From assembly GCA_017545185.1 (NCBI GenBank), contig JAFWQJ010000041.1, forward strand, positions 1-53,945: a DNA stretch of 53,945 bases, read 5' to 3'. A program made the position numbers and the translations under genes. Source of the DNA: Oscillospiraceae bacterium. GTDB lineage: Bacteria > Bacillota > Clostridia > Oscillospirales > Ruminococcaceae. Of the stretch, positions 1 to 53,945 are shown piece by piece. Positions within the stretch are counted from its first letter, which is position 1. Every line of letters begins with the position of its first letter. The notes under the pieces were generated by a model that saw only the letters and a program-made list of their open reading frames with translations, was not told the origin of the DNA and searched no databases.

Positions 1-1
1 G

Positions 2-601
2 CTGGATTCGTTCCTGATCGGACTGCTGTGCTTCATCGGCATGACGATCCTGAAAATGCCCTATGTCACGCTGATCTCGATTCTGGTCGGCGTCACGAAC
101 ATCATCCCGTTCTTCGGCCCGATCATCGGTGCCGTGCCGAGTGCTTTGCTGATCCTGCTCTCGGAGCCGCGCAAGGTCATCCCGTTCGTCATCTTTATCC
201 TTGTGCTCCAGCAGTTTGACGGCAACTTCCTCGGCCCGAAGATCCTCGGCGATTCGCTGGGTCTGCCGATGTTCTGGATCCTCTTTGCGATCACGATCGG
301 CGGCGGCATGTTCGGATTCGGCGGCATGGTCGCGTTTGTGCCGCTGTTCGCGGCGGTCTACGCGCTGTTCTCCGATTTCCTGAGCGAGCGCCTGCACAAG
401 AAGGGGCTGCCGCCGGAAACCGAATGCTATATGACAAATGAGATACACTATTCTGCCGCGAAAAAACCGAAGGCCGATACCGGCATGCCGGAGGAACCCG
501 CAGAGGAACCGGCAGAAACCGCTGCGCCGGAAGAAACGGAATCCGCCGAACCGACATACGAAGGAGACAACGATGAAAACGATCCGCAGCAAGCTGAGTG
601 A
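2..601 (+). CDS. AI-2E/PerM family transporter, C-terminal part (5' end outside window)
   Basis: The reading frame is open to the left edge, so only the last 199 residues are present. The sequence shows membrane segments with an IIPFFGPIIG motif near residues 34-43, a GPKILGDSLGLP motif and a Gly-rich final helix. This is the conserved C-terminal part of the AI-2E/PerM (formerly UPF0118) family of polytopic inner-membrane transporters. After the last membrane segment (about residue 130) comes a hydrophilic tail of about 70 residues rich in Glu, Pro and Ala, probably cytoplasmic. The substrate cannot be told from sequence; the family covers signal, ion and small-molecule exporters. Its end overlaps the next start by 29 bases, which suggests translational coupling. 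Confidence 0.85.
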   Translation: MDSFLIGLLCFIGMTILKMPYVTLISILVGVTNIIPFFGPIIGAVPSALLILLSEPRKVIPFVIFILVLQQFDGNFLGPKILGDSLGLPMFWILFAITIGGGMFGFGGMVAFVPLFAAVYALFSDFLSERLHKKGLPPETECYMTNEIHYSAAKKPKADTGMPEEPAEEPAETAAPEETESAEPTYEGDNDENDPQQAE

Positions 602-1535
602 AGCGCTCCCGCCTGCACACCGGACAGTCTATGAGCAGGCCGCCGAACAGATCCGCCGTATGTATTCCCGCAGGGTGCTGCTCTGGTTTCTCATCACCGC
701 TGCTGTCGCGGCAGTGCTCGCGCTGGCAACACGGCACAGCATAACGTATCCGCCGCTGTTTATACCTTCGCTCGGAATCCTCGGCTGCTTCGCGGCATTG
801 TGGATCATGATGAGCGTGACGGAACAGACCTGCAGCACGCAGCGTCCGGCCGCCCCGCCCCCGACCGGCGAGCAGCTCGCAGCGGATGATGTATGCAGAA
901 AGGAACAGGAAACGCTCCGCAATGAGCGCAGCGTCATGAAGGTCGGCGGATTCTTCCTTTTCCCGCTGATCCCGCTGATCCTGCTGATCGCAGCGCTCCG
1001 TGCATACCGCATCAAGGAGCGCCCCGGCACGGCAGGCTATGCGTCTGTGCTGTATGCGTCCGATCTGTCGCGCCGCATCAATGCAGTGAGCTTTTTCTTC
1101 CTGCCTTTGCTGCTGCTGTGCATAGTGTTCTCGCCGTTAGAACAGTATAACGGCCTCGGAAAACTCGCTTCCATGAACTCAACGGCACATTCGATCCTCA
1201 CAGCCGCAGCCGCGTATGAGACCGATCTGAATGAAGCCGGCATCCGTCCGGAATGGAAAACGGTCATCATCTCCCCGGATGACACCGCAGAAAAAGGCAG
1301 CATCCAGTTCGGCGTCGAAAAATATTTATTTAATGATCCCAGCAGTACCGCGTCCTGGTATGCAGTTGTCATTGACGAAAACGGCGAGCTCAGGGAAGCC
1401 TATTGCAGCTGTTCCCCGCTGACGGAGGCAGACCTTGTCCCGCCCGACCCGACCGTGCAGCGCCGGCTCGCATCGTCGCCGTTCCATGTCCGCGAGATCA
1501 TCGGATACTGGAACCTGAAAACCGGAGCCGCCTGA
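573..1535 (+). CDS. Four-helix membrane protein of unknown function (paralogue A)
   Basis: I do not recognise a named family. The start is the ATG at 573, chosen because AAGGAG lies at 561-566; an upstream in-frame ATG at 438 has no such site and lies inside the transporter gene. The 320-residue product has four hydrophobic segments (about residues 35-50, 58-78, 125-145 and 168-185). An outer or soluble C-terminal domain of about 130 residues follows, starting with SMNSTAHSILTAA. That domain is clearly related to the one in the next gene, so the two are diverged tandem duplicates. The C-terminal domain recalls the small pilin-like ectodomains common in Ruminococcus, but that is only an impression. 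Confidence 0.75.
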   Translation: MKTIRSKLSEALPPAHRTVYEQAAEQIRRMYSRRVLLWFLITAAVAAVLALATRHSITYPPLFIPSLGILGCFAALWIMMSVTEQTCSTQRPAAPPPTGEQLAADDVCRKEQETLRNERSVMKVGGFFLFPLIPLILLIAALRAYRIKERPGTAGYASVLYASDLSRRINAVSFFFLPLLLLCIVFSPLEQYNGLGKLASMNSTAHSILTAAAAYETDLNEAGIRPEWKTVIISPDDTAEKGSIQFGVEKYLFNDPSSTASWYAVVIDENGELREAYCSCSPLTEADLVPPDPTVQRRLASSPFHVREIIGYWNLKTGAA

Positions 1536-1552
1536 CCGCAGGAGATCATGAT

Positions 1553-2227
1553 ATGAGCGAAACAACCATCAGGCGCAGGATCGTCCTTACAAGCCTGCCG
1601 CTGACCGCGCTGTTCACAGCCGCCGTGCTGTTTTTCGGCCTGCGGTATGCGGAGATCGAACCGCTCGTCTTTCTGGCCGCTGCGCTGATCCTGATCGTCT
1701 CCGCCGCGGTCACGGGAAAGCTGCTGAAAACGTATCGGCAGCCGCGCTGGATCCTCTTTGTCTGGATCCTCCCCGCGGTGATCCTACTCGGCTATATGCT
1801 CCTGTCGATGATGATGCAGTATCCGGCCAACAGCAAGCGGATCAGCATGAACACGACCGCAAAGCAGATCCTGACCGCCGCAAACACCGCGCTGGAAGAT
1901 ATGCAGAAAGCGGGCAGTCCCGTCCCGGAAAGCCCGTATATCATCCAAAACAGTGACACGCCGGAGCCGGATTCCCTTGCAGGCCGCATCGCATATTATT
2001 TCAGCGATGTCACAAAAATCAAGTCCTATGCGCTGATCCTGCAGCAGACGGATGACGGCGTCCGTGCAGCAGAAGCCTGTTATTCGTCCGATATCGCCCT
2101 GACGCCGGATACGCTGATTGAAACACCGAAAGAAGTGCAGCTTGACCAGCTCGGCAGACTGTACCGCCAGAAGCCTCTGATTTTCAAATACACCGCCGGG
2201 CAGACCCTTGCAGATTCGCAGCCGTAA
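1553..2227 (+). CDS. Membrane protein of unknown function (paralogue B)
   Basis: The ATG at 1553 follows a GGAG at 1541-1544. The product has 224 residues. Three hydrophobic segments (about residues 12-30, 36-52 and 62-85) precede a C-terminal domain that opens with SMNTTAKQILTAANTAL. That stretch lines up with SMNSTAHSILTAAAAYE of the preceding gene, and both continue through a short acidic region to a Tyr/Val-rich strand and a Cys-Tyr-Ser motif. It lies 17 bases after paralogue A and 24 bases before the zinc-ribbon gene, so the three probably form one transcript with the transporter. Function unknown; a cell-surface or secretion-related role is only a guess. Confidence 0.75.
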   Translation: MSETTIRRRIVLTSLPLTALFTAAVLFFGLRYAEIEPLVFLAAALILIVSAAVTGKLLKTYRQPRWILFVWILPAVILLGYMLLSMMMQYPANSKRISMNTTAKQILTAANTALEDMQKAGSPVPESPYIIQNSDTPEPDSLAGRIAYYFSDVTKIKSYALILQQTDDGVRAAEACYSSDIALTPDTLIETPKEVQLDQLGRLYRQKPLIFKYTAGQTLADSQP

Positions 2228-2251
2228 CGACCGTCCCACGGAGGGAGCAAT

Positions 2252-2989
2252 ATGAAACAGTTTGAGAAAGATGACATTATTGATGTAGCATTCCAGACCG
2301 CGACCGATGCAGAGCTGTTCGCATCGCAGCCGCAGGAGCAGGCGAAAACGCCGGAGCAGGCGCAGCAGGAGAGCGAAGAAGCTCTGCGCGCATTATCCGA
2401 GGAGGTCATGAAGGACCCTGCGCGCTGCTTCTGCCGGAACTGCGGCCAGCCGATCCTGAAGGACGCGAGCGTCTGCGTCCACTGCAATTACGTGGTCAAC
2501 CCGATCGCGCTGCAGCAGGGACAGCGGCTCGTCCGCGCAAGACGGGAGAGCTATCAGAGCAAATCCCATGTCCGCATCCGGCAGTTTATCACGAACCTGA
2601 CCGGCCTTGATCTGGAAACGCCGCAGGAGAAGGCGCGCTGGACGGTGCGGAAGCAGGCATATCATTTTGAGACGGAGGGCGCGGTCTACTGTACGAACTG
2701 CGGCCGCGAGGTCGATCCGGGCGCGAGCGTGTGCATCGCGTGCAATTACGTACTGAACCCGCTGGCGGTGCAGCGCGCGCAGATGGCAGTCCGCGACCGC
2801 ACGGCGAAGCTTTCGCGCAAGGACCTCATCAAGAGCATCCTGATCCCGGGCTACGGGCGCAAAATGTATCAGATGTATGCGCAGAGAAGGCCGCAGGTCG
2901 CACTCCCCTGCCGCAAGGCTGGATACGTAAACATGGGTCTGATCGCCGCCGCCGCGGTCATCATCCTGACGATCCTGTCAAATTTATGA
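2252..2989 (+). CDS. Double zinc-ribbon protein with C-terminal membrane anchor
   Basis: The 245-residue protein has two copies of a zinc-ribbon module, each with paired Cys knuckles: CRNC at 61-64 with CVHC at 75-78, and CTNC at 147-150 with CIAC at 161-164. Both are followed by NYV-LNP-like sequence, so the module was duplicated inside the gene. The N-terminal 55 residues are acidic and Gln-rich. A single hydrophobic helix (about 226-243) ends the protein, which suggests tail anchoring with the zinc modules in the cytoplasm. GGAGGG stands before the ATG. The stop codon TGA at 2987-2989 abuts a repeat element. Role unknown; zinc-ribbon/TM proteins of this kind are common in Clostridia. Confidence 0.8.
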   Translation: MKQFEKDDIIDVAFQTATDAELFASQPQEQAKTPEQAQQESEEALRALSEEVMKDPARCFCRNCGQPILKDASVCVHCNYVVNPIALQQGQRLVRARRESYQSKSHVRIRQFITNLTGLDLETPQEKARWTVRKQAYHFETEGAVYCTNCGREVDPGASVCIACNYVLNPLAVQRAQMAVRDRTAKLSRKDLIKSILIPGYGRKMYQMYAQRRPQVALPCRKAGYVNMGLIAAAAVIILTILSNL

Positions 2990-3128
2990 GGTATCGCTTC
3001 GCGATGATCTGAAATGAGGGCTCCGCCATCAAACTCCCGCCGGGGACTCGTCCCCGGACCCCATTATGTGTAACATGAAAGGACGCTGATAAACGATCGG
3101 CGTCTTTTTTTTTCCTGTCAGGCGGCAG
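2990..3128 (+). repeat. Hairpin-mosaic element, copy R1
   Basis: Begins on the base after a stop codon. Modules in order: A, GGTATCGCTTCGCGATGAT (hairpin with TTC loop); B, GAGGGCTCCGCC; C, GGGGACTCGTCCCC; and D, a terminator hairpin at 3081-3113. The same order recurs in copies R2-R7. It lies in the sense orientation of the upstream gene. The element ends somewhere near 3128; the exact right boundary is uncertain. Confidence 0.8.
3081..3113 (+). terminator. Intrinsic terminator (module D of R1)
   Basis: GGACGC and GGCGTC arms with TGAT/ATC inner pairing are followed by nine T residues. It ends the transporter/membrane/zinc-ribbon transcript. Confidence 0.8.
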
Positions 3129-3160
3129 CCTCTCCGGATGCTGCCGGACACACTGATTTC

Positions 3161-3194
3161 GAAACCGCGTAGTTTTCCCCGCCTGCATCGTCTA
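3161..3194 (+). promoter_or_regulatory. Possible ECF-type promoter of the sigma-factor gene
   Basis: CGTCTAAT at 3189-3196 is a good match to the -10 element used by many ECF sigma factors and lies 42 bases before the sigma gene, as expected for autoregulation. The -35 is weak: GAAACC at 3161-3166 is 22 bases away, longer than the usual 15-17. Low confidence. Confidence 0.3.
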
Positions 3195-3237
3195 ATGAGT
3201 GAAGGCAGGGAACAAGCCTTCGGAAAGGAGATTGTCA

Positions 3238-3798
3238 ATGGATAACGGTGCCTGCAGCTACCGCCGTTTCCGTGACAGCGGCGACGAATCCGGACTGGAC
3301 GAGATCATCCGGGAATACCGCGACGGCCTGACGCTGTACCTTGCCAATATCGCCGGCGATCTCGGGACAGCGGAGGAGCTTGCGGAGGATACCTTTGTGC
3401 TGCTCGGCATCCGGAAGCCGCGGTTCAAAGGCAAAAGCAGCTTCAAAACATGGCTGTACAGCATCGGCAGGAACATCGCGCTCGATCATCTCCGGAAGCA
3501 GAAGCGGCATCCGCGCATTCCGCTGGACGAGCTGCCGGAGCAGTCCGGCGCAGCCGATGCGGTCGAGCGGGAATATCTCCGGAAGGAGCGGGATATCACG
3601 CTGCACCGTGCCATGCGGAAGCTGAATCCGGAATACCGGCAGGTGCTCTGGCTGATCTATTTCGAGGGCTTCAGCAGCAAAGAGGCCGCCGGGGTGATGC
3701 GGAGAACCGTCCGCGGACTGGAATCCGTCCTGTACCGTGCGAAAAAGTCACTGAAAGCACAGCTTGAAACGGAGGGCTTTGATTATGAGGAGCTATGA
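3238..3798 (+). CDS. ECF-type RNA polymerase sigma factor
   Basis: The 186-residue protein has the sigma-70 region 2 signature (EELAEDTFVLL, then FKTWLYSIGRNIALDHLRK, about residues 45-82). Region 4 follows, with the helix-turn-helix FEGFSSKEAAGVM and RTVRGLESVLYRAKKSL (about 125-175). Length and layout fit ECF sigma factors that direct core RNA polymerase to a small regulon. AAAGGAG at 3224-3230 supports the ATG at 3238; an earlier in-frame start at 3199 lacks a ribosome site. Its end overlaps the next gene by 14 bases. That gene encodes a one-span membrane protein and is the likely anti-sigma or signal partner. Confidence 0.92.
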   Translation: MDNGACSYRRFRDSGDESGLDEIIREYRDGLTLYLANIAGDLGTAEELAEDTFVLLGIRKPRFKGKSSFKTWLYSIGRNIALDHLRKQKRHPRIPLDELPEQSGAADAVEREYLRKERDITLHRAMRKLNPEYRQVLWLIYFEGFSSKEAAGVMRRTVRGLESVLYRAKKSLKAQLETEGFDYEEL

Positions 3799-4768
3799 GG
3801 AAACGATCCGGCGCGTACACAGCAGGATCGCGGTATATGAAGCAGAACGGAAAACGAAGCGGGAAAGGATCGCAGGCGCCGCGGCAGCGGTCACGCCGGT
3901 CTGTCTGGCGGCGGCTGTCGGGGTCGGACTGTGGAGAAGCGGCGCAATTTCGCCCGCGGAGATCCGGCAGACCGGCGAGCTCCCGGTGACGCCTGTCACG
4001 GAGACGGCCGTCTCTGTCCGGTCGTCCCTGCTGACAACGGCACCGGTTTCCGGAACATCCGCGGCACCGCAGACCGCTGCATCTTCCTGCTTATCCGCTT
4101 TGCAGCAGACCGCGGCAGCAGCCGGTACGGAATCACCGGAACGCCCCGCCGCGGAGACAGTTTCCGCCGGGGATATTCCGGCAGAAGCGGCCGTCACCAA
4201 GGCGGATGAACCGCAGCGCATTCACTGTTATGACGGCACAGACGCTCCGGCAGCAACTGCACAGACCCGCACCGTCACGAAACCGGCAGTCACCGAAACG
4301 CGGCCGGTACAGACAGAACCCGCTGTGGGGAACGGCCCTTGTCTGCGGGAGGGCGACGAGCCGCCCGTTTACCGCAATCTGATCACTTCGTATCCGATCG
4401 GCTGCAGCGCCGATTACCGCGCACCCTATGACGGCGAAGTGTGCTATACCGTGCCGCTTTTCTATGCGATGCAGGAATACGGCGCAGATGCGGATTATAT
4501 GGTCATCATCGACCTTTACAGCGGTGCCAGAACAGCGAACTCGAAACGGCTGTATGAGCTTGCCGATCTGCGGACGGAATTTGACCGTCTGGGCGCACTG
4601 GGATATGAAGCGGGGCTCAATCAGCCGAGCAATGCGGCACCGTTTCTGACGCTGCACGCGACGTATGAAGAATTGCAGAACTTTCCCGCAGCAGCAGACC
4701 GCGGCTATTTTCTCCGGCTATATATGGAAGATGAGCCGTCCTGCCTTCCGGGCGCATACAACGAATGA
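3785..4768 (+). CDS. Single-span membrane protein, probable anti-sigma/sensor partner of the ECF factor
   Basis: The ATG at 3785 has GGAGG at 3771-3775 and overlaps the sigma gene, so the two are translationally coupled. The 327-residue product has a charged N-terminal stretch of about 34 residues (RSYEETIRRVHSRI, basic, in the cytoplasm) and one hydrophobic segment (about 36-54). An outer region rich in Thr, Ala, Val and Pro follows (about 60-180), then a C-terminal domain of about 130 residues (VCYTVPLFYAMQEYG ... YFLRLYMED). The layout matches membrane anti-sigma factors, but I see no HxxxCxxC zinc anti-sigma motif. The anti-sigma role is inferred from position and topology. Confidence 0.7.
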   Translation: MRSYEETIRRVHSRIAVYEAERKTKRERIAGAAAAVTPVCLAAAVGVGLWRSGAISPAEIRQTGELPVTPVTETAVSVRSSLLTTAPVSGTSAAPQTAASSCLSALQQTAAAAGTESPERPAAETVSAGDIPAEAAVTKADEPQRIHCYDGTDAPAATAQTRTVTKPAVTETRPVQTEPAVGNGPCLREGDEPPVYRNLITSYPIGCSADYRAPYDGEVCYTVPLFYAMQEYGADADYMVIIDLYSGARTANSKRLYELADLRTEFDRLGALGYEAGLNQPSNAAPFLTLHATYEELQNFPAAADRGYFLRLYMEDEPSCLPGAYNE

Positions 4769-4780
4769 CGCATTCCAAAA

Positions 4781-4807
4781 AGCACTGCTTTCGGCGGTGC
4801 TTTTTTG
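4781..4807 (+). terminator. Intrinsic terminator after the sigma/anti-sigma pair
   Basis: AGCACTGC and GCGGTGCT form an 8-bp stem around TTTCG, followed by a run of T. Confidence 0.85.
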
Positions 4808-4842
4808 TGCGAAAAAATCCGGGGCACAGCCGTACAGATATA

Positions 4843-4871
4843 TTGACTTTTTTTCGCTGATGTTGTAAAAT
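4843..4871 (+). promoter_or_regulatory. Sigma-A promoter for the ATP-grasp pair
   Basis: TTGACT (4843-4848), a 17-base spacer and TAAAAT (4866-4871), about 60 bases upstream of the first ATP-grasp gene and just after a terminator. Confidence 0.8.
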
Positions 4872-4931
4872 ATAAGGTGATGGGTCTCACGGCCTGAAAC
4901 GAAAATATTTTAACACCGGAGGAAACTGGAA

Positions 4932-5825
4932 ATGGATATTTACAACGGCTGGCTGATCGTCAACAGCTACTACAACCCGGCGAAGTTCAATTCGCTTTAC
5001 AGAGTGCTCGAGGAATCCGCAGAAAAAGCGGGTCTGCACTTCTCCCGCTGGACGTCCGAGGCACGCCCGACCGTCGTCGGCTCGAAGGCAAGGGAGCCGA
5101 AGCCGAGCTTCGTGCTGTTCTGGGATAAGGACATCCAGCTTGCAAAGGCCATGGAGCTTTCCGGCCTGCGCCTGTTCAACAGCGCGGAGAGCATCGCGCT
5201 GGCAGACGACAAAATGGAGACTGCATTTAAGCTTGCTGCCGCGGGTCTGCCGATCCCGGACACGATCCCTGCTCCGACCTGCTTCCCGGGCTGCCGCCGC
5301 AATCCGGCATCCGCAGAGAACGCAGCGCGGCTCCTCGGCTGGCCGCTGGTCATCAAGGAGAACAAGGGCAGCTTTGGCGCACAGGTCTATCTGGCGAACA
5401 ACAAGGACGAGGCTGCGAAGATCCTGCAGCACATCGGTGAGCACGACTGCCTGTTCCAGAAGTTTATCCGCGACAGTGCCGGCCGCGATCTCCGCGTGAC
5501 GGTCGTCGGCGGCAAGGCGATCTGCGCCATGGAGCGTCAGTCTGCGTCCAAGCAGGAGTTCCGCTCCAACATCGGCGCGGGCGGCACGGCATCGGCAAAG
5601 GCGCTGACGCCGTATGAGGAAAAGCTCGCCGTCGATGCGGCAGCCGCACTCGGACTGGATTTTGCCGGCGTGGATATCCTCTACGGCAAGGACGAGAACG
5701 AGCGTTATATCTGCGAGGTCAATTCCAACCCGCAGCTTCAGAGCACGATCGACACCTGCGGCATCAATCCGGCCACGAACATCATGTGGCATATCCGCAG
5801 CCAGATCAAGGTCGGCGCAGAATGA
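4932..5825 (+). CDS. RimK-like ATP-grasp ligase 1
   Basis: The 297-residue protein carries an ATP-grasp fold. It has a pre-ATP-grasp N-terminal domain (about 1-90), then the nucleotide-binding segment WPLVIKENKGSFGAQV (about 138-153). A DLRVTVVGGKAICAMER strand follows, then FAGVDILYG with the metal-binding ICEVNSNPQL near the end. It most resembles the RimK/glutathione-synthase branch, which joins a carboxylate to an amine through an acyl phosphate. The substrate is unknown. GGAGG at 4918-4922 precedes the ATG. It overlaps ligase 2 by 4 bases (ATGA), so both are probably made together. Confidence 0.85.
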   Translation: MDIYNGWLIVNSYYNPAKFNSLYRVLEESAEKAGLHFSRWTSEARPTVVGSKAREPKPSFVLFWDKDIQLAKAMELSGLRLFNSAESIALADDKMETAFKLAAAGLPIPDTIPAPTCFPGCRRNPASAENAARLLGWPLVIKENKGSFGAQVYLANNKDEAAKILQHIGEHDCLFQKFIRDSAGRDLRVTVVGGKAICAMERQSASKQEFRSNIGAGGTASAKALTPYEEKLAVDAAAALGLDFAGVDILYGKDENERYICEVNSNPQLQSTIDTCGINPATNIMWHIRSQIKVGAE

Positions 5826-6682
5826 GCGGAAAGCAGGGACTGCTGCTCTATACGCCGGCGGACGCCGAACGCAACCGCTGGTTTATCACGCAATTATGTC
5901 AGTATGCAGAGTCGGAGGGGTTATCGCTCCGGCTCTGTCTTGTTGAGAGCGGCAATCCGTTCATTCCGTTCCGGCAGTATCCGGATACCGGATTTCTCAT
6001 CAACCGCAGCCGCTTCGGCTCGATCAGTGAATATGCGGAACGATCGCTGCATATCCCCTGCTTCAACAGTGCGTATGTCACCGGCATTACCAATTATAAA
6101 TACCTGACCTATCTCGAAATGCACGGTGAGCACGGCATCCCCATGGCGAAAACACAGCAGATCGGCAGGAATCAGCCGCTGCCGGAGCTGTCCTATCCGC
6201 TGGTTGCCAAGCCCGAGGACGGTCACGGCGGCGAGGGCGTCGCACTGATCCGGAACGAGGCGGAGCTCCTGCGATACCGCGCAGACTTTGACGCGGCACA
6301 TCCGGAGCCGACCTATCCGTTTCTGGTGCAGGAGCCGGTCGTATTCGGCTGGGATGTACGTGTTTACGTGCTGTTCGGAGAGATCTACGCGGCGGTGCTG
6401 CGGACGTCGGAGACCGATATCCGGAGCAATTTTTCGCTCGGCGGACACGCGGCGCTCATCAAACCGGACGCGGACATGCGTGCACTTGTGCAGCAGGTGC
6501 AGGAAATCATGCCGCTGGATTTTGCAGGCGTAGATATTCTGCGGCGGCATGACGGCAGTTATCTGCTCGGCGAGATCGAGGACGCGGTCGGCTGCCGGAT
6601 GCTCTATCAGCTGACGGACAAGGACCCCGCGCGGGACTTTATCGCGGGCGTCGCACGGCGTATCAGAAACAGTGGATCGTGA
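5822..6682 (+). CDS. RimK-like ATP-grasp ligase 2
   Basis: The start ATG at 5822 overlaps the stop of ligase 1. The 286-residue product has the same fold order: an N-terminal domain with LINRSRFGSISEYAE, the ATP segment YPLVAKPEDGHGGEGVAL (about 130-147), WDVRVYVLFGEIYAAVLR, and FAGVDILRR followed by YLLGEIEDAVG. In ligase 1 the last motif reads EVNSNPQ. Here it is EIEDAVG, so the usual metal-binding Asn is replaced by Asp and the acceptor side may differ. Two unequal ATP-grasp enzymes in one coupled unit suggest successive ligations on one substrate or a heterodimer. No precursor-peptide gene was seen beside them. Confidence 0.85.
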   Translation: MSGKQGLLLYTPADAERNRWFITQLCQYAESEGLSLRLCLVESGNPFIPFRQYPDTGFLINRSRFGSISEYAERSLHIPCFNSAYVTGITNYKYLTYLEMHGEHGIPMAKTQQIGRNQPLPELSYPLVAKPEDGHGGEGVALIRNEAELLRYRADFDAAHPEPTYPFLVQEPVVFGWDVRVYVLFGEIYAAVLRTSETDIRSNFSLGGHAALIKPDADMRALVQQVQEIMPLDFAGVDILRRHDGSYLLGEIEDAVGCRMLYQLTDKDPARDFIAGVARRIRNSGS

Positions 6683-6685
6683 ATC

Positions 6686-6780
6686 GTACCGGTATCGCCT
6701 TCGGCGGTCAATCTGAATATCGTCCGCGTCAGCGGACACCGCTATTATTCACTTTTCACCATTCCCCCTTCACGGTTCAC
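6686..6780. repeat. Possible second kind of hairpin-rich intergenic repeat
   Basis: ATCGCC-TTC-GGCGGT and GTCCGC-GTCA-GCGGAC hairpins are followed by a T/C-rich stretch with repeated TTCAC. The first hairpin resembles module A of R1-R7, but the other modules are missing. Only one copy is present in the window, so repeat status is inferred. Confidence 0.35.
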
Positions 6781-6802
6781 GCATTTTTTTCTTCCGCTCC
6801 CA

Positions 6803-6831
6803 TTGAAATTCCATGTAAAATATGTTATAAT
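6803..6831 (+). promoter_or_regulatory. Sigma-A promoter for the C39 peptidase gene
   Basis: TTGAAA (6803-6808), a 17-base spacer and TATAAT (6826-6831). Because it covers the first in-frame start candidate at 6803, translation must begin further downstream. Confidence 0.85.
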
Positions 6832-6871
6832 AGTTCTGCCTATTTTAAGTTCAGGAGGTACGGATCATAAA

Positions 6872-9019
6872 TTGAAAGCAAAACGGTTATGCAGCCTGCT
6901 CCTTGCGGCAGTGCTGCTATGCAGTGCGGCACCGGTCATGCCGGGCGCACCTGCATCCCCTCTCAAGGCTTCCGCAGCGGACGGCAGACTGTATAATCAG
7001 TGGGACGAGCAGTGGAAGGAAGTCACATTCACGAAATACTCCCGCTCCGGCAATTCGCTGTATACGTCGGCGTGCGGCATCTTCTCGTTCTGCAATGCGA
7101 TGTATGCGCTCAACAGCCGCAAGGTCGATGTCGTCGAGCTGGCGACATGGGCGGTCGATATCGGCGCGCTGCGTCCCGGCGCAGGCGGCACCTACCGCGA
7201 TATCCTCTACAAGCATATCGAGGAAAAATGGGGCGCGGAATACGGCTTTACGCTCGGCACGCAGAAGCTCGGCACGGTGCGGGACGAGGAATTCATCGAG
7301 CATCTGAAAAACGGCGGCGTTGCCGTGCTGTATGTGCCGGGGCATTTCATCGCGGTCACCGGCTACGATGAGGTGTATCAGACCTATCATGTCATCGAGA
7401 GCGCAGTCTCGGCGAAGCGCGGACTGGAGCCGGAAGGCTGGGTCACGGCGGACAAGCTCACGAACGGCGGCACGAACGGCACATGGTATGTGCTGATCTC
7501 GAATATCAAAGCACCTGAATACGCAAAAGTCTCCCTGCCCCGGACGCTCTGGGGCGTGGACGAATACATGCGCTATACGCTGGACAGCAACACGCGCAAT
7601 GCGTATACCGTGCGGTTTTATAACGGCGATTCCGATACGCCGCTGGCCGAGCTCCCCGTCGAGCAGAAGTCGCATTCTTCTACGCAGTATCTGGACTGCG
7701 CGCTCAGCTACGCGGGGGATTTCACCGTCGATATCACCGGCGAAAACGAGTTCGGCAAAGTGCAGAGCGAGCGCATCGGCCTGCGCGTTTACGACCGGAA
7801 GGTTTCCGGTGCAAGCCTGAAGCTGCTGACCGATAAGCCCGAATCCGGCAAGCCTGTGCAGTTCCGGACGGCAGGCAGTCCCGCGGCAGGCTATGCGCTG
7901 AAGATCACGGACGGCTCCGGCAGCACGGTCTATGAGAAGGAGATCGCGGACATGCTGGACGGCGAAACGCTGAAAAGCTCCGATGCGGAATGGGTGCCGG
8001 AATATCCCGGCGAGTATGCCTGCACCGCGGCGCTGCACAATGTTTACGGCGAGGCCACGCCCGCGGCCGTGAAGTTCACCGTAAAAGGCGATGTTCCGTT
8101 CACGCTGGATGCAGCAGGCGGCACGCTTGCCGACACGGCGGAATACAAGGCTGCCTACAAGGGAAAATACGGCAGGCTTCCGGTGCCCGTGCGCGACAAT
8201 CACCGCTTTGACGGCTGGTTCACCGCGGCAGAGGGCGGCACGCAGGTCACGGCGGAGACCGTCATGACGCAGACGCAGATGCATACGCTTTATGCGCACT
8301 GGACAAAGGTGCTGGATACCGGTGATATCAACGGCGACCACAGCGTCGATGTGACGGATGTGCAGCTCGCGCTGATCGAATACGTCAAAGTGATGAGCGG
8401 ACAGGCCGCCGCCTTCGATGCGGCACAGAGCAAGGCCGCAGACATCAATAAGGACGGCACCGTCAGCATTGATGATGTGCAGCTCATCCTGAAATATTAC
8501 GTGGAGAACACCGTTGCGAACAAAACGCTCACATGGGAGGAGCTGCTTGCGGAGACGGCCGTCACGACAACAGCTGTCACGACGACCGTGACGACGACAA
8601 CAACTACGGCCGTCACAACAACAGCCAGAACGACGTCCGGACCGGTACAGACCACGACAGGCGTTACCGCGACGGCAAAGCCCGTGTCCACGACAAAGCC
8701 CGTGTCCACGACCGCGAAGCCCGCGGCGACCACTGCAAAGCCCGCGGCGACCACCGCAAAACCCGCGGCAACAACCGCAAAACCCGCGGCAACAACCGCA
8801 AAGCCCGCGGCAACAACCGCAAAACCCGCGGCAACAACCGCAAAGCCCGCGGCGACCACCGCAAAACCCGCGGCGACCACCGCAAAACCCGCGGCGACCA
8901 CCGCAAAACCCGCAGCGACCACCGCAAAGCCCGCAGCTACGACTGTGAAACCCGCGGCGACCACCGCAAAGCCCGCAGCGACCGCCGGAACATCGGCGGC
9001 AGTCACAACCGTATCATAA
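6872..9019 (+). CDS. Secreted C39-like cysteine peptidase with InlB-type repeat, dockerin and Lys-Pro-Ala tail
   Basis: A TTG start at 6872 is chosen because AGGAGG (6853-6858) precedes it and the promoter covers earlier starts. It gives a 715-residue protein with a signal peptide (about 1-36, AKRLCSLLLAAVLLCSAAP). A papain-like C39 domain follows, with Cys68 in YTSACGIFSFC and His158 in VPGHFIAVTGYDE. Next come Ig-like strands (about 215-400) and a Listeria-Bacteroides (InlB B-like) repeat, about 408-480. A type I dockerin (482-548) has two Ca-binding loops, DINGDHSVDV and DINKDGTVSI. A Thr-rich linker and 13 copies of TTAKPAA (one TTVKPAA) end the protein. Dockerins bind cohesins, so it probably joins a cell-surface complex. 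A disordered tail after the dockerin is unusual. Confidence 0.88.
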   Translation: MKAKRLCSLLLAAVLLCSAAPVMPGAPASPLKASAADGRLYNQWDEQWKEVTFTKYSRSGNSLYTSACGIFSFCNAMYALNSRKVDVVELATWAVDIGALRPGAGGTYRDILYKHIEEKWGAEYGFTLGTQKLGTVRDEEFIEHLKNGGVAVLYVPGHFIAVTGYDEVYQTYHVIESAVSAKRGLEPEGWVTADKLTNGGTNGTWYVLISNIKAPEYAKVSLPRTLWGVDEYMRYTLDSNTRNAYTVRFYNGDSDTPLAELPVEQKSHSSTQYLDCALSYAGDFTVDITGENEFGKVQSERIGLRVYDRKVSGASLKLLTDKPESGKPVQFRTAGSPAAGYALKITDGSGSTVYEKEIADMLDGETLKSSDAEWVPEYPGEYACTAALHNVYGEATPAAVKFTVKGDVPFTLDAAGGTLADTAEYKAAYKGKYGRLPVPVRDNHRFDGWFTAAEGGTQVTAETVMTQTQMHTLYAHWTKVLDTGDINGDHSVDVTDVQLALIEYVKVMSGQAAAFDAAQSKAADINKDGTVSIDDVQLILKYYVENTVANKTLTWEELLAETAVTTTAVTTTVTTTTTTAVTTTARTTSGPVQTTTGVTATAKPVSTTKPVSTTAKPAATTAKPAATTAKPAATTAKPAATTAKPAATTAKPAATTAKPAATTAKPAATTAKPAATTAKPAATTAKPAATTVKPAATTAKPAATAGTSAAVTTVS
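8708..8980 (+). repeat. 13 tandem 21-bp coding repeats (TTAKPAA)
   Basis: Thirteen in-frame 21-base units encode TTAKPAA (one reads TTVKPAA). Units differ only at third positions (aag/aaa, gcg/gca, acc/aca), so copy number could change by recombination without a frameshift. Confidence 0.92.
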
Positions 9020-9025
9020 GAAAAT

Positions 9026-9058
9026 GCCCGGAGGCGGGAGACTGCCTTCGGGCTTTTT
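9026..9058 (+). terminator. Intrinsic terminator after the peptidase gene
   Basis: GCCCGGAGGC and GCCTTCGGGC arms are followed by TTTTT. Confidence 0.85.
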
Positions 9059-9090
9059 GTGCCGATCGGAAGATTTTTTGCGGAAAAAGC

Positions 9091-9119
9091 TTGACAAGCG
9101 CATTCCTTTTGTGTATAAT
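9091..9119 (+). promoter_or_regulatory. Consensus sigma-A promoter of the TSCPD-ohrR operon
   Basis: TTGACA (9091-9096), a 17-base spacer and TATAAT (9114-9119): both boxes are perfect. A promoter this strong needs repression, which fits the operator directly downstream. Confidence 0.92.
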
Positions 9120-9122
9120 ATA

Positions 9123-9148
9123 ATTGAGCTCAATCAATTGAACTCAAT
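9123..9148 (+). promoter_or_regulatory. Double palindromic operator, probably for OhrR/MarR
   Basis: ATTGAGCTCAAT (9123-9134) is a perfect 12-bp palindrome. ATTGAACTCAAT (9137-9148) differs at one base, and the start-to-start distance is 14 bp. The pair covers the expected transcription start just after the -10. The MarR-family gene in the same operon is the likely ligand, giving autorepression. Confidence 0.75.
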
Positions 9149-9213
9149 GAAACGGAACGGGATATGCCCTGCCGCTTCCCGGAAGCGGAGGGCTTGGGAA
9201 AAGGAGAACATGT

Positions 9214-9474
9214 ATGCATTACAATTACAAACCGCAGATGGTCTGCGCACAGCAGATCTCGTTTGATCTGAATGACGGCGTCGTCACGAATGTATCGTTT
9301 CTGGGCGGCTGCAACGGCAATCTGAAGGCGATCTCGAAGCTCGTGGACGGCTTCACGGTCGAGCAGATCGAGGACAAGCTTCTCGGCAACACCTGCGGCA
9401 TGAAGCCGACCTCCTGCGCGGATCAGCTTGCAAAGGCCGTGCGCGCCGCTTATGAACAGGCAAAGAACGCCTGA
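9214..9474 (+). CDS. TSCPD-domain protein (TIGR03905 type)
   Basis: An 86-residue single-domain protein. The signature near the C-terminus reads TCGMKPTSCADQLAKAV, and the N-terminal half has VSFLGGCNGNLKAISKLVDG; conserved Cys residues stand in both. The TSCPD domain is also found at the C-terminus of some ribonucleotide reductases. Stand-alone copies in Clostridia have no firmly known role. AAGGAG at 9201-9206 fits the ATG at 9214; an out-of-frame ATG lies at 9210. It is the first gene of an operon with an OhrR-like regulator, which hints at a thiol- or peroxide-related role. Confidence 0.85.
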   Translation: MHYNYKPQMVCAQQISFDLNDGVVTNVSFLGGCNGNLKAISKLVDGFTVEQIEDKLLGNTCGMKPTSCADQLAKAVRAAYEQAKNA

Positions 9475-9495
9475 CCGGCAGCGGGGTAACAGGCC

Positions 9496-9933
9496 ATGCA
9501 GGAACTGAACGGTCAGAGCATGAAGCTCGAGGGCCAGCTTTGCTTTCCGCTTTATGCCTGCTCCCGCGAGGTCATCAAGCGATACCGCCCGTTTCTCGAC
9601 GCGGTCGGGCTGACCTATACGCAGTATGTGGCGATGCTGGTGTTCTGGGAGGAGGGCGCCGTTTCCGTCAAGGAACTCGGACAGCGGCTCTATCTCGATT
9701 CCGGAACCCTGACGCCCGTGCTGAAAAGTCTGGAGCAGAAGGGCTATATCACAAGGCGGAGAAGCGAAACGGATGAACGTGTACTGATCGCGGCACTGAC
9801 AGATGCCGGTGCCGCGCTCAGGGAAAACGCCGCGGCGATCCCCGGACAGATCTGCGCGTGCATTCAGCTGGAGCCGGAGGAGGCCATGCAGCTGCATCAG
9901 CTTTTGTATAAGCTGCTGGATGTGATGAAATAG
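9496..9933 (+). CDS. ohrR: MarR-family regulator, OhrR type
   Basis: 145 residues with the winged-helix core TYTQYVAMLVFWEEGAVSV, KELGQRLYLDSGTLTPVLK and wing RRRSETDERV, close to OhrR proteins. Cys16 in QLCFPLY sits where OhrR senses organic peroxides. On that basis it should leave DNA when Cys16 is oxidised. The double palindrome upstream of the operon is the probable binding site. The usual target gene ohr (a peroxidase) is absent; the partner is a TSCPD protein. The gene lies 21 bases after the TSCPD gene and ends without a clear terminator. Confidence 0.82.
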   Translation: MQELNGQSMKLEGQLCFPLYACSREVIKRYRPFLDAVGLTYTQYVAMLVFWEEGAVSVKELGQRLYLDSGTLTPVLKSLEQKGYITRRRSETDERVLIAALTDAGAALRENAAAIPGQICACIQLEPEEAMQLHQLLYKLLDVMK

Positions 9934-10009
9934 CGCGCAGATACGCGAAAACCCGCTGAACCGACAATCCGGTGACGGATCCGCAGTCATACGAAAGGAA
10001 GTGACTGTT

Positions 10010-10984
10010 TTGACAACGCAGCAGCTGACCTATGTGATCGCGGTCGCAGACAGTCAGAGCATATCCAAAGCGGCTGAGAAGCTGTATGTCACGCAGCCGT
10101 CGCTCAGCCAGTATATCCACAGCCTCGAAAAGCAGCTTGGCATCAAGCTGTTCGACCGCTCCGTCACGCCGATCAAGCTGACGGATGCCGGCGCGCTCTA
10201 TGTCGAATGGGCGCGCAAGCTGCTGGCCATGGAGGAGAGCATGAACAATGCCCTCTCCGACCTCATGGGACTGGAAACCGGCTCCGTGCGCATCGGCGCA
10301 TCCTCGTTCCGGGTGCGCTGTCTGCTCGCGCGGAGCATTGCGGCGTTCCATGCAAAATATCCCGGTATCCACCTTTCCATTCAGGAGGCGGATATGAAGC
10401 AGCTGCGCGATAAGCTGACCGCCGGTGAAATTGATTTCGCGATCGGCTCCGGCGAATTTGACGAGAAATCGTTTCATGTGGAGACGCTCGCGGAGGAACG
10501 CTTTTATCTGGCGGTCGCGCCGTCCAATCCGCTGACCGAAAGCCTGCCGGAGCCGCTCTCCGCGCAGGACATCATTCAGGCGACGCCGAAATTCCTGCGG
10601 CAGCCGCCGGTCGATCTGTCGCTGGTGAAGGACGAGGCGTTCGTCGCGGCGAATGCGGGCGAATACGACCGCGAAACGCTGTATGCAGTCTGCCGTCAGT
10701 GCGGCTTCACGCCGGATATCGAATACAGCGTGCAGACGATCGAGACGGTGTTCTCGTTTGTCTGCTCGAACATGGGCATCGCGCTGCTGCCGGATTCGCT
10801 GATCTACTACGGCAATTTCCAGCAGCACCCGAATTATTATCCGCTGCCGGATGAGCTGGGGCTCTGCAGCATTTCGCTGATCTCGCGCCGGAACGCGTTT
10901 CTGTCCAAGGCATCGCAGGCTTATGCGCTTCTGCTGAAGCAGCTTGTCGATGTCGGCACATGGCGCATGATCGGCGGCGCATAA
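10010..10984 (+). CDS. LysR-family transcriptional regulator
   Basis: The N-terminal helix-turn-helix (about 1-60; SISKAAEKLYVTQPSLSQYIHS) and a two-lobed effector domain (about 88-290; SVRIGASSF, IGSGEFDEK, NMGIALLPDSL) mark a LysR regulator of 324 residues. The TTG at 10010 is preferred because AAAGGAAG at 9993-10000 stands nine bases upstream; a GTG at 10001 would be too close to it. LysR proteins usually control a divergent neighbour, but the neighbours here lie on the same strand. The SGNH hydrolase gene begins 19 bases later and may be co-transcribed. Effector unknown. Confidence 0.88.
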   Translation: MTTQQLTYVIAVADSQSISKAAEKLYVTQPSLSQYIHSLEKQLGIKLFDRSVTPIKLTDAGALYVEWARKLLAMEESMNNALSDLMGLETGSVRIGASSFRVRCLLARSIAAFHAKYPGIHLSIQEADMKQLRDKLTAGEIDFAIGSGEFDEKSFHVETLAEERFYLAVAPSNPLTESLPEPLSAQDIIQATPKFLRQPPVDLSLVKDEAFVAANAGEYDRETLYAVCRQCGFTPDIEYSVQTIETVFSFVCSNMGIALLPDSLIYYGNFQQHPNYYPLPDELGLCSISLISRRNAFLSKASQAYALLLKQLVDVGTWRMIGGA

Positions 10985-11003
10985 CGGGGCATGGGGGTAG
11001 GAT

Positions 11004-12074
11004 ATGATAACGGAACCGCTTTACAAACAGCTCGCGGCGGCGTCACTCTGCTCGGTCGGGGAAGGGATCCCGTGGCAGAGGCTGTTCGCGAAGAAGCATC
11101 TGACGGTCGCCTTTATGGGCGGCTCGGTGACGCAGGGCTATGCGCAGCTTGAGATCCGCCGCAATGCGTATCCGGAGCTTGTGACGTCCGCGCTCTGTGC
11201 GCAGGGCTATGACGCGGAGTGCGTCCTCTGCGCGGAGGCCGGCATGGGCACGATGCAGGGCAATCTGCTGACGGATCAGTATGTGCTCGCCCGGAAGCCG
11301 GATATTGTTTTTCTTGAATTTGCGATCAATGAGACGACGCTCAAGCCGAGCGTGATCTCCTTTGAGAGCCTGCTGCGCAAGCTGCTGACAGCACCGGAGC
11401 CGCCGGTCGTCTGCCTGCTGATGCTGCGCACGATGAAGGGATATTCGTGCGAATCGTTCATGATCCCGATCGCGGAGCATTATCATCTGCCGCATATCAG
11501 CCTGAACAAGGCGATCGCACCGGCACTCGAACGCGGTGATCTGACATGGGAGGACTACGGCGACGAGGAAAGTCACCCGCTGACGGACGGGCACCGTCTG
11601 CTTGCGGAAATGGTGCTGCATCTGCTGGAAGCGGCAAAGCAGGCACCGGAAACGGAGCCCGCTCCCCTTCCGGAGCCGTGGCTCGATGCGCCCTATACCG
11701 GCCTGCGGTTCCTGCCGCCGGTGCCGGACGCAGAGGGCGTCGAAACAAACTGCGAGATCATCCCGCGGCCGTACCAGACATATTTCCCGACCGCATGGAA
11801 GATCTGCAAAGAAGGTGGCGCGCTGCAGCTGACGGTACGCTGCAAAGTGCTGCTGGTGTTCTACGAGACGCACCGGCTGCCGGAGTTCGGCGCCTGCCGC
11901 ATCTCCGTGGACGGCGAACCGATGAAGCAGCCGCTCATCCAGAGCAATTCGATCTACGGCTGGGGCAATGCAAAATTCGTGACGGCGGTCTCATCCGCAG
12001 AAGCAGCGGAGCACACGGTCTTGCTGGAGCCGGAGGAGGAAAACGTCTATCTGCTCGGCTTCGGCATCTGCTGA
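11004..12074 (+). CDS. SGNH/GDSL-type hydrolase
   Basis: 356 residues without a signal peptide, so cytoplasmic. SGNH blocks are visible: block I AFMGGSVTQG with Ser41, a Gly block EAGMGTMQG (79-86), block III EFAINE with Asn109, and block V YGDEESHPLTDGH with His191. A C-terminal beta-rich part of about 120 residues (from about 235) resembles an accessory carbohydrate-binding or jelly-roll domain. SGNH enzymes remove acyl groups from sugars, lipids or peptides; the substrate cannot be told here. The gene follows the LysR gene closely and is followed 18 bases later by an immunity-like gene with a good AAAGGAGG site. Confidence 0.8.
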   Translation: MITEPLYKQLAAASLCSVGEGIPWQRLFAKKHLTVAFMGGSVTQGYAQLEIRRNAYPELVTSALCAQGYDAECVLCAEAGMGTMQGNLLTDQYVLARKPDIVFLEFAINETTLKPSVISFESLLRKLLTAPEPPVVCLLMLRTMKGYSCESFMIPIAEHYHLPHISLNKAIAPALERGDLTWEDYGDEESHPLTDGHRLLAEMVLHLLEAAKQAPETEPAPLPEPWLDAPYTGLRFLPPVPDAEGVETNCEIIPRPYQTYFPTAWKICKEGGALQLTVRCKVLLVFYETHRLPEFGACRISVDGEPMKQPLIQSNSIYGWGNAKFVTAVSSAEAAEHTVLLEPEEENVYLLGFGIC

Positions 12075-12092
12075 GCGCAAAGGAGGCACCCA

Positions 12093-12473
12093 ATGGATCT
12101 GAACAGAACCCTTGAGGAACTGGAACAGGACGTCTGGAACGAACCGGCGTTCCGCTCGTATGTCACCGTCACCTGTACGCAGGCACGGAAAAAGCCGCTC
12201 AGTCAGCTGACGGACGAGGAACTGCGCTGCATGATCGGGCAGAAGACGGGGCTTGCGTATCTGCTGCCGCTTGCCGTTGACCGCCTGCAGAATGAACCGC
12301 TGCTGGAAGCCTCAATGTTTCCGGGTGATCTGCTGACGGTGCTGCTGCGGCTGGATCCGGATGACTGGGCTGCGGACACGGCATCCCGCTTTGCGGCGAT
12401 CCTGCAGGAAAACCGGCAGCAGCTGGAAGCCTGCGCGGATATCCCCGCATCGCTTCTGCACAGATACATCTGA
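12093..12473 (+). CDS. Contact-dependent growth inhibition immunity-like protein
   Basis: 126 residues, all-alpha by composition. The order LEELEQDVW, KKPLSQLTDEELRCMIGQKTGL, YLLPLAVDRL and MFPGDLLTVLL matches small proteins annotated as contact-dependent growth inhibition immunity proteins (CdiI-like). In that family each protein binds and blocks one toxin domain. No toxin gene is present in the window, so it would be an orphan immunity gene protecting against neighbours. AAAGGAGG precedes the ATG. The family match is from memory of the motif pattern, not from a search. Confidence 0.62.
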   Translation: MDLNRTLEELEQDVWNEPAFRSYVTVTCTQARKKPLSQLTDEELRCMIGQKTGLAYLLPLAVDRLQNEPLLEASMFPGDLLTVLLRLDPDDWAADTASRFAAILQENRQQLEACADIPASLLHRYI

Positions 12474-12494
12474 TATCCATTTACGAGGTGGAAT

Positions 12495-12893
12495 ATGGAA
12501 AACAAGATCAGTCCGGAACAGGAATGGCAGTGGTGTCTTGTCGGAAATATTGTCAAGGAACACGAATACGGTGAAGCGCATGAGATCCGGTACGGGAGCA
12601 GGCAGTTCCGCCCGGATGCAAAAGTATACATCAATCCGGTATACGGCGGCATGGGACATGAGCATCTCCTTGTGATCGGGATGCCGCGGCATTCTTCGCA
12701 GTATATCGAGATCACGACCGCAAGACGGAATGTGTGCAATTTCAGGGTGCAGAAGGTATTTAAGCCTGCAGTTCTGAAAAAAATGAAGGAGTCCGCGTGG
12801 GACTGGTGGGGCAACTCCGATACGGCCTATCAGACGATCGTCGGCTGCGCAAAATGGATGAATGCAGAGGCGGAACAGGATCAAAGAACATGA
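12495..12893 (+). CDS. Small conserved hypothetical, possible second immunity protein
   Basis: 132 residues with the pattern EWQWCLVGNIV, EHEYGEAHEIRYGSRQFRPDAKVYINP, VIGMPRHSSQYIEI and a Trp-rich C-terminal part (AWDWWGNSDTAYQTIVG). I recognise this as a recurring small protein in firmicute loci with SMI1/KNR4-type immunity genes, but cannot name a function. It starts 21 bases after the CdiI-like gene with GAGGTGG before the ATG, so the two form a likely pair. A terminator follows. Confidence 0.6.
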   Translation: MENKISPEQEWQWCLVGNIVKEHEYGEAHEIRYGSRQFRPDAKVYINPVYGGMGHEHLLVIGMPRHSSQYIEITTARRNVCNFRVQKVFKPAVLKKMKESAWDWWGNSDTAYQTIVGCAKWMNAEAEQDQRT

Positions 12894-12929
12894 TCCCGCC
12901 TGACCCGGACAGCCGGATCAAACACAATA

Positions 12930-12967
12930 CCCCGGAGCGGCTTTGAACGCTTCGGGGCTTTCCTTTT
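12930..12967 (+). terminator. Intrinsic terminator after the immunity-like pair
   Basis: CCCCGGAGCG and CGCTTCGGGG arms, with a T-rich tail CTTTCCTTTT. Confidence 0.8.
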
Positions 12968-12969
12968 GG

Positions 12970-13356
12970 TTGGAACTGCGTGCTGCGGATTGCTCTGCGA
13001 TCAGTTTGATATAAGGTATCCGCTGCGCGGATGCTATTTTGAATGGGGGAAGCAGCCCCGTTCCGGAGGTACTTCCCCCAAGCCCCTATCTTCCCGTGTA
13101 AGAACGCAGGGGAGTTTCGCGCTCTGCGGAGCGCGACGAGGGCGCTGCCATCGACCCGCCAGCTTTTTGAAAAAAGCTGGATCAAAAACTTTTGTGAGGC
13201 TGCAAACGGGAAGCCTGCCGCCCGACCGGCAGCCAAAAGGACGCCGATTATTTGTCAGCGTCCTTTTTTGTTACACATAACGGGGTCTGGGGACTAGTCC
13301 CCAGCGGGAGCTTGAGGGCGGAGCCCTCATTACGGATCATCGCGAAGCGATACCAC
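12970..13356 (-). repeat. Hairpin-mosaic element, copy R2 (with inverted lead modules)
   Basis: Fills the gene-free gap. Read on the minus strand from 13354 it shows module A, B (GAGGGCTCCGCCCTC), C (GGGGACTAGTCCCC), D, a GCTGCCGG segment, an AAAGTTTTTGATCC/AGCTTTTTTCAAAAAGCT segment, and GCGCTCCGCAGAGCGC. At 13015-13035 an inverted copy of module A (GGTATCCGCTGCGCGGATG on the plus strand) ends the 340-bp core like a terminal inverted repeat. It begins three bases after the stop of the minus-strand gene at 13357. Confidence 0.8.
13239..13269. terminator. Bidirectional terminator hairpin (module D of R2)
   Basis: GGACGC-CGA and TCA-GCGTCC arms are flanked by AAAA on the left and TTTTTT on the right. 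It can end the minus-strand heptad-repeat gene and back up the plus-strand terminator at 12930. Confidence 0.75.
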
Positions 13357-15978
13357 TTAAATCCCGTCCGTCACATAGATGAACCGGACGCTGCCGTTCA
13401 TCTCCGCCGATTTGCCGGAGAAGCTGGTATAGGACTGCGCCGCCGTGCGGAGTGTCCGGAAGCGCTCCGTCAGCTCCGGAAGTGTCTCGTCCGCGGCCTT
13501 CGCGATCTTCGCGATCCCCTCGGCATCGAATTTCTGCATACCGTCATTCAGCGTATTGGCGCCGGTTTTCAGCTGCGCGATGCCGTCGTTCAGCGCAGCA
13601 CCGCCGTTCTGCAGCGACTGCATCCCGCCGTACAGCTCCGCCGCGCCGCCGGAAAGCTTCTTCGTGCCGGTCAGCAGCTCCGTCAGCGAGGTGTAAAGCG
13701 TCCCCGCGCCGCCGGAAAGCTGGGTGCTGCCGTCAAGGATCGTGTGGAGACCGCCGTCCAGCGTGACCGTGCCGGTCTGCATCTGCATGAGGCCGCCGCC
13801 GAGTGCCTGCGCCCCGTCATAGAGCGCCGCAATGCCGCCGTCGAGCGCGTCGGCACCGCCGGTCAGCGCGGTCAGACCGCCGTGCAGCTGCGATGCGCCG
13901 CCGGAGAGCTGTGCAATGCCGCCGCGGAGCTGTTCGAGCCCCGTAAACAGGCTGCCGCTGCCTGCGGAGAATTTGCCGATGCCTTCATCGAGTACAGCCG
14001 CACCGCCGGAGAGCGTCTTTGCGCCGGCATTGAGCTGCTGTGCGGAGCTGTTCAGCTTTGCCGCGCCCTCTGCGAGCGCCTTGCCGCCGGCATTGAGCCC
14101 GGTCAGTCCCGCCTGCAGCTCATGTGCGCCTGCTGCGGCATCGTTCATGCCGCCGGAAAGCTGCGTCAGTCCGCCGGAGAGCTGCTCCGCGCCCTTCTGC
14201 AGACCCGCCGCGCCCGCACCGAGCGTGCCCTCTGCCTGCATGTTGTCCGCGATCTGCTGCTGTGCCGCGGTCGTCTGTTCCAGCGCACCGATCGCCGCCG
14301 CAAGCTCTGCGGAAGGCGTCTGCGCATAGAGTGCTTTCAGCGCCGCAAGTGCCTGCTGATTGGCCGCGACCGTCGTACTGAGTGCGGTGCCTGCCTGCGC
14401 GATACCCGCAGAGAGCTGTGCCGCACCGTCGTTCAGCGTATCCGCACCTGTTTTCAGTGTATCTGCGCCGGTTTTCGCATCTTCAAGACCCGCTGCGAGC
14501 GTGTCCGCACCGGACTTCGCGCTGTCAATGCCGCCGGCGACCGCCGCCGCCGCGCTGTCCAGAGAGCCCGTGCCGCCCGCAAGCTGCGCCATGCCGTCCG
14601 CGAGCTGCGCCGCACCGGAATGCACCTGCGCGCTGCCGTCCGCCAGTGCCTTGACGCCGGACTGCACTTCCTTTCCGCCGTCTGCGAGACGGTCTGCGCC
14701 GTCCTTCACCGCAGAGGCGCCTTTTTCCAGCGTATCTGCGCCGTTTTCCGCAGACGCAAGCCCCGCTTTGAGCTGTGCGGAGCCGTCCTTCGCATCATGC
14801 AGACCGTCCGTCAGCGAGGCCGCACCCGCGGTCACCTTGTCATAGCCTGCGGTCAGCACATCCGCGCCGTCAGCCGCCTGCTGAATGCCGCCGGTCAGCT
14901 GTTCCGCCGCCGCCGAGAGCGTCCCGGCGCCCGCCGTGATCTGTTCGGTGCCGCCGGTGAGCGTGACCGCGCCGTCCTTCAGCGATGCGGAGCCGTTCAG
15001 CAGCTTCTCGATGCCCGCGGTCAGATCGCCGGTGCCGTCGGAGAGCTTCGCAATGCCGTCGTAGAGCGAAGCCGTGCCGTCACAGAGCGCGTCCGCACCG
15101 TCGCGGAGTGCCTGCACCTGTTCGGTCAGGCTGTCCGTATCGAACAGCTGATCCGTGTCAAGCTTGCCGAACAGCTCATTCGATACGACCGTAACCGACG
15201 TATTCATGTGGAAATCGGTGACGTCCGCTTCCAGCTCCGCATATTCCGGCAGCTGATAATCGGACAGTCCGGTCTCATCCAGCCGCAGCGTATCATTCAC
15301 ACCCGGGAACGCCGCCCCGACCGCGATCAGCCGGTCGCCGTCGGAGATGAGCCGTCCGTTCTTGACCGATGCGTTCAGGCAGCTGCCGCTGTCCAGCACC
15401 GCCGCGCTGACCGCCAGAAACGGCACGGTCACGCGCTGCCCGTCAACGGTCGTCCCGGCGCAGCTCTGATAGCTCCAGCGGATGCGGAGATGCCCGCTCT
15501 TTCCCGCGAGGTCGGCGGGGGCGATCTCCTTTCCGTCCAGATAATACGTCATTTTCACATTGACCGGCGGCTGCTTGTCGGTCTTGCCCTGATAGTAGAT
15601 ATCATCGCCGGAGGCATTCCAGTTCAGGGTATCTCCGGACTGCGTGAACGGCTCCGTGCCCCTGACATTGACGATGCCGGTCAGCCCGGAGATATCGCTG
15701 AGCGCTTCCAGTGCCTGCGTATTTTTCAGCCAGTCGCTGACGATGACGTCCCGGACGGAAGCGTCCGCATTACAGAGCACATAGACGGTCTCGTCCTTGC
15801 AGGCTTCTCCGGATGCAGCCTTCCGGACAGCCGGAGCCGCCGGTTCTTCCGTCTCTGTCACGATCGCCGTATCTGCGGCGTTTTTCTCATTACCCTTTGC
15901 GTATGCCAGAGAGCCGGTCGCGCCTGCCGAGATCATAACGGCGAGCACGGCTGCGATCCATTTTCTGTAGTCTTTCAT
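13357..15978 (-). CDS. Secreted YhgE/Pip-like protein with long X-X-L-X-X-G repeats
   Basis: 873 residues. An ATG at 15978 preceded by GGAGG (15986-15990) gives a signal peptide (KWIAAVLAVMISAGATGSLAYA). After an N-terminal domain of about 260 residues come some 75 repeats of the type L-xx-G-xxx-L-xx-G (for example LSDGTGDLTAGIEKLLNG), about residues 290-840. These repeats are known from YhgE/Pip-type proteins encoded with RND/MmpL transporters and are predicted to form long helical coils. The C-terminal membrane domain of classical Pip proteins is absent, and the protein ends soon after FSGKSAEMNGSVRFIYV. It lies downstream of the MmpL gene and probably works with it at the cell surface. Confidence 0.85.
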   Translation of the reverse strand: MKDYRKWIAAVLAVMISAGATGSLAYAKGNEKNAADTAIVTETEEPAAPAVRKAASGEACKDETVYVLCNADASVRDVIVSDWLKNTQALEALSDISGLTGIVNVRGTEPFTQSGDTLNWNASGDDIYYQGKTDKQPPVNVKMTYYLDGKEIAPADLAGKSGHLRIRWSYQSCAGTTVDGQRVTVPFLAVSAAVLDSGSCLNASVKNGRLISDGDRLIAVGAAFPGVNDTLRLDETGLSDYQLPEYAELEADVTDFHMNTSVTVVSNELFGKLDTDQLFDTDSLTEQVQALRDGADALCDGTASLYDGIAKLSDGTGDLTAGIEKLLNGSASLKDGAVTLTGGTEQITAGAGTLSAAAEQLTGGIQQAADGADVLTAGYDKVTAGAASLTDGLHDAKDGSAQLKAGLASAENGADTLEKGASAVKDGADRLADGGKEVQSGVKALADGSAQVHSGAAQLADGMAQLAGGTGSLDSAAAAVAGGIDSAKSGADTLAAGLEDAKTGADTLKTGADTLNDGAAQLSAGIAQAGTALSTTVAANQQALAALKALYAQTPSAELAAAIGALEQTTAAQQQIADNMQAEGTLGAGAAGLQKGAEQLSGGLTQLSGGMNDAAAGAHELQAGLTGLNAGGKALAEGAAKLNSSAQQLNAGAKTLSGGAAVLDEGIGKFSAGSGSLFTGLEQLRGGIAQLSGGASQLHGGLTALTGGADALDGGIAALYDGAQALGGGLMQMQTGTVTLDGGLHTILDGSTQLSGGAGTLYTSLTELLTGTKKLSGGAAELYGGMQSLQNGGAALNDGIAQLKTGANTLNDGMQKFDAEGIAKIAKAADETLPELTERFRTLRTAAQSYTSFSGKSAEMNGSVRFIYVTDGI

Positions 15979-15998
15979 AATTATGCCTCCCGAATTAA

Positions 15999-16072
15999 GG
16001 TATCGCTTTGCGATGATTCCGAATGAGGGATCCGCCCTCATGTTCACACCGGGGACGTATCCCCGGATCCTG
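15999..16072 (+). repeat. Hairpin-mosaic element, short copy R3
   Basis: GGTATCGCTTTGCGATGAT (A, loop changed to TTT), then GAGGGATCCGCCCTC (B) and GGGGACGTATCCCC (C). Module D (terminator) and the later modules are missing. It lies inside the minus-strand MmpL/Pip operon and reads opposite to it. Confidence 0.8.
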
Positions 16073-16136
16073 TATCAATGATTCTGCACAGTTGCGCCGG
16101 CGCGCTTCAGATCAACGCCCGCAGGAGCTGCCCCGC

Positions 16137-18245
16137 TTATGCTTCAGCGTGACGGTGCCGGAATACCGGATGCCGTTTCTGTTCGGCAGAAAACCCTGCG
16201 CTTGTGCGGATGATGACTTTATCAAATGCCAGCAGCATCGACGGCAGCACCGTGATGACCACAGCCATGGAGATCAGCGCACCCCGCGCCAGCAGCATAC
16301 ACAGCGACGAGATCATGCCGATCTCCGAGTATACGCCGACGCCGACCGTCGCCGCGAAAAATCCGAGTGCCGAGGTCACGACCGACTGCACCGAGGTCGT
16401 CAGCGCAATGCCGACCGCCTCCCGTTTGTCCTTGCCGCTGCTGCGCTCCGTGCGGTATCTTGTCGTCATCAGGATCGCGTAATCGACCGTCGCGCCGAGC
16501 TGGATCGTGCCGATGACGACCGACGCGATAAACGGCAGCTTCGTACCCGTAAAGTACGCCGTTCCGAGGTTGATCATGATCGCCAGCTCGATCACCGAAA
16601 CAAGGATCACCGGCAGCGTGACCGAGCGGAAATTCAGCGCAATGATGAGGAAGATCACCGCGATCGACAGAATGCTGACGATCTTGAAATCACGGTCGGT
16701 GATCTCGATCAGGTCTTTCGTTGCGGGCGCCTCCCCGATGAGCAGCGCGTTTTTGTCGTAGGACTGCACGATGCCGTTCAGCGTTTCGATCTGCTGATTG
16801 ACCGCGTCCGTCGCGACCTTGTATTCCGAGCCGATCAGCATGAGCTGTCTGCCGTCCTGCCGGAAAACGTCCTGCACATCCTGCGGGATGACGTCCTCCG
16901 GGATTGCCGCGCCGGTCAGCGAAGGCAGCCCGAGCACGAACTGCACGCCGTCCGCCGCTTCGATCTGCGCGGTCATCCGGACTGCATCCTGCCGGGACAT
17001 ATTGGCGTCCGTCAGCAGCAGGTGCGTGCTGTTCATGTCGTATTCCTCAGAAAGCTTCGTATTCGCGATCACGCTGTCAAGCTCCGGCGGGAGCGTGCTG
17101 TCGAGGTTGTAGTACACGCCGTAGTTTCGGTAGCCGAACACCGCCGGGATCAGCAGCACGACCGCCGCCGTCATGAACCCGAACGCGTGCTTCATAATGA
17201 ACGCCGGAATCCGTTTGAACTCCGGCAGCAGGACCTTATGCGCGGTCTTCCGGATCGCGCCGTCGAACATCAGGATCATCGCCGGCAGCACGGTGATGCA
17301 GGCGATCACGCCGCAGACAACGCCCTTTGCCATGACGATGCCGAGGTCAAGGCCGAGCGTGAAGCTCATGAAGCACATTGCAAGGAATCCGGCGACCGTC
17401 GTCAGGGAGCTGCTCACCACGGAGCTGACCGTCATCGAGATCGCGTGCGCCATGGCGGCGTTTTTGTCATCCGGGTACTGCTGCTGCATTTCCTTGTAGC
17501 TGTGCCACAGGAAGATCGAGTAGTCCATTGTGACGCCGAGCTGCAGGACCATTGCCAGTGCCTGCGTGATGAATGAGATCTCACCGAGCATGAAGTTGCT
17601 GCCGAGGTTCCAGACCACCGCAAACCCGATGCTCAGCATAAAGAACAGCGGGATCAAAAACGAATCCATGGTCAGGATCAGAACGATGCTTGTCAGGATG
17701 ACCGCGATCACCGCATAAATGACCGATTCGCGCTCGGTCAGATGCTTCATGTCCGCCGTGACCGCCGACATGCCGCTGATACAGCAGTTTTTCGATACGG
17801 TGCTGCGCATCTCGTCGATCGCATTGAGCGTCGCATCCGCAGAGGTCGTGTCGTCGAAGAACACGGCCATGACCTCCGTATCCCCCTTGCTGAACGCATC
17901 GCGGAGCTTCTGCGGGAGCACCTCCTTCGGTATGCGCAGGTCGGTCAGCGATTCGTAGCAGACCACATCGGCAACATGGTCAATGCTTTTCAGCTGCTCC
18001 GCCGTTTCCCGAACCTCCCGCGGCTGCATCCCCTCCGTGATGACGAACGAGAAGCCGCCCTTGCCGAAGCTTTCCTTCAGGATCTCCTGCCCCTGCATCG
18101 TGTTGATATCGTCAGGCAGATAGGACAGGATATCGTAATTCACCCTTGTGTGCAAAAAGCCGATCGCCGAAGGGATCAGCAGCAGGACCGCGGTCAGCAG
18201 CACCGCCAGCCGGTGCTTTGCGATCCATTCTCCGAAGCGGATCAT
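16137..18245 (-). CDS. MmpL/RND-superfamily transporter
   Basis: 702 residues in two homologous halves, each with an outer loop domain and about six membrane helices. Half 1 runs about 1-350, with helices around VLLTAVLLLIPSAIGFL and the 195-330 cluster. Half 2 runs about 351-680, with RD-containing FKIVSILSIAVIFLIIALNFRS. The GxxxDY motifs LGVTMDYSIFLW and LGATVDYAILM occupy equivalent places in TM4 of each half and carry the proton-relay Asp expected in this family. Gram-positive MMPL proteins export lipids, peptides or drugs. The gene starts inside the stop of the HdeD-like gene (4-base overlap) and is followed by the Pip-like gene, its likely partner. Confidence 0.9.
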   Translation of the reverse strand: MIRFGEWIAKHRLAVLLTAVLLLIPSAIGFLHTRVNYDILSYLPDDINTMQGQEILKESFGKGGFSFVITEGMQPREVRETAEQLKSIDHVADVVCYESLTDLRIPKEVLPQKLRDAFSKGDTEVMAVFFDDTTSADATLNAIDEMRSTVSKNCCISGMSAVTADMKHLTERESVIYAVIAVILTSIVLILTMDSFLIPLFFMLSIGFAVVWNLGSNFMLGEISFITQALAMVLQLGVTMDYSIFLWHSYKEMQQQYPDDKNAAMAHAISMTVSSVVSSSLTTVAGFLAMCFMSFTLGLDLGIVMAKGVVCGVIACITVLPAMILMFDGAIRKTAHKVLLPEFKRIPAFIMKHAFGFMTAAVVLLIPAVFGYRNYGVYYNLDSTLPPELDSVIANTKLSEEYDMNSTHLLLTDANMSRQDAVRMTAQIEAADGVQFVLGLPSLTGAAIPEDVIPQDVQDVFRQDGRQLMLIGSEYKVATDAVNQQIETLNGIVQSYDKNALLIGEAPATKDLIEITDRDFKIVSILSIAVIFLIIALNFRSVTLPVILVSVIELAIMINLGTAYFTGTKLPFIASVVIGTIQLGATVDYAILMTTRYRTERSSGKDKREAVGIALTTSVQSVVTSALGFFAATVGVGVYSEIGMISSLCMLLARGALISMAVVITVLPSMLLAFDKVIIRTSAGFSAEQKRHPVFRHRHAEA

Positions 18246-18844
18246 TTTATCTCCTCCTCACAGTCAATGTCAATGATATCCGGCTTCTGGTTCCGGACGA
18301 TCTTGACCGTCACGAGCACGGTCAGCAGATTGAGCAGCCCCTCCGCCAGCAGCACGGCGCCGAACAGCTGCATCCCAATGCGGACGCTCTGTGCGGGACG
18401 CACCAGCAGGCAGACGCCCGCGGCAGATGTCAGCAGCGCGGCCGCAAGGATCATCCACCATGAAGCGATGCCGAAGCGGTGCGCATCATGCGCGGTCTGC
18501 AGCTTCATGAGGCCGTCCGCCGTGACGTACATGCCGGTCACGACACAGAGAAAATGCAGCAGATCCTGCGGTTTTGTCAGCAGTATGATGCCGAGGATCA
18601 GCAGCAGGATGCCGACGGCGAGATCAAACTGGAAGGCCAGCCGGTAAAGGTCGCGCGAAAAGTAGCCGATCAGCCGGATGATGCCGAAGATGACGAGCAG
18701 CACGCCCGCTGCCGTACCGACGGCCGCTGTGCTGACATCCGGCTGCCGCATCAGGAAGATGCCGAGCAGTCCGAGGACTGCGGAAATAACGATATATCCG
18801 GCCTTTGCGGTCTGCATCGGCAGGACGGAACGCACGGTACGCAT
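18242..18844 (-). CDS. HdeD/DUF308-like membrane protein
   Basis: 200 residues with six hydrophobic segments in three helical pairs: about 16-33 and 42-60, 72-90 and 95-112, 126-145 and 150-170. It ends in an acidic tail (DIIDIDCEEEIK). The repeated pattern of a helix, then GxxLLxxGI, matches HdeD-family proteins (DUF308). GGAGTG at 18852-18857 supports the ATG at 18844; longer upstream frames have no ribosome site. It is the first gene of the operon HdeD-MmpL-Pip, whose promoter lies at 18875-18903. Its role in Firmicutes is unknown; context suggests help to the transporter. Confidence 0.82.
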   Translation of the reverse strand: MRTVRSVLPMQTAKAGYIVISAVLGLLGIFLMRQPDVSTAAVGTAAGVLLVIFGIIRLIGYFSRDLYRLAFQFDLAVGILLLILGIILLTKPQDLLHFLCVVTGMYVTADGLMKLQTAHDAHRFGIASWWMILAAALLTSAAGVCLLVRPAQSVRIGMQLFGAVLLAEGLLNLLTVLVTVKIVRNQKPDIIDIDCEEEIK

Positions 18845-18874
18845 ATTGCTCACTCCTTTCGTTTCTGTATCTTT

Positions 18875-18903
18875 ATCATAACGCAGAACGCCCGCGGATG
18901 CAA
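18875..18903 (-). promoter_or_regulatory. Sigma-A promoter of the HdeD-MmpL-Pip operon
   Basis: On the minus strand TTGCAT (18903-18898), a 17-base spacer and TATGAT (18880-18875), about 30 bases before the start codon. A GC hairpin (18889-18922) overlaps the -35 and may also end the upstream transglutaminase transcript. Confidence 0.7.
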
Positions 18904-18993
18904 CGGGCAATCCGCGGGCGTTTGTCTGAAATTGATACAGCCGGTTTTGTTTGTCTGATTTTTGGGCATCCGGCCTGCTTTGCCCAAATTTGC

Positions 18994-20868
18994 TTATTCG
19001 GTGATGATCTTTGCGATAAACCGCAGCATCCATGTGAGGTCATCCGGCGTGATCTTGTCATCCTTGTCGCAGTAGGCATTTGCCTTGCCCTGCTCGGAGA
19101 TCACAAGCTTTTTGTCCTCGACGAGCAGTCTTGCGAGCATGACCGCATCCGAAACATCGACGGAGTTGTCGAGGTTGAGGTCGCCGCGCTTCGTGATCGT
19201 AAGCTGCTTGGCGGTCGTGGTCGTCGTGACCGGCTCCGCCGTGGTCGTGACCTTCGGCGTGGTGGTCGTCGCCTTCGGCGTGGTGGTCGTCGCCTTCGGC
19301 GTCGTGGTCGTCGCCTTCGGCGTCGTGGTCGTCGCCTTCGGCGTCGTAGTCGTCGCCTTCGGCGTCGTCGTTGTCGCCTTCGGCGTCGTGGTGGTCGTCG
19401 TAGTTGCGGTGGTTGTGGTCGTAGTGGTGGTAGTAGTCGTTGTTGTGGTAGTTGTCGTTGTTGTGGTAGTTGTCGTTGTCGTGGTTGTAGTCGTGGTCGT
19501 CGTTGTTGTGGTGGTTGTGGTGGTGGTTGTTGTCGTCGTTTCCGGCGTGGTAGTCGTTGTCGTCGTCGTCGTTGTTTCCGGCGTGGTGGTCATCACCGCA
19601 GTCTGCTGCGGGATCTGATAGGTGCGGAACACTGCCTTGCTGTCGTAGTTGTCCGCGCTTTCAAACGCCGGCATCGGCATGATCTGATACGTGATCAGGC
19701 CGCTGCCGTCAATGACGATCCCGTAGAGATACCCGAGTGCCTTTTCCTCCGCCGTCAGCGTATAGACCGTTTCCGCGTCGCCGCCATCCAGCGGCATCGC
19801 CATGATCTTCGTATCCGTGGTATAATAGATCTTCCCGTCATACACATCGGTCACGATATAGCAGGTCGTATACACGGAGCCGTCCGGGGTCGGCCATGCG
19901 GCACGGAGCGTGCGGAGCTTTTCTTTCCCGTCCGCATTGCCCCTGTAAAGATCGGCAACGATCTGCGAAGCGAACTGCACCTTGGTCGGGTCTGCGGCCA
20001 CGGCATAGAGCCATGTGCCGTCCGGCATCGGCTCCAGCGTGTCGATCGCGCCTTTCCAGAATGCATTTTCGTAGGCGTCGGAATCGCAGACGACCGCATT
20101 GCCCTCGGAAAAATAATTCCAGTCCGAAGCACTGTGCTGCCGGTCTGCCTGCATATAATCGTCGCTGCAGAGCATATAGCTGTGCATGGTATGCCCGAGC
20201 ATATCCGGCGCGGAATCGTCAAAGGTCGGGTCGGTGTGATACCAGTGCCCGTCCACTTTGACGACATTCCACATGTGGTTCAGGTCGTCGCTCGTGATCG
20301 AATAGCACGGAATGCCGACCTTTCTGCAGAGCAGGTTCATTGCGAGCGCATAGCCCTGACAGACCGCCGTGCCGCCGAGCAGTGCGGCGTAGGCATCCGA
20401 TTTTTCGTAGGTAAGGTCATATTCGCAGACCTCCGCGAGATAGTCGTGGAAAAACAGCACCTTCTCGGCATCCGACCAGTCCGGATTCACCATGCCGGTG
20501 ATGCGGCCGATCTCCGCATTGAATGTCTCGATCATACCCGGGATCTCAGCCTTGTCGTAGTTATACCGCGGGTTGACCGCCGAGACTCTGCCCGACCACT
20601 GCGATGTATTATACGTAAAGGACGAGCTGACATAGAAATAATCCGATTCCGTATACAGCATCCCGTAGTAGATATCCGCAACATCCTCAAACTTCAGGCG
20701 CAGCGAGGAAATGTCGATCCGGTCCTGCCGTTTCTCCCATGCCGTGCGGATCATCTGCCGCAGCGTGTCCTCCGCGGACGCCGCATAGACCGTGCCCGCC
20801 GGCAGAGCAGAACACAGCATCGCCGCGGAAAGCAGTCCCGCAGCCGTTCTGCGCAGTAATTGTTTCAT
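18994..20868 (-). CDS. Secreted transglutaminase-like protein with Thr-rich linker and C-terminal dockerin
   Basis: 624 residues from the ATG at 20868, which has GGAGGT seven bases upstream; a GTG at 20877 overlaps that site and is unlikely. It has a signal peptide (about 1-30) and a transglutaminase-like catalytic domain. That domain has Cys170 in GGTAVCQGYA, His198 in NHMWNVV and Asp213 in YHTDPTFDD, a complete triad. A beta-rich region (about 260-410) follows, then a linker of more than 60 nearly unbroken Thr and seven TTTTPKA-type repeats. A type I dockerin ends the protein (GDLNLDNSVDVSDAVMLARL ... DKDDKITPDDL). Such proteins act outside the cell as peptidases or crosslinkers and dock on a cohesin scaffold. 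Confidence 0.88.
   Translation of the reverse strand: MKQLLRRTAAGLLSAAMLCSALPAGTVYAASAEDTLRQMIRTAWEKRQDRIDISSLRLKFEDVADIYYGMLYTESDYFYVSSSFTYNTSQWSGRVSAVNPRYNYDKAEIPGMIETFNAEIGRITGMVNPDWSDAEKVLFFHDYLAEVCEYDLTYEKSDAYAALLGGTAVCQGYALAMNLLCRKVGIPCYSITSDDLNHMWNVVKVDGHWYHTDPTFDDSAPDMLGHTMHSYMLCSDDYMQADRQHSASDWNYFSEGNAVVCDSDAYENAFWKGAIDTLEPMPDGTWLYAVAADPTKVQFASQIVADLYRGNADGKEKLRTLRAAWPTPDGSVYTTCYIVTDVYDGKIYYTTDTKIMAMPLDGGDAETVYTLTAEEKALGYLYGIVIDGSGLITYQIMPMPAFESADNYDSKAVFRTYQIPQQTAVMTTTPETTTTTTTTTTPETTTTTTTTTTTTTTTTTTTTTTTTTTTTTTTTTTTTTTTTTTTTATTTTTTTPKATTTTPKATTTTPKATTTTPKATTTTPKATTTTPKATTTTPKVTTTAEPVTTTTTAKQLTITKRGDLNLDNSVDVSDAVMLARLLVEDKKLVISEQGKANAYCDKDDKITPDDLTWMLRFIAKIITE
19213..19592 (-). repeat. 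Thr-rich coding repeats: poly-Thr tract and TTTTPKA units
   Basis: About seven 21-bp units encode TTTTPKA (the last reads PKV), next to a run of Thr codons. Mixed third bases (acc, acg, aca, act) keep the tract from being a simple DNA repeat. Confidence 0.88.
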
Positions 20869-20881
20869 TCCGAACACCTCC

Positions 20882-20896
20882 GTGAAAGCGTTTCAC
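20882..20896 (-). promoter_or_regulatory. Inverted repeat just upstream of the ribosome site
   Basis: GTGAAA-GCG-TTTCAC on the plus strand. It resembles LacI-family operators (GAAACG/CGTTTC) but has an odd-length centre. It lies in the 5' UTR directly before the transglutaminase ribosome site; it could equally be a small mRNA hairpin. Confidence 0.3.
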
Positions 20897-20967
20897 ATAT
20901 CCTTTCATTCTTAACATATCCTATGATACAGGCTTCCTCCAAACCCTGCCCATATTCCCATGGTTCC

Positions 20968-20996
20968 ATTATAGCATATTCCGCGGATGTTGAAAA
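20968..20996 (-). promoter_or_regulatory. Probable promoter of the transglutaminase-dockerin gene
   Basis: On the minus strand TATAAT (20973-20968) lies about 100 bases upstream of the start. The -35 at 17 bases (TTTTCA) is poor, so activation may be needed. Confidence 0.5.
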
Positions 20997-21134
20997 GCGG
21001 TAAAACGCTGAAATTCTGTCCCGGTTTTTGTAGCAATTATACAAAATCTCAAAAATATTATGGAACAATTCAGGAATACATGGCAATTCTGCCGGATTGT
21101 GGAACAGTTAAATAATAAAAATTTATCCTGCCTA

Positions 21135-21163
21135 TTGACATTTCCGCAGAAATCTGCTATAGT
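21135..21163 (+). promoter_or_regulatory. Sigma-A promoter of the trp operon
   Basis: TTGACA (21135-21140), a 17-base spacer and TATAGT (21158-21163), upstream of the T-box leader. Confidence 0.88.
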
Positions 21164-21189
21164 ATTGCTAACATCAGGAAACCGTTGAA

Positions 21190-21460
21190 GCGGAGATAAA
21201 GCGTGATATGACCCCACAGAGAGTCCGGGAGGCTGAGAGCCGGACGGGAAACAGTTTCGCAAATGGCCCGCTGAGGGCGCAGTCGGTGAACGCCGGTAAA
21301 ACTGCGACGTGCAGACATACGTCAGTTGTCAGGGATATGCTGGTATCCTGCAAAAGTGCATCCGCCCGGAATCAGGGGGCAGATGAATCAAGGTGGCACC
21401 GCGAGCATAAGAACAGACGCTCGTCCTTGAACGCAGATTGTTCAGGGACGGGCTTTTTTA
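21190..21460 (+). ncRNA. T-box riboswitch (tRNA-Trp type) in the trp leader
   Basis: The T-box core AGGTGGCACCGCG lies at 21391-21403. Stem I features are present: AGAGAG near 21219 and GGCTGAGAG near 21231. TGG at 21264-21266, after them, is the likely specifier codon and matches Trp. A terminator (21419-21459) follows the core and competes with the antiterminator. Uncharged tRNA-Trp should therefore allow read-through into trpE. Confidence 0.92.
21419..21459 (+). terminator. T-box leader terminator
   Basis: A 14-bp stem (21419-21432 with 21440-21453, two G-U pairs) around a 7-base loop, then six T residues. It is the conditional off-switch of the trp leader. Confidence 0.9.
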
Positions 21461-21486
21461 TTTCGTCCCGGAAACGGAGGTACCGA

Positions 21487-22965
21487 ATGAAGCTTTCCAT
21501 TTCGCCGGAGGAGGCAAAACGCTACGCCGCGGAAACCGATTACCGCGTGCTCCCCGTCAGCTGCGAGCTGATCGCGGATACGCTGACACCGATGCAGGTG
21601 CTGCGGATCCTGCGGCATGTTTCCGCCCACACCTATCTGCTGGAATCCATTTCCGGCCCCGATCACCGCGGAAGATACACCTTCCTCGGCTGCGACCCGA
21701 AGCTCGGCATTTCCTGCCGGAACGGGAAGCTGAAGGTCGGTGATCTTGAGATCGAAACGGCTGACCCCGCGCAGTATCTGCGGCAGCTTTTGGCGAAGTA
21801 CCGCAGCCCGAAGCTTGCAGGGCTCCCGCCGTTCACGGGCGGTCTGGTCGGATATTTCTCCTACGATTATCTCGGCTATCAGGAGCCCTCGACCCGCACC
21901 GCGAAGGAGGACGACGCGCATTTCAACGACCTTGACCTGATGCTCTTTGACAAGGTCATCGCTTTCGACCACTTCCGCCAGAAGATCATCCTGATTGCGA
22001 ACATCCGCCTTGACGAACCGGAGACGGAATACCGCCGCGCGGAAATGGCGCTCCGGCAGATGGCGGAGCTGCTGAAGCACGGCCAGCCCGCAGAGGAGCC
22101 CGTCAGCCGCATGACCGGCGAGATGACGCCGCTCTTTGACAAGGCCGCCTACTGCGACATGGTCGAAAAAGCCAAGCATTACATAGTCGAGGGCGATATC
22201 TTCCAGATCGTGCTGTCCAACCGGTTCAGCGCCCCGTTTGAGGGCTCGCTGCTGAACACCTACCGGATGCTCCGGACGATCAACCCCTCGCCGTATATGT
22301 TCTATTTTTCCGGCACGGATGTTGAGGTCGCAGGCGCATCGCCGGAAACGCTCGTCAAGCTGGAAAACGGCGTCCTGCATACGTTCCCGCTGGCAGGCAC
22401 CAGACCCCGCGGCCGGACAGAGGCCGAGGATCAGGCGCTGGAAGCCGACCTGCTCCGCGACGAAAAGGAGCTCGCCGAGCACAATATGCTGGTCGATCTC
22501 GGCCGGAACGATCTCGGCAGGATCAGCAGATTCGGCACCGTGGAGGTCGAACGGCTCCGCACGGTTGAGCGGTATTCGCATGTCATGCATATCGGCTCGG
22601 CGGTCAGAGGCGAGATCCGGGAGGACTGCGACGCGCTCGATGCCGTCGGTGCAGTGCTCCCTGCGGGTACGCTGTCCGGCGCCCCGAAGATCCGCGCCTG
22701 CCAGCTGATCGGTCAGCTTGAGGGTGCCAAGCGCGGCATTTACGGCGGTGCGGTCGGGTATCTCTCCTTCCAGGGCGATCTCGACACCTGCATTGCGATC
22801 CGCCTTGCATACCGGAAGGGCAATACGGTCTATGTCCGGAGCGGCGCAGGCATCGTGGCCGATTCCGTCCCGGAGAACGAATATCAGGAATGCCTGAACA
22901 AAGCAGCGGCGGTGATCCGTGCGCTGAAGGAAGCGGAGGAGACAGACGATGCTTTTGCTGATTGA
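21487..22965 (+). CDS. trpE: Anthranilate synthase component I
   Basis: 492 residues. It makes anthranilate from chorismate with ammonia or glutamine delivered by TrpG. The feedback-site motif LLES is at 51-54, and the catalytic C-terminal domain has [29 protein letters not shown] and [11 protein letters not shown], all intact. CGGAGGT before the ATG sets the start. An open frame reaching upstream into the T-box leader is not coding. It overlaps trpGD by 17 bases. It is the first gene of the operon and is controlled by the T-box and probably by tryptophan feedback. Confidence 0.96.
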
Positions 22966-24637
22966 TAACTACGACAGCTTTTCATATAACCTGTACCAGA
23001 TGCTCGGCGAGCTCACGCCCGATATCAGGGTCATCCGCAACGACGACATGACCGTTGACGAGGTCGCCGCGCTGAACCCCTCGCATATCATCCTCTCCCC
23101 CGGCCCCGGCCGTCCGGAGGATGCGGGCATCATCATCGAGACCGTGAAGAAGCTCGGCGGGAAGATCCCGATCCTCGGCGTGTGTCTGGGGCATCAGGCG
23201 ATCTGTGCGGCCTACGGCGCAAAGATCATCCACGCAAAGCAGCTGATGCACGGCAAGCAGTCCGCCGTGACCGCTGAAACGGACAGCAGACTGTTCCGCG
23301 GTCTGCCGGAGCGCATCACCGTTGCGAGATACCATTCGCTTGCCGCCGACCCCGCCACGCTGCCGGACTGCCTGCGCATCACCGCACAGACCGACGACGG
23401 CGAGATCATGGCCGTGCAGCATAAAGAATACCCGGTCTACGGCTTACAGTTTCATCCGGAGTCGATCCTGACGCCGGAGGGCAGACAGATCCTCCGGAAC
23501 TTCCTGCAGGATACGCCGGAACCCGTCCGCAGACCCGCACCGAAGCCAGAACCCGTTGAAAAGAATACCGAAAATCAGAATGAAACAGCGGCAGAGGTCC
23601 GCAGGGAGGAACCGAAAATGATCGCAGATGCAATCAAGAAAATCGTAGATAAGCAGGATCTGACTTATGCAGAGGCATACACCGTCATGAACGAGATCAT
23701 GAACGGCGAGACCACCCCGACCCAGAACGCGGCATTCCTTGCGGCGCTCTCCACCAAGAGCACGAAGGCCGAGACGATCGACGAGATCACCGGCTGCGCA
23801 GCGGCCATGCGCGAGCACGCGCTGCACGTTGAACATGACTTCGATGTGCTGGAGATCGTCGGCACGGGCGGCGACCATGCAAACAGCTTCAACATTTCCA
23901 CGACCTCTGCACTGGTCGCAGCGGCTGGCGGCGCAAAGGTCGCAAAGCACGGCAACCGTGCGGCGTCCTCTGCATGCGGCACCGCGGACTGCCTGGAGGC
24001 ACTCGGCGTCAACATCAAGCAGGACCCCGAAAAGGCCGTGCAGATGCTCAGCGAGACCGGCATGTGCTTCCTGTTCGCGCAGCTCTATCACACCTCAATG
24101 AAGTATGTCGGCTCGATCCGCAGAGAACTCGGCGTCCGTACCGTGTTCAACATCCTCGGCCCGCTGACGAATCCCGCAAATGCAAAGCGCACGCTGATCG
24201 GCGTGTATGACGCATCGCTGGTCAACCCGATCGCAGAGGTGCTGCAGCGGCTCGGCGTCAAGCGCGGCATGGTCGTGTACGGCCTTGACCGCCTCGACGA
24301 GATCTCCCTGAGCGCGGAAACGCTGGTCTGCGAGTTCGATGTCGAATCCTCCAAGACCTACACGGTCGCGCCGGAGGACTTCGGCCTTCCGCGCTGCACG
24401 AAGGATGACCTGAAGGGCGGCACACCGGAGGAAAACGCCGCGATCACCCGCGCGATCCTGAACGGCACGGAGCGCGGAGCCAAGCGCAATGCCGTCCTGC
24501 TGAATGCCGGTGCCGCGCTGTATCTGGCAGACCTCGCGCCGTCCATGGCAGAGGGCGTGAAGCTTGCCGCAGAGCTGATCGACAGCGGCAAGGCAGAAGC
24601 ACAGCTTGAGGCCTTCATCGAAGCCTCCAACCGGTGA
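22949..24637 (+). CDS. trpGD: Fused anthranilate synthase glutamine amidotransferase / anthranilate phosphoribosyltransferase
   Basis: 562 residues. TrpG (1-187) has Cys79 in LGVCLGHQA and His169/Glu171 in LQFHPES, the class I amidotransferase triad. A Pro/Glu-rich linker (188-223) leads to TrpD (224-562), with [16 protein letters not shown] for phosphoribosyl pyrophosphate and [21 protein letters not shown]. The fusion channels glutamine ammonia to TrpE and then attaches phosphoribose to anthranilate. At the joint, AGGGAGGA (23603-23610) stands seven bases before an in-frame ATG at 23618, exactly where TrpD begins. A separate TrpD could therefore also be made. Confidence 0.95.
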
Positions 24638-25431
24638 GCGGCATGGAAACGATCCTGACAGTGCTCGCGGCGGCGGCGAAGGAGCGCACCGAACAGCATA
24701 AGCGGTACCGCTCCCTTGAATCCGTCCGCCGCGATGCGGAACATCTCCCGCAGGGGGACTTCCGCTTTGAGAACGCACTGAAAACCGACGATATCGCGTT
24801 TATCTGCGAATGCAAAAAAGCGTCGCCGTCAAAGGGACTGATCGCGCCGGATTTCCCGTATCTGCAGATCGCGCAGGACTACGAAGCCGCCGGCGCCGAC
24901 TGCATCTCCGTGCTGACCGAGCCGACGCGCTTTCTCGGCGACGACCGCTATCTTTCGGAGATCGCCGCCGCGGTGAAGATCCCCTGCCTGCGCAAGGATT
25001 TCACCGTGGATCCGTATATGATCTACGAAGCAAAGCTGCTCGGCGCATCCGCGGTGCTGCTGATCTGCGCGCTGCTTGACAAATCGCAGCTTTTCGAGTA
25101 CAATAATATTGTTATGTCGCTCGGCATGTCGGCGCTGGTCGAGGCGCATGACGAGGCTGAGATCGAAGCGGCCGCAGAGGCCGGCGCAAAGATCATCGGC
25201 GTCAACAACCGCAATCTGCATGATTTCTCCGTCGATCCGAACCGGGCGGCGGGGCTCCGCAGATACGCACCGGCAGAGACGCTGTTTGTCGTGGAAAGCG
25301 GCATGAAGACCCCCGCCGATATTCAGGCGGCAAGGGATGCAAAGGCCAATGCCGTGCTGATCGGCGAAACGCTGATGCGCGCAGACGACAAGGCTGCCAT
25401 GCTCCGGTATCTGAAAGGAACGCAGGCATGA
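24634..25431 (+). CDS. trpC: Indole-3-glycerol phosphate synthase
   Basis: 265 residues with a TIM-barrel fold. Motifs are [15 protein letters not shown] (catalytic Glu and Lys), [34 protein letters not shown] and FVVESGM, all intact. It closes the ring of carboxyphenylamino-deoxyribulose phosphate to indole-3-glycerol phosphate. The GTG at 24634 overlaps the trpGD stop by 4 bases and is taken as the start; the ATG at 24643 is an alternative, and neither has a strong ribosome site. It overlaps trpF by 4 bases. Confidence 0.94.
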
Positions 25432-26027
25432 CGAAGATCAAGATCTGCGGGCTGATGACGCCGCAGGACGCGGCATTTGTCAATGCGGTGCAGCCCGATT
25501 TCGCGGGCATGATCCTGTCCCCGGGCTTCCGGCGGACGGTCACGCGGGAGACTGCGGCAGCGATCCGCAAAGCACTGAACGCAGCGATCCCGGCGGTCGG
25601 CGTGTTTGTCGATGCGGAACCCGCAGACATTGCGGCGTATGTGAACAGCGGCATCATACAGACCGTGCAGCTGCACGGGCATGAGGACGCCGCGTATATT
25701 GAGAAGCTGCGGCAAATAACTGACGCGCAGATCTTTCAGGCATTCCGCATCCGTTCGGCAGCAGATGTGCAGCAGGCGGAGCAGTCCCCTGCCGACATGA
25801 TCCTGCTGGATTCCGGAACCGGAACGGGCAAAGTCTTTGACTGGTCGCTGCTCTCTGATATCCGCAGACCGTATTTACTGGCGGGCGGACTGAATCCGGA
25901 GAATGCTCCGGCGGCGGTCGCCGCGCTGCATCCGGCGGGTGTCGATGTCAGCAGCGGCGTCGAGACGGACGGCCGCAAGGATTTCGCGAAGATACAGGCG
26001 TTTGTCAATGCCGTCCGCGGCACATAA
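25428..26027 (+). CDS. trpF: Phosphoribosylanthranilate isomerase
   Basis: 199 residues, a usual length. KIKICGL carries the catalytic Cys7. FAGMILSPGFRRTV, VGVFVD, VQLHGHE, LLDSGTGTGKVFDW (catalytic Asp) and LAGGLNPEN follow in order. It performs the Amadori rearrangement between the TrpD and TrpC steps. The ATG overlaps the trpC stop by 4 bases. The following gene is not a trp gene. Confidence 0.94.
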   Translation: MTKIKICGLMTPQDAAFVNAVQPDFAGMILSPGFRRTVTRETAAAIRKALNAAIPAVGVFVDAEPADIAAYVNSGIIQTVQLHGHEDAAYIEKLRQITDAQIFQAFRIRSAADVQQAEQSPADMILLDSGTGTGKVFDWSLLSDIRRPYLLAGGLNPENAPAAVAALHPAGVDVSSGVETDGRKDFAKIQAFVNAVRGT

Positions 26028-26047
26028 AAGACGAATCGAGGGACAGC

Positions 26048-26749
26048 ATGGAATTTTCATCCGGTCAGTTGTTTTTGTTTGTGCTGCGGGGCATATTCAC
26101 CGCGGCACTCCCGTTTGCCGTTTACGGTTATCTGAAGCACAGACACGGCGGCAGACCGCTCCCGGTGTTCGCAGGGATCGTCACCGTGATCCTGATTCTG
26201 GTACCGCGGGAGCTGTTCCGGAACGTGCTGATGCAGGGCGCGGAAACGGATACGGGCAAATGGCTGACGGTCTGGCTGGTCGGCGCGGTCTTTGAGGAAT
26301 GCGGCAGATATGCCGCGATGAAGCACGCGATCCCCGGATACGACACGCACACGGATGCGCTCTGTTACGGCATCGGACACGGCGGCACAGAGGTCATCGT
26401 GAGCGCCGCGCATCAGTTCGTTCTGCTTGCGGATGCGCTCGGGCAGTCCGGCACACAGGAGCATCTGACGGCACTTTCGGAGCAGGGCATCCTGACTGCG
26501 CTCGGCGTCATGCTCGGCAATATGAGCAATCTCGCATTCCACATGGCGATGTCCGTGCTCATTGCGCGGGCGGTGCATTATGAGGGCTGCAAAAAGCTGC
26601 TCCCCATTGCAGTTTTCGTGCATATGCTGGCAAATTTTACGGAATTCTGCTTCGGCACGGCGGCGGATGTTCTGCTGACGGTGCTGATCTGGATATTTGT
26701 GTATCTGCACGGGAAACGCCTGCAGGCGCACGAATCTGAAGCGTATTAA
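26048..26749 (+). CDS. YhfC-family intramembrane (glutamic-type) protease
   Basis: 233 residues with about seven membrane helices. FEECGRY (Glu83-Glu84), GIGHGGTEVIV (His111, Glu115) and a late VHMLANFTEF are the signature of the YhfC family, related to CPBP/Rce1-type intramembrane proteases. It stands between trpF and trpB on the same strand, 20 bases after trpF. A short hairpin (AACGGC-AGA-GCCGTT, 26748-26762) with four T follows it. No link to tryptophan synthesis is known to me. It may be a passenger using the operon promoter. Confidence 0.8.
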   Translation: MEFSSGQLFLFVLRGIFTAALPFAVYGYLKHRHGGRPLPVFAGIVTVILILVPRELFRNVLMQGAETDTGKWLTVWLVGAVFEECGRYAAMKHAIPGYDTHTDALCYGIGHGGTEVIVSAAHQFVLLADALGQSGTQEHLTALSEQGILTALGVMLGNMSNLAFHMAMSVLIARAVHYEGCKKLLPIAVFVHMLANFTEFCFGTAADVLLTVLIWIFVYLHGKRLQAHESEAY

Positions 26750-26788
26750 CGGCAGAGCCGTTTTCATACAAAACACAGGAGGTTTACT

Positions 26789-27979
26789 ATGACAAATCCA
26801 AACGGACGTTTCGGCATCCACGGCGGACAGTACATTCCGGAAACGCTCATGAATGCCGTCATCGAACTGGAGACCGCATACAACCATTATAAGAACGACC
26901 CCGATTTCAATGCGGAGCTCGAAACACTGTTCAACGAATACGCAAACCGCCCCTCGCGGCTTTATTACGCCGAAAAGCTGACCAAGGCACTCGGCGGCGC
27001 GAAGATCTACTTAAAGCGCGAGGACTTAAACCACACCGGCGCGCATAAGATCAACAATGTGCTCGGTCAGGCGCTGCTCGCGAAGAAAATGGGCAAGACC
27101 CGCCTGATCGCAGAGACAGGCGCAGGTCAGCACGGCGTCGCGACCGCGACGGCAGCGGCACTCATGGGCATGGAATGCGTCGTCTTTATGGGCGAGGAGG
27201 ACACGAAGCGTCAGGCGCTGAACGTCTACCGGATGCGGCTGCTCGGCGCGGAGGTCATCCCGGTGACGACCGGCACGGCGACGCTCAAGGACGCCGTCTC
27301 CGAGGCGATGCGCGAATGGACGAACCGCATCGACGATACGCATTACTGTCTCGGCTCGGTCATGGGACCGCACCCGTTCCCGACGATCGTCCGTGATTTT
27401 CAGGCTGTCATCTCGAAGGAGATCAAACAGCAGATCATGGAAAAGGAAGGCAGGCTGCCGGATGTCGTCATGGCATGTGTCGGCGGCGGCTCCAATGCGA
27501 TCGGCACCTTCTATCATTTTATCCCGGATGAGAGTGTCCGCCTGATCGGCTGCGAGGCCGCAGGCAGAGGCATCGACACGTTCGAGACCGCCGCGACGAT
27601 CAGCACCGGAAAGCTCGGTATTTTCCACGGCATGAAGTCCTACTTCTGCCAGGATGAATACGGCCAGATCGCGCCTGTTTATTCGATCTCCGCCGGCCTT
27701 GACTATCCCGGCGTCGGCCCGGAGCATGCGCATCTGTACGACATCGGCCGTGCGGAGTACGTTCCCGTGACCGATGACGAAGCGGTCAATGCATTTGAAT
27801 TTCTCTCCCGCACGGAGGGCATCATTCCGGCGATTGAATCCGCGCACGCCGTTGCACATGCGCTGAAGATCGCGCCGGAAATGGACAAGGACAAGATCAT
27901 CGTCATCACGATCTCCGGCAGAGGCGACAAGGACTGTGCGGCGATCGCACGGTACAGAGGGGAGGATATCCATGAGTAA
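26789..27979 (+). CDS. trpB: Tryptophan synthase beta chain
   Basis: 396 residues, of usual length. Lys87 in [10 protein letters not shown] is the pyridoxal phosphate Schiff-base residue. [26 protein letters not shown] and [10 protein letters not shown] (phosphate cup) are intact. It joins indole, delivered through the alpha subunit tunnel, with serine. AGGAGG precedes the ATG with normal spacing, stronger than for the other trp genes, which may offset the interrupting YhfC gene. It overlaps trpA by 8 bases. Confidence 0.97.
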
Positions 27980-28748
27980 GATCCGCGATGCATTCAAAAA
28001 CGGCAAGGCGTTTATCCCGTTCATCACCTGCGGCGACCCCGATCTCGAAACGACCGGAAAGATCGTCCGCGAAATGGCGGCGGCAGGCGCAGACCTCATT
28101 GAACTGGGGATCCCGTTCTCCGACCCGACCGCGGAAGGCCCCGTCATTCAGGGCGCGAATATCCGCGCGCTGGCAGGCGGCATCACGACAGACAAGATCT
28201 TCGCATTTGTCAAGGAGCTGCGTAAGGATGTGACCGTACCGCTCGTGTTCATGACCTATGCGAACGTGGTCTTTTCCTACGGTATCGAGCGGTTTGTGAA
28301 GTGCTGTGCGGAGGCAGGCATGGACGGCCTGATCCTGCCGGATGTGCCGTTTGAGGAAAAGGACGAATTTGCGCCGATCTGCAAGGCGAACGGCATTGAT
28401 TTCATTTCGCTGATCGCGCCGACCTCTGAGAACCGCGTCGCGATGATCGCGAAGGAAGCAGAGGGCTTTGTGTATCTTGTATCGAGCCTCGGCGTGACCG
28501 GTATGCGCGCGGAGATCAGAACGGATCTGGAAGCGATCACCGCGAAGATCAAAGAAAACACGGATGTTCCGTGCGCGATCGGCTTCGGTATCTCGACGCC
28601 GGAGCAGGCTGCGGAGCTTGCGGGCTGTGCGGACGGCGTGATCGTCGGCTCGGCGATCGTGAAGCTGATCGCGGAACACGGCAGAGAAGCCGCGGCTCCG
28701 GTCGGCGCCTTTGTCCGCGCGATGAAAAAAGGTATCGCTGCGCGATGA
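27972..28748 (+). CDS. trpA: Tryptophan synthase alpha chain
   Basis: 258 residues. TIM barrel with [55 protein letters not shown] and [12 protein letters not shown]. Glu44 corresponds to the general acid-base Glu49 of the E. coli enzyme. The position of catalytic Asp60 is Glu55 here (TAEGP instead of ADGP), a conservative change I have seen in related Firmicutes. The last residues, GIAAR, and the stop codon TGA (28746-28748) are encoded by module A of repeat copy R4, so the element defines the C-terminus. Confidence 0.95.
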
Positions 28749-29190
28749 TTCAGAATGGGCTTTCAGCCCAAACCTGACCAATGGGACACTGTCCCTTTGG
28801 AATCCCATTATAAAGAGCAAGAGGGTGCTGATGTAACAATCGGCACCCGTTTTGCAAAACGCTGCCGGTCATGCACTTTGCAGCCGGTCTGCATCCATAT
28901 CAAAAGTTTCGGTCAAGCCTTTTCAAAGGCTTGCAGAGTCCAGAGACAGCGTCTCCGGTCGCCGTCCACAGACGGCGAAACTCCCCTATCGTCAGGCGCA
29001 CCGAAAGGGTGAATTCCAAAAACGCTCCGGGGGAGCGTTTTTGAAAGAGGGACGCCCTGTAAGAGAGGGCGTCCCTAAGCGGATTGCAAAGCAATTCGCA
29101 GCGCCCGCAGCACGCAGGAGCGACGCAGTCGCGACGGGTGACCGGGCGTTCCGGGTTCTTAGGGCTGGAAGCCCTAAGTTCTGCTGTGCA
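28731..29190 (+). repeat. Hairpin-mosaic element, long copy R4
   Basis: Module A (28731-28749) overlaps the trpA end. B is GGGCTTTCAGCCC (28757-28769), C is GGGACACTGTCCC (28783-28795) and D is a terminator (28823-28853). A GCTGCCGG segment, an AAAGTTT/CAAGCC segment, and ACGCTCCGGGGGAGCGT follow. Module I is an 11-bp stem with loop GTAAGAG (29048-29076), then comes an AAGCGGATTGC / GCAATTCGC segment, and last AGGGCTGGAAGCCCT. The 494-base gap before the next gene is almost wholly this element. Confidence 0.85.
28823..28853 (+). terminator. Terminator of the trp operon (module D of R4)
   Basis: GGGTGC-TGAT and ATC-GGCACCC arms, then GTTTTG. The T run is short, so termination may be partial. 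Confidence 0.65.
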
Positions 29191-29242
29191 CGCGTGCGCA
29201 TTTGATAAAAGGCACTCAATCAAACAGAAAGAGGTGTTTCAG

Positions 29243-29719
29243 ATGTATCAGAATCAGGACGGCGATTCAACTGTACAGCAAACAATGGAGCAGCGCATCA
29301 TCGGGCGGCTGGAAGAACAGCTCGGATTGAGCGGGCTCGAATCGAACCCCAGTCTCCCGCTGCCGGGCGAACCCGGTGTCCGGATCCGGCCGGATTTCTA
29401 TTCCGCGCAGCATAAGATCATCGGTGAGATCCATTCGCATCTCGGAAAGCTGAAACCGGCGCAGCAGAAAAAAATCGCGGCGGATATCCTCAAGCTGCAC
29501 CTGTTTGACCCGGAGAATGAATATCTGAAAATCATTGCCGTATGCGACGAGGAAGAAAAGAAACAGTTGAAAGGAAACGGCTGGCTTCCGGCAGCGATCC
29601 GGTTATTCAAAATTGAGATCATGCTGATCAACCTGACCGAGCAGGAACGGAACGATCTCCGCGCCGCCATGCGCCGGCAGAATATGCACCCGGAGCAGCC
29701 CGGGGAATCCGCAGAATAA
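29243..29719 (+). CDS. Hypothetical protein, possible PD-(D/E)XK nuclease-like fold
   Basis: 158 residues, start ATG at 29243 after AAAGAGG. I do not recognise a named family. The core VRIRPDFYS, KIIGEIHSHLGKLKPAQ, KIAADILKLHLF and LKIIAVCDEEE follows the order of a PD-(D/E)XK nuclease-like fold (PD, then E-x-H where E-x-K is usual, then a helix and a strand). The replaced Lys argues against normal catalysis. A variable Gln-rich N-terminus and an acidic C-terminus flank it. It is a single gene between element R4 and its own terminator; no promoter was found. Confidence 0.65.
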   Translation: MYQNQDGDSTVQQTMEQRIIGRLEEQLGLSGLESNPSLPLPGEPGVRIRPDFYSAQHKIIGEIHSHLGKLKPAQQKKIAADILKLHLFDPENEYLKIIAVCDEEEKKQLKGNGWLPAAIRLFKIEIMLINLTEQERNDLRAAMRRQNMHPEQPGESAE

Positions 29720-29724
29720 ACAAA

Positions 29725-29755
29725 GGACAGGTGCCGCAGCGCGCCTGTCTTTTTC
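29725..29755 (+). terminator. Intrinsic terminator before pheS
   Basis: GGACAGG and CCTGTC arms with a GC-rich loop, then TTTTTC. Confidence 0.82.
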
Positions 29756-29778
29756 TTGCGCCGATGATTGTGAAAGGC

Positions 29779-29807
29779 TTGACAATCTCACGGATTTGCG
29801 GTATACT
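29779..29807 (+). promoter_or_regulatory. Sigma-A promoter of pheST
   Basis: TTGACA (29779-29784), a 17-base spacer and TATACT (29802-29807), about 47 bases before pheS. There is no T-box between promoter and gene. Confidence 0.88.
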
Positions 29808-29853
29808 ATAGATTGGAGTTTTCCGAAAAATCAAAGAGAGGAAGGTATCGAAT

Positions 29854-30897
29854 ATGGAAGAGCAGATCAAAGCGATGCGGCAAAAGATCGAAGCCGCCGC
29901 TGCCGCCATTACCGATTCCAAAGAAATGTATCAGCTCCGGAAGCAGTACCTTGACAACAAGGCAGGTCAGATCTCCGCGCTGATGAAGAATATGCGCGAT
30001 CTTGCACCGGAGGAGCGTCCGGCGTTCGGCAAGATCGTCAACGAGCTGAAAACATGGGCACTCGATTTCTTTACCGCACAGGATGCCCGCCTGAAGGCTG
30101 CCGAGCTCGCAAAGAAGAACGCAGCCGAGCAGATCGACGTCACGATGCCTGCGCCTGTCCGTTCCTGCGGCGCGCTGCATCCGAATACGCTGATCGCGAA
30201 TGAGCTGATCGGGATTTTCTCCGGCATGGGCTTTGAGATCTACGAAGGCCCCGAGATCGAAACGGATTACTATAACTTTACTGCCCTGAATACGCCGCAG
30301 GATCACCCGGCGCGCGATATGCAGGATACGTTCTATGTATCGCCTGAGCTGCTGCTCAGAACGCAGACCTCCTCCGGTCAGATCCGCTACATGAAGGGCG
30401 ACGACAAGACCCCGAAGCATGAGCCGCCGATCAAGATCCTTTCGCCGGGCAAGGTGTTCCGCTCCGACGACGACGCAACGCATTCCCCGATGTTCTCGCA
30501 GATGGAGGGTCTGGTCGTGGACAAGGGCATCACGCTCTGCGACCTGCAGGGTATGCTGGACGAGTTTGCGCGCAATGTGTTCGGCGAGGGCGTCAAGACC
30601 CGTCTGCGCCCGAGCTACTTCCCGTTCACGGAGCCGTCCGTCGAGGTCGATGTGAGCTGCTTTGAGTGCGGCGGCAAGGGCTGCCGTCTCTGCAAGGACA
30701 CCGGCTGGATCGAGGTGCTCGGTGCGGGCATGGTCAACCGCAAGGTGCTTGAGAACTGCGGCATTGATCCGGATGTGTACACCGGCTTTGCGTTCGGCAT
30801 GGGCATTGAGCGCATCGCCATGCTGAAATACGGCATCCCGAACATCAAGATGCTGTTTGAGTCGGATGTCAGAGTGCTTTCGCAATTCCACGAATAA
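29854..30897 (+). CDS. pheS: Phenylalanyl-tRNA synthetase alpha subunit
   Basis: 347 residues with an N-terminal coiled-coil tRNA-binding part (about 1-85) and a class II catalytic core. Motif 1 area is [19 protein letters not shown], with [16 protein letters not shown] next. Motif 2 area is [17 protein letters not shown], and motif 3 is [18 protein letters not shown] Cys-rich insert ([12 protein letters not shown], about 268-279) lies between motifs 2 and 3 and could bind zinc; it is found in many bacterial PheS. With PheT it forms the alpha2-beta2 enzyme. An AAGAGAGGAAGG tract precedes the ATG. Confidence 0.96.
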
Positions 30898-31068
30898 GCA
30901 GGCTGTGCCTGTCTCCGTTTCACTTCGCCTTTATTTTGCGTTTGATGCTGCACAGTGCGTTTTTCTTTCGGTCGGGGCGGCTTACGTCTCCGTACAGATG
31001 CGCTGCTGATTTTGGGCGGAGCTTTGTGAGAATCCGCAAACGAAATTAAGTGAAAGGAACTAATAACG

Positions 31069-33504
31069 ATGATCGTTCCGTTAAGTTGGTTAAAGGAATA
31101 CGTTGATATTGATGTGACGCCGCAGGAGCTCGAAACGAAGCTCTTTGACTGCGGCTTTGAGGTCGAAACGCTGACCGAGCTCGGCGCAGAGATCTCCGGC
31201 GTTGTGGTCGGTCTGGTCGAACAGTGCGAGCCGATCCCGGAGACACATCTCTCCGTCTGTCAGGTTGACTGCGGCGAGCACGGCAAATTCCAGATCTGCT
31301 GCGGTGCCGATAATGTCAGAGCAGGCGGCAAATATCCCGCCGCGCTGGTCGGTGCGCAGGTCTATGCGACCGCAAGAGACCATGTGACGGTCGAAGGCAC
31401 CATGAAGATCAAGAAGGGCAAACTGAAGGGCTTTGAGTCGCAGGGTATGCTCTGCTCCGGCATCGAGATCGGTCTGAATGAGGATCTCTATCCGGGCGCG
31501 GAATACTGCGGCCTGCTCGTGCTGCCGGACGACGCGCCGGTCGGTGCGGATATCAAGCCGCTGGTCGGCCTCGATGACTGGATGTACGATATTTCGATCA
31601 CGGCAAACCGTCCGGACTGCATGAGCGTGCTCGGCATTGCCCGCGAGGTCGCCGCTGCACTCGGCAAGCCGCTGAAAATGCCGGCTGTGGACTACAAGAC
31701 CGACGGCACGAAGCTGGACGGCTTCAAGGTCACGGTCGAGGACGCAGACCTCTGCCCGCGCTATCAGGCGCATTATGTCCGCAATGTGAAGATCGCGCAG
31801 TCTCCCGCATGGATGCGCCGCCGCCTTGCGCTGGTCGGCATCCGCTCGATTTCGAACATCGTCGATATCACGAACTATGTGCTGAAAGAGATCGGCCAGC
31901 CGATGCACGCGTTCGATCTGCGTCAGCTGGAGGAAAAGCAGATCGTCGTCCGCAGAGCGAAGCAGGACGAAACGATCGTCACGCTGGACGGAAAGGAATT
32001 CAAGCTCAATCCGAACAATCTCGTGATCTGCGACGGCAAAAAGCCGGTCGCACTGGCGGGCATCATGGGCGGCCTCAATTCCGAGATCAAGGACGACACC
32101 GCGGATGTGGTGTTTGAGTCCGCAAAGTTCATGCGCGACAATGTCCGCAAGACCTCCCGTGCGCTCGGCCAGCATTCCGACAGCTCCCAGCGCTTTGAGA
32201 AGGGCGTGGACGAATACGCCACACAGCTCGGCTTAAAGCGTGCGCTGCACCTGATCGAAGAACTCGGCTGCGGCTCCGTGACCGATTCCGGCTTTGCGGA
32301 GGCTGTCTCCGCTGATCCGACCGTCACCCGTCCGCTGACCGTCTCGATCGCGAAGGTCAATGCGCTGCTCGGCATCACTGTGCCGGACGACGAGATCCGC
32401 CGCATTCTGACGAACCTCGATTTCCGGCCGGTGATCGACGGTGACAAGCTCTCCGTGCAGATCCCGCCGTACCGCGAGGATATCGAAAACGCGCCCGACA
32501 TCGCGGAGGAACTGATCCGCATGTACGGCTACGACCACATCACCCCGACCTTCCTTGCAGCCGCATCGGTGACGAACGGCGGCCGCAGCGCAGCACAGAA
32601 CAGTCTGCTGAAATTAAAGCGGACGCTCGCAGCACAGGGTCTTTACGAGGCGATCCACTACTCGTTCTTCTCGCCGAAGGATCTTGACCTGCTGCGCATC
32701 CCGCAGGATGCACCGGAGCGTCAGGCGATCCGCATTCTGAACCCGATCTCCGAGGATCTTTCGATCATGCGCACGATGCTGGCGCCGTCCATGCTGAATG
32801 CGGTGATCCGCAATGTCCGCCGCGGCAATGATGCAGGCGGGCTGTTCGAGGTCGCAAAGACCTATCATTCCGCAGAGGAACACCCGGCGGCAGAGCCGGA
32901 GGAGCGCGAGGCACTGGCAATCGGCCTGTTCGACGGCGGCAGGCTGAGCTTCTTTGACGGCAAGGCTGTGCTCGAAGCACTGGCCGAGGCATTCCGTCTG
33001 ACCTTCACCTACAAAAAGCCGGAAAATCCGGAAAAATATCCGTTCCTGCATCCGGGCATGAGTGCCGTTGTCTCGCTCGGTGACGAGGAGATCGGCTGGG
33101 TCGGTATGCTGGCGCATGACCTGACCGACGCTGAGGTGCCGGAGCACGCAGTCTGCATGGCAGAGCTTGACCTGACCGTGCTGCGTCCGTATCTGAACAA
33201 GCCGGTCGCATTTGAGAACCTGCCGAAGTTCCCGGTCGAACAGCGTGATATCGCGCTGCTGGTCGGTGAGGATGTGATCTGCGCAGATCTCGAAGCCTGC
33301 ATGAAGCGCGCCTGCAAGTCGCTGAACCGTGTGAAGCTGTTTGACGTGTACAAGGGCAAGCAGATCGAAGCAGGCAAGCAGTCGCTGGCATTCTCGCTGT
33401 GGTTCCGCAGCGACGACCATGCGCTGACGGACAAGGAAGTCGATCAGTTCGTCGCGAAGATTCTGAAAAACCTCGCCAAGGACTTTGAAGCGACCCAGCG
33501 TTAA
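31069..33504 (+). CDS. pheT: Phenylalanyl-tRNA synthetase beta subunit
   Basis: 811 residues, full length. The N-terminal tRNA-binding (OB-fold) domain runs about 40-150, then the B3/B4 editing domain (about 205-385; ISNIVDITNYV). The B5 domain (about 405-480) has IPPYREDIENAPDIAEELIR. The core follows, and the C-terminal FDX-ACB domain (about 715-811; FPVEQRDIALLV) binds the anticodon stem. AAAGGAAC precedes the ATG. A gap of 171 bases after pheS holds no recognisable signal, and both genes are probably read from the pheS promoter. Confidence 0.96.
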   Translation: MIVPLSWLKEYVDIDVTPQELETKLFDCGFEVETLTELGAEISGVVVGLVEQCEPIPETHLSVCQVDCGEHGKFQICCGADNVRAGGKYPAALVGAQVYATARDHVTVEGTMKIKKGKLKGFESQGMLCSGIEIGLNEDLYPGAEYCGLLVLPDDAPVGADIKPLVGLDDWMYDISITANRPDCMSVLGIAREVAAALGKPLKMPAVDYKTDGTKLDGFKVTVEDADLCPRYQAHYVRNVKIAQSPAWMRRRLALVGIRSISNIVDITNYVLKEIGQPMHAFDLRQLEEKQIVVRRAKQDETIVTLDGKEFKLNPNNLVICDGKKPVALAGIMGGLNSEIKDDTADVVFESAKFMRDNVRKTSRALGQHSDSSQRFEKGVDEYATQLGLKRALHLIEELGCGSVTDSGFAEAVSADPTVTRPLTVSIAKVNALLGITVPDDEIRRILTNLDFRPVIDGDKLSVQIPPYREDIENAPDIAEELIRMYGYDHITPTFLAAASVTNGGRSAAQNSLLKLKRTLAAQGLYEAIHYSFFSPKDLDLLRIPQDAPERQAIRILNPISEDLSIMRTMLAPSMLNAVIRNVRRGNDAGGLFEVAKTYHSAEEHPAAEPEEREALAIGLFDGGRLSFFDGKAVLEALAEAFRLTFTYKKPENPEKYPFLHPGMSAVVSLGDEEIGWVGMLAHDLTDAEVPEHAVCMAELDLTVLRPYLNKPVAFENLPKFPVEQRDIALLVGEDVICADLEACMKRACKSLNRVKLFDVYKGKQIEAGKQSLAFSLWFRSDDHALTDKEVDQFVAKILKNLAKDFEATQR

Positions 33505-33652
33505 GCGCGGAGCCCGGGCAGGCATTTCCCTCCGGCGGGCGGTGCGCGAACCTCTCCCGGCAGTCAGAACTGCACGCCGCTGAACGCGGCTTCTGCGGCT
33601 TTCATGCTCCCAATACTGAAGCCCGCCGAAAGAGCAGAAAAAATAAATAAAA

Positions 33653-33683
33653 GGGTGCTGATGTAACAATCGGCACCCTTTTT
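33653..33683 (+). terminator. Terminator of pheST (first D hairpin)
   Basis: GGGTGC-TGAT and ATC-GGCACCC arms, then TTTTT. Confidence 0.75.
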
Positions 33684-34077
33684 CGCTGCCGGTCAGGAAC
33701 TTCGCCCCCGGCACACATCCATATCAAAAGTTTCGGTCAAGCCTTTTCAAAGGCTTGCAGGTTCTTAGGGCGAAGCCCTAAGCCGCTCACTGCAGTGAGC
33801 GGAATCCTTTAGCGTCAGGCGCACCGCAAGGGTGAATTTCAAAAACGCTCCGGGGGAGCGTTTTTGAAAGAGGGACGCCCTGTAAGAGAGGGCGTCCCTA
33901 GGCGAATCGCAGAGCGATTCGCAGCGCGTGCTGAACATAGGAGCGACGTCAGTCACGACGAGTGAAGCACGCAGGTTTCCAAAGGGCAAGAGCCCTTTGG
34001 GTCGGCAGTGCCGACAGCCATTTCCCTCCGGAGGCGGTGCGCGAACCTCTCCCGATACTGAAATAGATCGAAAGCAC

Positions 34078-34115
34078 AAAAAGGACGCTGATTCACTCAC
34101 ATCAGCGTCCTTTTT
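34078..34115. terminator. Bidirectional terminator between pheT and nadE
   Basis: AAAAA-GGACGCTGA and TCAGCGTCC-TTTTT around a 10-base loop: a perfect 9-bp stem that works from both sides of the convergent genes. Confidence 0.85.
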
Positions 34116-34148
34116 CTGTATGTATCGGCTTTCTGTGCGCTTCCCGCA

Positions 34149-34895
34149 TTACTCCGCACACGGGTCAAACGGGAATGCCGGCATCATCTTGAGCTTAAAG
34201 AGATTCTGCTTATGCTTGCGGTCGATGAGCGCCTTTTTCTCCGGGGCGGGCTCAATGCCCTCGCGGAGATAGAGATCGAGCTCCGCGTAGGTAAACCCGA
34301 GGTTATCCTCATCCGTTTTGCCGCAGAGACCGTCCGACGGTGCCTTATCGACGAGCTGTACCGGAAGACCGAGTGCTCTGCCGATCGCCTTGACCTCGGT
34401 GACGGTGAAATTCGCGAGCGGTGCAAAATCGCCGACGCTGTCGCCCCAGCGCGTGGAGTAGCCGACCCAGTCCTCGGAGAAATTGCAGGTGTTAGCAACT
34501 CTGCCGTTGACGCTCTGGGAAACGGCGTAGACCGTTGTCATGCGGATGCGCGGCGGCAGATTGGTCGTCGCCTGCACGGAGAGCGGCAGGGACGCCGCGA
34601 CGGCGCGTTCCAGCGCATCGGCAGCCTCGCCGATGTTCACTGTCACATTGGTGATGCCGAGGTGCTTGCAGAGCAGCCTGGAATCGTCGATATCGGGCTG
34701 CTCGCCGCGGGGCATCAGCACGCCGACGACTCTGTGTACGCCGAGCGCCCTGCAGAGCAGCGCCGCACAGACAGAGCTGTCCTTTCCGCCGGAGACGCCG
34801 AGGACAGCCTTGCAGCCGTCGCCGTTTTCGGCGAACCAGTCCTGGATCCAGCGGCAGCAATCCTCAATCGCGCGGTCAACATCAAAACGGTACAT
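34149..34895 (-). CDS. nadE: Ammonia-dependent NAD+ synthetase
   Basis: 248 residues. The N-type pyrophosphatase loop SGGKDSSVCA (about 35-44), RMTTVYAVSQ, NTCNFSEDWVGYSTRWGDSVGDFAPLANFT-like signature (given in parts) and PSDGLCGKTDEDNLGFTY are all present. It converts deamido-NAD to NAD with ammonia; no glutaminase domain is attached. The ATG at 34895 (MYRFDV) is nine bases from the AAAGG site; an ATG at 34904 lies against that site. It ends the long minus-strand run that begins at yqfC, 39 bases after the CPBP protease gene. Confidence 0.93.
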   Translation of the reverse strand: MYRFDVDRAIEDCCRWIQDWFAENGDGCKAVLGVSGGKDSSVCAALLCRALGVHRVVGVLMPRGEQPDIDDSRLLCKHLGITNVTVNIGEAADALERAVAASLPLSVQATTNLPPRIRMTTVYAVSQSVNGRVANTCNFSEDWVGYSTRWGDSVGDFAPLANFTVTEVKAIGRALGLPVQLVDKAPSDGLCGKTDEDNLGFTYAELDLYLREGIEPAPEKKALIDRKHKQNLFKLKMMPAFPFDPCAE

Positions 34896-34934
34896 GGTAA
34901 TCATCCTTTCAGGTTTTGGGGGCGGTATTGTTTC

Positions 34935-36062
34935 TCACATGGTATATGCGGTGTACCACGCCATGCCGATATGCACGGCGATGAGCACCCAGAAAAGCGG
35001 TGCCGTCACGACGAGCCGCTTGGTGCGGGCACTCTGGTGCGGCGTCAGGTCGGGCATCCGTTCGGTCAGCAGCATATAAAAGAGGGAGACGGTGCCGAGC
35101 AGCAGCACGAACAGCTTGCAGACAACCTCTGCCTTGCGGAAGGTGCTGCCGGGAAGATAAAGTCTGCCTGCTTCCTTCAGCATGGCGAAGGAATTGACGC
35201 AGATATGCGTGATGATCGCAGGGGTGACGGAATCGTGCCGGATCGTGATATACGCAAGCAGGATCCCGAACGGGAACGTAAACAAAAACTGCGGGAGATT
35301 CTCGTGCATCAGCGCAAAGAGCAGCGCGGTCATCAGAATGCCGAACCGCTGGCTGACGCGGCTGAGATTTTTCAGTGCGAAGCCTCTGAGCAGCAGCTCC
35401 TCGGTGATCGGCCCGAGCACGCAGACATAGAGCACGAGCAGCGCTGATTTTGAGACAGAGCCGTCCAGCGCGATATCCGGTGTATACACGGGAACATGCG
35501 CCTGCTCCAGCAGCTTTGTGAGCCAGTCCGCGGCATAGCCCGCCAGCATCTGGATCCAGAGCCCGAGCATGATGTAGGAGACCGTCCTTGTGGCGGTGAG
35601 GCCGCGCAGCCGGAAATACTGTCCCTTCGGCAGATGCGTCAGCGCGGAGCCGATGAGAAACGCGGCCAGGTTGCCGACGGTGAACGCGATCAGCGTCAGT
35701 GCGGTATTGATCGCGCTGTCGTCCAGATACTGCATGACGATCATCTGGTAATTCTCCGGCAGCTCCCCGAGCCGTTTCAGGTCGTTATGCCGCAGCGCGG
35801 CAGCGGCGCCGGTCTGCATCAGAATGTAGACCGTCGAAGCAGTCACGAACGCAAACAGCAGCGTCAGAAAGGTCAGTGCAAAGCAGCGTCTGAGGGCTGT
35901 CCGTTCGGTCTGCTGCGGGATCAGCGGGAGCTTGCAGTCCGGCATATCGAGCGTCGGGAGGATCTCGCGGTAATCGGGGCTGTAGTCCGGCTCCTCTGTC
36001 GGGTTCCGGAACGGATTGCTGAGATCGACCGGAGAGATCTCCGAGTAATCAGCTTGCTTCAT
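34935..36062 (-). CDS. CPBP-family intramembrane metalloprotease
   Basis: 375 residues with an N-terminal cytoplasmic part of about 55 residues and about eight membrane helices. The CPBP/Rce1 (Abi) signature is complete: EELLLRGF with Glu221-Glu222, then His253 in LLFALMHENL and His286 in IITHICVNS. Members cleave prenylated or other membrane-bound peptides, or take part in bacteriocin self-immunity; no substrate is suggested here. GGAGAGG precedes the ATG at 36062. It starts 13 bases after mutS2, so it is co-transcribed with it. It is the second intramembrane protease of the window (see 26048). Confidence 0.9.
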   Translation of the reverse strand: MKQADYSEISPVDLSNPFRNPTEEPDYSPDYREILPTLDMPDCKLPLIPQQTERTALRRCFALTFLTLLFAFVTASTVYILMQTGAAAALRHNDLKRLGELPENYQMIVMQYLDDSAINTALTLIAFTVGNLAAFLIGSALTHLPKGQYFRLRGLTATRTVSYIMLGLWIQMLAGYAADWLTKLLEQAHVPVYTPDIALDGSVSKSALLVLYVCVLGPITEELLLRGFALKNLSRVSQRFGILMTALLFALMHENLPQFLFTFPFGILLAYITIRHDSVTPAIITHICVNSFAMLKEAGRLYLPGSTFRKAEVVCKLFVLLLGTVSLFYMLLTERMPDLTPHQSARTKRLVVTAPLFWVLIAVHIGMAWYTAYTM

Positions 36063-36075
36063 GCGGTGCCTCTCC

Positions 36076-38472
36076 TTATTTCAGTGTGACGACGGTCACG
36101 CCGTCCTCGCCCTCGCCGTAGACGCCGGGACGGAACGCCTTGACCTGCTTCATACGGCGCAGGTGATCGTGGATGCCCTTGCGCAGGGCACCGGTGCCTT
36201 TTCCGTGGATAATGGTGACGGTCTCGAAGCCGGAGAGCAGAGAGCCCGCGATAAAGTTCTCGGTCATCATGATGCCCTCATCGACGGTGCAGCCGCGGAT
36301 ATCGAGCTCCGTTGCAGACGAGCGCACGCCGCTTCCGCCCTTGCCCTTATCGGAGCGCACAACGGTCGTGGTATGGACTTTCTGCTGCTTCTGCTGCTGT
36401 TTCGGCTGCTGCTTTTCGAGCCGCAGGTTCTCGACCGGCACGCGGGTCTTCATCGCACCGATCTGCACGGTGACCATTTTGCCGGCGGGCTCCGCAACGA
36501 CCGTGCCGCTCCGTCCCATGGAAACGATCAGCACGGAATCGCCGATCTGAAGCGGCCGCGGCAGCGTGTAGTCGCCCTGCTCGTCGGTATCGGAATTTTC
36601 GTAGAGCCGGTCAATGGTCTGCTTTGCGTGTGATTTGGCAGCGGCAGCCTGCTCTGCGAGTGCCTGATCTTTCAGCTTTTTCAGGTCGCGGAGTTCATCG
36701 AGCAGCGCATTGGATTCGGAAACGGTCTGCTCAACGATGCGTCTTGCCTGCGAGCGGATCTTCGCGAGCTCCTCCTCGCGCTTCTGTTCGAGCAGTTCCG
36801 CCTGCTCGCGGACTTCCTTTTCGTGGATCGCGGTGCTTTCGCGCAGTCTGGTCAGCTCTGCGAGTTCCTTTTCATGCTGTGCTCTTGCGCGGTCAAGCTG
36901 CTCGACGGCGCGCTCAAACCGCTGGTTCTCGGAGCTGATGAGCTGCTTTGCGTGTGCGATGACGTCATCCGGCATTCCGAGTGATTTGGAGATCGCGAAC
37001 GCATTGGATTTTCCGGGCGAGCCGATCACCAGCTTATAGGTCGGCTTCAGGGTCTCAAGGTCAAATTCGCAGGATGCGTTCTCGACGTCGTCCGTTTCGA
37101 GCGCATAGCGTTTCAGTTCCTGATAATGCGTCGTGACGATCAGCTCGGCCCCCTGCATCCGCAGCCGCTCAATGACCGCGACGGCGAGTGCCGCGCCCTC
37201 GACGGGGTCTGTGCCGGAGCCCAGCTCGTCGATCAGGACGAGCGTGCGGTCGTCGGCGGTCTTGATGATCTCGATATCCTGCAGCGTATGCGCAGAGAAG
37301 GTCGAGAGATTGTATTCGATGCTCTGCCGGTCGCCGATATCGACGAGGATGCGGTCAAAAACTGCGATCCGGCTGCCGTCCGCGGCAGGGATCATCAGAC
37401 CGCACATCGCCATAGCGGAGAGCAGTCCGACGGTTTTGAGCGCGACGGTCTTGCCGCCGGTGTTCGGGCCGGTGATGATGAGCGCATGGTAGTCCTCGCC
37501 GAGCGCAATGTCGATCGGCACGACGGTTTTCGGGTCGATCAGCGGATGCCGCGCCCGTTTGAGCAGCAGCGAGCCGTCCTCTGTGATCTGCGGGATCATG
37601 CCGCGCTGCATCGTGCCGAGTGACGCCTTTGCGAAGTAGAGGTTCAGCTCCGCCGCGATATCATAGCCCTGGATCATCGCATCTGCGTACTGTCCGCATT
37701 CATTGCAGAGCTTCTGGATGATGCGTTCGATCTCCTCCTGCTCCTGTGTTTCGAGCAGCCGGATATCGTTGTTCGCATCGACGATCGCCATCGGCTCAAT
37801 GAAATAGGTCTGGCCGGTCGCGGAGGTATCGTGGATCAGACCGGCGACGTCGCCGCGGTGCTCGGCCTTGACGGGGATGACATACCGCCCGTCGCGGATC
37901 GTGATAATCTGCTCCTGCAGATAGGTCTGCATGGAAGCGGAGCGGATCATTTTTTCGAGCTTTTCGCGGAGCTTCAGTCCTGCCTGCGTGATCTTCCTGC
38001 GGATCTGACCGAGTGCGGGGCTTGCCGCATCGGCGAGGCGCTCCTCATTTTCAATGGAGCGTTCGAGCAGGTCTGCGAGGTAGGGATTCGGCTGCAGTCT
38101 GCGGAACAGGTCGGAGAGGGTATTCTCCATTTGTCCGCAGTGGTCGTACCAGTCCGTCAGCGCGGAGATCTGCCGGAGCAGCCGCGCGATTTCGAGCAGC
38201 TCCTTCAGAGAGACGCGTGCGCCGGACTGCGTTCTGCGGATCGCCGCACAGACATCGGAAAAGCTGTCGAATGCGGGCGAGCCGAAGCGCACCGAAAGCT
38301 GAAAGGCGTCCTCGGTCTGCTGCAAAGCATAGCGCACGCGGGCGGGGTCATTATCGGGTGTCAGTGCGCGCGCGAGTTCCTTTGTTTTTTCATTGGCAGC
38401 TTCGGCGGCGAGCATTTCCAGCACCTTATGAAGCTCCAGCGTGATGTAATCCTGAGATAATTTTGTATTCAT
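36076..38472 (-). CDS. mutS2: Endonuclease MutS2
   Basis: 798 residues, full length. The MutS core and clamp (about 1-310) lead to the ATPase domain with Walker A ITGPNTGGKTVALKT and Walker B LVLIDELGSGTDPVEG. A long coiled coil follows (about 520-630), then a KOW-like segment (LQIGDSVLIVSMGRSGTV). The C-terminal Smr nuclease domain (about 725-798) has LDIRG and IIHGKGTGALRKGI. In Firmicutes MutS2 acts on branched DNA and on stalled, collided ribosomes rather than in mismatch repair. A Lys/Gln-rich stretch (KQQPKQQQKQQK) precedes Smr. It begins 26 bases after recO. Confidence 0.96.
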   Translation of the reverse strand: MNTKLSQDYITLELHKVLEMLAAEAANEKTKELARALTPDNDPARVRYALQQTEDAFQLSVRFGSPAFDSFSDVCAAIRRTQSGARVSLKELLEIARLLRQISALTDWYDHCGQMENTLSDLFRRLQPNPYLADLLERSIENEERLADAASPALGQIRRKITQAGLKLREKLEKMIRSASMQTYLQEQIITIRDGRYVIPVKAEHRGDVAGLIHDTSATGQTYFIEPMAIVDANNDIRLLETQEQEEIERIIQKLCNECGQYADAMIQGYDIAAELNLYFAKASLGTMQRGMIPQITEDGSLLLKRARHPLIDPKTVVPIDIALGEDYHALIITGPNTGGKTVALKTVGLLSAMAMCGLMIPAADGSRIAVFDRILVDIGDRQSIEYNLSTFSAHTLQDIEIIKTADDRTLVLIDELGSGTDPVEGAALAVAVIERLRMQGAELIVTTHYQELKRYALETDDVENASCEFDLETLKPTYKLVIGSPGKSNAFAISKSLGMPDDVIAHAKQLISSENQRFERAVEQLDRARAQHEKELAELTRLRESTAIHEKEVREQAELLEQKREEELAKIRSQARRIVEQTVSESNALLDELRDLKKLKDQALAEQAAAAKSHAKQTIDRLYENSDTDEQGDYTLPRPLQIGDSVLIVSMGRSGTVVAEPAGKMVTVQIGAMKTRVPVENLRLEKQQPKQQQKQQKVHTTTVVRSDKGKGGSGVRSSATELDIRGCTVDEGIMMTENFIAGSLLSGFETVTIIHGKGTGALRKGIHDHLRRMKQVKAFRPGVYGEGEDGVTVVTLK

Positions 38473-38498
38473 AGGGGTTCCTTTTTGTCAGATTCGGG

Positions 38499-39254
38499 TC
38501 ATGATGCCGGATCGGTCAGCTCATGATAAAAATGCAGCGTCGGGAGCGAAAGACCGAGCCGGTGCAGCAGATATTTTTCTGCATAATCGGCAAACTGCGT
38601 TTCGCTTTCGCCCTTCAGCTTAAACTGAAACAGCCGTTCATAGTCCGCATAGACCGCCTGACGGGCGGCCAGCAGCACGGACTGCTTCGTATCAAAGTCC
38701 AGTTCGGAGATCTCGCTGCGGCAGTCTCTGCATACAAGGTCAGCTTCCGCGATGCGCAGCACCGGATGCACCGGCAGATAGGTCATGCAGACGGGGCAGC
38801 AGACAAGATTCGGCATGAGGCCTAATTCCGTCATGAGCCGCAGCTCAAAGACCGCCTTGACCAGCGGCAGCGGTCTGTCATGCTCCGATAAATGATGCAG
38901 AGAAAGCAGATACAGCCGCAGTAGCTGCGGCTGCGGCTGATCGGTCGCTGTTTTCCGGATCAGTTCGGAAAAATAGGACGCGAGTGCGAGTGCATTGAGG
39001 TCATTCCGGATGCCGTAAAACAGGTTCAGCGAGACAGCGCTGTCCAGATAGAACCGCCCGCTGCTTTCCCGGAGACAGAATTCGCCGTAGGAAAAGAGCT
39101 GCGTCACGGCGCCGTACTTGCTGCCGGATTTCCGGACGCTTTTCGCCTGCACGGTGAGGATGCCGTTTTCCGTAAACAAATCAAACAGCTTGTCCGCATC
39201 ATGCACGGGTGTCTCCCGGATGACCAGTCCGCGGACAGTCAGGGTTGTCGGCAA
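38499..39254 (-). CDS. recO: DNA repair protein RecO
   Basis: 251 residues from a TTG start at 39254, chosen because GGAGGG (39263-39268) stands eight bases upstream and the protein then begins with PTTLTVRGLVIRETP, as RecO proteins do. It has an N-terminal OB fold (about 1-80) and a helical domain with a zinc site (CCPVCMTY about 148-155 and CRDC near 177-180). RecO loads RecA at gaps with RecR. The first 56 bases overlap the YqzL-like gene in another frame, so the ribosome site lies inside that gene and the two are coupled. Confidence 0.92.
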   Translation of the reverse strand: MPTTLTVRGLVIRETPVHDADKLFDLFTENGILTVQAKSVRKSGSKYGAVTQLFSYGEFCLRESSGRFYLDSAVSLNLFYGIRNDLNALALASYFSELIRKTATDQPQPQLLRLYLLSLHHLSEHDRPLPLVKAVFELRLMTELGLMPNLVCCPVCMTYLPVHPVLRIAEADLVCRDCRSEISELDFDTKQSVLLAARQAVYADYERLFQFKLKGESETQFADYAEKYLLHRLGLSLPTLHFYHELTDPAS

Positions 39255-39396
39255 TTCCGGTTCCCTCCGTTCCTTCCGTGCAGCCGCGGTACTGAAGATA
39301 ATCCGCGATGCTGCCGCTCTGACAGAACGCGTCCCAGCGCTGCCTGCGCCGGTCGTCCGCTGCTCTGTCCGTAAAAAATGCATTCTGATTCTGCAT
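39199..39396 (-). CDS. YqzL-like small protein upstream of recO
   Basis: 65 residues. The ATG at 39396 has AAAGGAGG nearby on the minus strand. The central motif RWDAFCQSGSIADYLQYRG matches the W-x-x-F-x-x-(T/S)-G-S-I-x-x-Y-L-x-Y pattern of YqzL, which in Bacillus also lies directly before recO. The last 20 residues are coded by DNA shared with the recO start, so the C-terminus may be little constrained. Function unknown. Easy to miss because it is short and overlaps recO. Confidence 0.65.
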   Translation of the reverse strand: MQNQNAFFTDRAADDRRRQRWDAFCQSGSIADYLQYRGCTEGTEGTGIADNPDCPRTGHPGDTRA

Positions 39397-39473
39397 TTCC
39401 CCGCCTCCTTTTATGAAGGCAGTATATGCAGAATCCGGATCGGTTTTCATGGTAAATTCTGCTGCGGAAGGGT

Positions 39474-40352
39474 TCAGACGGGCGTGCCGACCGGGATCTC
39501 ACTTCCCCTTAGCCGGATAAAGAAGAACGGGCCGTCATCTCCGTAGCCGGTTTCGCAGCGGTAGGTCACAGTCTCAGCACTGCAAAGCGCATCATACACA
39601 TCGCGGCTGACACTCAGCCGGATCAGTGAACCGTCATGCTGAAGCTGAAGATAATACACAATTTTCCGGTCATATTCCCGCTCACCGTCCTCAAGTGTAT
39701 AGTCGGCGTAATAGGGCTCTGTCGCAGCATTTCCTTCGGCGGTGACGTAACGGCTTTGATCCGCATGCATCAGGTTGTTAAAGCCGTCCGTGATCCGCAC
39801 CGAGCTTTTCCAGAAAAGGCCGGAAATTTCCGTATCGCGGTATCCGCTGCTGCCGTCTCTGTGAATGATCCGGAGCCCGCCCCAGAGCAGCACGACAAAC
39901 AGAATGAGTCCGCCGATGAATTTCAGCAGCAGGTCGACAGGAACACCCGTCGGCAGGATCCGCCGATGCATCCGGTTCGGCAGATTCATCAGATCAACGC
40001 TGCGTGCCTCGCTCTCCTCCCTGGGTGTGCCGCATTTTGTGCACTTCTGTTCGGCGCAGTCATTTTCCTGACTGCAGAACGGGCAGATCCATGTCGGGCC
40101 GGGCGTGCGCACCGCTTCGACGAGTGCCGCCGGGTCATCGTCGCCGAGGTAGTATGAAACATCCTTCGGACGCCGCTGCCCGCAGACCGGGCATTCCCGC
40201 AGCTCCGCGCGGATGCCCTTGGCCCAGCAGCTTTTACAGTCCCAGTAGCTCAGGCGGTTGTTCTTATGCCCGCACTGCGGACAGGTCCCGCGGTCGGCAC
40301 CGATGCCCTCCGTACCGCATTCCGGACATTTCCAGACGGTTTGCTGTTCCAT
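39474..40352 (-). CDS. Zinc-ribbon membrane protein (paralogue 2)
   Basis: 292 residues. The N-terminal half (1-110) holds about four CxxC knuckle pairs (for example CPECG, CPQCG, CKSC, CPVCG, CPFCSQEN, CTKCG), the last a RanBP2-like finger. A linker follows, then one membrane helix (about 145-165; LLKFIGGLILFVVLLWGGL) and an outer beta-rich domain of about 125 residues. It resembles the next gene upstream in order of parts and in YYADYTLEDGERE against PYFADVVLGEKERE. It probably senses or scaffolds something, with the fingers inside and the domain outside. No function is known. Confidence 0.78.
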   Translation of the reverse strand: MEQQTVWKCPECGTEGIGADRGTCPQCGHKNNRLSYWDCKSCWAKGIRAELRECPVCGQRRPKDVSYYLGDDDPAALVEAVRTPGPTWICPFCSQENDCAEQKCTKCGTPREESEARSVDLMNLPNRMHRRILPTGVPVDLLLKFIGGLILFVVLLWGGLRIIHRDGSSGYRDTEISGLFWKSSVRITDGFNNLMHADQSRYVTAEGNAATEPYYADYTLEDGEREYDRKIVYYLQLQHDGSLIRLSVSRDVYDALCSAETVTYRCETGYGDDGPFFFIRLRGSEIPVGTPV

Positions 40353-40381
40353 GCTGTCCTCCTTATGCTGTCCGCCGGTTC

Positions 40382-41671
40382 TCAGTATCCAAAGTCAAGA
40401 TCGCTGTCGTCAATATGAACCAGGACGTTCCGGCATTCATATTCCTGTCCGCCGGACTGTACAAAGAAAACAGGGTCTTTCTTGCTCTCGGTGATATCAC
40501 AGCGGTAAGCGAGCTTCTGCTCTTTTGTGACATCATTGAACACATCCGCCGGGACATTGAGCCGCACCTGTTCGTCTTTATGCAGGAAGCTGATATAGTA
40601 GTCGGTCGTTCTGCCCTGCTCGCGTTCCTTTTCTCCGAGGACGACATCCGCAAAGTAAGGCTCGGTGCCGGGCTTTCCGTTTGTCGTGAGCAGACGTCCG
40701 TCCACCCACTGGTCATATTCATAGTAATACTTGGTGCGCGGTTCGGATGCGTAGATCGGCTCGTCGTAATACTCCGTTTCGTAGCGCATCAGAACTGCAC
40801 CGGGCTGCACGGTGCAGGCTGTCAGCGGGAACGGCATCTGAAAGACACCGAACTGACCGTCGCCGTAGTCCTCCCAGCCGCCGTCGTCCCAGTCATCGCC
40901 GCCGCCCCAGTCCCAGTCGTCATCGTCGTCCCAGTCGTCATCGTCATCCACCCAGACCTCGCGGGAACGCCGCTCGTAGTGGTCAACGTATTCATACTGT
41001 TCGGTCGCCGTGCGGAGCAGTCTTGCATTTTCGGGGAGCTTCCAGTCATTGCCCTCAAAGGTCCTGAGCTCCTCGATGTAGACACCGCACTCCCAGTAGG
41101 CATCCGTCAGATCGGCGGTGCGGACCTTTTTGCTGCTTGCCTTGTCGATCGCCGTGCTGATGCCCGCAATGATAAACATGATGCCGAAGAAAGCGCCCAT
41201 GATGATCGTGGCGAGCAGGCATCCGGATTTCTTCTGGGTTTTCGGTTTTGCCGGAGCAGACGTTGGCTTTGGCTCCGGCTCGTTTTTGACATCGTGATAT
41301 TTTTCGGTGCTTTCGGATCTGTTTGCGCCGCAGTAGGCGCAGACCTGTACGGCATCGTCATTCTGCTGCTGGCAGTAGGGGCAGATCCAGTTTGCCTTCC
41401 GGATGCGCACCGCGTCATTGCCGGAGACCTCATCGACAAACTCAATGAGATCGTTCCGCAGATAGAACTTGACCTTTCTGTCGCGCGGTCTGCCGCAGCC
41501 GGGGCATTCCTTGTGGTCTGCGCGGATGCCCTTGGTCTGGCAGCTTGCGCAGTCCCAGTAGCCCCAGCGGTTTCGTTTTTTGCCGCAGCGGGGACATTTG
41601 ATCTTATCGCCGCCGATATCGTTCAGACCGCACTGCGGGCATTTCCAGTTTGAATGCTGCTGCTGATCCAT
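40382..41671 (-). CDS. Zinc-ribbon membrane protein with Asp-rich outer segment (paralogue 1)
   Basis: 429 residues with the same N-terminal set of zinc knuckles (WKCPQCG, CPRCGKKRNRWGYWDCASC, CPGCGRPRD, CPYCQQQN, CAYCGANR). A Pro/Lys linker and one membrane helix (about 150-173; GCLLATIIMGAFFGIMFIIAG) follow. The outer domain holds a striking Asp/Trp/Gly-rich run (about 243-270; DDDDDWDDDDDWDWGG) that could bind metal. It lies between era and the paralogue at 39474, where other Firmicutes carry no such genes. GGAG precedes the ATG at 41671. Confidence 0.78.
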   Translation of the reverse strand: MDQQQHSNWKCPQCGLNDIGGDKIKCPRCGKKRNRWGYWDCASCQTKGIRADHKECPGCGRPRDRKVKFYLRNDLIEFVDEVSGNDAVRIRKANWICPYCQQQNDDAVQVCAYCGANRSESTEKYHDVKNEPEPKPTSAPAKPKTQKKSGCLLATIIMGAFFGIMFIIAGISTAIDKASSKKVRTADLTDAYWECGVYIEELRTFEGNDWKLPENARLLRTATEQYEYVDHYERRSREVWVDDDDDWDDDDDWDWGGGDDWDDGGWEDYGDGQFGVFQMPFPLTACTVQPGAVLMRYETEYYDEPIYASEPRTKYYYEYDQWVDGRLLTTNGKPGTEPYFADVVLGEKEREQGRTTDYYISFLHKDEQVRLNVPADVFNDVTKEQKLAYRCDITESKKDPVFFVQSGGQEYECRNVLVHIDDSDLDFGY

Positions 41672-41708
41672 TCTGTACTCCTTTTCTGTGTCAGATCGCC
41701 GCCGGGGT

Positions 41709-42620
41709 TCACTGGTTGAAATTCAGTCCGAACTGTTCAAGCAGCATATCGCGGTTGCGCCAGTCCTCCTTGACCTTGACCCATGTCTGCAGATTGACCT
41801 GGATCCGGAAGAACTTTTCGAGTTCTCTGCGCGCATTGGCACCGACCTTTTTCAGCATGGAGCCGTTCTTGCCGATGATGATGCGCTTGTGGGATTCCTT
41901 TTCGCAGTAGATGAGCACAGAGATATTGAGGATATCCTTGTCCTCTCTCTCGGAGAAGGACTCCGTCACGACAGCGATGCCGTGCGGGACCTCATCCTGC
42001 AGCAGATAAAGGAGCTGTTCCCGGACGATCTCCGCCGCGAGCACGCGCTCCGGCTGATCGGTGATCATGTCCTCGGGGAAGTAATGCGGCCCGTCAGCGG
42101 CTCTCTGCATGAGCTCGTCGAGCACCGCCTGTACGCCGTCGTTTTTGGTGACGGAAACAGGGATCAGCGCAGCGGGATGCCAGCGCTCCTCCGCGGCCAC
42201 GAGCAGCGGTGCGAGCTTTGATTTATCGCTCAGCAGGTCGATCTTGTTATAGAGGAAGATGACCGGCGTGCCCTGCTTGGTGAGGTTGTCCAGCATGATC
42301 TGCTCCTGCTCGCCGAGCGGCTTGGTGCAGTCCTGCATAAAGATCACGCAGTCGATATCCGAAACGGCCTCTCTGGCCGCCTTCAGCATCTGGTCGCCGA
42401 GTTTGGTCTGCGCTCTGTGCAGGCCGGGCGTATCGGTAAAGACGAGCTGCGTCTGTCCGATGTTCCGGATGCCGGTGATGCGGGTGCGGGTCGTCTGCGG
42501 CTTGGGGCTGACGGACGCGATCTTCTCGCCGATCAGCGCATTGAGCAGCGAGGATTTGCCGGCATTGGTATGCCCGGCGATCGCCGCAAAGAGAATTTTT
42601 GTCTTGCCGTTATCCTGCAT
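41709..42620 (-). CDS. era: GTPase Era
   Basis: 303 residues. G1 GHTNAGKSSLL, G2 TTRTR, G3 DTPGLHRA, G4 NKID and G5 VSVTK mark the GTPase domain (1-175). The C-terminal KH domain (about 205-290) has IIGKNGSMLKKVG. Era binds the 3' end of 16S rRNA and helps 30S assembly. It follows ybeY by 3 bases, as in many Firmicutes. Confidence 0.97.
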   Translation of the reverse strand: MQDNGKTKILFAAIAGHTNAGKSSLLNALIGEKIASVSPKPQTTRTRITGIRNIGQTQLVFTDTPGLHRAQTKLGDQMLKAAREAVSDIDCVIFMQDCTKPLGEQEQIMLDNLTKQGTPVIFLYNKIDLLSDKSKLAPLLVAAEERWHPAALIPVSVTKNDGVQAVLDELMQRAADGPHYFPEDMITDQPERVLAAEIVREQLLYLLQDEVPHGIAVVTESFSEREDKDILNISVLIYCEKESHKRIIIGKNGSMLKKVGANARRELEKFFRIQVNLQTWVKVKEDWRNRDMLLEQFGLNFNQ

Positions 42621-42623
42621 GGA

Positions 42624-43133
42624 TCACTCCTGCTCCTCCGGCACGATATAGCTGGTATCCTTGGAGAAGCCGAGCTTTTCGAGGACAGACTCCTCCTTCT
42701 CGCGCATCTGGCGCTGTTCGAGCGAGGACTTCTCGTGGTCGTAGCCGAGCAGATGCAGCATGGAGTGCACGGTCAGGAACGCGACCTCGCGCTCGAGCAC
42801 ATGCCCGTACATTTTTGCCTGCTTGACCGCCATTTCCATGGAGATGACGATATCGCCGAGCAGCACAAAGCCGTTTTCAGCGTTGATCTCGAGGTGATCG
42901 CCCTCGCAGAGCGGGAATGAGAGCACATCGGTCTCCGTGTCCTTGTTGCGGTACTGCGCGTTCAGCTTGCGGATCTCCTCATTGTTGACGAAGGAGACGC
43001 TGACCTCGGTGTCATGCCCGAAGCCCTCCGTGGTGAGCACAGCCTGACAGCAGCGGCGGATCAGCAGACGGATTCCGACCGGGATCTTCACCTCATGCTG
43101 TGTGTCTTTGATGTAAACCTTCAGCTTAGCCAT
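42624..43133 (-). CDS. ybeY: Endoribonuclease YbeY
   Basis: 169 residues. The zinc site HSMLHLLGYDHE (H-x3-H-x5-H) sits near the C-terminus, and ETDVLSFPL near the middle is typical. It acts in 16S rRNA maturation and ribosome quality control. The ATG at 43133 overlaps the phoH stop by 8 bases and an AAAGGAAAAAGAG stretch precedes it; longer frames upstream have no better site. Confidence 0.95.
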   Translation of the reverse strand: MAKLKVYIKDTQHEVKIPVGIRLLIRRCCQAVLTTEGFGHDTEVSVSFVNNEEIRKLNAQYRNKDTETDVLSFPLCEGDHLEINAENGFVLLGDIVISMEMAVKQAKMYGHVLEREVAFLTVHSMLHLLGYDHEKSSLEQRQMREKEESVLEKLGFSKDTSYIVPEEQE

Positions 43134-44130
43134 TTTTACTCTTTTTCCTTTCATGATGATTTTGAGCATTCCTCTGCTCATGATTCGCGTCATTTGCGTA
43201 AGCGGTGATAATATCCTGCACGAGCTTATGCCGGACGACATCCTTCTCCGAAAATTCGTGGATCGCGATATCGTCAACGGTTTTCAGCACGCGCATAGCT
43301 TCGATCAGGCCGGAGCGCTTGGGGTCCGGCAGGTCGATCTGGGTGATGTCACCCGTGATGACCATTTTGCTGCCCTCGCCGAGACGGGTGAGGAACATTT
43401 TGATCTGCTCCGAAGTCGTGTTCTGCGCCTCATCGAGGATGATGAACGCATGGTCGAGCGTGCGCCCGCGCATATAGGCGAGCGGAGCGATCTCGATGAT
43501 ATTCTTTTCGAGGTCGCGCCCGACGGTCTCGCTGCCGAGCATCTCAAACAGCGCGTCGTAGAGCGGCCGCAGATAGGGATCGACCTTGTCCTGCAGGTCG
43601 CCGGGCAAAAAGCCGAGCTTTTCGCCTGCCTCGACGGCGGGGCGGGTCAGGATGATGCGGGAGATATCCCCTGCCTTCAGTGCCTTGACGGCCATCGCAA
43701 CGGCGAGATAGGTCTTGCCGGTACCGGCGGGGCCGATGCCGAGCACGATCGTGTTCGCCGCGATCGCATCGAGATACTGCTTCTGACCGACGGTGCGCGG
43801 CCGGACGGCCTTTCCGGTGACGGTCAGGCTGACCGCATCGGCCGAGAGCCTGCGGACCTCCTCCGCGGCGTCCTCCGCGACCATGGAAACGACATAGCGC
43901 GCAGTCTGGTCATTGAGGCCGGTGCCGCTGCGCACATTCTGAAGCAGGATATCGAGTGCCTGCTCTGCTTTTTCGATATTTTCCTCCGAACCGGAGATCT
44001 TGATGCCGGTGTTGCGGTTGACGATCACGACCTGAAACTTCTTCTGGATCAGGTTGATGTTGGCGTCATAGCTGCCGAACACCGCAGCGATCTCATCCGG
44101 CTGCGGAGCATTCCAAATTTTTTCTGCCAT
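43126..44130 (-). CDS. phoH: PhoH-like ATPase
   Basis: 334 residues. An N-terminal KH-like part (about 20-70; NTGIKISGSEENIE) is followed by the PhoH ATPase core with Walker A IGPAGTGKTYLA, ILTRPAVEAGEKLGFLPGD and Walker B FIILDEAQNTT. A Lys/Asn-rich tail ends it. The ATG at 44130 has AAAGGAG 16 bases upstream, a rather long distance. An ATG at 44232 in frame would add 34 residues and cannot be ruled out. It lies between yqfD and ybeY as in Bacillus. Confidence 0.93.
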   Translation of the reverse strand: MAEKIWNAPQPDEIAAVFGSYDANINLIQKKFQVVIVNRNTGIKISGSEENIEKAEQALDILLQNVRSGTGLNDQTARYVVSMVAEDAAEEVRRLSADAVSLTVTGKAVRPRTVGQKQYLDAIAANTIVLGIGPAGTGKTYLAVAMAVKALKAGDISRIILTRPAVEAGEKLGFLPGDLQDKVDPYLRPLYDALFEMLGSETVGRDLEKNIIEIAPLAYMRGRTLDHAFIILDEAQNTTSEQIKMFLTRLGEGSKMVITGDITQIDLPDPKRSGLIEAMRVLKTVDDIAIHEFSEKDVVRHKLVQDIITAYANDANHEQRNAQNHHERKKSKNG

Positions 44131-44301
44131 TCGACTTTCAGTGTAAGCTCCTTTGCAGTAGCGATTCTGCGCAGCCCGTAACCGGGCGGCGGCAGTTGTA
44201 TCCCGGGAAAGGCTGCGTAAGATTTTCAACATCGCGCACGAATCCCCCGAAAACTATTTTCATTATACCACAAACGGGCGTAAAATGGAATAGTTTTAGG
44301 A

Positions 44302-45453
44302 TTATTTCACAAAAATTTCACTTGTTTTCCCGATAACCCCTTCAAAAACATAGTTGATTTTCAGCATAATGCCCAAATCTGTCCGGTTAAATTTTTCATC
44401 TCTGCTGATAATTATATCATTTGCATGGAAATTGTGCTCAAAGCGCACAGCGGATTCCTCCAGCAGAGCCCTTGCTTCCTCCTCGGAAAAGACGGTGACG
44501 GCGGTGTCCTGCACGGTATAGATTCTGTGTATCAGCTGGAAGGGCAGCCGCTTTCCGAAAAGGATCAGCGGGGTGCGGGTCTCATCGCAGCGGGTGAGCG
44601 GCGCATCCGGCACGCGGAACCCGATGCCGAGCGGCAGCTCCTGCCCGAGGACTGCAAGCAGCGTCTGCGTTTTCACCTCGCTGCTGACGGGCAGCTCCGC
44701 GACGAACGGCTGCTCTTTGGTGAACACCGCCGGATAGCGTGCAGTGACGGTGCCGTCCGCATGATAACAGCGGCTGATGCCGCAGGGATCGGCCTGCACG
44801 CCGGAAATGAGCAGGTCGCCGGGTCTGACGAGATCGCCGGCCTGTACGCGGGGAAAGCCGCAGCGCACGTTCATGCTGACGATCTCTGCGGGCACATCGG
44901 CAATGATGTTGCAGGGCATCCGGTCATGCTTCATATCCGGCGGGGGCGTTTCCTCGGTCAGATCGACGATGAGCCTGCCGCCCTCCTGCCGCACGGTGAT
45001 CCATTCGATGTCGCTGACGGCAAGGCGCATCCGCTGTTCGAGCCAGTTATACTGTATGCTGCGGAACGGCACGCCCTCCGTGACGCCGAGATTTTCGAGC
45101 GCGGCGCGCAGCTCGGATTCGGGGATGCGGCCGTTCCCGGTGATGCATATTTCGCGGACGGTCGCGCCGCAGGTATAGAGAAGCAGCATCCCGCAGAGCA
45201 GACCCGCGGCAAAGCCGTACCGTCTGCGGTAGGGCATCAGCGGAAAGCGGAGCCCGCGCCGTTCGGTGATCACGAGCTGTATGCGGTATTCGTCCGCGAG
45301 TGCGGAGAGCCGTTTTTCGTTTTTTGCAGCGGTATCGGCATAGAACACGCTGCCGCGGATCTGCTGATTTTTGCAGGCGATCCCGCGGAACCGCATTGCA
45401 TCGCGGAACGCAGAAAGCCGCCCGCCGGACGCCGAAAAGCTGATAACGGCCAT
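44302..45453 (-). CDS. yqfD: Sporulation protein YqfD
   Basis: 383 residues. GGAGG at 45459-45463 places the start at 45453 (MAVISFSA). It has an N-terminal cytoplasmic domain (about 1-85), a single membrane helix (about 88-105; YGFAAGLLCGMLLLYTCG) and a large outer region. That region begins VREICITGNGRIPESEL, a POTRA-like pattern, with MNVRCGFPRVQAGDLVRPGDLLISG later. YqfD is needed in the mother cell at engulfment in Bacillus. Between it and yqfC stands repeat copy R6, an interruption of a normally tight pair. Confidence 0.88.
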   Translation of the reverse strand: MAVISFSASGGRLSAFRDAMRFRGIACKNQQIRGSVFYADTAAKNEKRLSALADEYRIQLVITERRGLRFPLMPYRRRYGFAAGLLCGMLLLYTCGATVREICITGNGRIPESELRAALENLGVTEGVPFRSIQYNWLEQRMRLAVSDIEWITVRQEGGRLIVDLTEETPPPDMKHDRMPCNIIADVPAEIVSMNVRCGFPRVQAGDLVRPGDLLISGVQADPCGISRCYHADGTVTARYPAVFTKEQPFVAELPVSSEVKTQTLLAVLGQELPLGIGFRVPDAPLTRCDETRTPLILFGKRLPFQLIHRIYTVQDTAVTVFSEEEARALLEESAVRFEHNFHANDIIISRDEKFNRTDLGIMLKINYVFEGVIGKTSEIFVK

Positions 45454-45474
45454 GGGAACCTCCTGAGTGCTTTC

Positions 45475-45924
45475 ATGTCGGGCGCAGGATATATACAGAA
45501 GCCGCTTTCGCGGCATGAGGTACAAGACTGTCGGGCGCCCCGACCAAAGGGCTCCCGCCCTTTGGAAACCTGCACGCCCGGTCACTCGTCGCGACTGCGT
45601 CGCTCCTACGTGCTGCGGGCGCTGCGGATTGCTCTGCAATCCGCTTGGAATAAGGTATCCGCTTCGCGGATGCTATTTCAGAATGGGAGCCGCTCTTACC
45701 GGCTCCCAAGCCCTTCGTGCGCTTGAACGCGAGGGGAATTTCGCGCTCTGCGGAGCGCGACAAGGGCTCCGCCCTTAATCCGCAAACTTTTGAAAAAGTT
45801 TGATCAAAACTTTTATTTTTGCCCGACCGGTTACGCCCCCTTTATCCACATAACGGGGTCTGGGGACTGGTCCCCAGCGGGGGCTTGGGGGCAGCGCCCC
45901 CATTTCTGATGCATCGCAGATACC
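45475..45924 (-). repeat. Hairpin-mosaic element, copy R6, within the yqfC-yqfD operon
   Basis: Fills the gap between two genes of one operon. On the minus strand it starts at the last base of the yqfC stop (TAG then GTATC). B is GGGGGCGCTGCCCCC and C is GGGGACCAGTCCCC. Then come AAAGTTTTGATCAAACTTT, GCGCTCCGCAGAGCGC, a GTAAGAG-loop stem (45685-45707) and an inverted copy of A (GGTATCCGCTTCGCGGATG on the plus strand, 45654-45672). The terminator module D has been lost: between C and the GGTCGGGC segment only GGATAAAGGGGGCG remains. Confidence 0.85.
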
Positions 45925-46151
45925 TACAACCCTCCGTCGTATTCGAGGGCGCAGATGCGGCCGGAGACATGAAGGCCGCCGTCGGCGTAATCGGACGCAG
46001 TCAGCCCGTGCCCCCAGACGGCGACCCTGTGCCCGCCGGTCTCAACAAGCACGAGCATCTCGCTGCATTCGAGCAGCCGTCTGCACCGGTCAAAGAAAAT
46101 ATCCGTATTGCCGCACAGTTCAATGCGGTCGTCAAACAGCGGCATCCGCAT
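45924..46151 (-). CDS. yqfC: Sporulation protein YqfC (YabP/YqfC family)
   Basis: 75 residues, short for the family. The pattern RIELCGNTDIFFDRCRRLLE, VETGGHRVAVWGHGLTASDY and DGGLHVSGRICALEY fits YabP/YqfC beta-strand proteins (L-x-G near the start, G-x-x-L, and V-x-G-x-I near the end). Its position before yqfD and opposite ylbJ supports the call. GAAGGGAG stands before the ATG at 46151. The stop TAG (45926-45924) shares its last G with element R6. Members localise at the forespore and help spore formation. Confidence 0.82.
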   Translation of the reverse strand: MRMPLFDDRIELCGNTDIFFDRCRRLLECSEMLVLVETGGHRVAVWGHGLTASDYADGGLHVSGRICALEYDGGL

Positions 46152-46222
46152 GAGATCACGCTCCCTTCGGTTCTCAGAGCAATATATTCCGCATATACCG
46201 GAAACAGAACGGGGGCGTATTC

Positions 46223-47287
46223 ATGGAACTGATCCGGAAACGCAGCGGCGCGGCGATCGGCCTGCTGCTGTTGATTTTGCTGATCCTGCTTGCACAGAAC
46301 GGCGCAGCGGCCGCAGATATTCTGCGGGAACGCGTCACGCTCTGCCTGCAAACGCTGATCCCCGCGCTCTACGGCTGCACGGCGGCGGCTTTGCTCCTGC
46401 GGGAGACCGGCGCGGCAGAGCGGCTCGGCGCGGGCTGTAAGCGGACGGCTCATCTGCTCGGCATCCCTGCGGACAGGCTTGCGGTATTCGCGGTCAGCCA
46501 GCTTGCGGGCTATCCGGTCGGTTCGCTGCTGCTGCGCGATCTGCCCGCGCGGGCACGGCGCACGGAGCGTCTCTGCGCACTTTGCTACGGCTGCGGCCCC
46601 GCATTTGCCGTCGGATTTGCGGGCGGAACGCTGTTCGGGGACGCCTTTGCCGGCTGGATGCTCCTCTGCGCGTGTATCCTCTCGAACCTGCTGCTCGCGC
46701 TGCTGGCGCGCCGGAGCATCCCGCATACGCCGCCGCCCCCGCCCGTGCAGCTGCATTTTTCCGCGGAAATGCTGCCGGATACGGCATCCGGCACCATGAA
46801 GACCATGTCGCAGATCTGCGGTATGGTGCTGCTGTTCGGTGTCGTGCGCGCACTCTGCGACCTGCTCGGCGTGACGGCCGCGGCAGTCCGGTTCGGCGGC
46901 CTGTTCGGGGTCAATGCGCAGACCGCCCGCGCCGTGTTTTCCTGTATTCTGGATGTGACGCAGCTTCCGGCGCTGTTCCGCTGCGGGTTATCCTACCGCC
47001 TGCTGCTCTCCCTGACCGGCGCGCTGTTATCCTTCGGCGGGCTCTGCGTGATGCTTCAGTGTCAGGCAGTCGGCCGCGGGAACTGCCGGCTCCGGACGCT
47101 CATTTTCATGCGTATTTTTGCGGCTGTTCTGACTTTCTTGCTGCTATATGCAGCCGCCCCGCTGCATGTTCCCACGGAGACCGCCGCCGTATTCGCACCG
47201 CGGACGGCAGTTTCCGGCAGCGGCTCGGTACTGCCCGCTCTGCTGATTATTTGCACAGGATTTCCATTTCTTATAAAAAAGGACTAG
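46223..47287 (+). CDS. ylbJ: Sporulation integral membrane protein YlbJ
   Basis: 354 residues with about eight membrane helices. The motifs VSQLAGYPVGSLLL (about 91-104) and LCYGCGPAFAVGFAGGTLFGD (given in parts, about 120-140) are those of YlbJ, a nucleoside-recognition (gate) family protein used in spore development. It is read away from yqfC, and their starts are 71 bases apart, so a shared control region lies at 46152-46222. I could not find a convincing sigma-E or sigma-A promoter there. GGGGGCG before the ATG is a weak ribosome site. Confidence 0.82.
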   Translation: MELIRKRSGAAIGLLLLILLILLAQNGAAAADILRERVTLCLQTLIPALYGCTAAALLLRETGAAERLGAGCKRTAHLLGIPADRLAVFAVSQLAGYPVGSLLLRDLPARARRTERLCALCYGCGPAFAVGFAGGTLFGDAFAGWMLLCACILSNLLLALLARRSIPHTPPPPPVQLHFSAEMLPDTASGTMKTMSQICGMVLLFGVVRALCDLLGVTAAAVRFGGLFGVNAQTARAVFSCILDVTQLPALFRCGLSYRLLLSLTGALLSFGGLCVMLQCQAVGRGNCRLRTLIFMRIFAAVLTFLLLYAAAPLHVPTETAAVFAPRTAVSGSGSVLPALLIICTGFPFLIKKD

Positions 47288-47313
47288 ACAAACTGAAAAA
47301 AATATGTTATAAT
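47285..47313 (+). promoter_or_regulatory. Sigma-A promoter of the Cys/Ala-rich protein gene
   Basis: TAGACA (47285-47290), a 17-base spacer and TATAAT (47308-47313). It begins within the stop codon of ylbJ. Confidence 0.82.
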
Positions 47314-47385
47314 GGAGAAAATCACAGGCATATACGCAGAGTCAGCCGGATTCTGCGGTCTGCCGGCTGAACGAGGTGAACAGTA

Positions 47386-48147
47386 ATGGGACTTTTTGAT
47401 GTATTCTCCAAGGGCGGAAAGTACTTTGGAAAAGCAATTGAGCCGAAATGCGAATACTGCGATTACGGCAACCGCTCCAAAGACGGCAATAAGGTGCTGT
47501 GTACGAAAAAAGGTCTGGTCGATGCAGGCTATCACTGTCCGAAATTCCTGTATTCCCCGCTGAAGCGTATCCCTGTCAAGCAGCTTGAGCGTGTCGGCTG
47601 GCTGGAAGGCGATTATGAGGAAAAGGATTTCGACGAGATCAAAAAGCAGAAGGAAGCTGCAGAGCAGCAGGCAGTTGCAGAGGTCAAGCAGGCTGCTGCC
47701 GAGATGACGGCGAAGGCCAAAGCCGAGGCGGAGGAGATCCGCAGAAAGGCTGAGGAAGAAGCCGCAGCGATCCGCAAAAAGGCGGAGGCAGATGCCGCAA
47801 AGAAGACCGCCGAGGCTGCAAAGCTGGCAGAGCAGGCTGCAAAGAACGCAGCAGCTGCCGCAAAGCCGGCCGTGACGGCGCCGCAGGCCGCAAGACCTGC
47901 CGCACAGACAACGACGACAGTCAATTTCCCGCCCGTGACCCCGCAGACTTCCGTGCGGACACCGGCTGCCCAGCAGGCACCGACCCGTCCGACGACGCCT
48001 GTCATGAACGGCGGAGACCTTGCGTCTCTGGCTGCAATGGCAGAGTCCGCAGGCGAATATGTGCCGCCGGTGCAGGAGGCAGCAAAGCCTGAAAAAGCCG
48101 CACCGGATCTGAGTGCGCCGGATCTCGGCACACTGAGCAATATGTAA
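47386..48147 (+). CDS. Cys-containing N-terminal domain plus Ala-rich coiled coil, unknown function
   Basis: 253 residues, start ATG at 47386 after GAGGTG. Cys22, Cys25, Cys39 and Cys51 (KCEYCDYG ... VLCTKKG ... YHCPKFLY) probably bind one metal. A positively charged PLKRIPVKQLERV stretch follows. Residues about 78-160 are a heptad-rich coiled coil with many Ala, Glu and Lys (AEAEEIRRKAEEEAAAIRKK). A Pro/Thr/Ala-rich disordered tail ends it. I recognise the N-terminal CxxC ... C ... C-P-K-F pattern as recurrent in Ruminococcaceae, without a known role. Confidence 0.75.
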   Translation: MGLFDVFSKGGKYFGKAIEPKCEYCDYGNRSKDGNKVLCTKKGLVDAGYHCPKFLYSPLKRIPVKQLERVGWLEGDYEEKDFDEIKKQKEAAEQQAVAEVKQAAAEMTAKAKAEAEEIRRKAEEEAAAIRKKAEADAAKKTAEAAKLAEQAAKNAAAAAKPAVTAPQAARPAAQTTTTVNFPPVTPQTSVRTPAAQQAPTRPTTPVMNGGDLASLAAMAESAGEYVPPVQEAAKPEKAAPDLSAPDLGTLSNM

Positions 48148-48184
48148 GGGCATCATGAAATAAAGAGGGATTGAAAAAAGACGG

Positions 48185-48219
48185 AATCAGCCTGAGAGCC
48201 GCGCGCTTTCAGGCTGATA
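48185..48219 (+). promoter_or_regulatory. Strong 5' UTR hairpin before the nucleoside phosphorylase gene
   Basis: ATCAGCCTGA and TCAGGCTGAT form a perfect 10-bp stem around a 15-base GC-rich loop, 23 bases before the GGAGG site. There is no T run, so it is not a terminator. It could be an mRNA stabiliser or a regulatory stem. Confidence 0.4.
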
Positions 48220-48242
48220 TCGTATCAGAACGGAGGACAGAT

Positions 48243-49565
48243 ATGGCATTTCACATCACCGAATGCATCCGCAAAACGAAGAACAAACAGCCGCTGACGA
48301 ACGAGGAGATCAGGGAGCTGGTGCGCGGCATCACGAAGGAGCCGCTGATCGAGGAGTATCAGCTTGCCGCATGGCTGATGGCTGTCTGCTTTCAGGGACT
48401 GACCGACGCAGAGACCGCCGCGCTGACGATGGCGATGCGCGATTCCGGCCAGACGATGCACTGGGATCTGGACGGCCCGGTCGCGGACAAGCACAGTACG
48501 GGCGGCGTCGGGGACAAGACCACGCTGATCCTTGCGCCGATCGTCGCATCCGGCGGCGTATACATGCCGAAGATGTCGGGGCGCGGCCTCGGGCATACCG
48601 GCGGCACGATCGACAAGCTGGAGAGCATTCCGGGTTTCCGGACGGCGCTTTCCCCGGACGAATTTCTGAAGCAGGTGCGAGAGATCCGCTGCGCCGTCGC
48701 GATGCAGACCGGCGATCTTGCACCGGCGGACAAAAAGCTGTATGCGCTGCGCGACGTCACGGAGACCGTGGACAGCATCCCGCTGATCTGCGCGAGCATC
48801 ATGAGCAAGAAGCTCGCGACCGGTGCAGACCACATTCTGCTGGATGTGAAGGTCGGCAGCGGCGCATTCATGAAAAATGACGCAGATGCGAGAGAACTGG
48901 CGCGTCTGATGCTGGCCGCGGCAAAGGCGGACGGCAAGGACTGCACCGCCGTCCTGACCGACATGGACCGCCCGCTCGGCATGTGCATCGGCAATGCGCT
49001 GGAGGTGCGCGAGGCGGTCGGGGTGCTGAACGGCGAGACCGACAGCGAACTGGGTCAGTTCTGCCTGACGCTGGCAGGCGAGCTGCTGCATCAGGCGGGC
49101 ATCGGAACTGCGGAACAATGCCGCAGTATGGCGCAGGAAATTGTGGAGACCGGTGCGGCGGCCGACCGCTTTGCAAGGATGATCGGCGCACAGGGCGGCG
49201 ACGCTTCTGTCGTCCGGCACCCGGAGAAGCTGAAGCTTTCGCGCTGCGAGCGGACGCTGACGGCGCAGCAGGCAGGCTGGATCGCCGGGATGCAGAGCGA
49301 GGAGATCGGCAGAGCGTCGGTGCTGCTCGGCGCGGGACGCATGACGAAAAAAGACAGCATCGACTTCGGCGCGGGCATCCGCCTGCATGTAAAGTACGGC
49401 GATGAAGTCGGCAGGGGCGACGCGCTGCTGACGATGTACGCAGACAAGGAATCGCAGCTGGACGAGGCAGAGGCAAAGCTGCGCGCTGCGATCACGGTCG
49501 CGGAGCAGAAGCCGGAGGAACGGCCGCTGATCCGCGAAATACTCAGAACGGGAGCAGATACATGA
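48243..49565 (+). CDS. pdp: Pyrimidine-nucleoside phosphorylase
   Basis: 440 residues. The signature VADKHSTGGVGDKTTLILAP (about 79-98) and the phosphate/pyrimidine site SGRGLGHTGGTIDKLESI are intact. The C-terminal PYNP domain (about 340-430; GDALLTMYADKES) is present. It splits uridine, deoxyuridine or thymidine with phosphate to base and (deoxy)ribose 1-phosphate. GGAGG before the ATG at 48243 sets the start. It ends in a 4-base overlap with the methyltransferase gene. Confidence 0.95.
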   Translation: MAFHITECIRKTKNKQPLTNEEIRELVRGITKEPLIEEYQLAAWLMAVCFQGLTDAETAALTMAMRDSGQTMHWDLDGPVADKHSTGGVGDKTTLILAPIVASGGVYMPKMSGRGLGHTGGTIDKLESIPGFRTALSPDEFLKQVREIRCAVAMQTGDLAPADKKLYALRDVTETVDSIPLICASIMSKKLATGADHILLDVKVGSGAFMKNDADARELARLMLAAAKADGKDCTAVLTDMDRPLGMCIGNALEVREAVGVLNGETDSELGQFCLTLAGELLHQAGIGTAEQCRSMAQEIVETGAAADRFARMIGAQGGDASVVRHPEKLKLSRCERTLTAQQAGWIAGMQSEEIGRASVLLGAGRMTKKDSIDFGAGIRLHVKYGDEVGRGDALLTMYADKESQLDEAEAKLRAAITVAEQKPEERPLIREILRTGADT

Positions 49566-50353
49566 ATATCACTAAGAACAACATTGACGGCGGCAAGGCG
49601 TTTGACTGGGGCAGAACGTCTGAGGACTACGCAAAATACCGCGACATCTACCCCGCTGCATTTTATGACGATCTTGTGAAGCGCGGACTCTGCATCAGCG
49701 GACAGTCGGTGCTCGATCTCGGCACGGGAACGGGCGTGCTGCCGCGCAATCTGTACCGTTACGGCGCAAAATGGTGCGGCACGGACATCTCCCCGGAGCA
49801 GATCGAGCAGGCGAAGCAGCTTGCGGCAGCGGCGGGCATGGACATTGATTTCCGCGCAGCCTCTGCGGAAACGACGGACTATCCGGATCAGAGCTTTGAC
49901 GTCGTGACGGCCTGCCAGTGCTACTGGTATTTTGATCCGGCAAAGGCATATCCGAACATTGCGCGGATGTTAAAGCCCGGCGGAAGGCTCGTCCTGCTGT
50001 ATATGGGCTGGCTCGCGGATGAGGACAAAATTGCGGATGCGTCGGAAAAGCTCGTGCTGAAATACAACCCGTCATGGACGGGCGGCGGCGACCGGCGGCA
50101 TCTGATCGTTCCGCCGGAAGAAGCCGGTCAGTGGTTTGACATCACCGAACAGACCATGTACGATCTGCCGGTGCATTTCACGAAGGCCGCGTGGCACGGC
50201 AGAATGCGCGCTTGCAGAGGCGTCGGCGCGTCGCTGGATGCGGAAAAGCTGGCTGCATGGGATGCCGAGCACCGCGGAATGCTTGACCGCATCGCGCCGG
50301 ACGAATTTGACATTCAGCATTATGCGGCGGTCACGGTCATGACGGTAAAATGA
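49562..50353 (+). CDS. Class I SAM-dependent methyltransferase
   Basis: 263 residues. Motif I VLDLGTGTGVLPRN (about 50-63), motif II area WCGTDISPEQI, VVTACQCYWYF and ARMLKPGGRLVLL mark a methyltransferase_11-like fold. A C-terminal helical part (about 175-263) would bind the acceptor, which is unknown. The ATG overlaps the phosphorylase stop, so it is translated with it. It could be annotated as a generic small-molecule methyltransferase; nothing points to a specific substrate. Confidence 0.88.
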   Translation: MNITKNNIDGGKAFDWGRTSEDYAKYRDIYPAAFYDDLVKRGLCISGQSVLDLGTGTGVLPRNLYRYGAKWCGTDISPEQIEQAKQLAAAAGMDIDFRAASAETTDYPDQSFDVVTACQCYWYFDPAKAYPNIARMLKPGGRLVLLYMGWLADEDKIADASEKLVLKYNPSWTGGGDRRHLIVPPEEAGQWFDITEQTMYDLPVHFTKAAWHGRMRACRGVGASLDAEKLAAWDAEHRGMLDRIAPDEFDIQHYAAVTVMTVK

Positions 50354-50454
50354 CCCGGATATTTCAGGCGTATTCTCTCTGTGCATGACTGTGTAAGGCA
50401 CCCTGCATGATGCCTGCGGACTGCAATTTGTTTTGACGGAAGGAGGAAACCGAT

Positions 50455-51513
50455 ATGCTGACACCGGAAGAAGTCAGGGAGCTTCTGCTGCCCGTTGATC
50501 TGGACTATCTCATCGAGCACGGCATTGACAGTGATTCGGATGCGCTGGAAGACGGATTCTACACCGACGCAAACGGAATCTATCACTATCAGCGGGTCAT
50601 GGACAAAGAAACCTTCACGCCGTTCAACGGTCTGTTGATTCGTTTTTCCGAGGATGATCCCGACCGGATCGAGGGTTACTCGCAAATGAAGGAAGGCTAC
50701 CCGCTCGATGATGTTGAATTCTATGAGAGCGGTGCGTTGTTTAGCTATGAGCGACACGATGAATCGGAGCACTACGTATACACATGGCACGAAAACGGCG
50801 CACTGCAATCAGTCGGCGTATGGAACAGAAGAGACGAGCGGGATTACAACCGCTGCAGGGATTATGACGAAACCGGCAGGCTGATCCAGCAGAGGGTCAG
50901 ATGTGAGATCAAAGCGACTTATGAGCCGGATGCGGCGGATTCGCCCTTTGATTTCACATTCCACGAAAACGGCGAATTCCGGACGATCACCAAAAAGGCG
51001 CCGGCCCCCAAAGATTTTTATACCGGGATCGAGCTTGACCCGGACGGATACCCCGTGCGCATTTCCGTGAACCCGCACTATATCGAGGCTTCGCTCGACA
51101 AGCAGCTGAATTGGTATCGTGCCAGCACGAAAACCTTCAACGATAAAGAATTCCGGGTTCAGGACGGTCGTTTGGAATATCTGGAAAGCAGGGACAAGAA
51201 GTGGTACAGCGTGAACTGCCATGTCCTGTTCCGGGACGGTATGCACGGCTACAGACTTCTGGATTATCGTTATGGAATCCTGTACGGCCCGCAGTCTGTT
51301 TTTTATCCGTCCGGACAGATACAGGAATATTACGGCATTGACAGCAAAGGAGAATATCGTCATCATGTTCACTGGTACCCGAACGGCATCATGCGCGAGG
51401 CGATCGTCTATTCCCATTACGATGTCATGCTTCATGTGACATTTGACGGCAAGGGAAATCAGCTTTCCTGTCAGCTTTATTCGGATGTATTCAAAAAGGT
51501 ATACAAAAAGTAG
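50455..51513 (+). CDS. YwqK/MORN-like repeat protein
   Basis: 352 residues, soluble, no signal peptide. It has repeated short strands ending in an aromatic-Asn/Ser-Gly pattern: EFYESGALFSY, TWHENGALQSVGV, TFHENGEFRTI, FYPSGQIQEYYG, WYPNGIMREAI and TFDGKGNQLS. This is the toxin-antitoxin YwqK/MORN-like beta-hairpin repeat. In some firmicutes such proteins serve as antitoxin or immunity factors to polymorphic toxins; here there is no toxin nearby. GGAGGAAACC stands before the ATG. The 101-base gap upstream holds no clear promoter. Confidence 0.7.
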   Translation: MLTPEEVRELLLPVDLDYLIEHGIDSDSDALEDGFYTDANGIYHYQRVMDKETFTPFNGLLIRFSEDDPDRIEGYSQMKEGYPLDDVEFYESGALFSYERHDESEHYVYTWHENGALQSVGVWNRRDERDYNRCRDYDETGRLIQQRVRCEIKATYEPDAADSPFDFTFHENGEFRTITKKAPAPKDFYTGIELDPDGYPVRISVNPHYIEASLDKQLNWYRASTKTFNDKEFRVQDGRLEYLESRDKKWYSVNCHVLFRDGMHGYRLLDYRYGILYGPQSVFYPSGQIQEYYGIDSKGEYRHHVHWYPNGIMREAIVYSHYDVMLHVTFDGKGNQLSCQLYSDVFKKVYKK

Positions 51514-51566
51514 CTCCGAACCGCCTGCTGTTCTGACTGACCGCAGAAACACGTTTCCGAAACATT

Positions 51567-51610
51567 TTTCATTCAGGTTTCATTTTATTTTCAGTTTCAT
51601 CTGGTATGAT
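51567..51610 (+). promoter_or_regulatory. Three 11-bp direct repeats ahead of a -10 box
   Basis: TTTCA begins at 51567, 51578 and 51589, each 11 bp apart, and a -10 TATGAT lies at 51605-51610. There is no good -35, and the repeats cover that region. This layout is typical of PhoB/OmpR-family response-regulator sites that replace a -35. Confidence 0.55.
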
Positions 51611-51641
51611 GGGGGCAACATACAATGGGGAGGTATCTGCC

Positions 51642-52529
51642 ATGAAGCATTCCATTCTGAAAAAAACAGCCGCACTGTTTGCGGCGCTGACCGTGCTGAC
51701 ACTGACGGGCTGTGCGGGCGGCGCAGTCCAGAGCAGCACGCCGCAGCCGGAGGCACCGGCGGTCACGGGCAATGTGACGGTGACGGTCTTTGATGTCGGC
51801 AAGGCGGACGCAATGGTCATCCAGACCGAAAACAGCGTGACAGTCATTGACGCCGCCAACAAGGGCGACGGCAAATGCATTGACAAATTCCTGACGAAGC
51901 AGGGCATTGACACGGTCGATCTGATGATCATTACGCATTTTGACAAGGATCATGTCGGCGGTGCCTCGCGCGTCATCAACAAGATGAACGTCAAGGAGGT
52001 GCTCGTCCCGAATTACGAGTCGGAGCTTGAGGAATACAAGAACTTCGTCGAAAAGGTCGAGGAGACCGAAACGCCGGTGACAAAGCTTGATTTCGGCGCA
52101 AGCTATGACTGGGCTCCGGACGATATTGCCTGCACGGTCTATGCGTCGGAAAGAGATAATTACGGCCGTGATGAGGAAAACGATTTCTCGCTTGTGATGT
52201 ATATGCAGCACGGCGAAAACAAGTTCCTGTTCACGGGCGACGCGGAGGATCCGCGTCAGCAGGAGATCATGGCACTCGGTCTCGGCAAGGTCGATTTCCT
52301 GAAATTCCCGTATCACGGCAACTATCTGTCCACAACGGAACAATTCCTTGATGCATTTGATCCGAAGTATACGGTCGTCTGCTGCTCGGAGAAGGAGTAT
52401 GCCGATCCGAACACGGTTGAGACGCTCGAAAACCGGAAAATTGAGACATACTATACCTGCGACGGCAATGTGACAGTCGTCAGCGACGGCAAGGCCCTGA
52501 CCTGTACGCAGGAGGCGCCTGCAAAGTGA
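51642..52529 (+). CDS. Metallo-beta-lactamase-fold lipoprotein (ComEC C-terminal-like hydrolase)
   Basis: 295 residues. GGGGAGG at 51627-51633 fixes the ATG at 51642. The lipobox LTGC with Cys24 predicts a membrane-linked lipoprotein. The MBL domain (about 45-290) opens with VTVFDVGKADAMVI. It has the metal motif THFDKDHVGG (His99, Asp101, Asp103, His104), then FLFTGDAEDP and FLKFPYHGN. This is the ComEC C-terminal-like branch, which includes nucleases and phosphodiesterases. With the upstream 11-bp repeats, a role in phosphate or nucleotide scavenging is possible but only inferred. Confidence 0.86.
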   Translation: MKHSILKKTAALFAALTVLTLTGCAGGAVQSSTPQPEAPAVTGNVTVTVFDVGKADAMVIQTENSVTVIDAANKGDGKCIDKFLTKQGIDTVDLMIITHFDKDHVGGASRVINKMNVKEVLVPNYESELEEYKNFVEKVEETETPVTKLDFGASYDWAPDDIACTVYASERDNYGRDEENDFSLVMYMQHGENKFLFTGDAEDPRQQEIMALGLGKVDFLKFPYHGNYLSTTEQFLDAFDPKYTVVCCSEKEYADPNTVETLENRKIETYYTCDGNVTVVSDGKALTCTQEAPAK

Positions 52530-52557
52530 TCTTCCGTGACGGGAGAGGTGACAGTTT

Positions 52558-53757
52558 ATGAGACAGAAGGACAATCTGCTGATCCCCGCGATGCTGGACG
52601 CGCATTTTCCGCTGATGAAATATGCGTTTTATTCGCGGCAGTATCAGCCCGTGATCCTGAACAACCGGCGGGATGTGACGGAGCTCGGCCTGCGCTGGGT
52701 GCATAATGACATGTGCTATCCGTGCATCCTGAACACCGGCCAGATGCTCGGCGCGCTGCGGAGCGGCCGGTTTGACCTGAACCATACGAAGCTGCTGATG
52801 CCGACGGTCGGCGACGCGTGCCGCGGCTCGAATTACGCCGATCTGATCCGCCGTGCGGTGCAGCTTGCGGGCTATCCGCAGGTGCGTGTCCTGACGATGA
52901 ATCTGCGGCATATTGATGACGAAAACCAGCTTCCGATTACGCCGAAAATGGTCTGGCGGGCGCTGTTCAGCCTGTATTACGGCGATCTACTGATGCTGCT
53001 GGTACAGCAGGTGCGGCCGTATGAACGCCGCCGCGGTGATACGGCGCGTCTGCGCGATCACTGGTACGGCGTGCTCGGTGCGGAGCTGCGCGATTTCCGG
53101 AATCTGCGCATTTCGGTATTGAAGCAGCGGTTCAAAGAGATCACGCGGGCATTCGCGGAGATACCGAGAAAGGCGGAAAAGAAGCAGCGCATCGGCATTG
53201 TCGGCGATCTGTATACGCGGTACTGCAGCCTCGGCAACTGGGATATTGTTGATTATCTGGAGCAGTCCGGCTGCGAGAGCTTCACGGACGGCCTTTCGTG
53301 GTATGTGCTGTACTATATTGATTCGCATCTGCGGAAGGTGAACCCTGCGGAGGCGGCGGTTTACCGCATTGCGGAGAAGGTGCTCTCGCATCTGCAGGAC
53401 GAGATGATCGCCGCACTGGAAGCGGAGGGCTTTTTCACGCTGCCCCGTCTGCAGACGCTGAAAGCGGAGGCGAAGGGCATTGTCAGCCATGAAGTCGCGA
53501 TCGGCGACGGCTGGCTGATCGGTGCGGAGGTCGCTGGTTATATCCGGCACGGGTGCAGGAAGGTGCTTGCGATCCAGCCGTTCGGGTGCATGGCGAATCA
53601 TGTGGCAGGCCGCGGGATCTATGCGTCGATCCAGCGGAAGTGCGGCGGCGCGGTCGTCAGTGCGGATGTGGACGCCAGCGGAACGCCGGTGAATGTCTAT
53701 AACCGTGCCCGAATGCTGATCGACCTGTCCGAAGACCTGCTTTCCCGGAGTATCTAA
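52558..53757 (+). CDS. 2-hydroxyacyl-CoA dehydratase D-like protein (activase-associated, stand-alone)
   Basis: 399 residues. The family signatures are LMPTVGDACRGSNYADL (about 80-97), KQRIGIVGDLYTRYC, LIGAEVAGYI and IQPFGCMANHVAGRG (about 340-354), with Cys residues that could hold an Fe-S cluster. In related bacteria this domain is found joined to, or beside, an ASKHA-type ATPase activator (CoA-substrate enzyme activase). Here it stands alone after the lipoprotein gene. GGGAGAGG precedes the ATG at 52558. Its stop TAA at 53755-53757 abuts repeat R7. Whether it is active without an activase encoded elsewhere is open. Confidence 0.8.
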   Translation: MRQKDNLLIPAMLDAHFPLMKYAFYSRQYQPVILNNRRDVTELGLRWVHNDMCYPCILNTGQMLGALRSGRFDLNHTKLLMPTVGDACRGSNYADLIRRAVQLAGYPQVRVLTMNLRHIDDENQLPITPKMVWRALFSLYYGDLLMLLVQQVRPYERRRGDTARLRDHWYGVLGAELRDFRNLRISVLKQRFKEITRAFAEIPRKAEKKQRIGIVGDLYTRYCSLGNWDIVDYLEQSGCESFTDGLSWYVLYYIDSHLRKVNPAEAAVYRIAEKVLSHLQDEMIAALEAEGFFTLPRLQTLKAEAKGIVSHEVAIGDGWLIGAEVAGYIRHGCRKVLAIQPFGCMANHVAGRGIYASIQRKCGGAVVSADVDASGTPVNVYNRARMLIDLSEDLLSRSI

Positions 53758-53945
53758 GGTATCGCTTCGCGATGATCTATAATGGGCTCCGCCCAAACCC
53801 GCCAAAGGGACACTGTCCCTTTGGAATCCTATTATAAAGAACAAGAGGGTGCTGACGTTACAGTCGGCACCCTTTTTCGCTGCCGGTCAGGCACTTCGCA
53901 TCCGGCACACATCCATATCAAAAGTTTTGATCAAACTTTTTCAAA
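53758..53945 (+). repeat. Hairpin-mosaic element, copy R7 (runs off the window)
   Basis: Starts on the base after a TAA stop. A is GGTATCGCTTCGCGATGAT, B is GGGCTCCGCCC and C is CCAAAGGGACACTGTCCC with TTTGG on its right arm. D is a terminator (53847-53876), then come GCTGCCGGTCAGGC and CAAAAGTTTTGATCAAAC. The right end lies outside the window. Confidence 0.85.
53847..53876 (+). terminator. Intrinsic terminator (module D of R7)
   Basis: GGGTGC-TGA and TC-GGCACCC arms followed by TTTTT. Confidence 0.8.

Follow-up and report, generated by a model that had tools for sequence, protein, structure and literature searches.

The window, a stretch of 53,945 nt, is an entire contig of a 3.6 Mb draft genome (94 contigs, ~95% complete; G000 below) and carries arrays of short hairpins whose core has four slots, A to D. 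R1, a covariance model of this A–B–C–D core built from 17 copies, finds seven copies in the window. All seven places in 54 kb at which a preliminary description had located a hairpin family are real and matched by R1, and the stems quoted there are present; two of these places, 13015 and 45475–45790, belong to arrays with A ends at 13354 (−) and 45924 (−), of which they represent the far halves.

The first core lies on the plus strand at 2990–3112 (R1 110 bits), at distance 0 from the stop of the gene 2252–2989, with hairpin A at 2993–3005, C at 3040–3057 and a terminator-form D with a T-run at 3081–3105. The second, on the minus strand at 13232–13354 (111 bits), begins 2 nt past the stop of a minus-strand gene at 13357 and comprises A (13339–13351), B (13313–13329), C (13287–13304) and D (13239–13263). 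Facing it on the plus strand is the far half of the array (13015–13231), featuring an A2 end module of the form ATCCGC-tgc-GCGGAT (13018–13032), the hairpin TCGCGCTC (13117–13136) and a hairpin F (13159–13180); the repeat families D16, D17 and D19 pair this 13015–13354 array with 45621–45910. A decayed plus-strand copy, retaining A, B and C with no D terminator, occupies 15999–16087 (46.7 bits); among the window copies with an A slot, it alone is not preceded by a same-strand stop.

The core at 28731–28855 (+; 109 bits) overlaps the end of trpA, whose TGA stop lies inside module A. Its hairpins are A (28734–28746), B (28756–28770), C (28778–28800, one mismatch) and D (28823–28848), the last with only four T behind it. 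Further plus-strand hairpins, with matches elsewhere in the genome, follow at 28900–29190, namely F (28914–28933), TCGCCGTC (28959–28978), CAAAAACGCTCC (29017–29043), AGGGACGCCCT (29048–29076) and CTTAGGGCT (29158–29178). Directly 3′ of the stop of the gene 31069–33504, which has PheT-type domains, an array of a second type, P, provides an alternative start (GCGCGGAGCCCG..GGCATTTCCCTCCGG; 33505–33685, +) and leads to a terminator-form D at 33653–33678; the R1 match here (33582–33685, +) is in effect the D half. Beyond it, 33738–34115 (no strand assigned) holds hairpin modules common with 28914–29125 (repeat family D7, 89%) and ends in a bidirectional terminator (34078–34115) facing a minus-strand gene at 34149.

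The minus-strand core at 45791–45924 (49.6 bits) has an A variant, GGTATCTGCGATGCATC, C at 45860–45877, B at 45886–45902 and no D. It sits behind the TAG of a minus-strand 75-aa ORF (45924–46151), the end of which is conserved in the related genomes G021, G004, G025 and G003, and its plus-strand far half (45475–45790) holds hairpins at 45544–45565, 45624–45644, 45684–45708 and 45741–45760 and an A2 module at 45657–45671. The last core (53758–53879, +; 111 bits) directly follows the stop of the gene 52558–53757, with A at 53761–53773, B at 53783–53795, C at 53802–53824 and D at 53847–53872. RNA folds of four window copies have z-scores of −5.9, −7.1, −2.6 and −5.4.

Copy number, phyletic spread and architecture

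Across the whole genome, scoring 150 of the 1588 candidates from a first look, R1 returns at least 134 matches with E ≤ 1e-3, and DNA searches with two of the window arrays return 58 and 65. We compared 61 draft genomes in all, 30 in the genus (G000 included) and 31 outside it. R1 matches occur in 27 of the 30 genus genomes, with 14 of these 27 having at least 40 each (with no more than 59 candidates of any genome scored), and in 5 of the 31 others, with 1 to 3 each. The hairpin-array family is essentially genus-wide and, at the sensitivity of R1, not clearly broader. The preliminary description had presented a dispersed, modular and covarying family and had proposed a covariance-model search; that search, run on the genome and its relatives, found more than 100 copies and confirms the family on a larger scale than was claimed. 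Its remark that no named family fits also stands, in that Rfam has no match in the window at the gathering threshold, and at E ≤ 1 the seven loci give one weak match only (18.5 bits, cut-off 40). In the literature on repeats of this kind outside subscription journals, we found no title describing such a family. In the genome, 61 sites, some of them clearly fortuitous, match the pattern GGTATCN{5,11}GATRN{4,11}AATG, compared to 0 for the reversed pattern, which excludes a chance origin of the array pattern.

In sense orientation, the stop codon is followed in turn by GGT, hairpin A, AATG, hairpin B, AAACCCCGC, hairpin C, CCCGTTATG and D. The A stem is most often ATCGC-ttc-GCGAT, with GTC-tcc-GAC, GCC-tcc-GGC, ATC-tgc-GAT and others also seen; B is of the GGGGC-tcc-GCCCC type; the C stem is CTGGGGAC..GTCCCCAG or CCAAAGGGAC..GTCCCTTTGG; and D consists of GGACGC or GGGTGC and the partner arm, followed by a T-run. 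Beyond D, further hairpins often occupy the space up to the next gene, which is most often convergent. In several arrays a second GGTATC end behind D faces that convergent gene, and the GGTATC.. ends A1 and A2 point towards each other across about 330 bp. The P type starts with GCGCGG-agc-CCGCGC and may be joined to A, as in the array at L349. P elements (GGCATTTCCCTCCGG with a GC-rich hairpin), sometimes in tandem, were observed at 33505–33600 of the window, at L004, L041, L085 and L348 and at other loci.

We counted loops and terminators in the first 74 matches of G000 and 30 of the 34 of the sister genome G021, of which 104 copies were left once duplicates had been removed. By a strict pattern, 13 of these 104 have a palindrome starting ACATGAAGAAAC, of the ACATGAAGAAACTTGTTTCTTCATGT kind, nested between B and C. 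At one and the same site, such a palindrome may be found in one sister genome and be missing from the other (L091:1501–1649, L099:1501–1651, L005 and L271), with 4 of 23 site pairs differing. Loop inversion, considered as a mark of template switching, proved weak and was not relied on: slot C has ACT 17 times and AGT 3 times, ATT 20 times and AAT twice, and among the loops listed for A and B, none is reverse-complementary to another common one.

Anchoring of the arrays to stop codons

The copies are not free-floating; the A end lies at stop codons, which gives them an orientation. The preliminary description missed this anchoring, as well as the terminator and the likeness to REPs and BIMEs. 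With genes called by codon usage, 61 of 81 copies in G000 and 27 of 34 in G021 start between −35 and +10 of a same-strand stop, the 81 being what remains of 82 R1 matches after one 36-nt fragment was dropped. Among the 76 of these 81 with both flanking genes called, 59 are anchored, compared to 6.5 expected with random position and strand in the same spacer. R1 starts at A, and these figures cover only copies with an A-like slot. Because codon-usage calls miss genes, such as the 75-aa ORF at 45924–46151, we added a test based on ORFs only. By this test, 70 of 81 copies in G000, 30 of 34 in G021 and 23 of 28 in other species are anchored, compared to 170 of 1120 random positions (a background of 15%); the 28 are the stronger of 54 matches. 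Two of them are identical (G009, L135:925–1050; G004, L136:1501–1626), which may reflect a recent transfer or cross-contamination. A further relative, G018, showed weaker anchoring (10 of 16 copies), with several copies near contig ends.

The commonest distances from stop to array in G000 are 0, 2 and 4; at a distance of −18, the reading frame continues into A and is closed by the TGA there. The C-terminus of trpA (27936–28757; L190) is encoded by the array in this manner, and the tail of the G021 trpA comes from a different A hairpin. About 13 of the 46 matches to the P pattern were read as lying directly behind stops, including that behind the gene ending at 33504, and a looser count (ORF stop within 60 nt) gave 23 of 46 compared to 248 of 1080 random positions. 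Of the 76 copies, 48 lie between convergent genes and 23 between co-directional ones, with the remaining classes contributing 4 and 1; the single copy is the one between divergent genes. The array behind the gene 52558–53757 is present in G000 and G021 and was not seen behind its orthologs in G025 and G003, so that gain or loss of arrays takes place inside the genus.

This distribution also bears on the notion of neutral or selfish palindromes that spread in non-coding DNA and abut stops only because coding sequence blocks them. The arrays do fill their spacers (median 440 bp), nested insertions such as the ACATGAAGAAACTTGTTTCTTCATGT-kind palindrome occur in them, and some arrays, as at trpA, replace gene C-termini. 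Against it, anchored arrays start at a defined hairpin, be it A or P, rather than at random points, spacers between divergent genes are nearly free of them, and D retains both its terminator form and its wobble bias (see below). We regard this account as rather unlikely, if the most serious of the competing ones.

Covariation, the putative terminator D and a probable exchange of hairpins

In an alignment of 82 copies from G000 fitted to R1, 97.0% of the stem cells pair, compared to 86.3% after shuffling, and both sides change in 23 of the 25 pairs. Cells changed on both sides number 193, compared to 48.0 in shuffled and 12–22 in slid alignments; the shuffles leave relatedness in, and the copies are interdependent. 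The earlier observation that stems change together with pairing kept is thus upheld. It had been attributed to selection on RNA or single-stranded DNA, and selection on RNA would be expected to leave more G-U than A-C on the sense strand. In helix D, a nearly constant U-G pair (66 vs. 4) set aside, G-U indeed outnumbers A-C by 39 to 14 (p = 0.0008). Helices A (9 vs. 3), B (5 vs. 2) and C (2 vs. 3) have no significant bias, either singly or pooled (16 vs. 8, p = 0.15), and the excess for A to D together without the constant column (55 vs. 22, p = 0.0002) comes mostly from D. These counts are from 72 of 82 rows of G000 and 30 of 34 of G021, in covariance-model alignments that lean to their own structure and may favour G-U. 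Counts from a hairpin finder on the best 72 G000 and 30 G021 matches by score were set aside, the one before D (66 vs. 9) being dominated by the U-G pair of D and the one beyond D (31 vs. 57) being mixed with stems arising by chance in coding sequence. By this measure, RNA selection is indicated for D, and A, B and C speak clearly neither for nor against it.

D is best read as a transcribed intrinsic terminator, for which a wobble bias is expected. It has the corresponding form: of 70 parsed D hairpins, 60 are followed by a stretch of 8 nt containing five or more T. The D at 28820–28857 folds at −18.8 kcal/mol (z −4.8) and that at 13228–13262 with a z of −2.5, on a fragment too short at its 5′ end. 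A simple terminator scan of 28600–34300 found 7 sites, compared to 6.0 in shuffles, and D was not among them.

We then compared the arrays behind 23 orthologous gene ends of G000 and G021, where the upstream identity is 92.9–98.9% (median 96.0), with one at 82.8%. The 23 came from 30 G021 sites tried, 7 of which had no G000 counterpart; the set leans to sites with an array in G000, and the G000 loci L041 and L171 enter it twice. Excluding slots unreadable in one partner, slot types agree in 13 of 19 cases for A, 7 of 17 for B, 13 of 18 for C and 13 of 20 for D, compared to fractions of 0.41, 0.34, 0.41 and 0.44 in random cross-genome pairs. At 45440–46010, a whole stretch of the array is swapped for another module set in G021 with both flanks kept, and the F hairpin is altered on both arms. 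Among the 20-mers that differ between the arrays of G000 and their G021 orthologs, 1718 of 5002 (34%) are found at other sampled loci of G000, compared to 0 of 5353 in a coding control, although such sharing is partly expected of any repeat family. Across the 104 copies of G000 and G021, the types of neighbouring slots are associated for B and C (p = 0.0005), C and D (p = 0.0185) and B and D (p = 0.018; all uncorrected), and no association of A with B, C or D was found, a pattern that short exchange tracts would yield.

More distant genomes point in the same direction. The G018 sample comprised 15 stretches with 16 elements, among the best-listed of at least 59 matches. The stem CTCAAGGGAC is found in all 15 C hairpins that could be read, one of them mismatched in the other arm, and the D hairpins, 16 of 16, belong to a CCGCC..GGCGG type, with a wobble pair in a few; C hairpins of the TCAAGGG/TTAAGGG type account for 5 of 88 in G000 and G021. 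Other species have yet other D hairpins, with some copies having no visible D. Slots thus tend to persist, while the sequences filling them appear to be replaced species by species. Given the whole-hairpin replacement at orthologous sites and the C and D types peculiar to G018, many of the changes affecting both arms look like exchanged cassettes, and much of the covariation looks like the product of cassette exchange and concerted evolution. As a source of covariation, selection on RNA or single-stranded DNA, as first proposed, is only partly supported for the same reasons.

The strict form of that proposal is a single structured RNA or single-stranded DNA in which every stem is selected and the copies diverged through compensatory point mutations. 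The paired changes and near-complete pairing, the pooled G-U excess and the persistence of hairpins in their slots across species despite different sequences are all compatible with it. Yet whole hairpins are replaced where the upstream coding divergence is only ~4%, the stems fall into few discrete types, and the wobble excess does not extend significantly to A, B and C. Moreover, at L343 and its G021 ortholog, the two flanks of the B hairpin are complementary (GAAATGGGGC..GCCCCATTTC), the 3′ one having been rewritten to match the 5′ one, with a matched change on both arms between the two genomes; this rewritten flank fits template switching of the kind described in the parts of PMC8794818 available to us. 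We therefore consider compensatory divergence of one structured element unlikely. Strong stem covariation among dispersed repeats can stem from cassette exchange rather than from independent compensation, and this warrants caution wherever such covariation is met.

The draft state of the genomes raises the question of repeats misjoined in contigs. Contigs do break in arrays: the window ends at 53945 inside the 53758 array, L359, L362, L364 and L369 end in or near others, and several G018 copies lie near contig ends; the arrays probably fragment the draft assemblies of this genus. Assembly error could lie behind some single swaps. As a general explanation, it is extremely improbable, since one slot order is common to numerous draft genomes, the genes on either side of a swap can both be syntenic (45440–46010), and other swaps affect A, a few nucleotides from unique coding DNA; A, and usually D, lies within a short read of such DNA.

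Relation to known repeats and possible roles

Taken together, we favour, with a probability of about 0.6, the reading that the arrays form a BIME-like mosaic cassette at gene 3′ ends. Hairpin A starts some 3–7 nt past the stop of the upstream gene, or module A sometimes provides the stop itself, with hairpins B and C and then D, an intrinsic terminator in form, following. Cassettes would be replaced by homologous exchange (gene conversion) among the more than 100 copies with no dedicated transposase, and paired-arm changes, arising from template switching or compensation, would then spread as parts of cassettes. The anchoring, the orientation, the slot order, the terminator form of D, the replacement at orthologous sites and the species-specific slots of one relative are observed directly; we infer the exchange itself from the pattern.

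Concerning mobility, the Y1 transposase domain (Y1_Tnp, PF01797) has no match in G000, whereas 5 of 14 control genomes are positive; in the genus, 3 of 30 genomes are positive, G021 not being one of them. Mobilization by a RAYT is accordingly not supported. Searches of phage, plasmid and viral sequences gave no array match, and the exact A-module pattern has none in viral_contigs; thus, an origin from such elements was set aside. A MITE or a remnant of an insertion sequence, moved by a transposase, might account for the facing A1 and A2 ends and for the presence or absence of an array behind orthologous genes. However, the inner parts are exchanged, unlike those of a MITE, no target-site duplication or parent element was established, and neither the mobile-element searches nor the Y1 counts (Y1 being the only transposase family searched) favour this origin, which we hold to be very unlikely.

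The favoured cassette reading places the arrays beside the E. coli BIMEs and REPs (PUs). Like these, as far as the portions of the literature available to us describe them, they are high-copy composite extragenic palindromes, some of which lie close behind stop codons: 446 of 4,072 E. coli REPs are within 15 nt of a stop (PMC12306157, in part), and 260 of 496 in ref. 17 of that paper. High-copy extragenic palindromes in mosaics are what we found, with at least 134 R1 matches, partly independent slots and joins of A to P. Unlike BIMEs and REPs, the arrays have a fixed slot order from stop codon to terminator with a hairpin proper to each slot, their stems differ between species, and no RAYT-type gene was found. 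Among the A starts listed (GGTATC, GGTGTC, GGTGCC and similar), there is no consistent GTAG (or CGTC) tag. Since neither the GTAG tag nor a RAYT association was found, we file the arrays as working like BIMEs and not as members of a REP or REPIN family. A stop-proximal, BIME-like arrangement is thereby extended to a clostridial genus in which no Y1 transposase was found in 27 of 30 genomes.

Three other systems invite comparison, each judged from partial texts. The CGTC-tagged REPs of PMC3733652 are likewise palindromic repeats with no dedicated transposase, but are simple hairpins from five phyla that, in the sections available, do not include Bacillota, whereas the arrays here are composites of several hairpins. 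Template switching in RNA hairpins (PMC8794818) is a mechanism that alters both arms together and perfects or extends stems; it is known there from the histories of RNA genes, whereas we are dealing with a dispersed intergenic family that appears to exchange parts between its copies. The stem-loop repeat families of PMC2267715 are similarly intergenic repeats with a common predicted stem-loop, from a survey of 40 genomes in the main text of which the string "ruminococc" is absent.

As to function, D would terminate the transcript, and B and C might protect the RNA 3′ end from exonucleases. In the parts of the sources available to us, REPs are hypothesized to serve termination and mRNA stabilization (PMC3733652), and those less than 16 nt from a stop reportedly reduce translation and cause ribosomes to stall (PMC12306157, citing its ref. 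17). By analogy with such stop-proximal REPs of E. coli (up to 15 nt away), A may slow ribosomes at the end of translation; this effect, suggested by the position of A, is the least certain step, and we put it forward tentatively. If D is efficient, transcription of the upstream gene would not extend to the hairpins beyond it, and a function in the RNA therefore leaves the far half of the arrays unexplained.

On a broader and similarly tentative view, the arrays may constitute a genus-wide set of interchangeable 3′-end parts, i.e., a stop-codon hairpin acting on the end of translation, shielding hairpins and a terminator. Recombination alone would move these parts between unrelated genes, such that the genome would rewrite its 3′ UTRs in concert and covariation would arise at the level of the slot rather than of the base pair. 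Natural modular 3′-UTR parts of this sort occur in many copies in each genome and turn over rapidly; sister strains with different parts behind the same gene could therefore serve to compare what stop-proximal hairpins and terminators do. As a separate observation, the window has tandem repeats, mostly of a 21-nt period, inside called genes at 8631–9050 and 19195–19587.

Follow-up and report, generated by a model that had tools for sequence, protein, structure and literature searches.

The window analyzed here is a 53,945-nucleotide stretch from a gut/rumen Oscillospiraceae bacterium whose genome is a 3.6 Mb draft (94 contigs, 95% complete). The closest named relative among the loci compared is Ruminococcus sp. 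Phil11 (G297), titled a metagenome assembly, which is 95.1% identical over 5.8 kb (locus L031). In the window, trpA (ORF 27936-28748) ends in a TGA at 28746-28748 that lies within a short hairpin, A. This hairpin opens a series of unlike hairpins, B, C and D, followed by a longer distal series. An earlier note on this DNA had placed the element at 28731 to 29190 and had named seven places where such hairpins recur. The family is not confined to these coordinates: the first proved to be a left edge only, and the unit overlaps the trpA stop. All seven places exist and are joined by direct and inverted repeats of ~60-150 nt (Table 1), with the corrections that 33522-34115 lacks A, and that the copy at 15999 is decayed and lacks D. 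Between them, the copies at 2990, 13336 (minus strand), 28731, 45924 (minus strand) and 53758 contain the sequences that the note gives for modules C, B and D.

Table 1. Hairpin modules and copies of the family in the window.
Feature	Position	Strand	Basis or remark
Entry hairpin A, GGTATCGC-TGC-GCGATGAT	28731..28749	+	Sequence; ORF 27936-28748
Hairpin B GGGCT-TTC-AGCCC, 3-nt linker AAA, third tract CCTGA	28757..28777	+	Sequence
Hairpin C, type II, CCAATGGGAC-ACT-GTCCCTTTGG	28778..28800	+	One mismatch
Hairpin D, GGGTGCTGAT...ATCGGCACCC with GTTTT tail	28823..28853	+	Intrinsic-terminator-like
Distal hairpin series: AAGCCTTTTCAAAGGCTT, CCAGAGACAGCGTCTCCGG, AACGCTCCGGGGGAGCGTT, GGGACGCCC..GGGCGTCCC, CTTAGGGCTGGAAGCCCTAAG, others	28854..29190	+	Repeat links, RNA/DNA folding
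A-B-C-D copy, directly 3' of the stop of ORF 2252-2989	2990..3110	+	G297 synteny breaks here
A2-type end hairpin GGTATCCGCTGCGCGGATGCT	13015..13035	+	Far end of the 13015-13354 composite
A-B-C-D copy adjoining the 3' end of ORF 13357-16047	13234..13354	-	In the 13015-13354 composite
Decayed A-B-C copy without D	15999..16085	+	G297 form less decayed
Unlike 3'-end cassette 'F' (GCGCGGAGCCCGGGCAGGCATTTCCCTCCGG...), directly 3' of the stop of ORF 31069-33504	33505..33640	+	
D hairpin and distal series, without A, between convergent ORFs	33582..34115	+	
Composite copy	45517..45924	-	Distal series runs to 45517
A-like entry of the 45517..45924 composite	45908-45924	-	B GGGGGCGCTGCCCCC, C GGGGACCAGTCCCC
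A2-type end of the 45517..45924 composite	45654-45674	+	
A-B-C-D copy directly after ORF 52558-53757	53758..53945	+	Cut by the window end

The recurrence of these hairpins is beyond chance. A covariance model (R1; 119 positions, 28 pairs) derived from 16 copies in the source genome and the close relative found ten matches in the window at E≤4.3e-4 (cmsearch), four of which belong to the model and so match by construction. The window and further loci of the same genome hold 44 distinct A hairpins, and a loose A pattern gave 93 matches, some of them due to chance, against one for the pattern read backwards. Compared with shuffled sequences, the segment 28731-28860 folds as RNA with z=-6.4, and 28731-29190 with z=-10.0 as RNA and z=-9.6 as DNA. 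The model matches and the fold scores together confirm the note's description of a dispersed, modular, structured family. The copy at 33582..34115 contains a second D near 34080-34115, and the related part of the distal series (33640-34110) has 63 BLAST matches in its own genome, itself included.

On the strand of A, the unit consists of A, a few nucleotides, AAT, B, AAA or AAG, a pyrimidine third tract, C and D. The A stem has the general form GGTATCGC-NNN-GCGATGAT, its constant 5' sequence wherever copies were read is GGTATC, GGTGTC or something close to these, and a small nested palindrome, AACATGAAGAAACTTGTTTCTTCATGTT or a close variant, is present in 14 of 63 A copies. An example of B is GGGGC-TCC-GCCCC; C takes the forms CCAAAGGGAC-NNN-GTCCCTTTGG, CTTAAGGGAC... 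and CTGGGGAC..., and is separated from D by CCCATTATG or a similar sequence. D itself is GGACGCTGA...TCGGCGTCC or GGGTGC...GCACCC, A-rich on its 5' side and T-rich on its 3' side. The swap between GGACGC and GGGTGC stems that the note had described thus holds here, but other species fill the slot with quite different stems: GCCCCCGCC in G699, where the 20 copies examined have variants of one D stem, GCCCCGA in three of four G705 copies, and GCCGC in G686. Some copies run through further hairpins to an inverted A2 end (GGTATCCGC...GCGGATG), as in the window at 13015-13354 and in L123 at 2001-2351 and 10713-11067, so that A-type hairpins stand inverted at both ends of some copies only. With regard to terminal inverted repeats of the MITE kind, an extended end pattern, C[A/T]G..TGT.GA.., matched nine times, eight of them at places of the element. 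In other genomes of the genus, pairs of opposed units surround one D (L380, L391 and L399, read by eye).

The unit has a narrowly defined position relative to genes, whose ends were called with a simple purpose-made ORF scorer. The A1 hairpin starts between -25 and +15 nt from a same-sense gene end in 28 of 30 copies of the source genome and 22 of 26 copies of G297, compared to none of 14 and none of 17 for A2 ends. Where the next gene falls within the stretch, it is convergent for 17 of 28 and 14 of 24 A1 copies, respectively. Rather than only starting at the stop codon, A may supply it, and trpA of G297 ends in a different entry module that also supplies the stop. A terminator-like hairpin is found within 230 nt downstream of 20 of the 30 A copies in the source genome, as opposed to 2 of 30 control stretches taken from within the genes upstream; the other 10 copies have none within this distance. 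From its sequence, D resembles an intrinsic terminator and likely ends transcription; a general terminator scan of 28000-35000 did not list it. A second 3'-end cassette (GCGGGGAGCCCCCGC..GGCATTTCCCTCCGG..), unlike the A unit, occurs at 33505-33640 and at L136, L260, L274 and their orthologs. It begins right at the stop codon or close to it, and in orthologs it stands either in place of the A unit or behind it.

The earlier note had named dozens of copies in a genome-wide search as a result that would support the family. R1 (E≤0.01, up to 150 candidates scored per genome) found at least 140 in the source genome and at least 138 in G297, followed by G295 (at least 89), G246 (at least 45) and G298 (at least 24). 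Among the matches listed, the remaining eight genomes searched had 0-7, and the numbers outside the genus were seven in G150, four in G249, one in G037 and none in G015 and G136. With stricter filters, E≤0.001 and up to 59 candidates scored per genome, matches were present in 27 of 30 sampled genomes of the genus, the source genome included (26 of the 29 others). Of 31 genomes sampled from outside the genus, 3 had one or two matches each. The family is therefore genus-wide and genus-restricted. A class-wide hairpin was considered and rejected, as an A2-like pattern appeared in only 3 of 391 genomes of a class sample (the source genome, G015 and G401). The A-hairpin pattern was found in 10 of 297 genomes of the taxonomic family, including the source genome and two others of the genus, and elsewhere in other surroundings. 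In other genera of that family, the A hairpin, with stems ATCTGC/GCAGAT and ATCGGC/GCCGAT, adjoins tandem heptamer-like repeats TTGACAR, AATGCAT and TTAACAR (L181, L183, L184, L185, L190-L192, L195, L196, L199, L201, L203 and L205); many of these loci have an inverted arm further along. They represent a separate repeat family that shares this entry hairpin. The G699 genome (a 1.7 Mb draft, 77% complete) contains at least 59 rather uniform copies; in its loci L360-L379 some copies are in tandem, and 15 of the 20 are less than 600 nt away from the end of a contig.

Comparison with close relatives indicates rapid turnover. At collinear loci with flanks ~89-97% identical to G297, the interiors differ by whole modules. 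The 13015-13354 composite retains its A2 half but switches the type of B, C and D together, the 13234..13354 copy having the other type of all three in G297. Hairpins have been swapped, lost or added at seven of nine collinear loci compared (L112, L113, L122, L123, L137, L138 and L144), and modules were kept at L115 and L142. A larger set of ortholog pairs was sorted by eye; 18 pairs were tried and 16 were readable, L268/L311 and L248/L312 not being alignable. The type was the same in 1 of the 16 (L117), an element or remnant with changed modules was present on both sides in 7 (L111, L114, L119, L133, L135, L255 and L256), and the A unit was present on one side only in 8 (L129, L136, L257, L260, L262, L266, L267 and L274), with no more than a short remnant opposite it; this tally overstates the turnover, because the loci were picked for having no exact A match in the other genome. 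Synteny with G297 ends at the window elements at 2990 and 28731, and the two flanks of L131 and L143 map to different places in G297. Some of these swaps and synteny breaks could be assembly errors at repeats, both main genomes being many-contig drafts. Gene ends here act as exchangeable cassettes able to supply stop codons and likely terminators, and 3' ends consequently turn over much faster than the genes themselves.

In the alignment of 16 copies, which leaves out L305 (a misplaced row) and L117 (another D), 96.1% of cells are paired. Two-sided changes occur at eight pairs, whereas slid versions have 0-2 such pairs and shuffled ones 4.0 on average; they occupy 32 cells, compared to 0-7 when slid. 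The covariation score is 0.199 against 0.109 for shuffles, and the number of further pair types was not above shuffles (15 against 16.0) for these copies, which are related, so that their changes are not independent events. The compensatory changes on which the earlier note had based its case are thus real, but they do not prove selection on structure at each copy, since whole hairpins are exchanged. Self-templated correction could also keep palindromes perfect, as are 104 of 146 hairpins in 63 sequences. Of 16 hairpins with a T-G pair, 12 were listed, and 11 of those are D. Outside D, about four G-U cases stand against four A-C cases among the mismatches listed, partly outside the element and too few to tell, while a U-G wobble is present in the sense strand of D in 15 of the 16 aligned copies. 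An asymmetry between G-U and A-C as proof of RNA selection was accordingly dropped for all modules except D, for which alone it is informative, and the note's proposal of selection on RNA is supported mainly for that module.

A part of the unit that the earlier note had not mentioned is the pyrimidine tract 3 nt after B, which is the mirror image of the 3' arm of B and hence the parallel complement of its purine arm. The arm pairs GAGGG/CCCTC, GGAG/CTCC, GGGGA/TCCCC and GAGG/CCTC are accompanied by the third tracts CTCCC, CCTC, CCCCT and CTCC, respectively. Out of 145 units, 47 have an A in the purine arm; six of these were removed by eye as not being hairpin B (L047, L094, L158, L273, L404 GAA and L408 AAGGGA). 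The mirror rule is obeyed by 36 of the remaining 41, several of which are near-identical copies from one genome, G696, and none has a direct copy. By allele, the rule holds for 19 of 22 GGAG, 10 of 10 GGGGA, 6 of 8 GAGGG and 1 of 1 GAGG units, the five exceptions being L238, L403, L406, L408 and L410. In a scan of the genus for the GGAG hairpin, which overlaps the 41-unit set, 30 copies were found in 12 of 30 genomes (12 of them in G696), with the third tract CCTC in 27, CCTT or CCCC in the rest and CTCC in none. Since 15 of 98 all-G arms are likewise accompanied by a third tract with a single terminal T, GGGGA carries less weight as evidence than the GGAG and GAGGG alleles do. The copy at 28757..28777 is a divergent allele that fits the rule in part only.

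Strand switching yields inverted or direct copies and not mirrors, and palindrome correction does not make a tract of this kind. An intramolecular triplex, on the other hand, needs exactly such a mirror match, with C-G-C and T-A-T triads in the sense strand and G-G-C and A-A-T triads in the antisense strand. The three-way match is thus the rule for an intrastrand triplex, which we infer that B and its tract may form. The mirror requirement is likewise stated for H-DNA in PMC4666352, which also describes bacterial triplex motifs known by sequence and in vitro, and footprinting in E. coli that did not support a stable triplex in vivo. Several observations speak against a triplex: B would provide just 3-5 triads compared to the six demanded by ITxF, the sense-strand form requires protonation of C, the many copies represent a small number of alleles, and the allele at 28731 is divergent and fits in part only. 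We regard it as a tentative possibility that B and its tract are a selected intrastrand triple helix in single-stranded DNA or RNA, perhaps itself driving exchange or rearrangement. If so, the genus would carry, spread across it in hundreds of copies, a bacterial triplex motif that covaries in nature. Three stretches of the same strand that change together, in four alleles and at least a dozen genomes of the genus, offer an evolutionary handle on the triplex question.

No mobiliser or mobility intermediate was found. The Y1_Tnp domain (PF01797) is absent from the source genome and from 18 of 21 other genomes of the genus searched (19 of 22 in total), including the high-copy genomes G297, G295 (99% complete), G687, G692 and G699, several of the genus drafts being incomplete (G699 at 77%); the same search was positive in 5 of 14 control genomes. 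A Y1 protein is present in G246, G685 and G108, the first two with at least 40 copies each and the last with almost none. RAYT mobilization as the main explanation was rejected because high-copy genomes lack Y1, even though G246 and G685 have both. A general target-site duplication, as would mark a MITE, was not found either. With 280 nt downstream used, 6 of 137 copies had flanking direct repeats of at least 14 nt, where controls averaged 0.5 (range 0-4), and 4 of 137 had repeats of at least 18 nt, where controls averaged 0.2 (range 0-2), the latter in three G246/G705 loci, namely L391, L392 (twice, in a tandem array) and L396 (a tandem duplication). In the source genome and G297, 1 of 94 copies had a flanking repeat, of 14 nt. 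A narrower test using 450 nt downstream, which left out L391 and L396 and took in only three copies from 20 short stretches, gave 3 of 125 against 2 of 125 in the control. Duplication as a general feature was rejected, two of the three repeat loci (L392 and L396) being tandem duplications. The exact direct repeats that flank the element at L391 and L392 (G246) and L396 (G705) are 32-34 nt long; at L391 and L392 the repeated flank is a whole terminator-like hairpin of 32-33 nt, and this resembled a duplication on insertion.

Various known bacterial repeats resemble the family in part, among them BOX repeats, which are modular. The note had known of no named family that fits, and none was found: Rfam 15 has no family at or above its gathering threshold in the window, and the open-access literature searched contains none that fits the element. 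REPs and BIMEs share with it short, high-copy extragenic palindromes, inverted pairs and a location near, and for the most part downstream of, gene 3' ends, as described in PMC3733652. That source reports, for two REP-rich genomes, that REPs between convergent genes mostly lie within 20 bp of gene ends, that GTAG REPs often supply the stop codon, and that GTAG REPs have a cognate RAYT whereas CGTC REPs lack one. The present family lacks the GTAG/CGTC tag and, in 19 of 22 genus genomes, Y1. It further differs in its fixed succession of several unlike hairpins and in having a terminator-like hairpin within the unit. TM_ECO/PIT motifs (Holder et al. 2015, PMC4666352) resemble B in three consecutive G/C-rich blocks able to form triads on one strand, and the family in their 3-nt second loop and many copies. 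TM_ECO loci are described there as varying more than controls among related E. coli strains, which is reminiscent of the behavior seen here. The purine arms of B (3-5 nt) and its 3-nt linker compare with an ITxF stem of 6-15 nt and loops of 1-6 nt (PMC4666352); the family also differs from TM_ECO/PIT in that the motif is set in a larger cassette and that the triad rule was seen via covariation. The pneumococcal BOX, RUP and SPRITE elements are likewise small, structured and interspersed, and are judged parasitic; the abstract on them mentions neither stop-codon placement nor a built-in terminator (PMC3049150). Stem-loop sequence families, surveyed in 40 genomes, are also repeated, mostly intergenic and of common secondary structure (PMC2267715). 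The present family fits best among mosaic extragenic palindromes, working like a REP/BIME whose unit incorporates a terminator-like hairpin and a motif of the triplex type.

We consider it probable that these genus-wide, modular palindromic repeats belong to the REP/BIME kind and serve as cassettes for gene 3' ends. A unit opens at the stop codon with A, continues with B and its mirror tract and C, and usually ends with D; two opposed units can share one D, and a longer form adds hairpins up to an inverted A-type end. Copies, which presumably are mobile, might be swapped or homogenized by inter-copy recombination or template switching, aided by single-stranded hairpins at replication forks, and might owe their persistence to being tolerated at gene ends and to D stopping transcription. 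A simpler account, in which template switching corrects the arms of neutral palindromes and gene conversion spreads them without selection on structure, strikes us as unlikely. It is consistent with the exchange of whole hairpins, the large share of perfect ones, the decay of the 15999 copy and the lack of a clear G-U excess outside D, but it fails to account for the preserved position at stop codons, order of slots, 3-nt linker and terminator tail in the face of D stems that differ wholly between species, and for a mirror-image tract that strand switching does not make.

Little probability attaches to REP/BIME proper, that is, tagged palindromes moved by a RAYT (Y1) transposase that has since been lost. 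The size, copy number, inverted ends and 3'-end placement are all REP-like, and three of the 22 genus genomes do have Y1, G246 and G685 among them being rich in copies, but the GTAG/CGTC tag is absent and Y1_Tnp is missing from the source genome, G297, G295 and G699, all of them high-copy. It is also improbable that the element is a structured regulatory RNA, such as a 3'-UTR element, mRNA stabilizer or riboswitch-like structure acting on the upstream transcript. Its sense orientation 3' of the stop, strong folding and the frequent wobble in D would suit such a role; however, orthologs in the relative often carry another cassette or none, so that no single gene seems dependent on it, and the window has no Rfam match. 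Chimeric joining in the draft assemblies is very unlikely to account for the exchanges and the breaks in synteny. The breaks do coincide with elements (2990 and 28731), as do the split flanks of L131 and L143 in G297, yet 13015-13354, L112, L138 and L144 are collinear on both sides and differ in the interior alone. The window also contains tandem 21-nt repeats at 8631-9050 and 19195-19587, inside the predicted ORFs 6803-9019 and 18994-20877.
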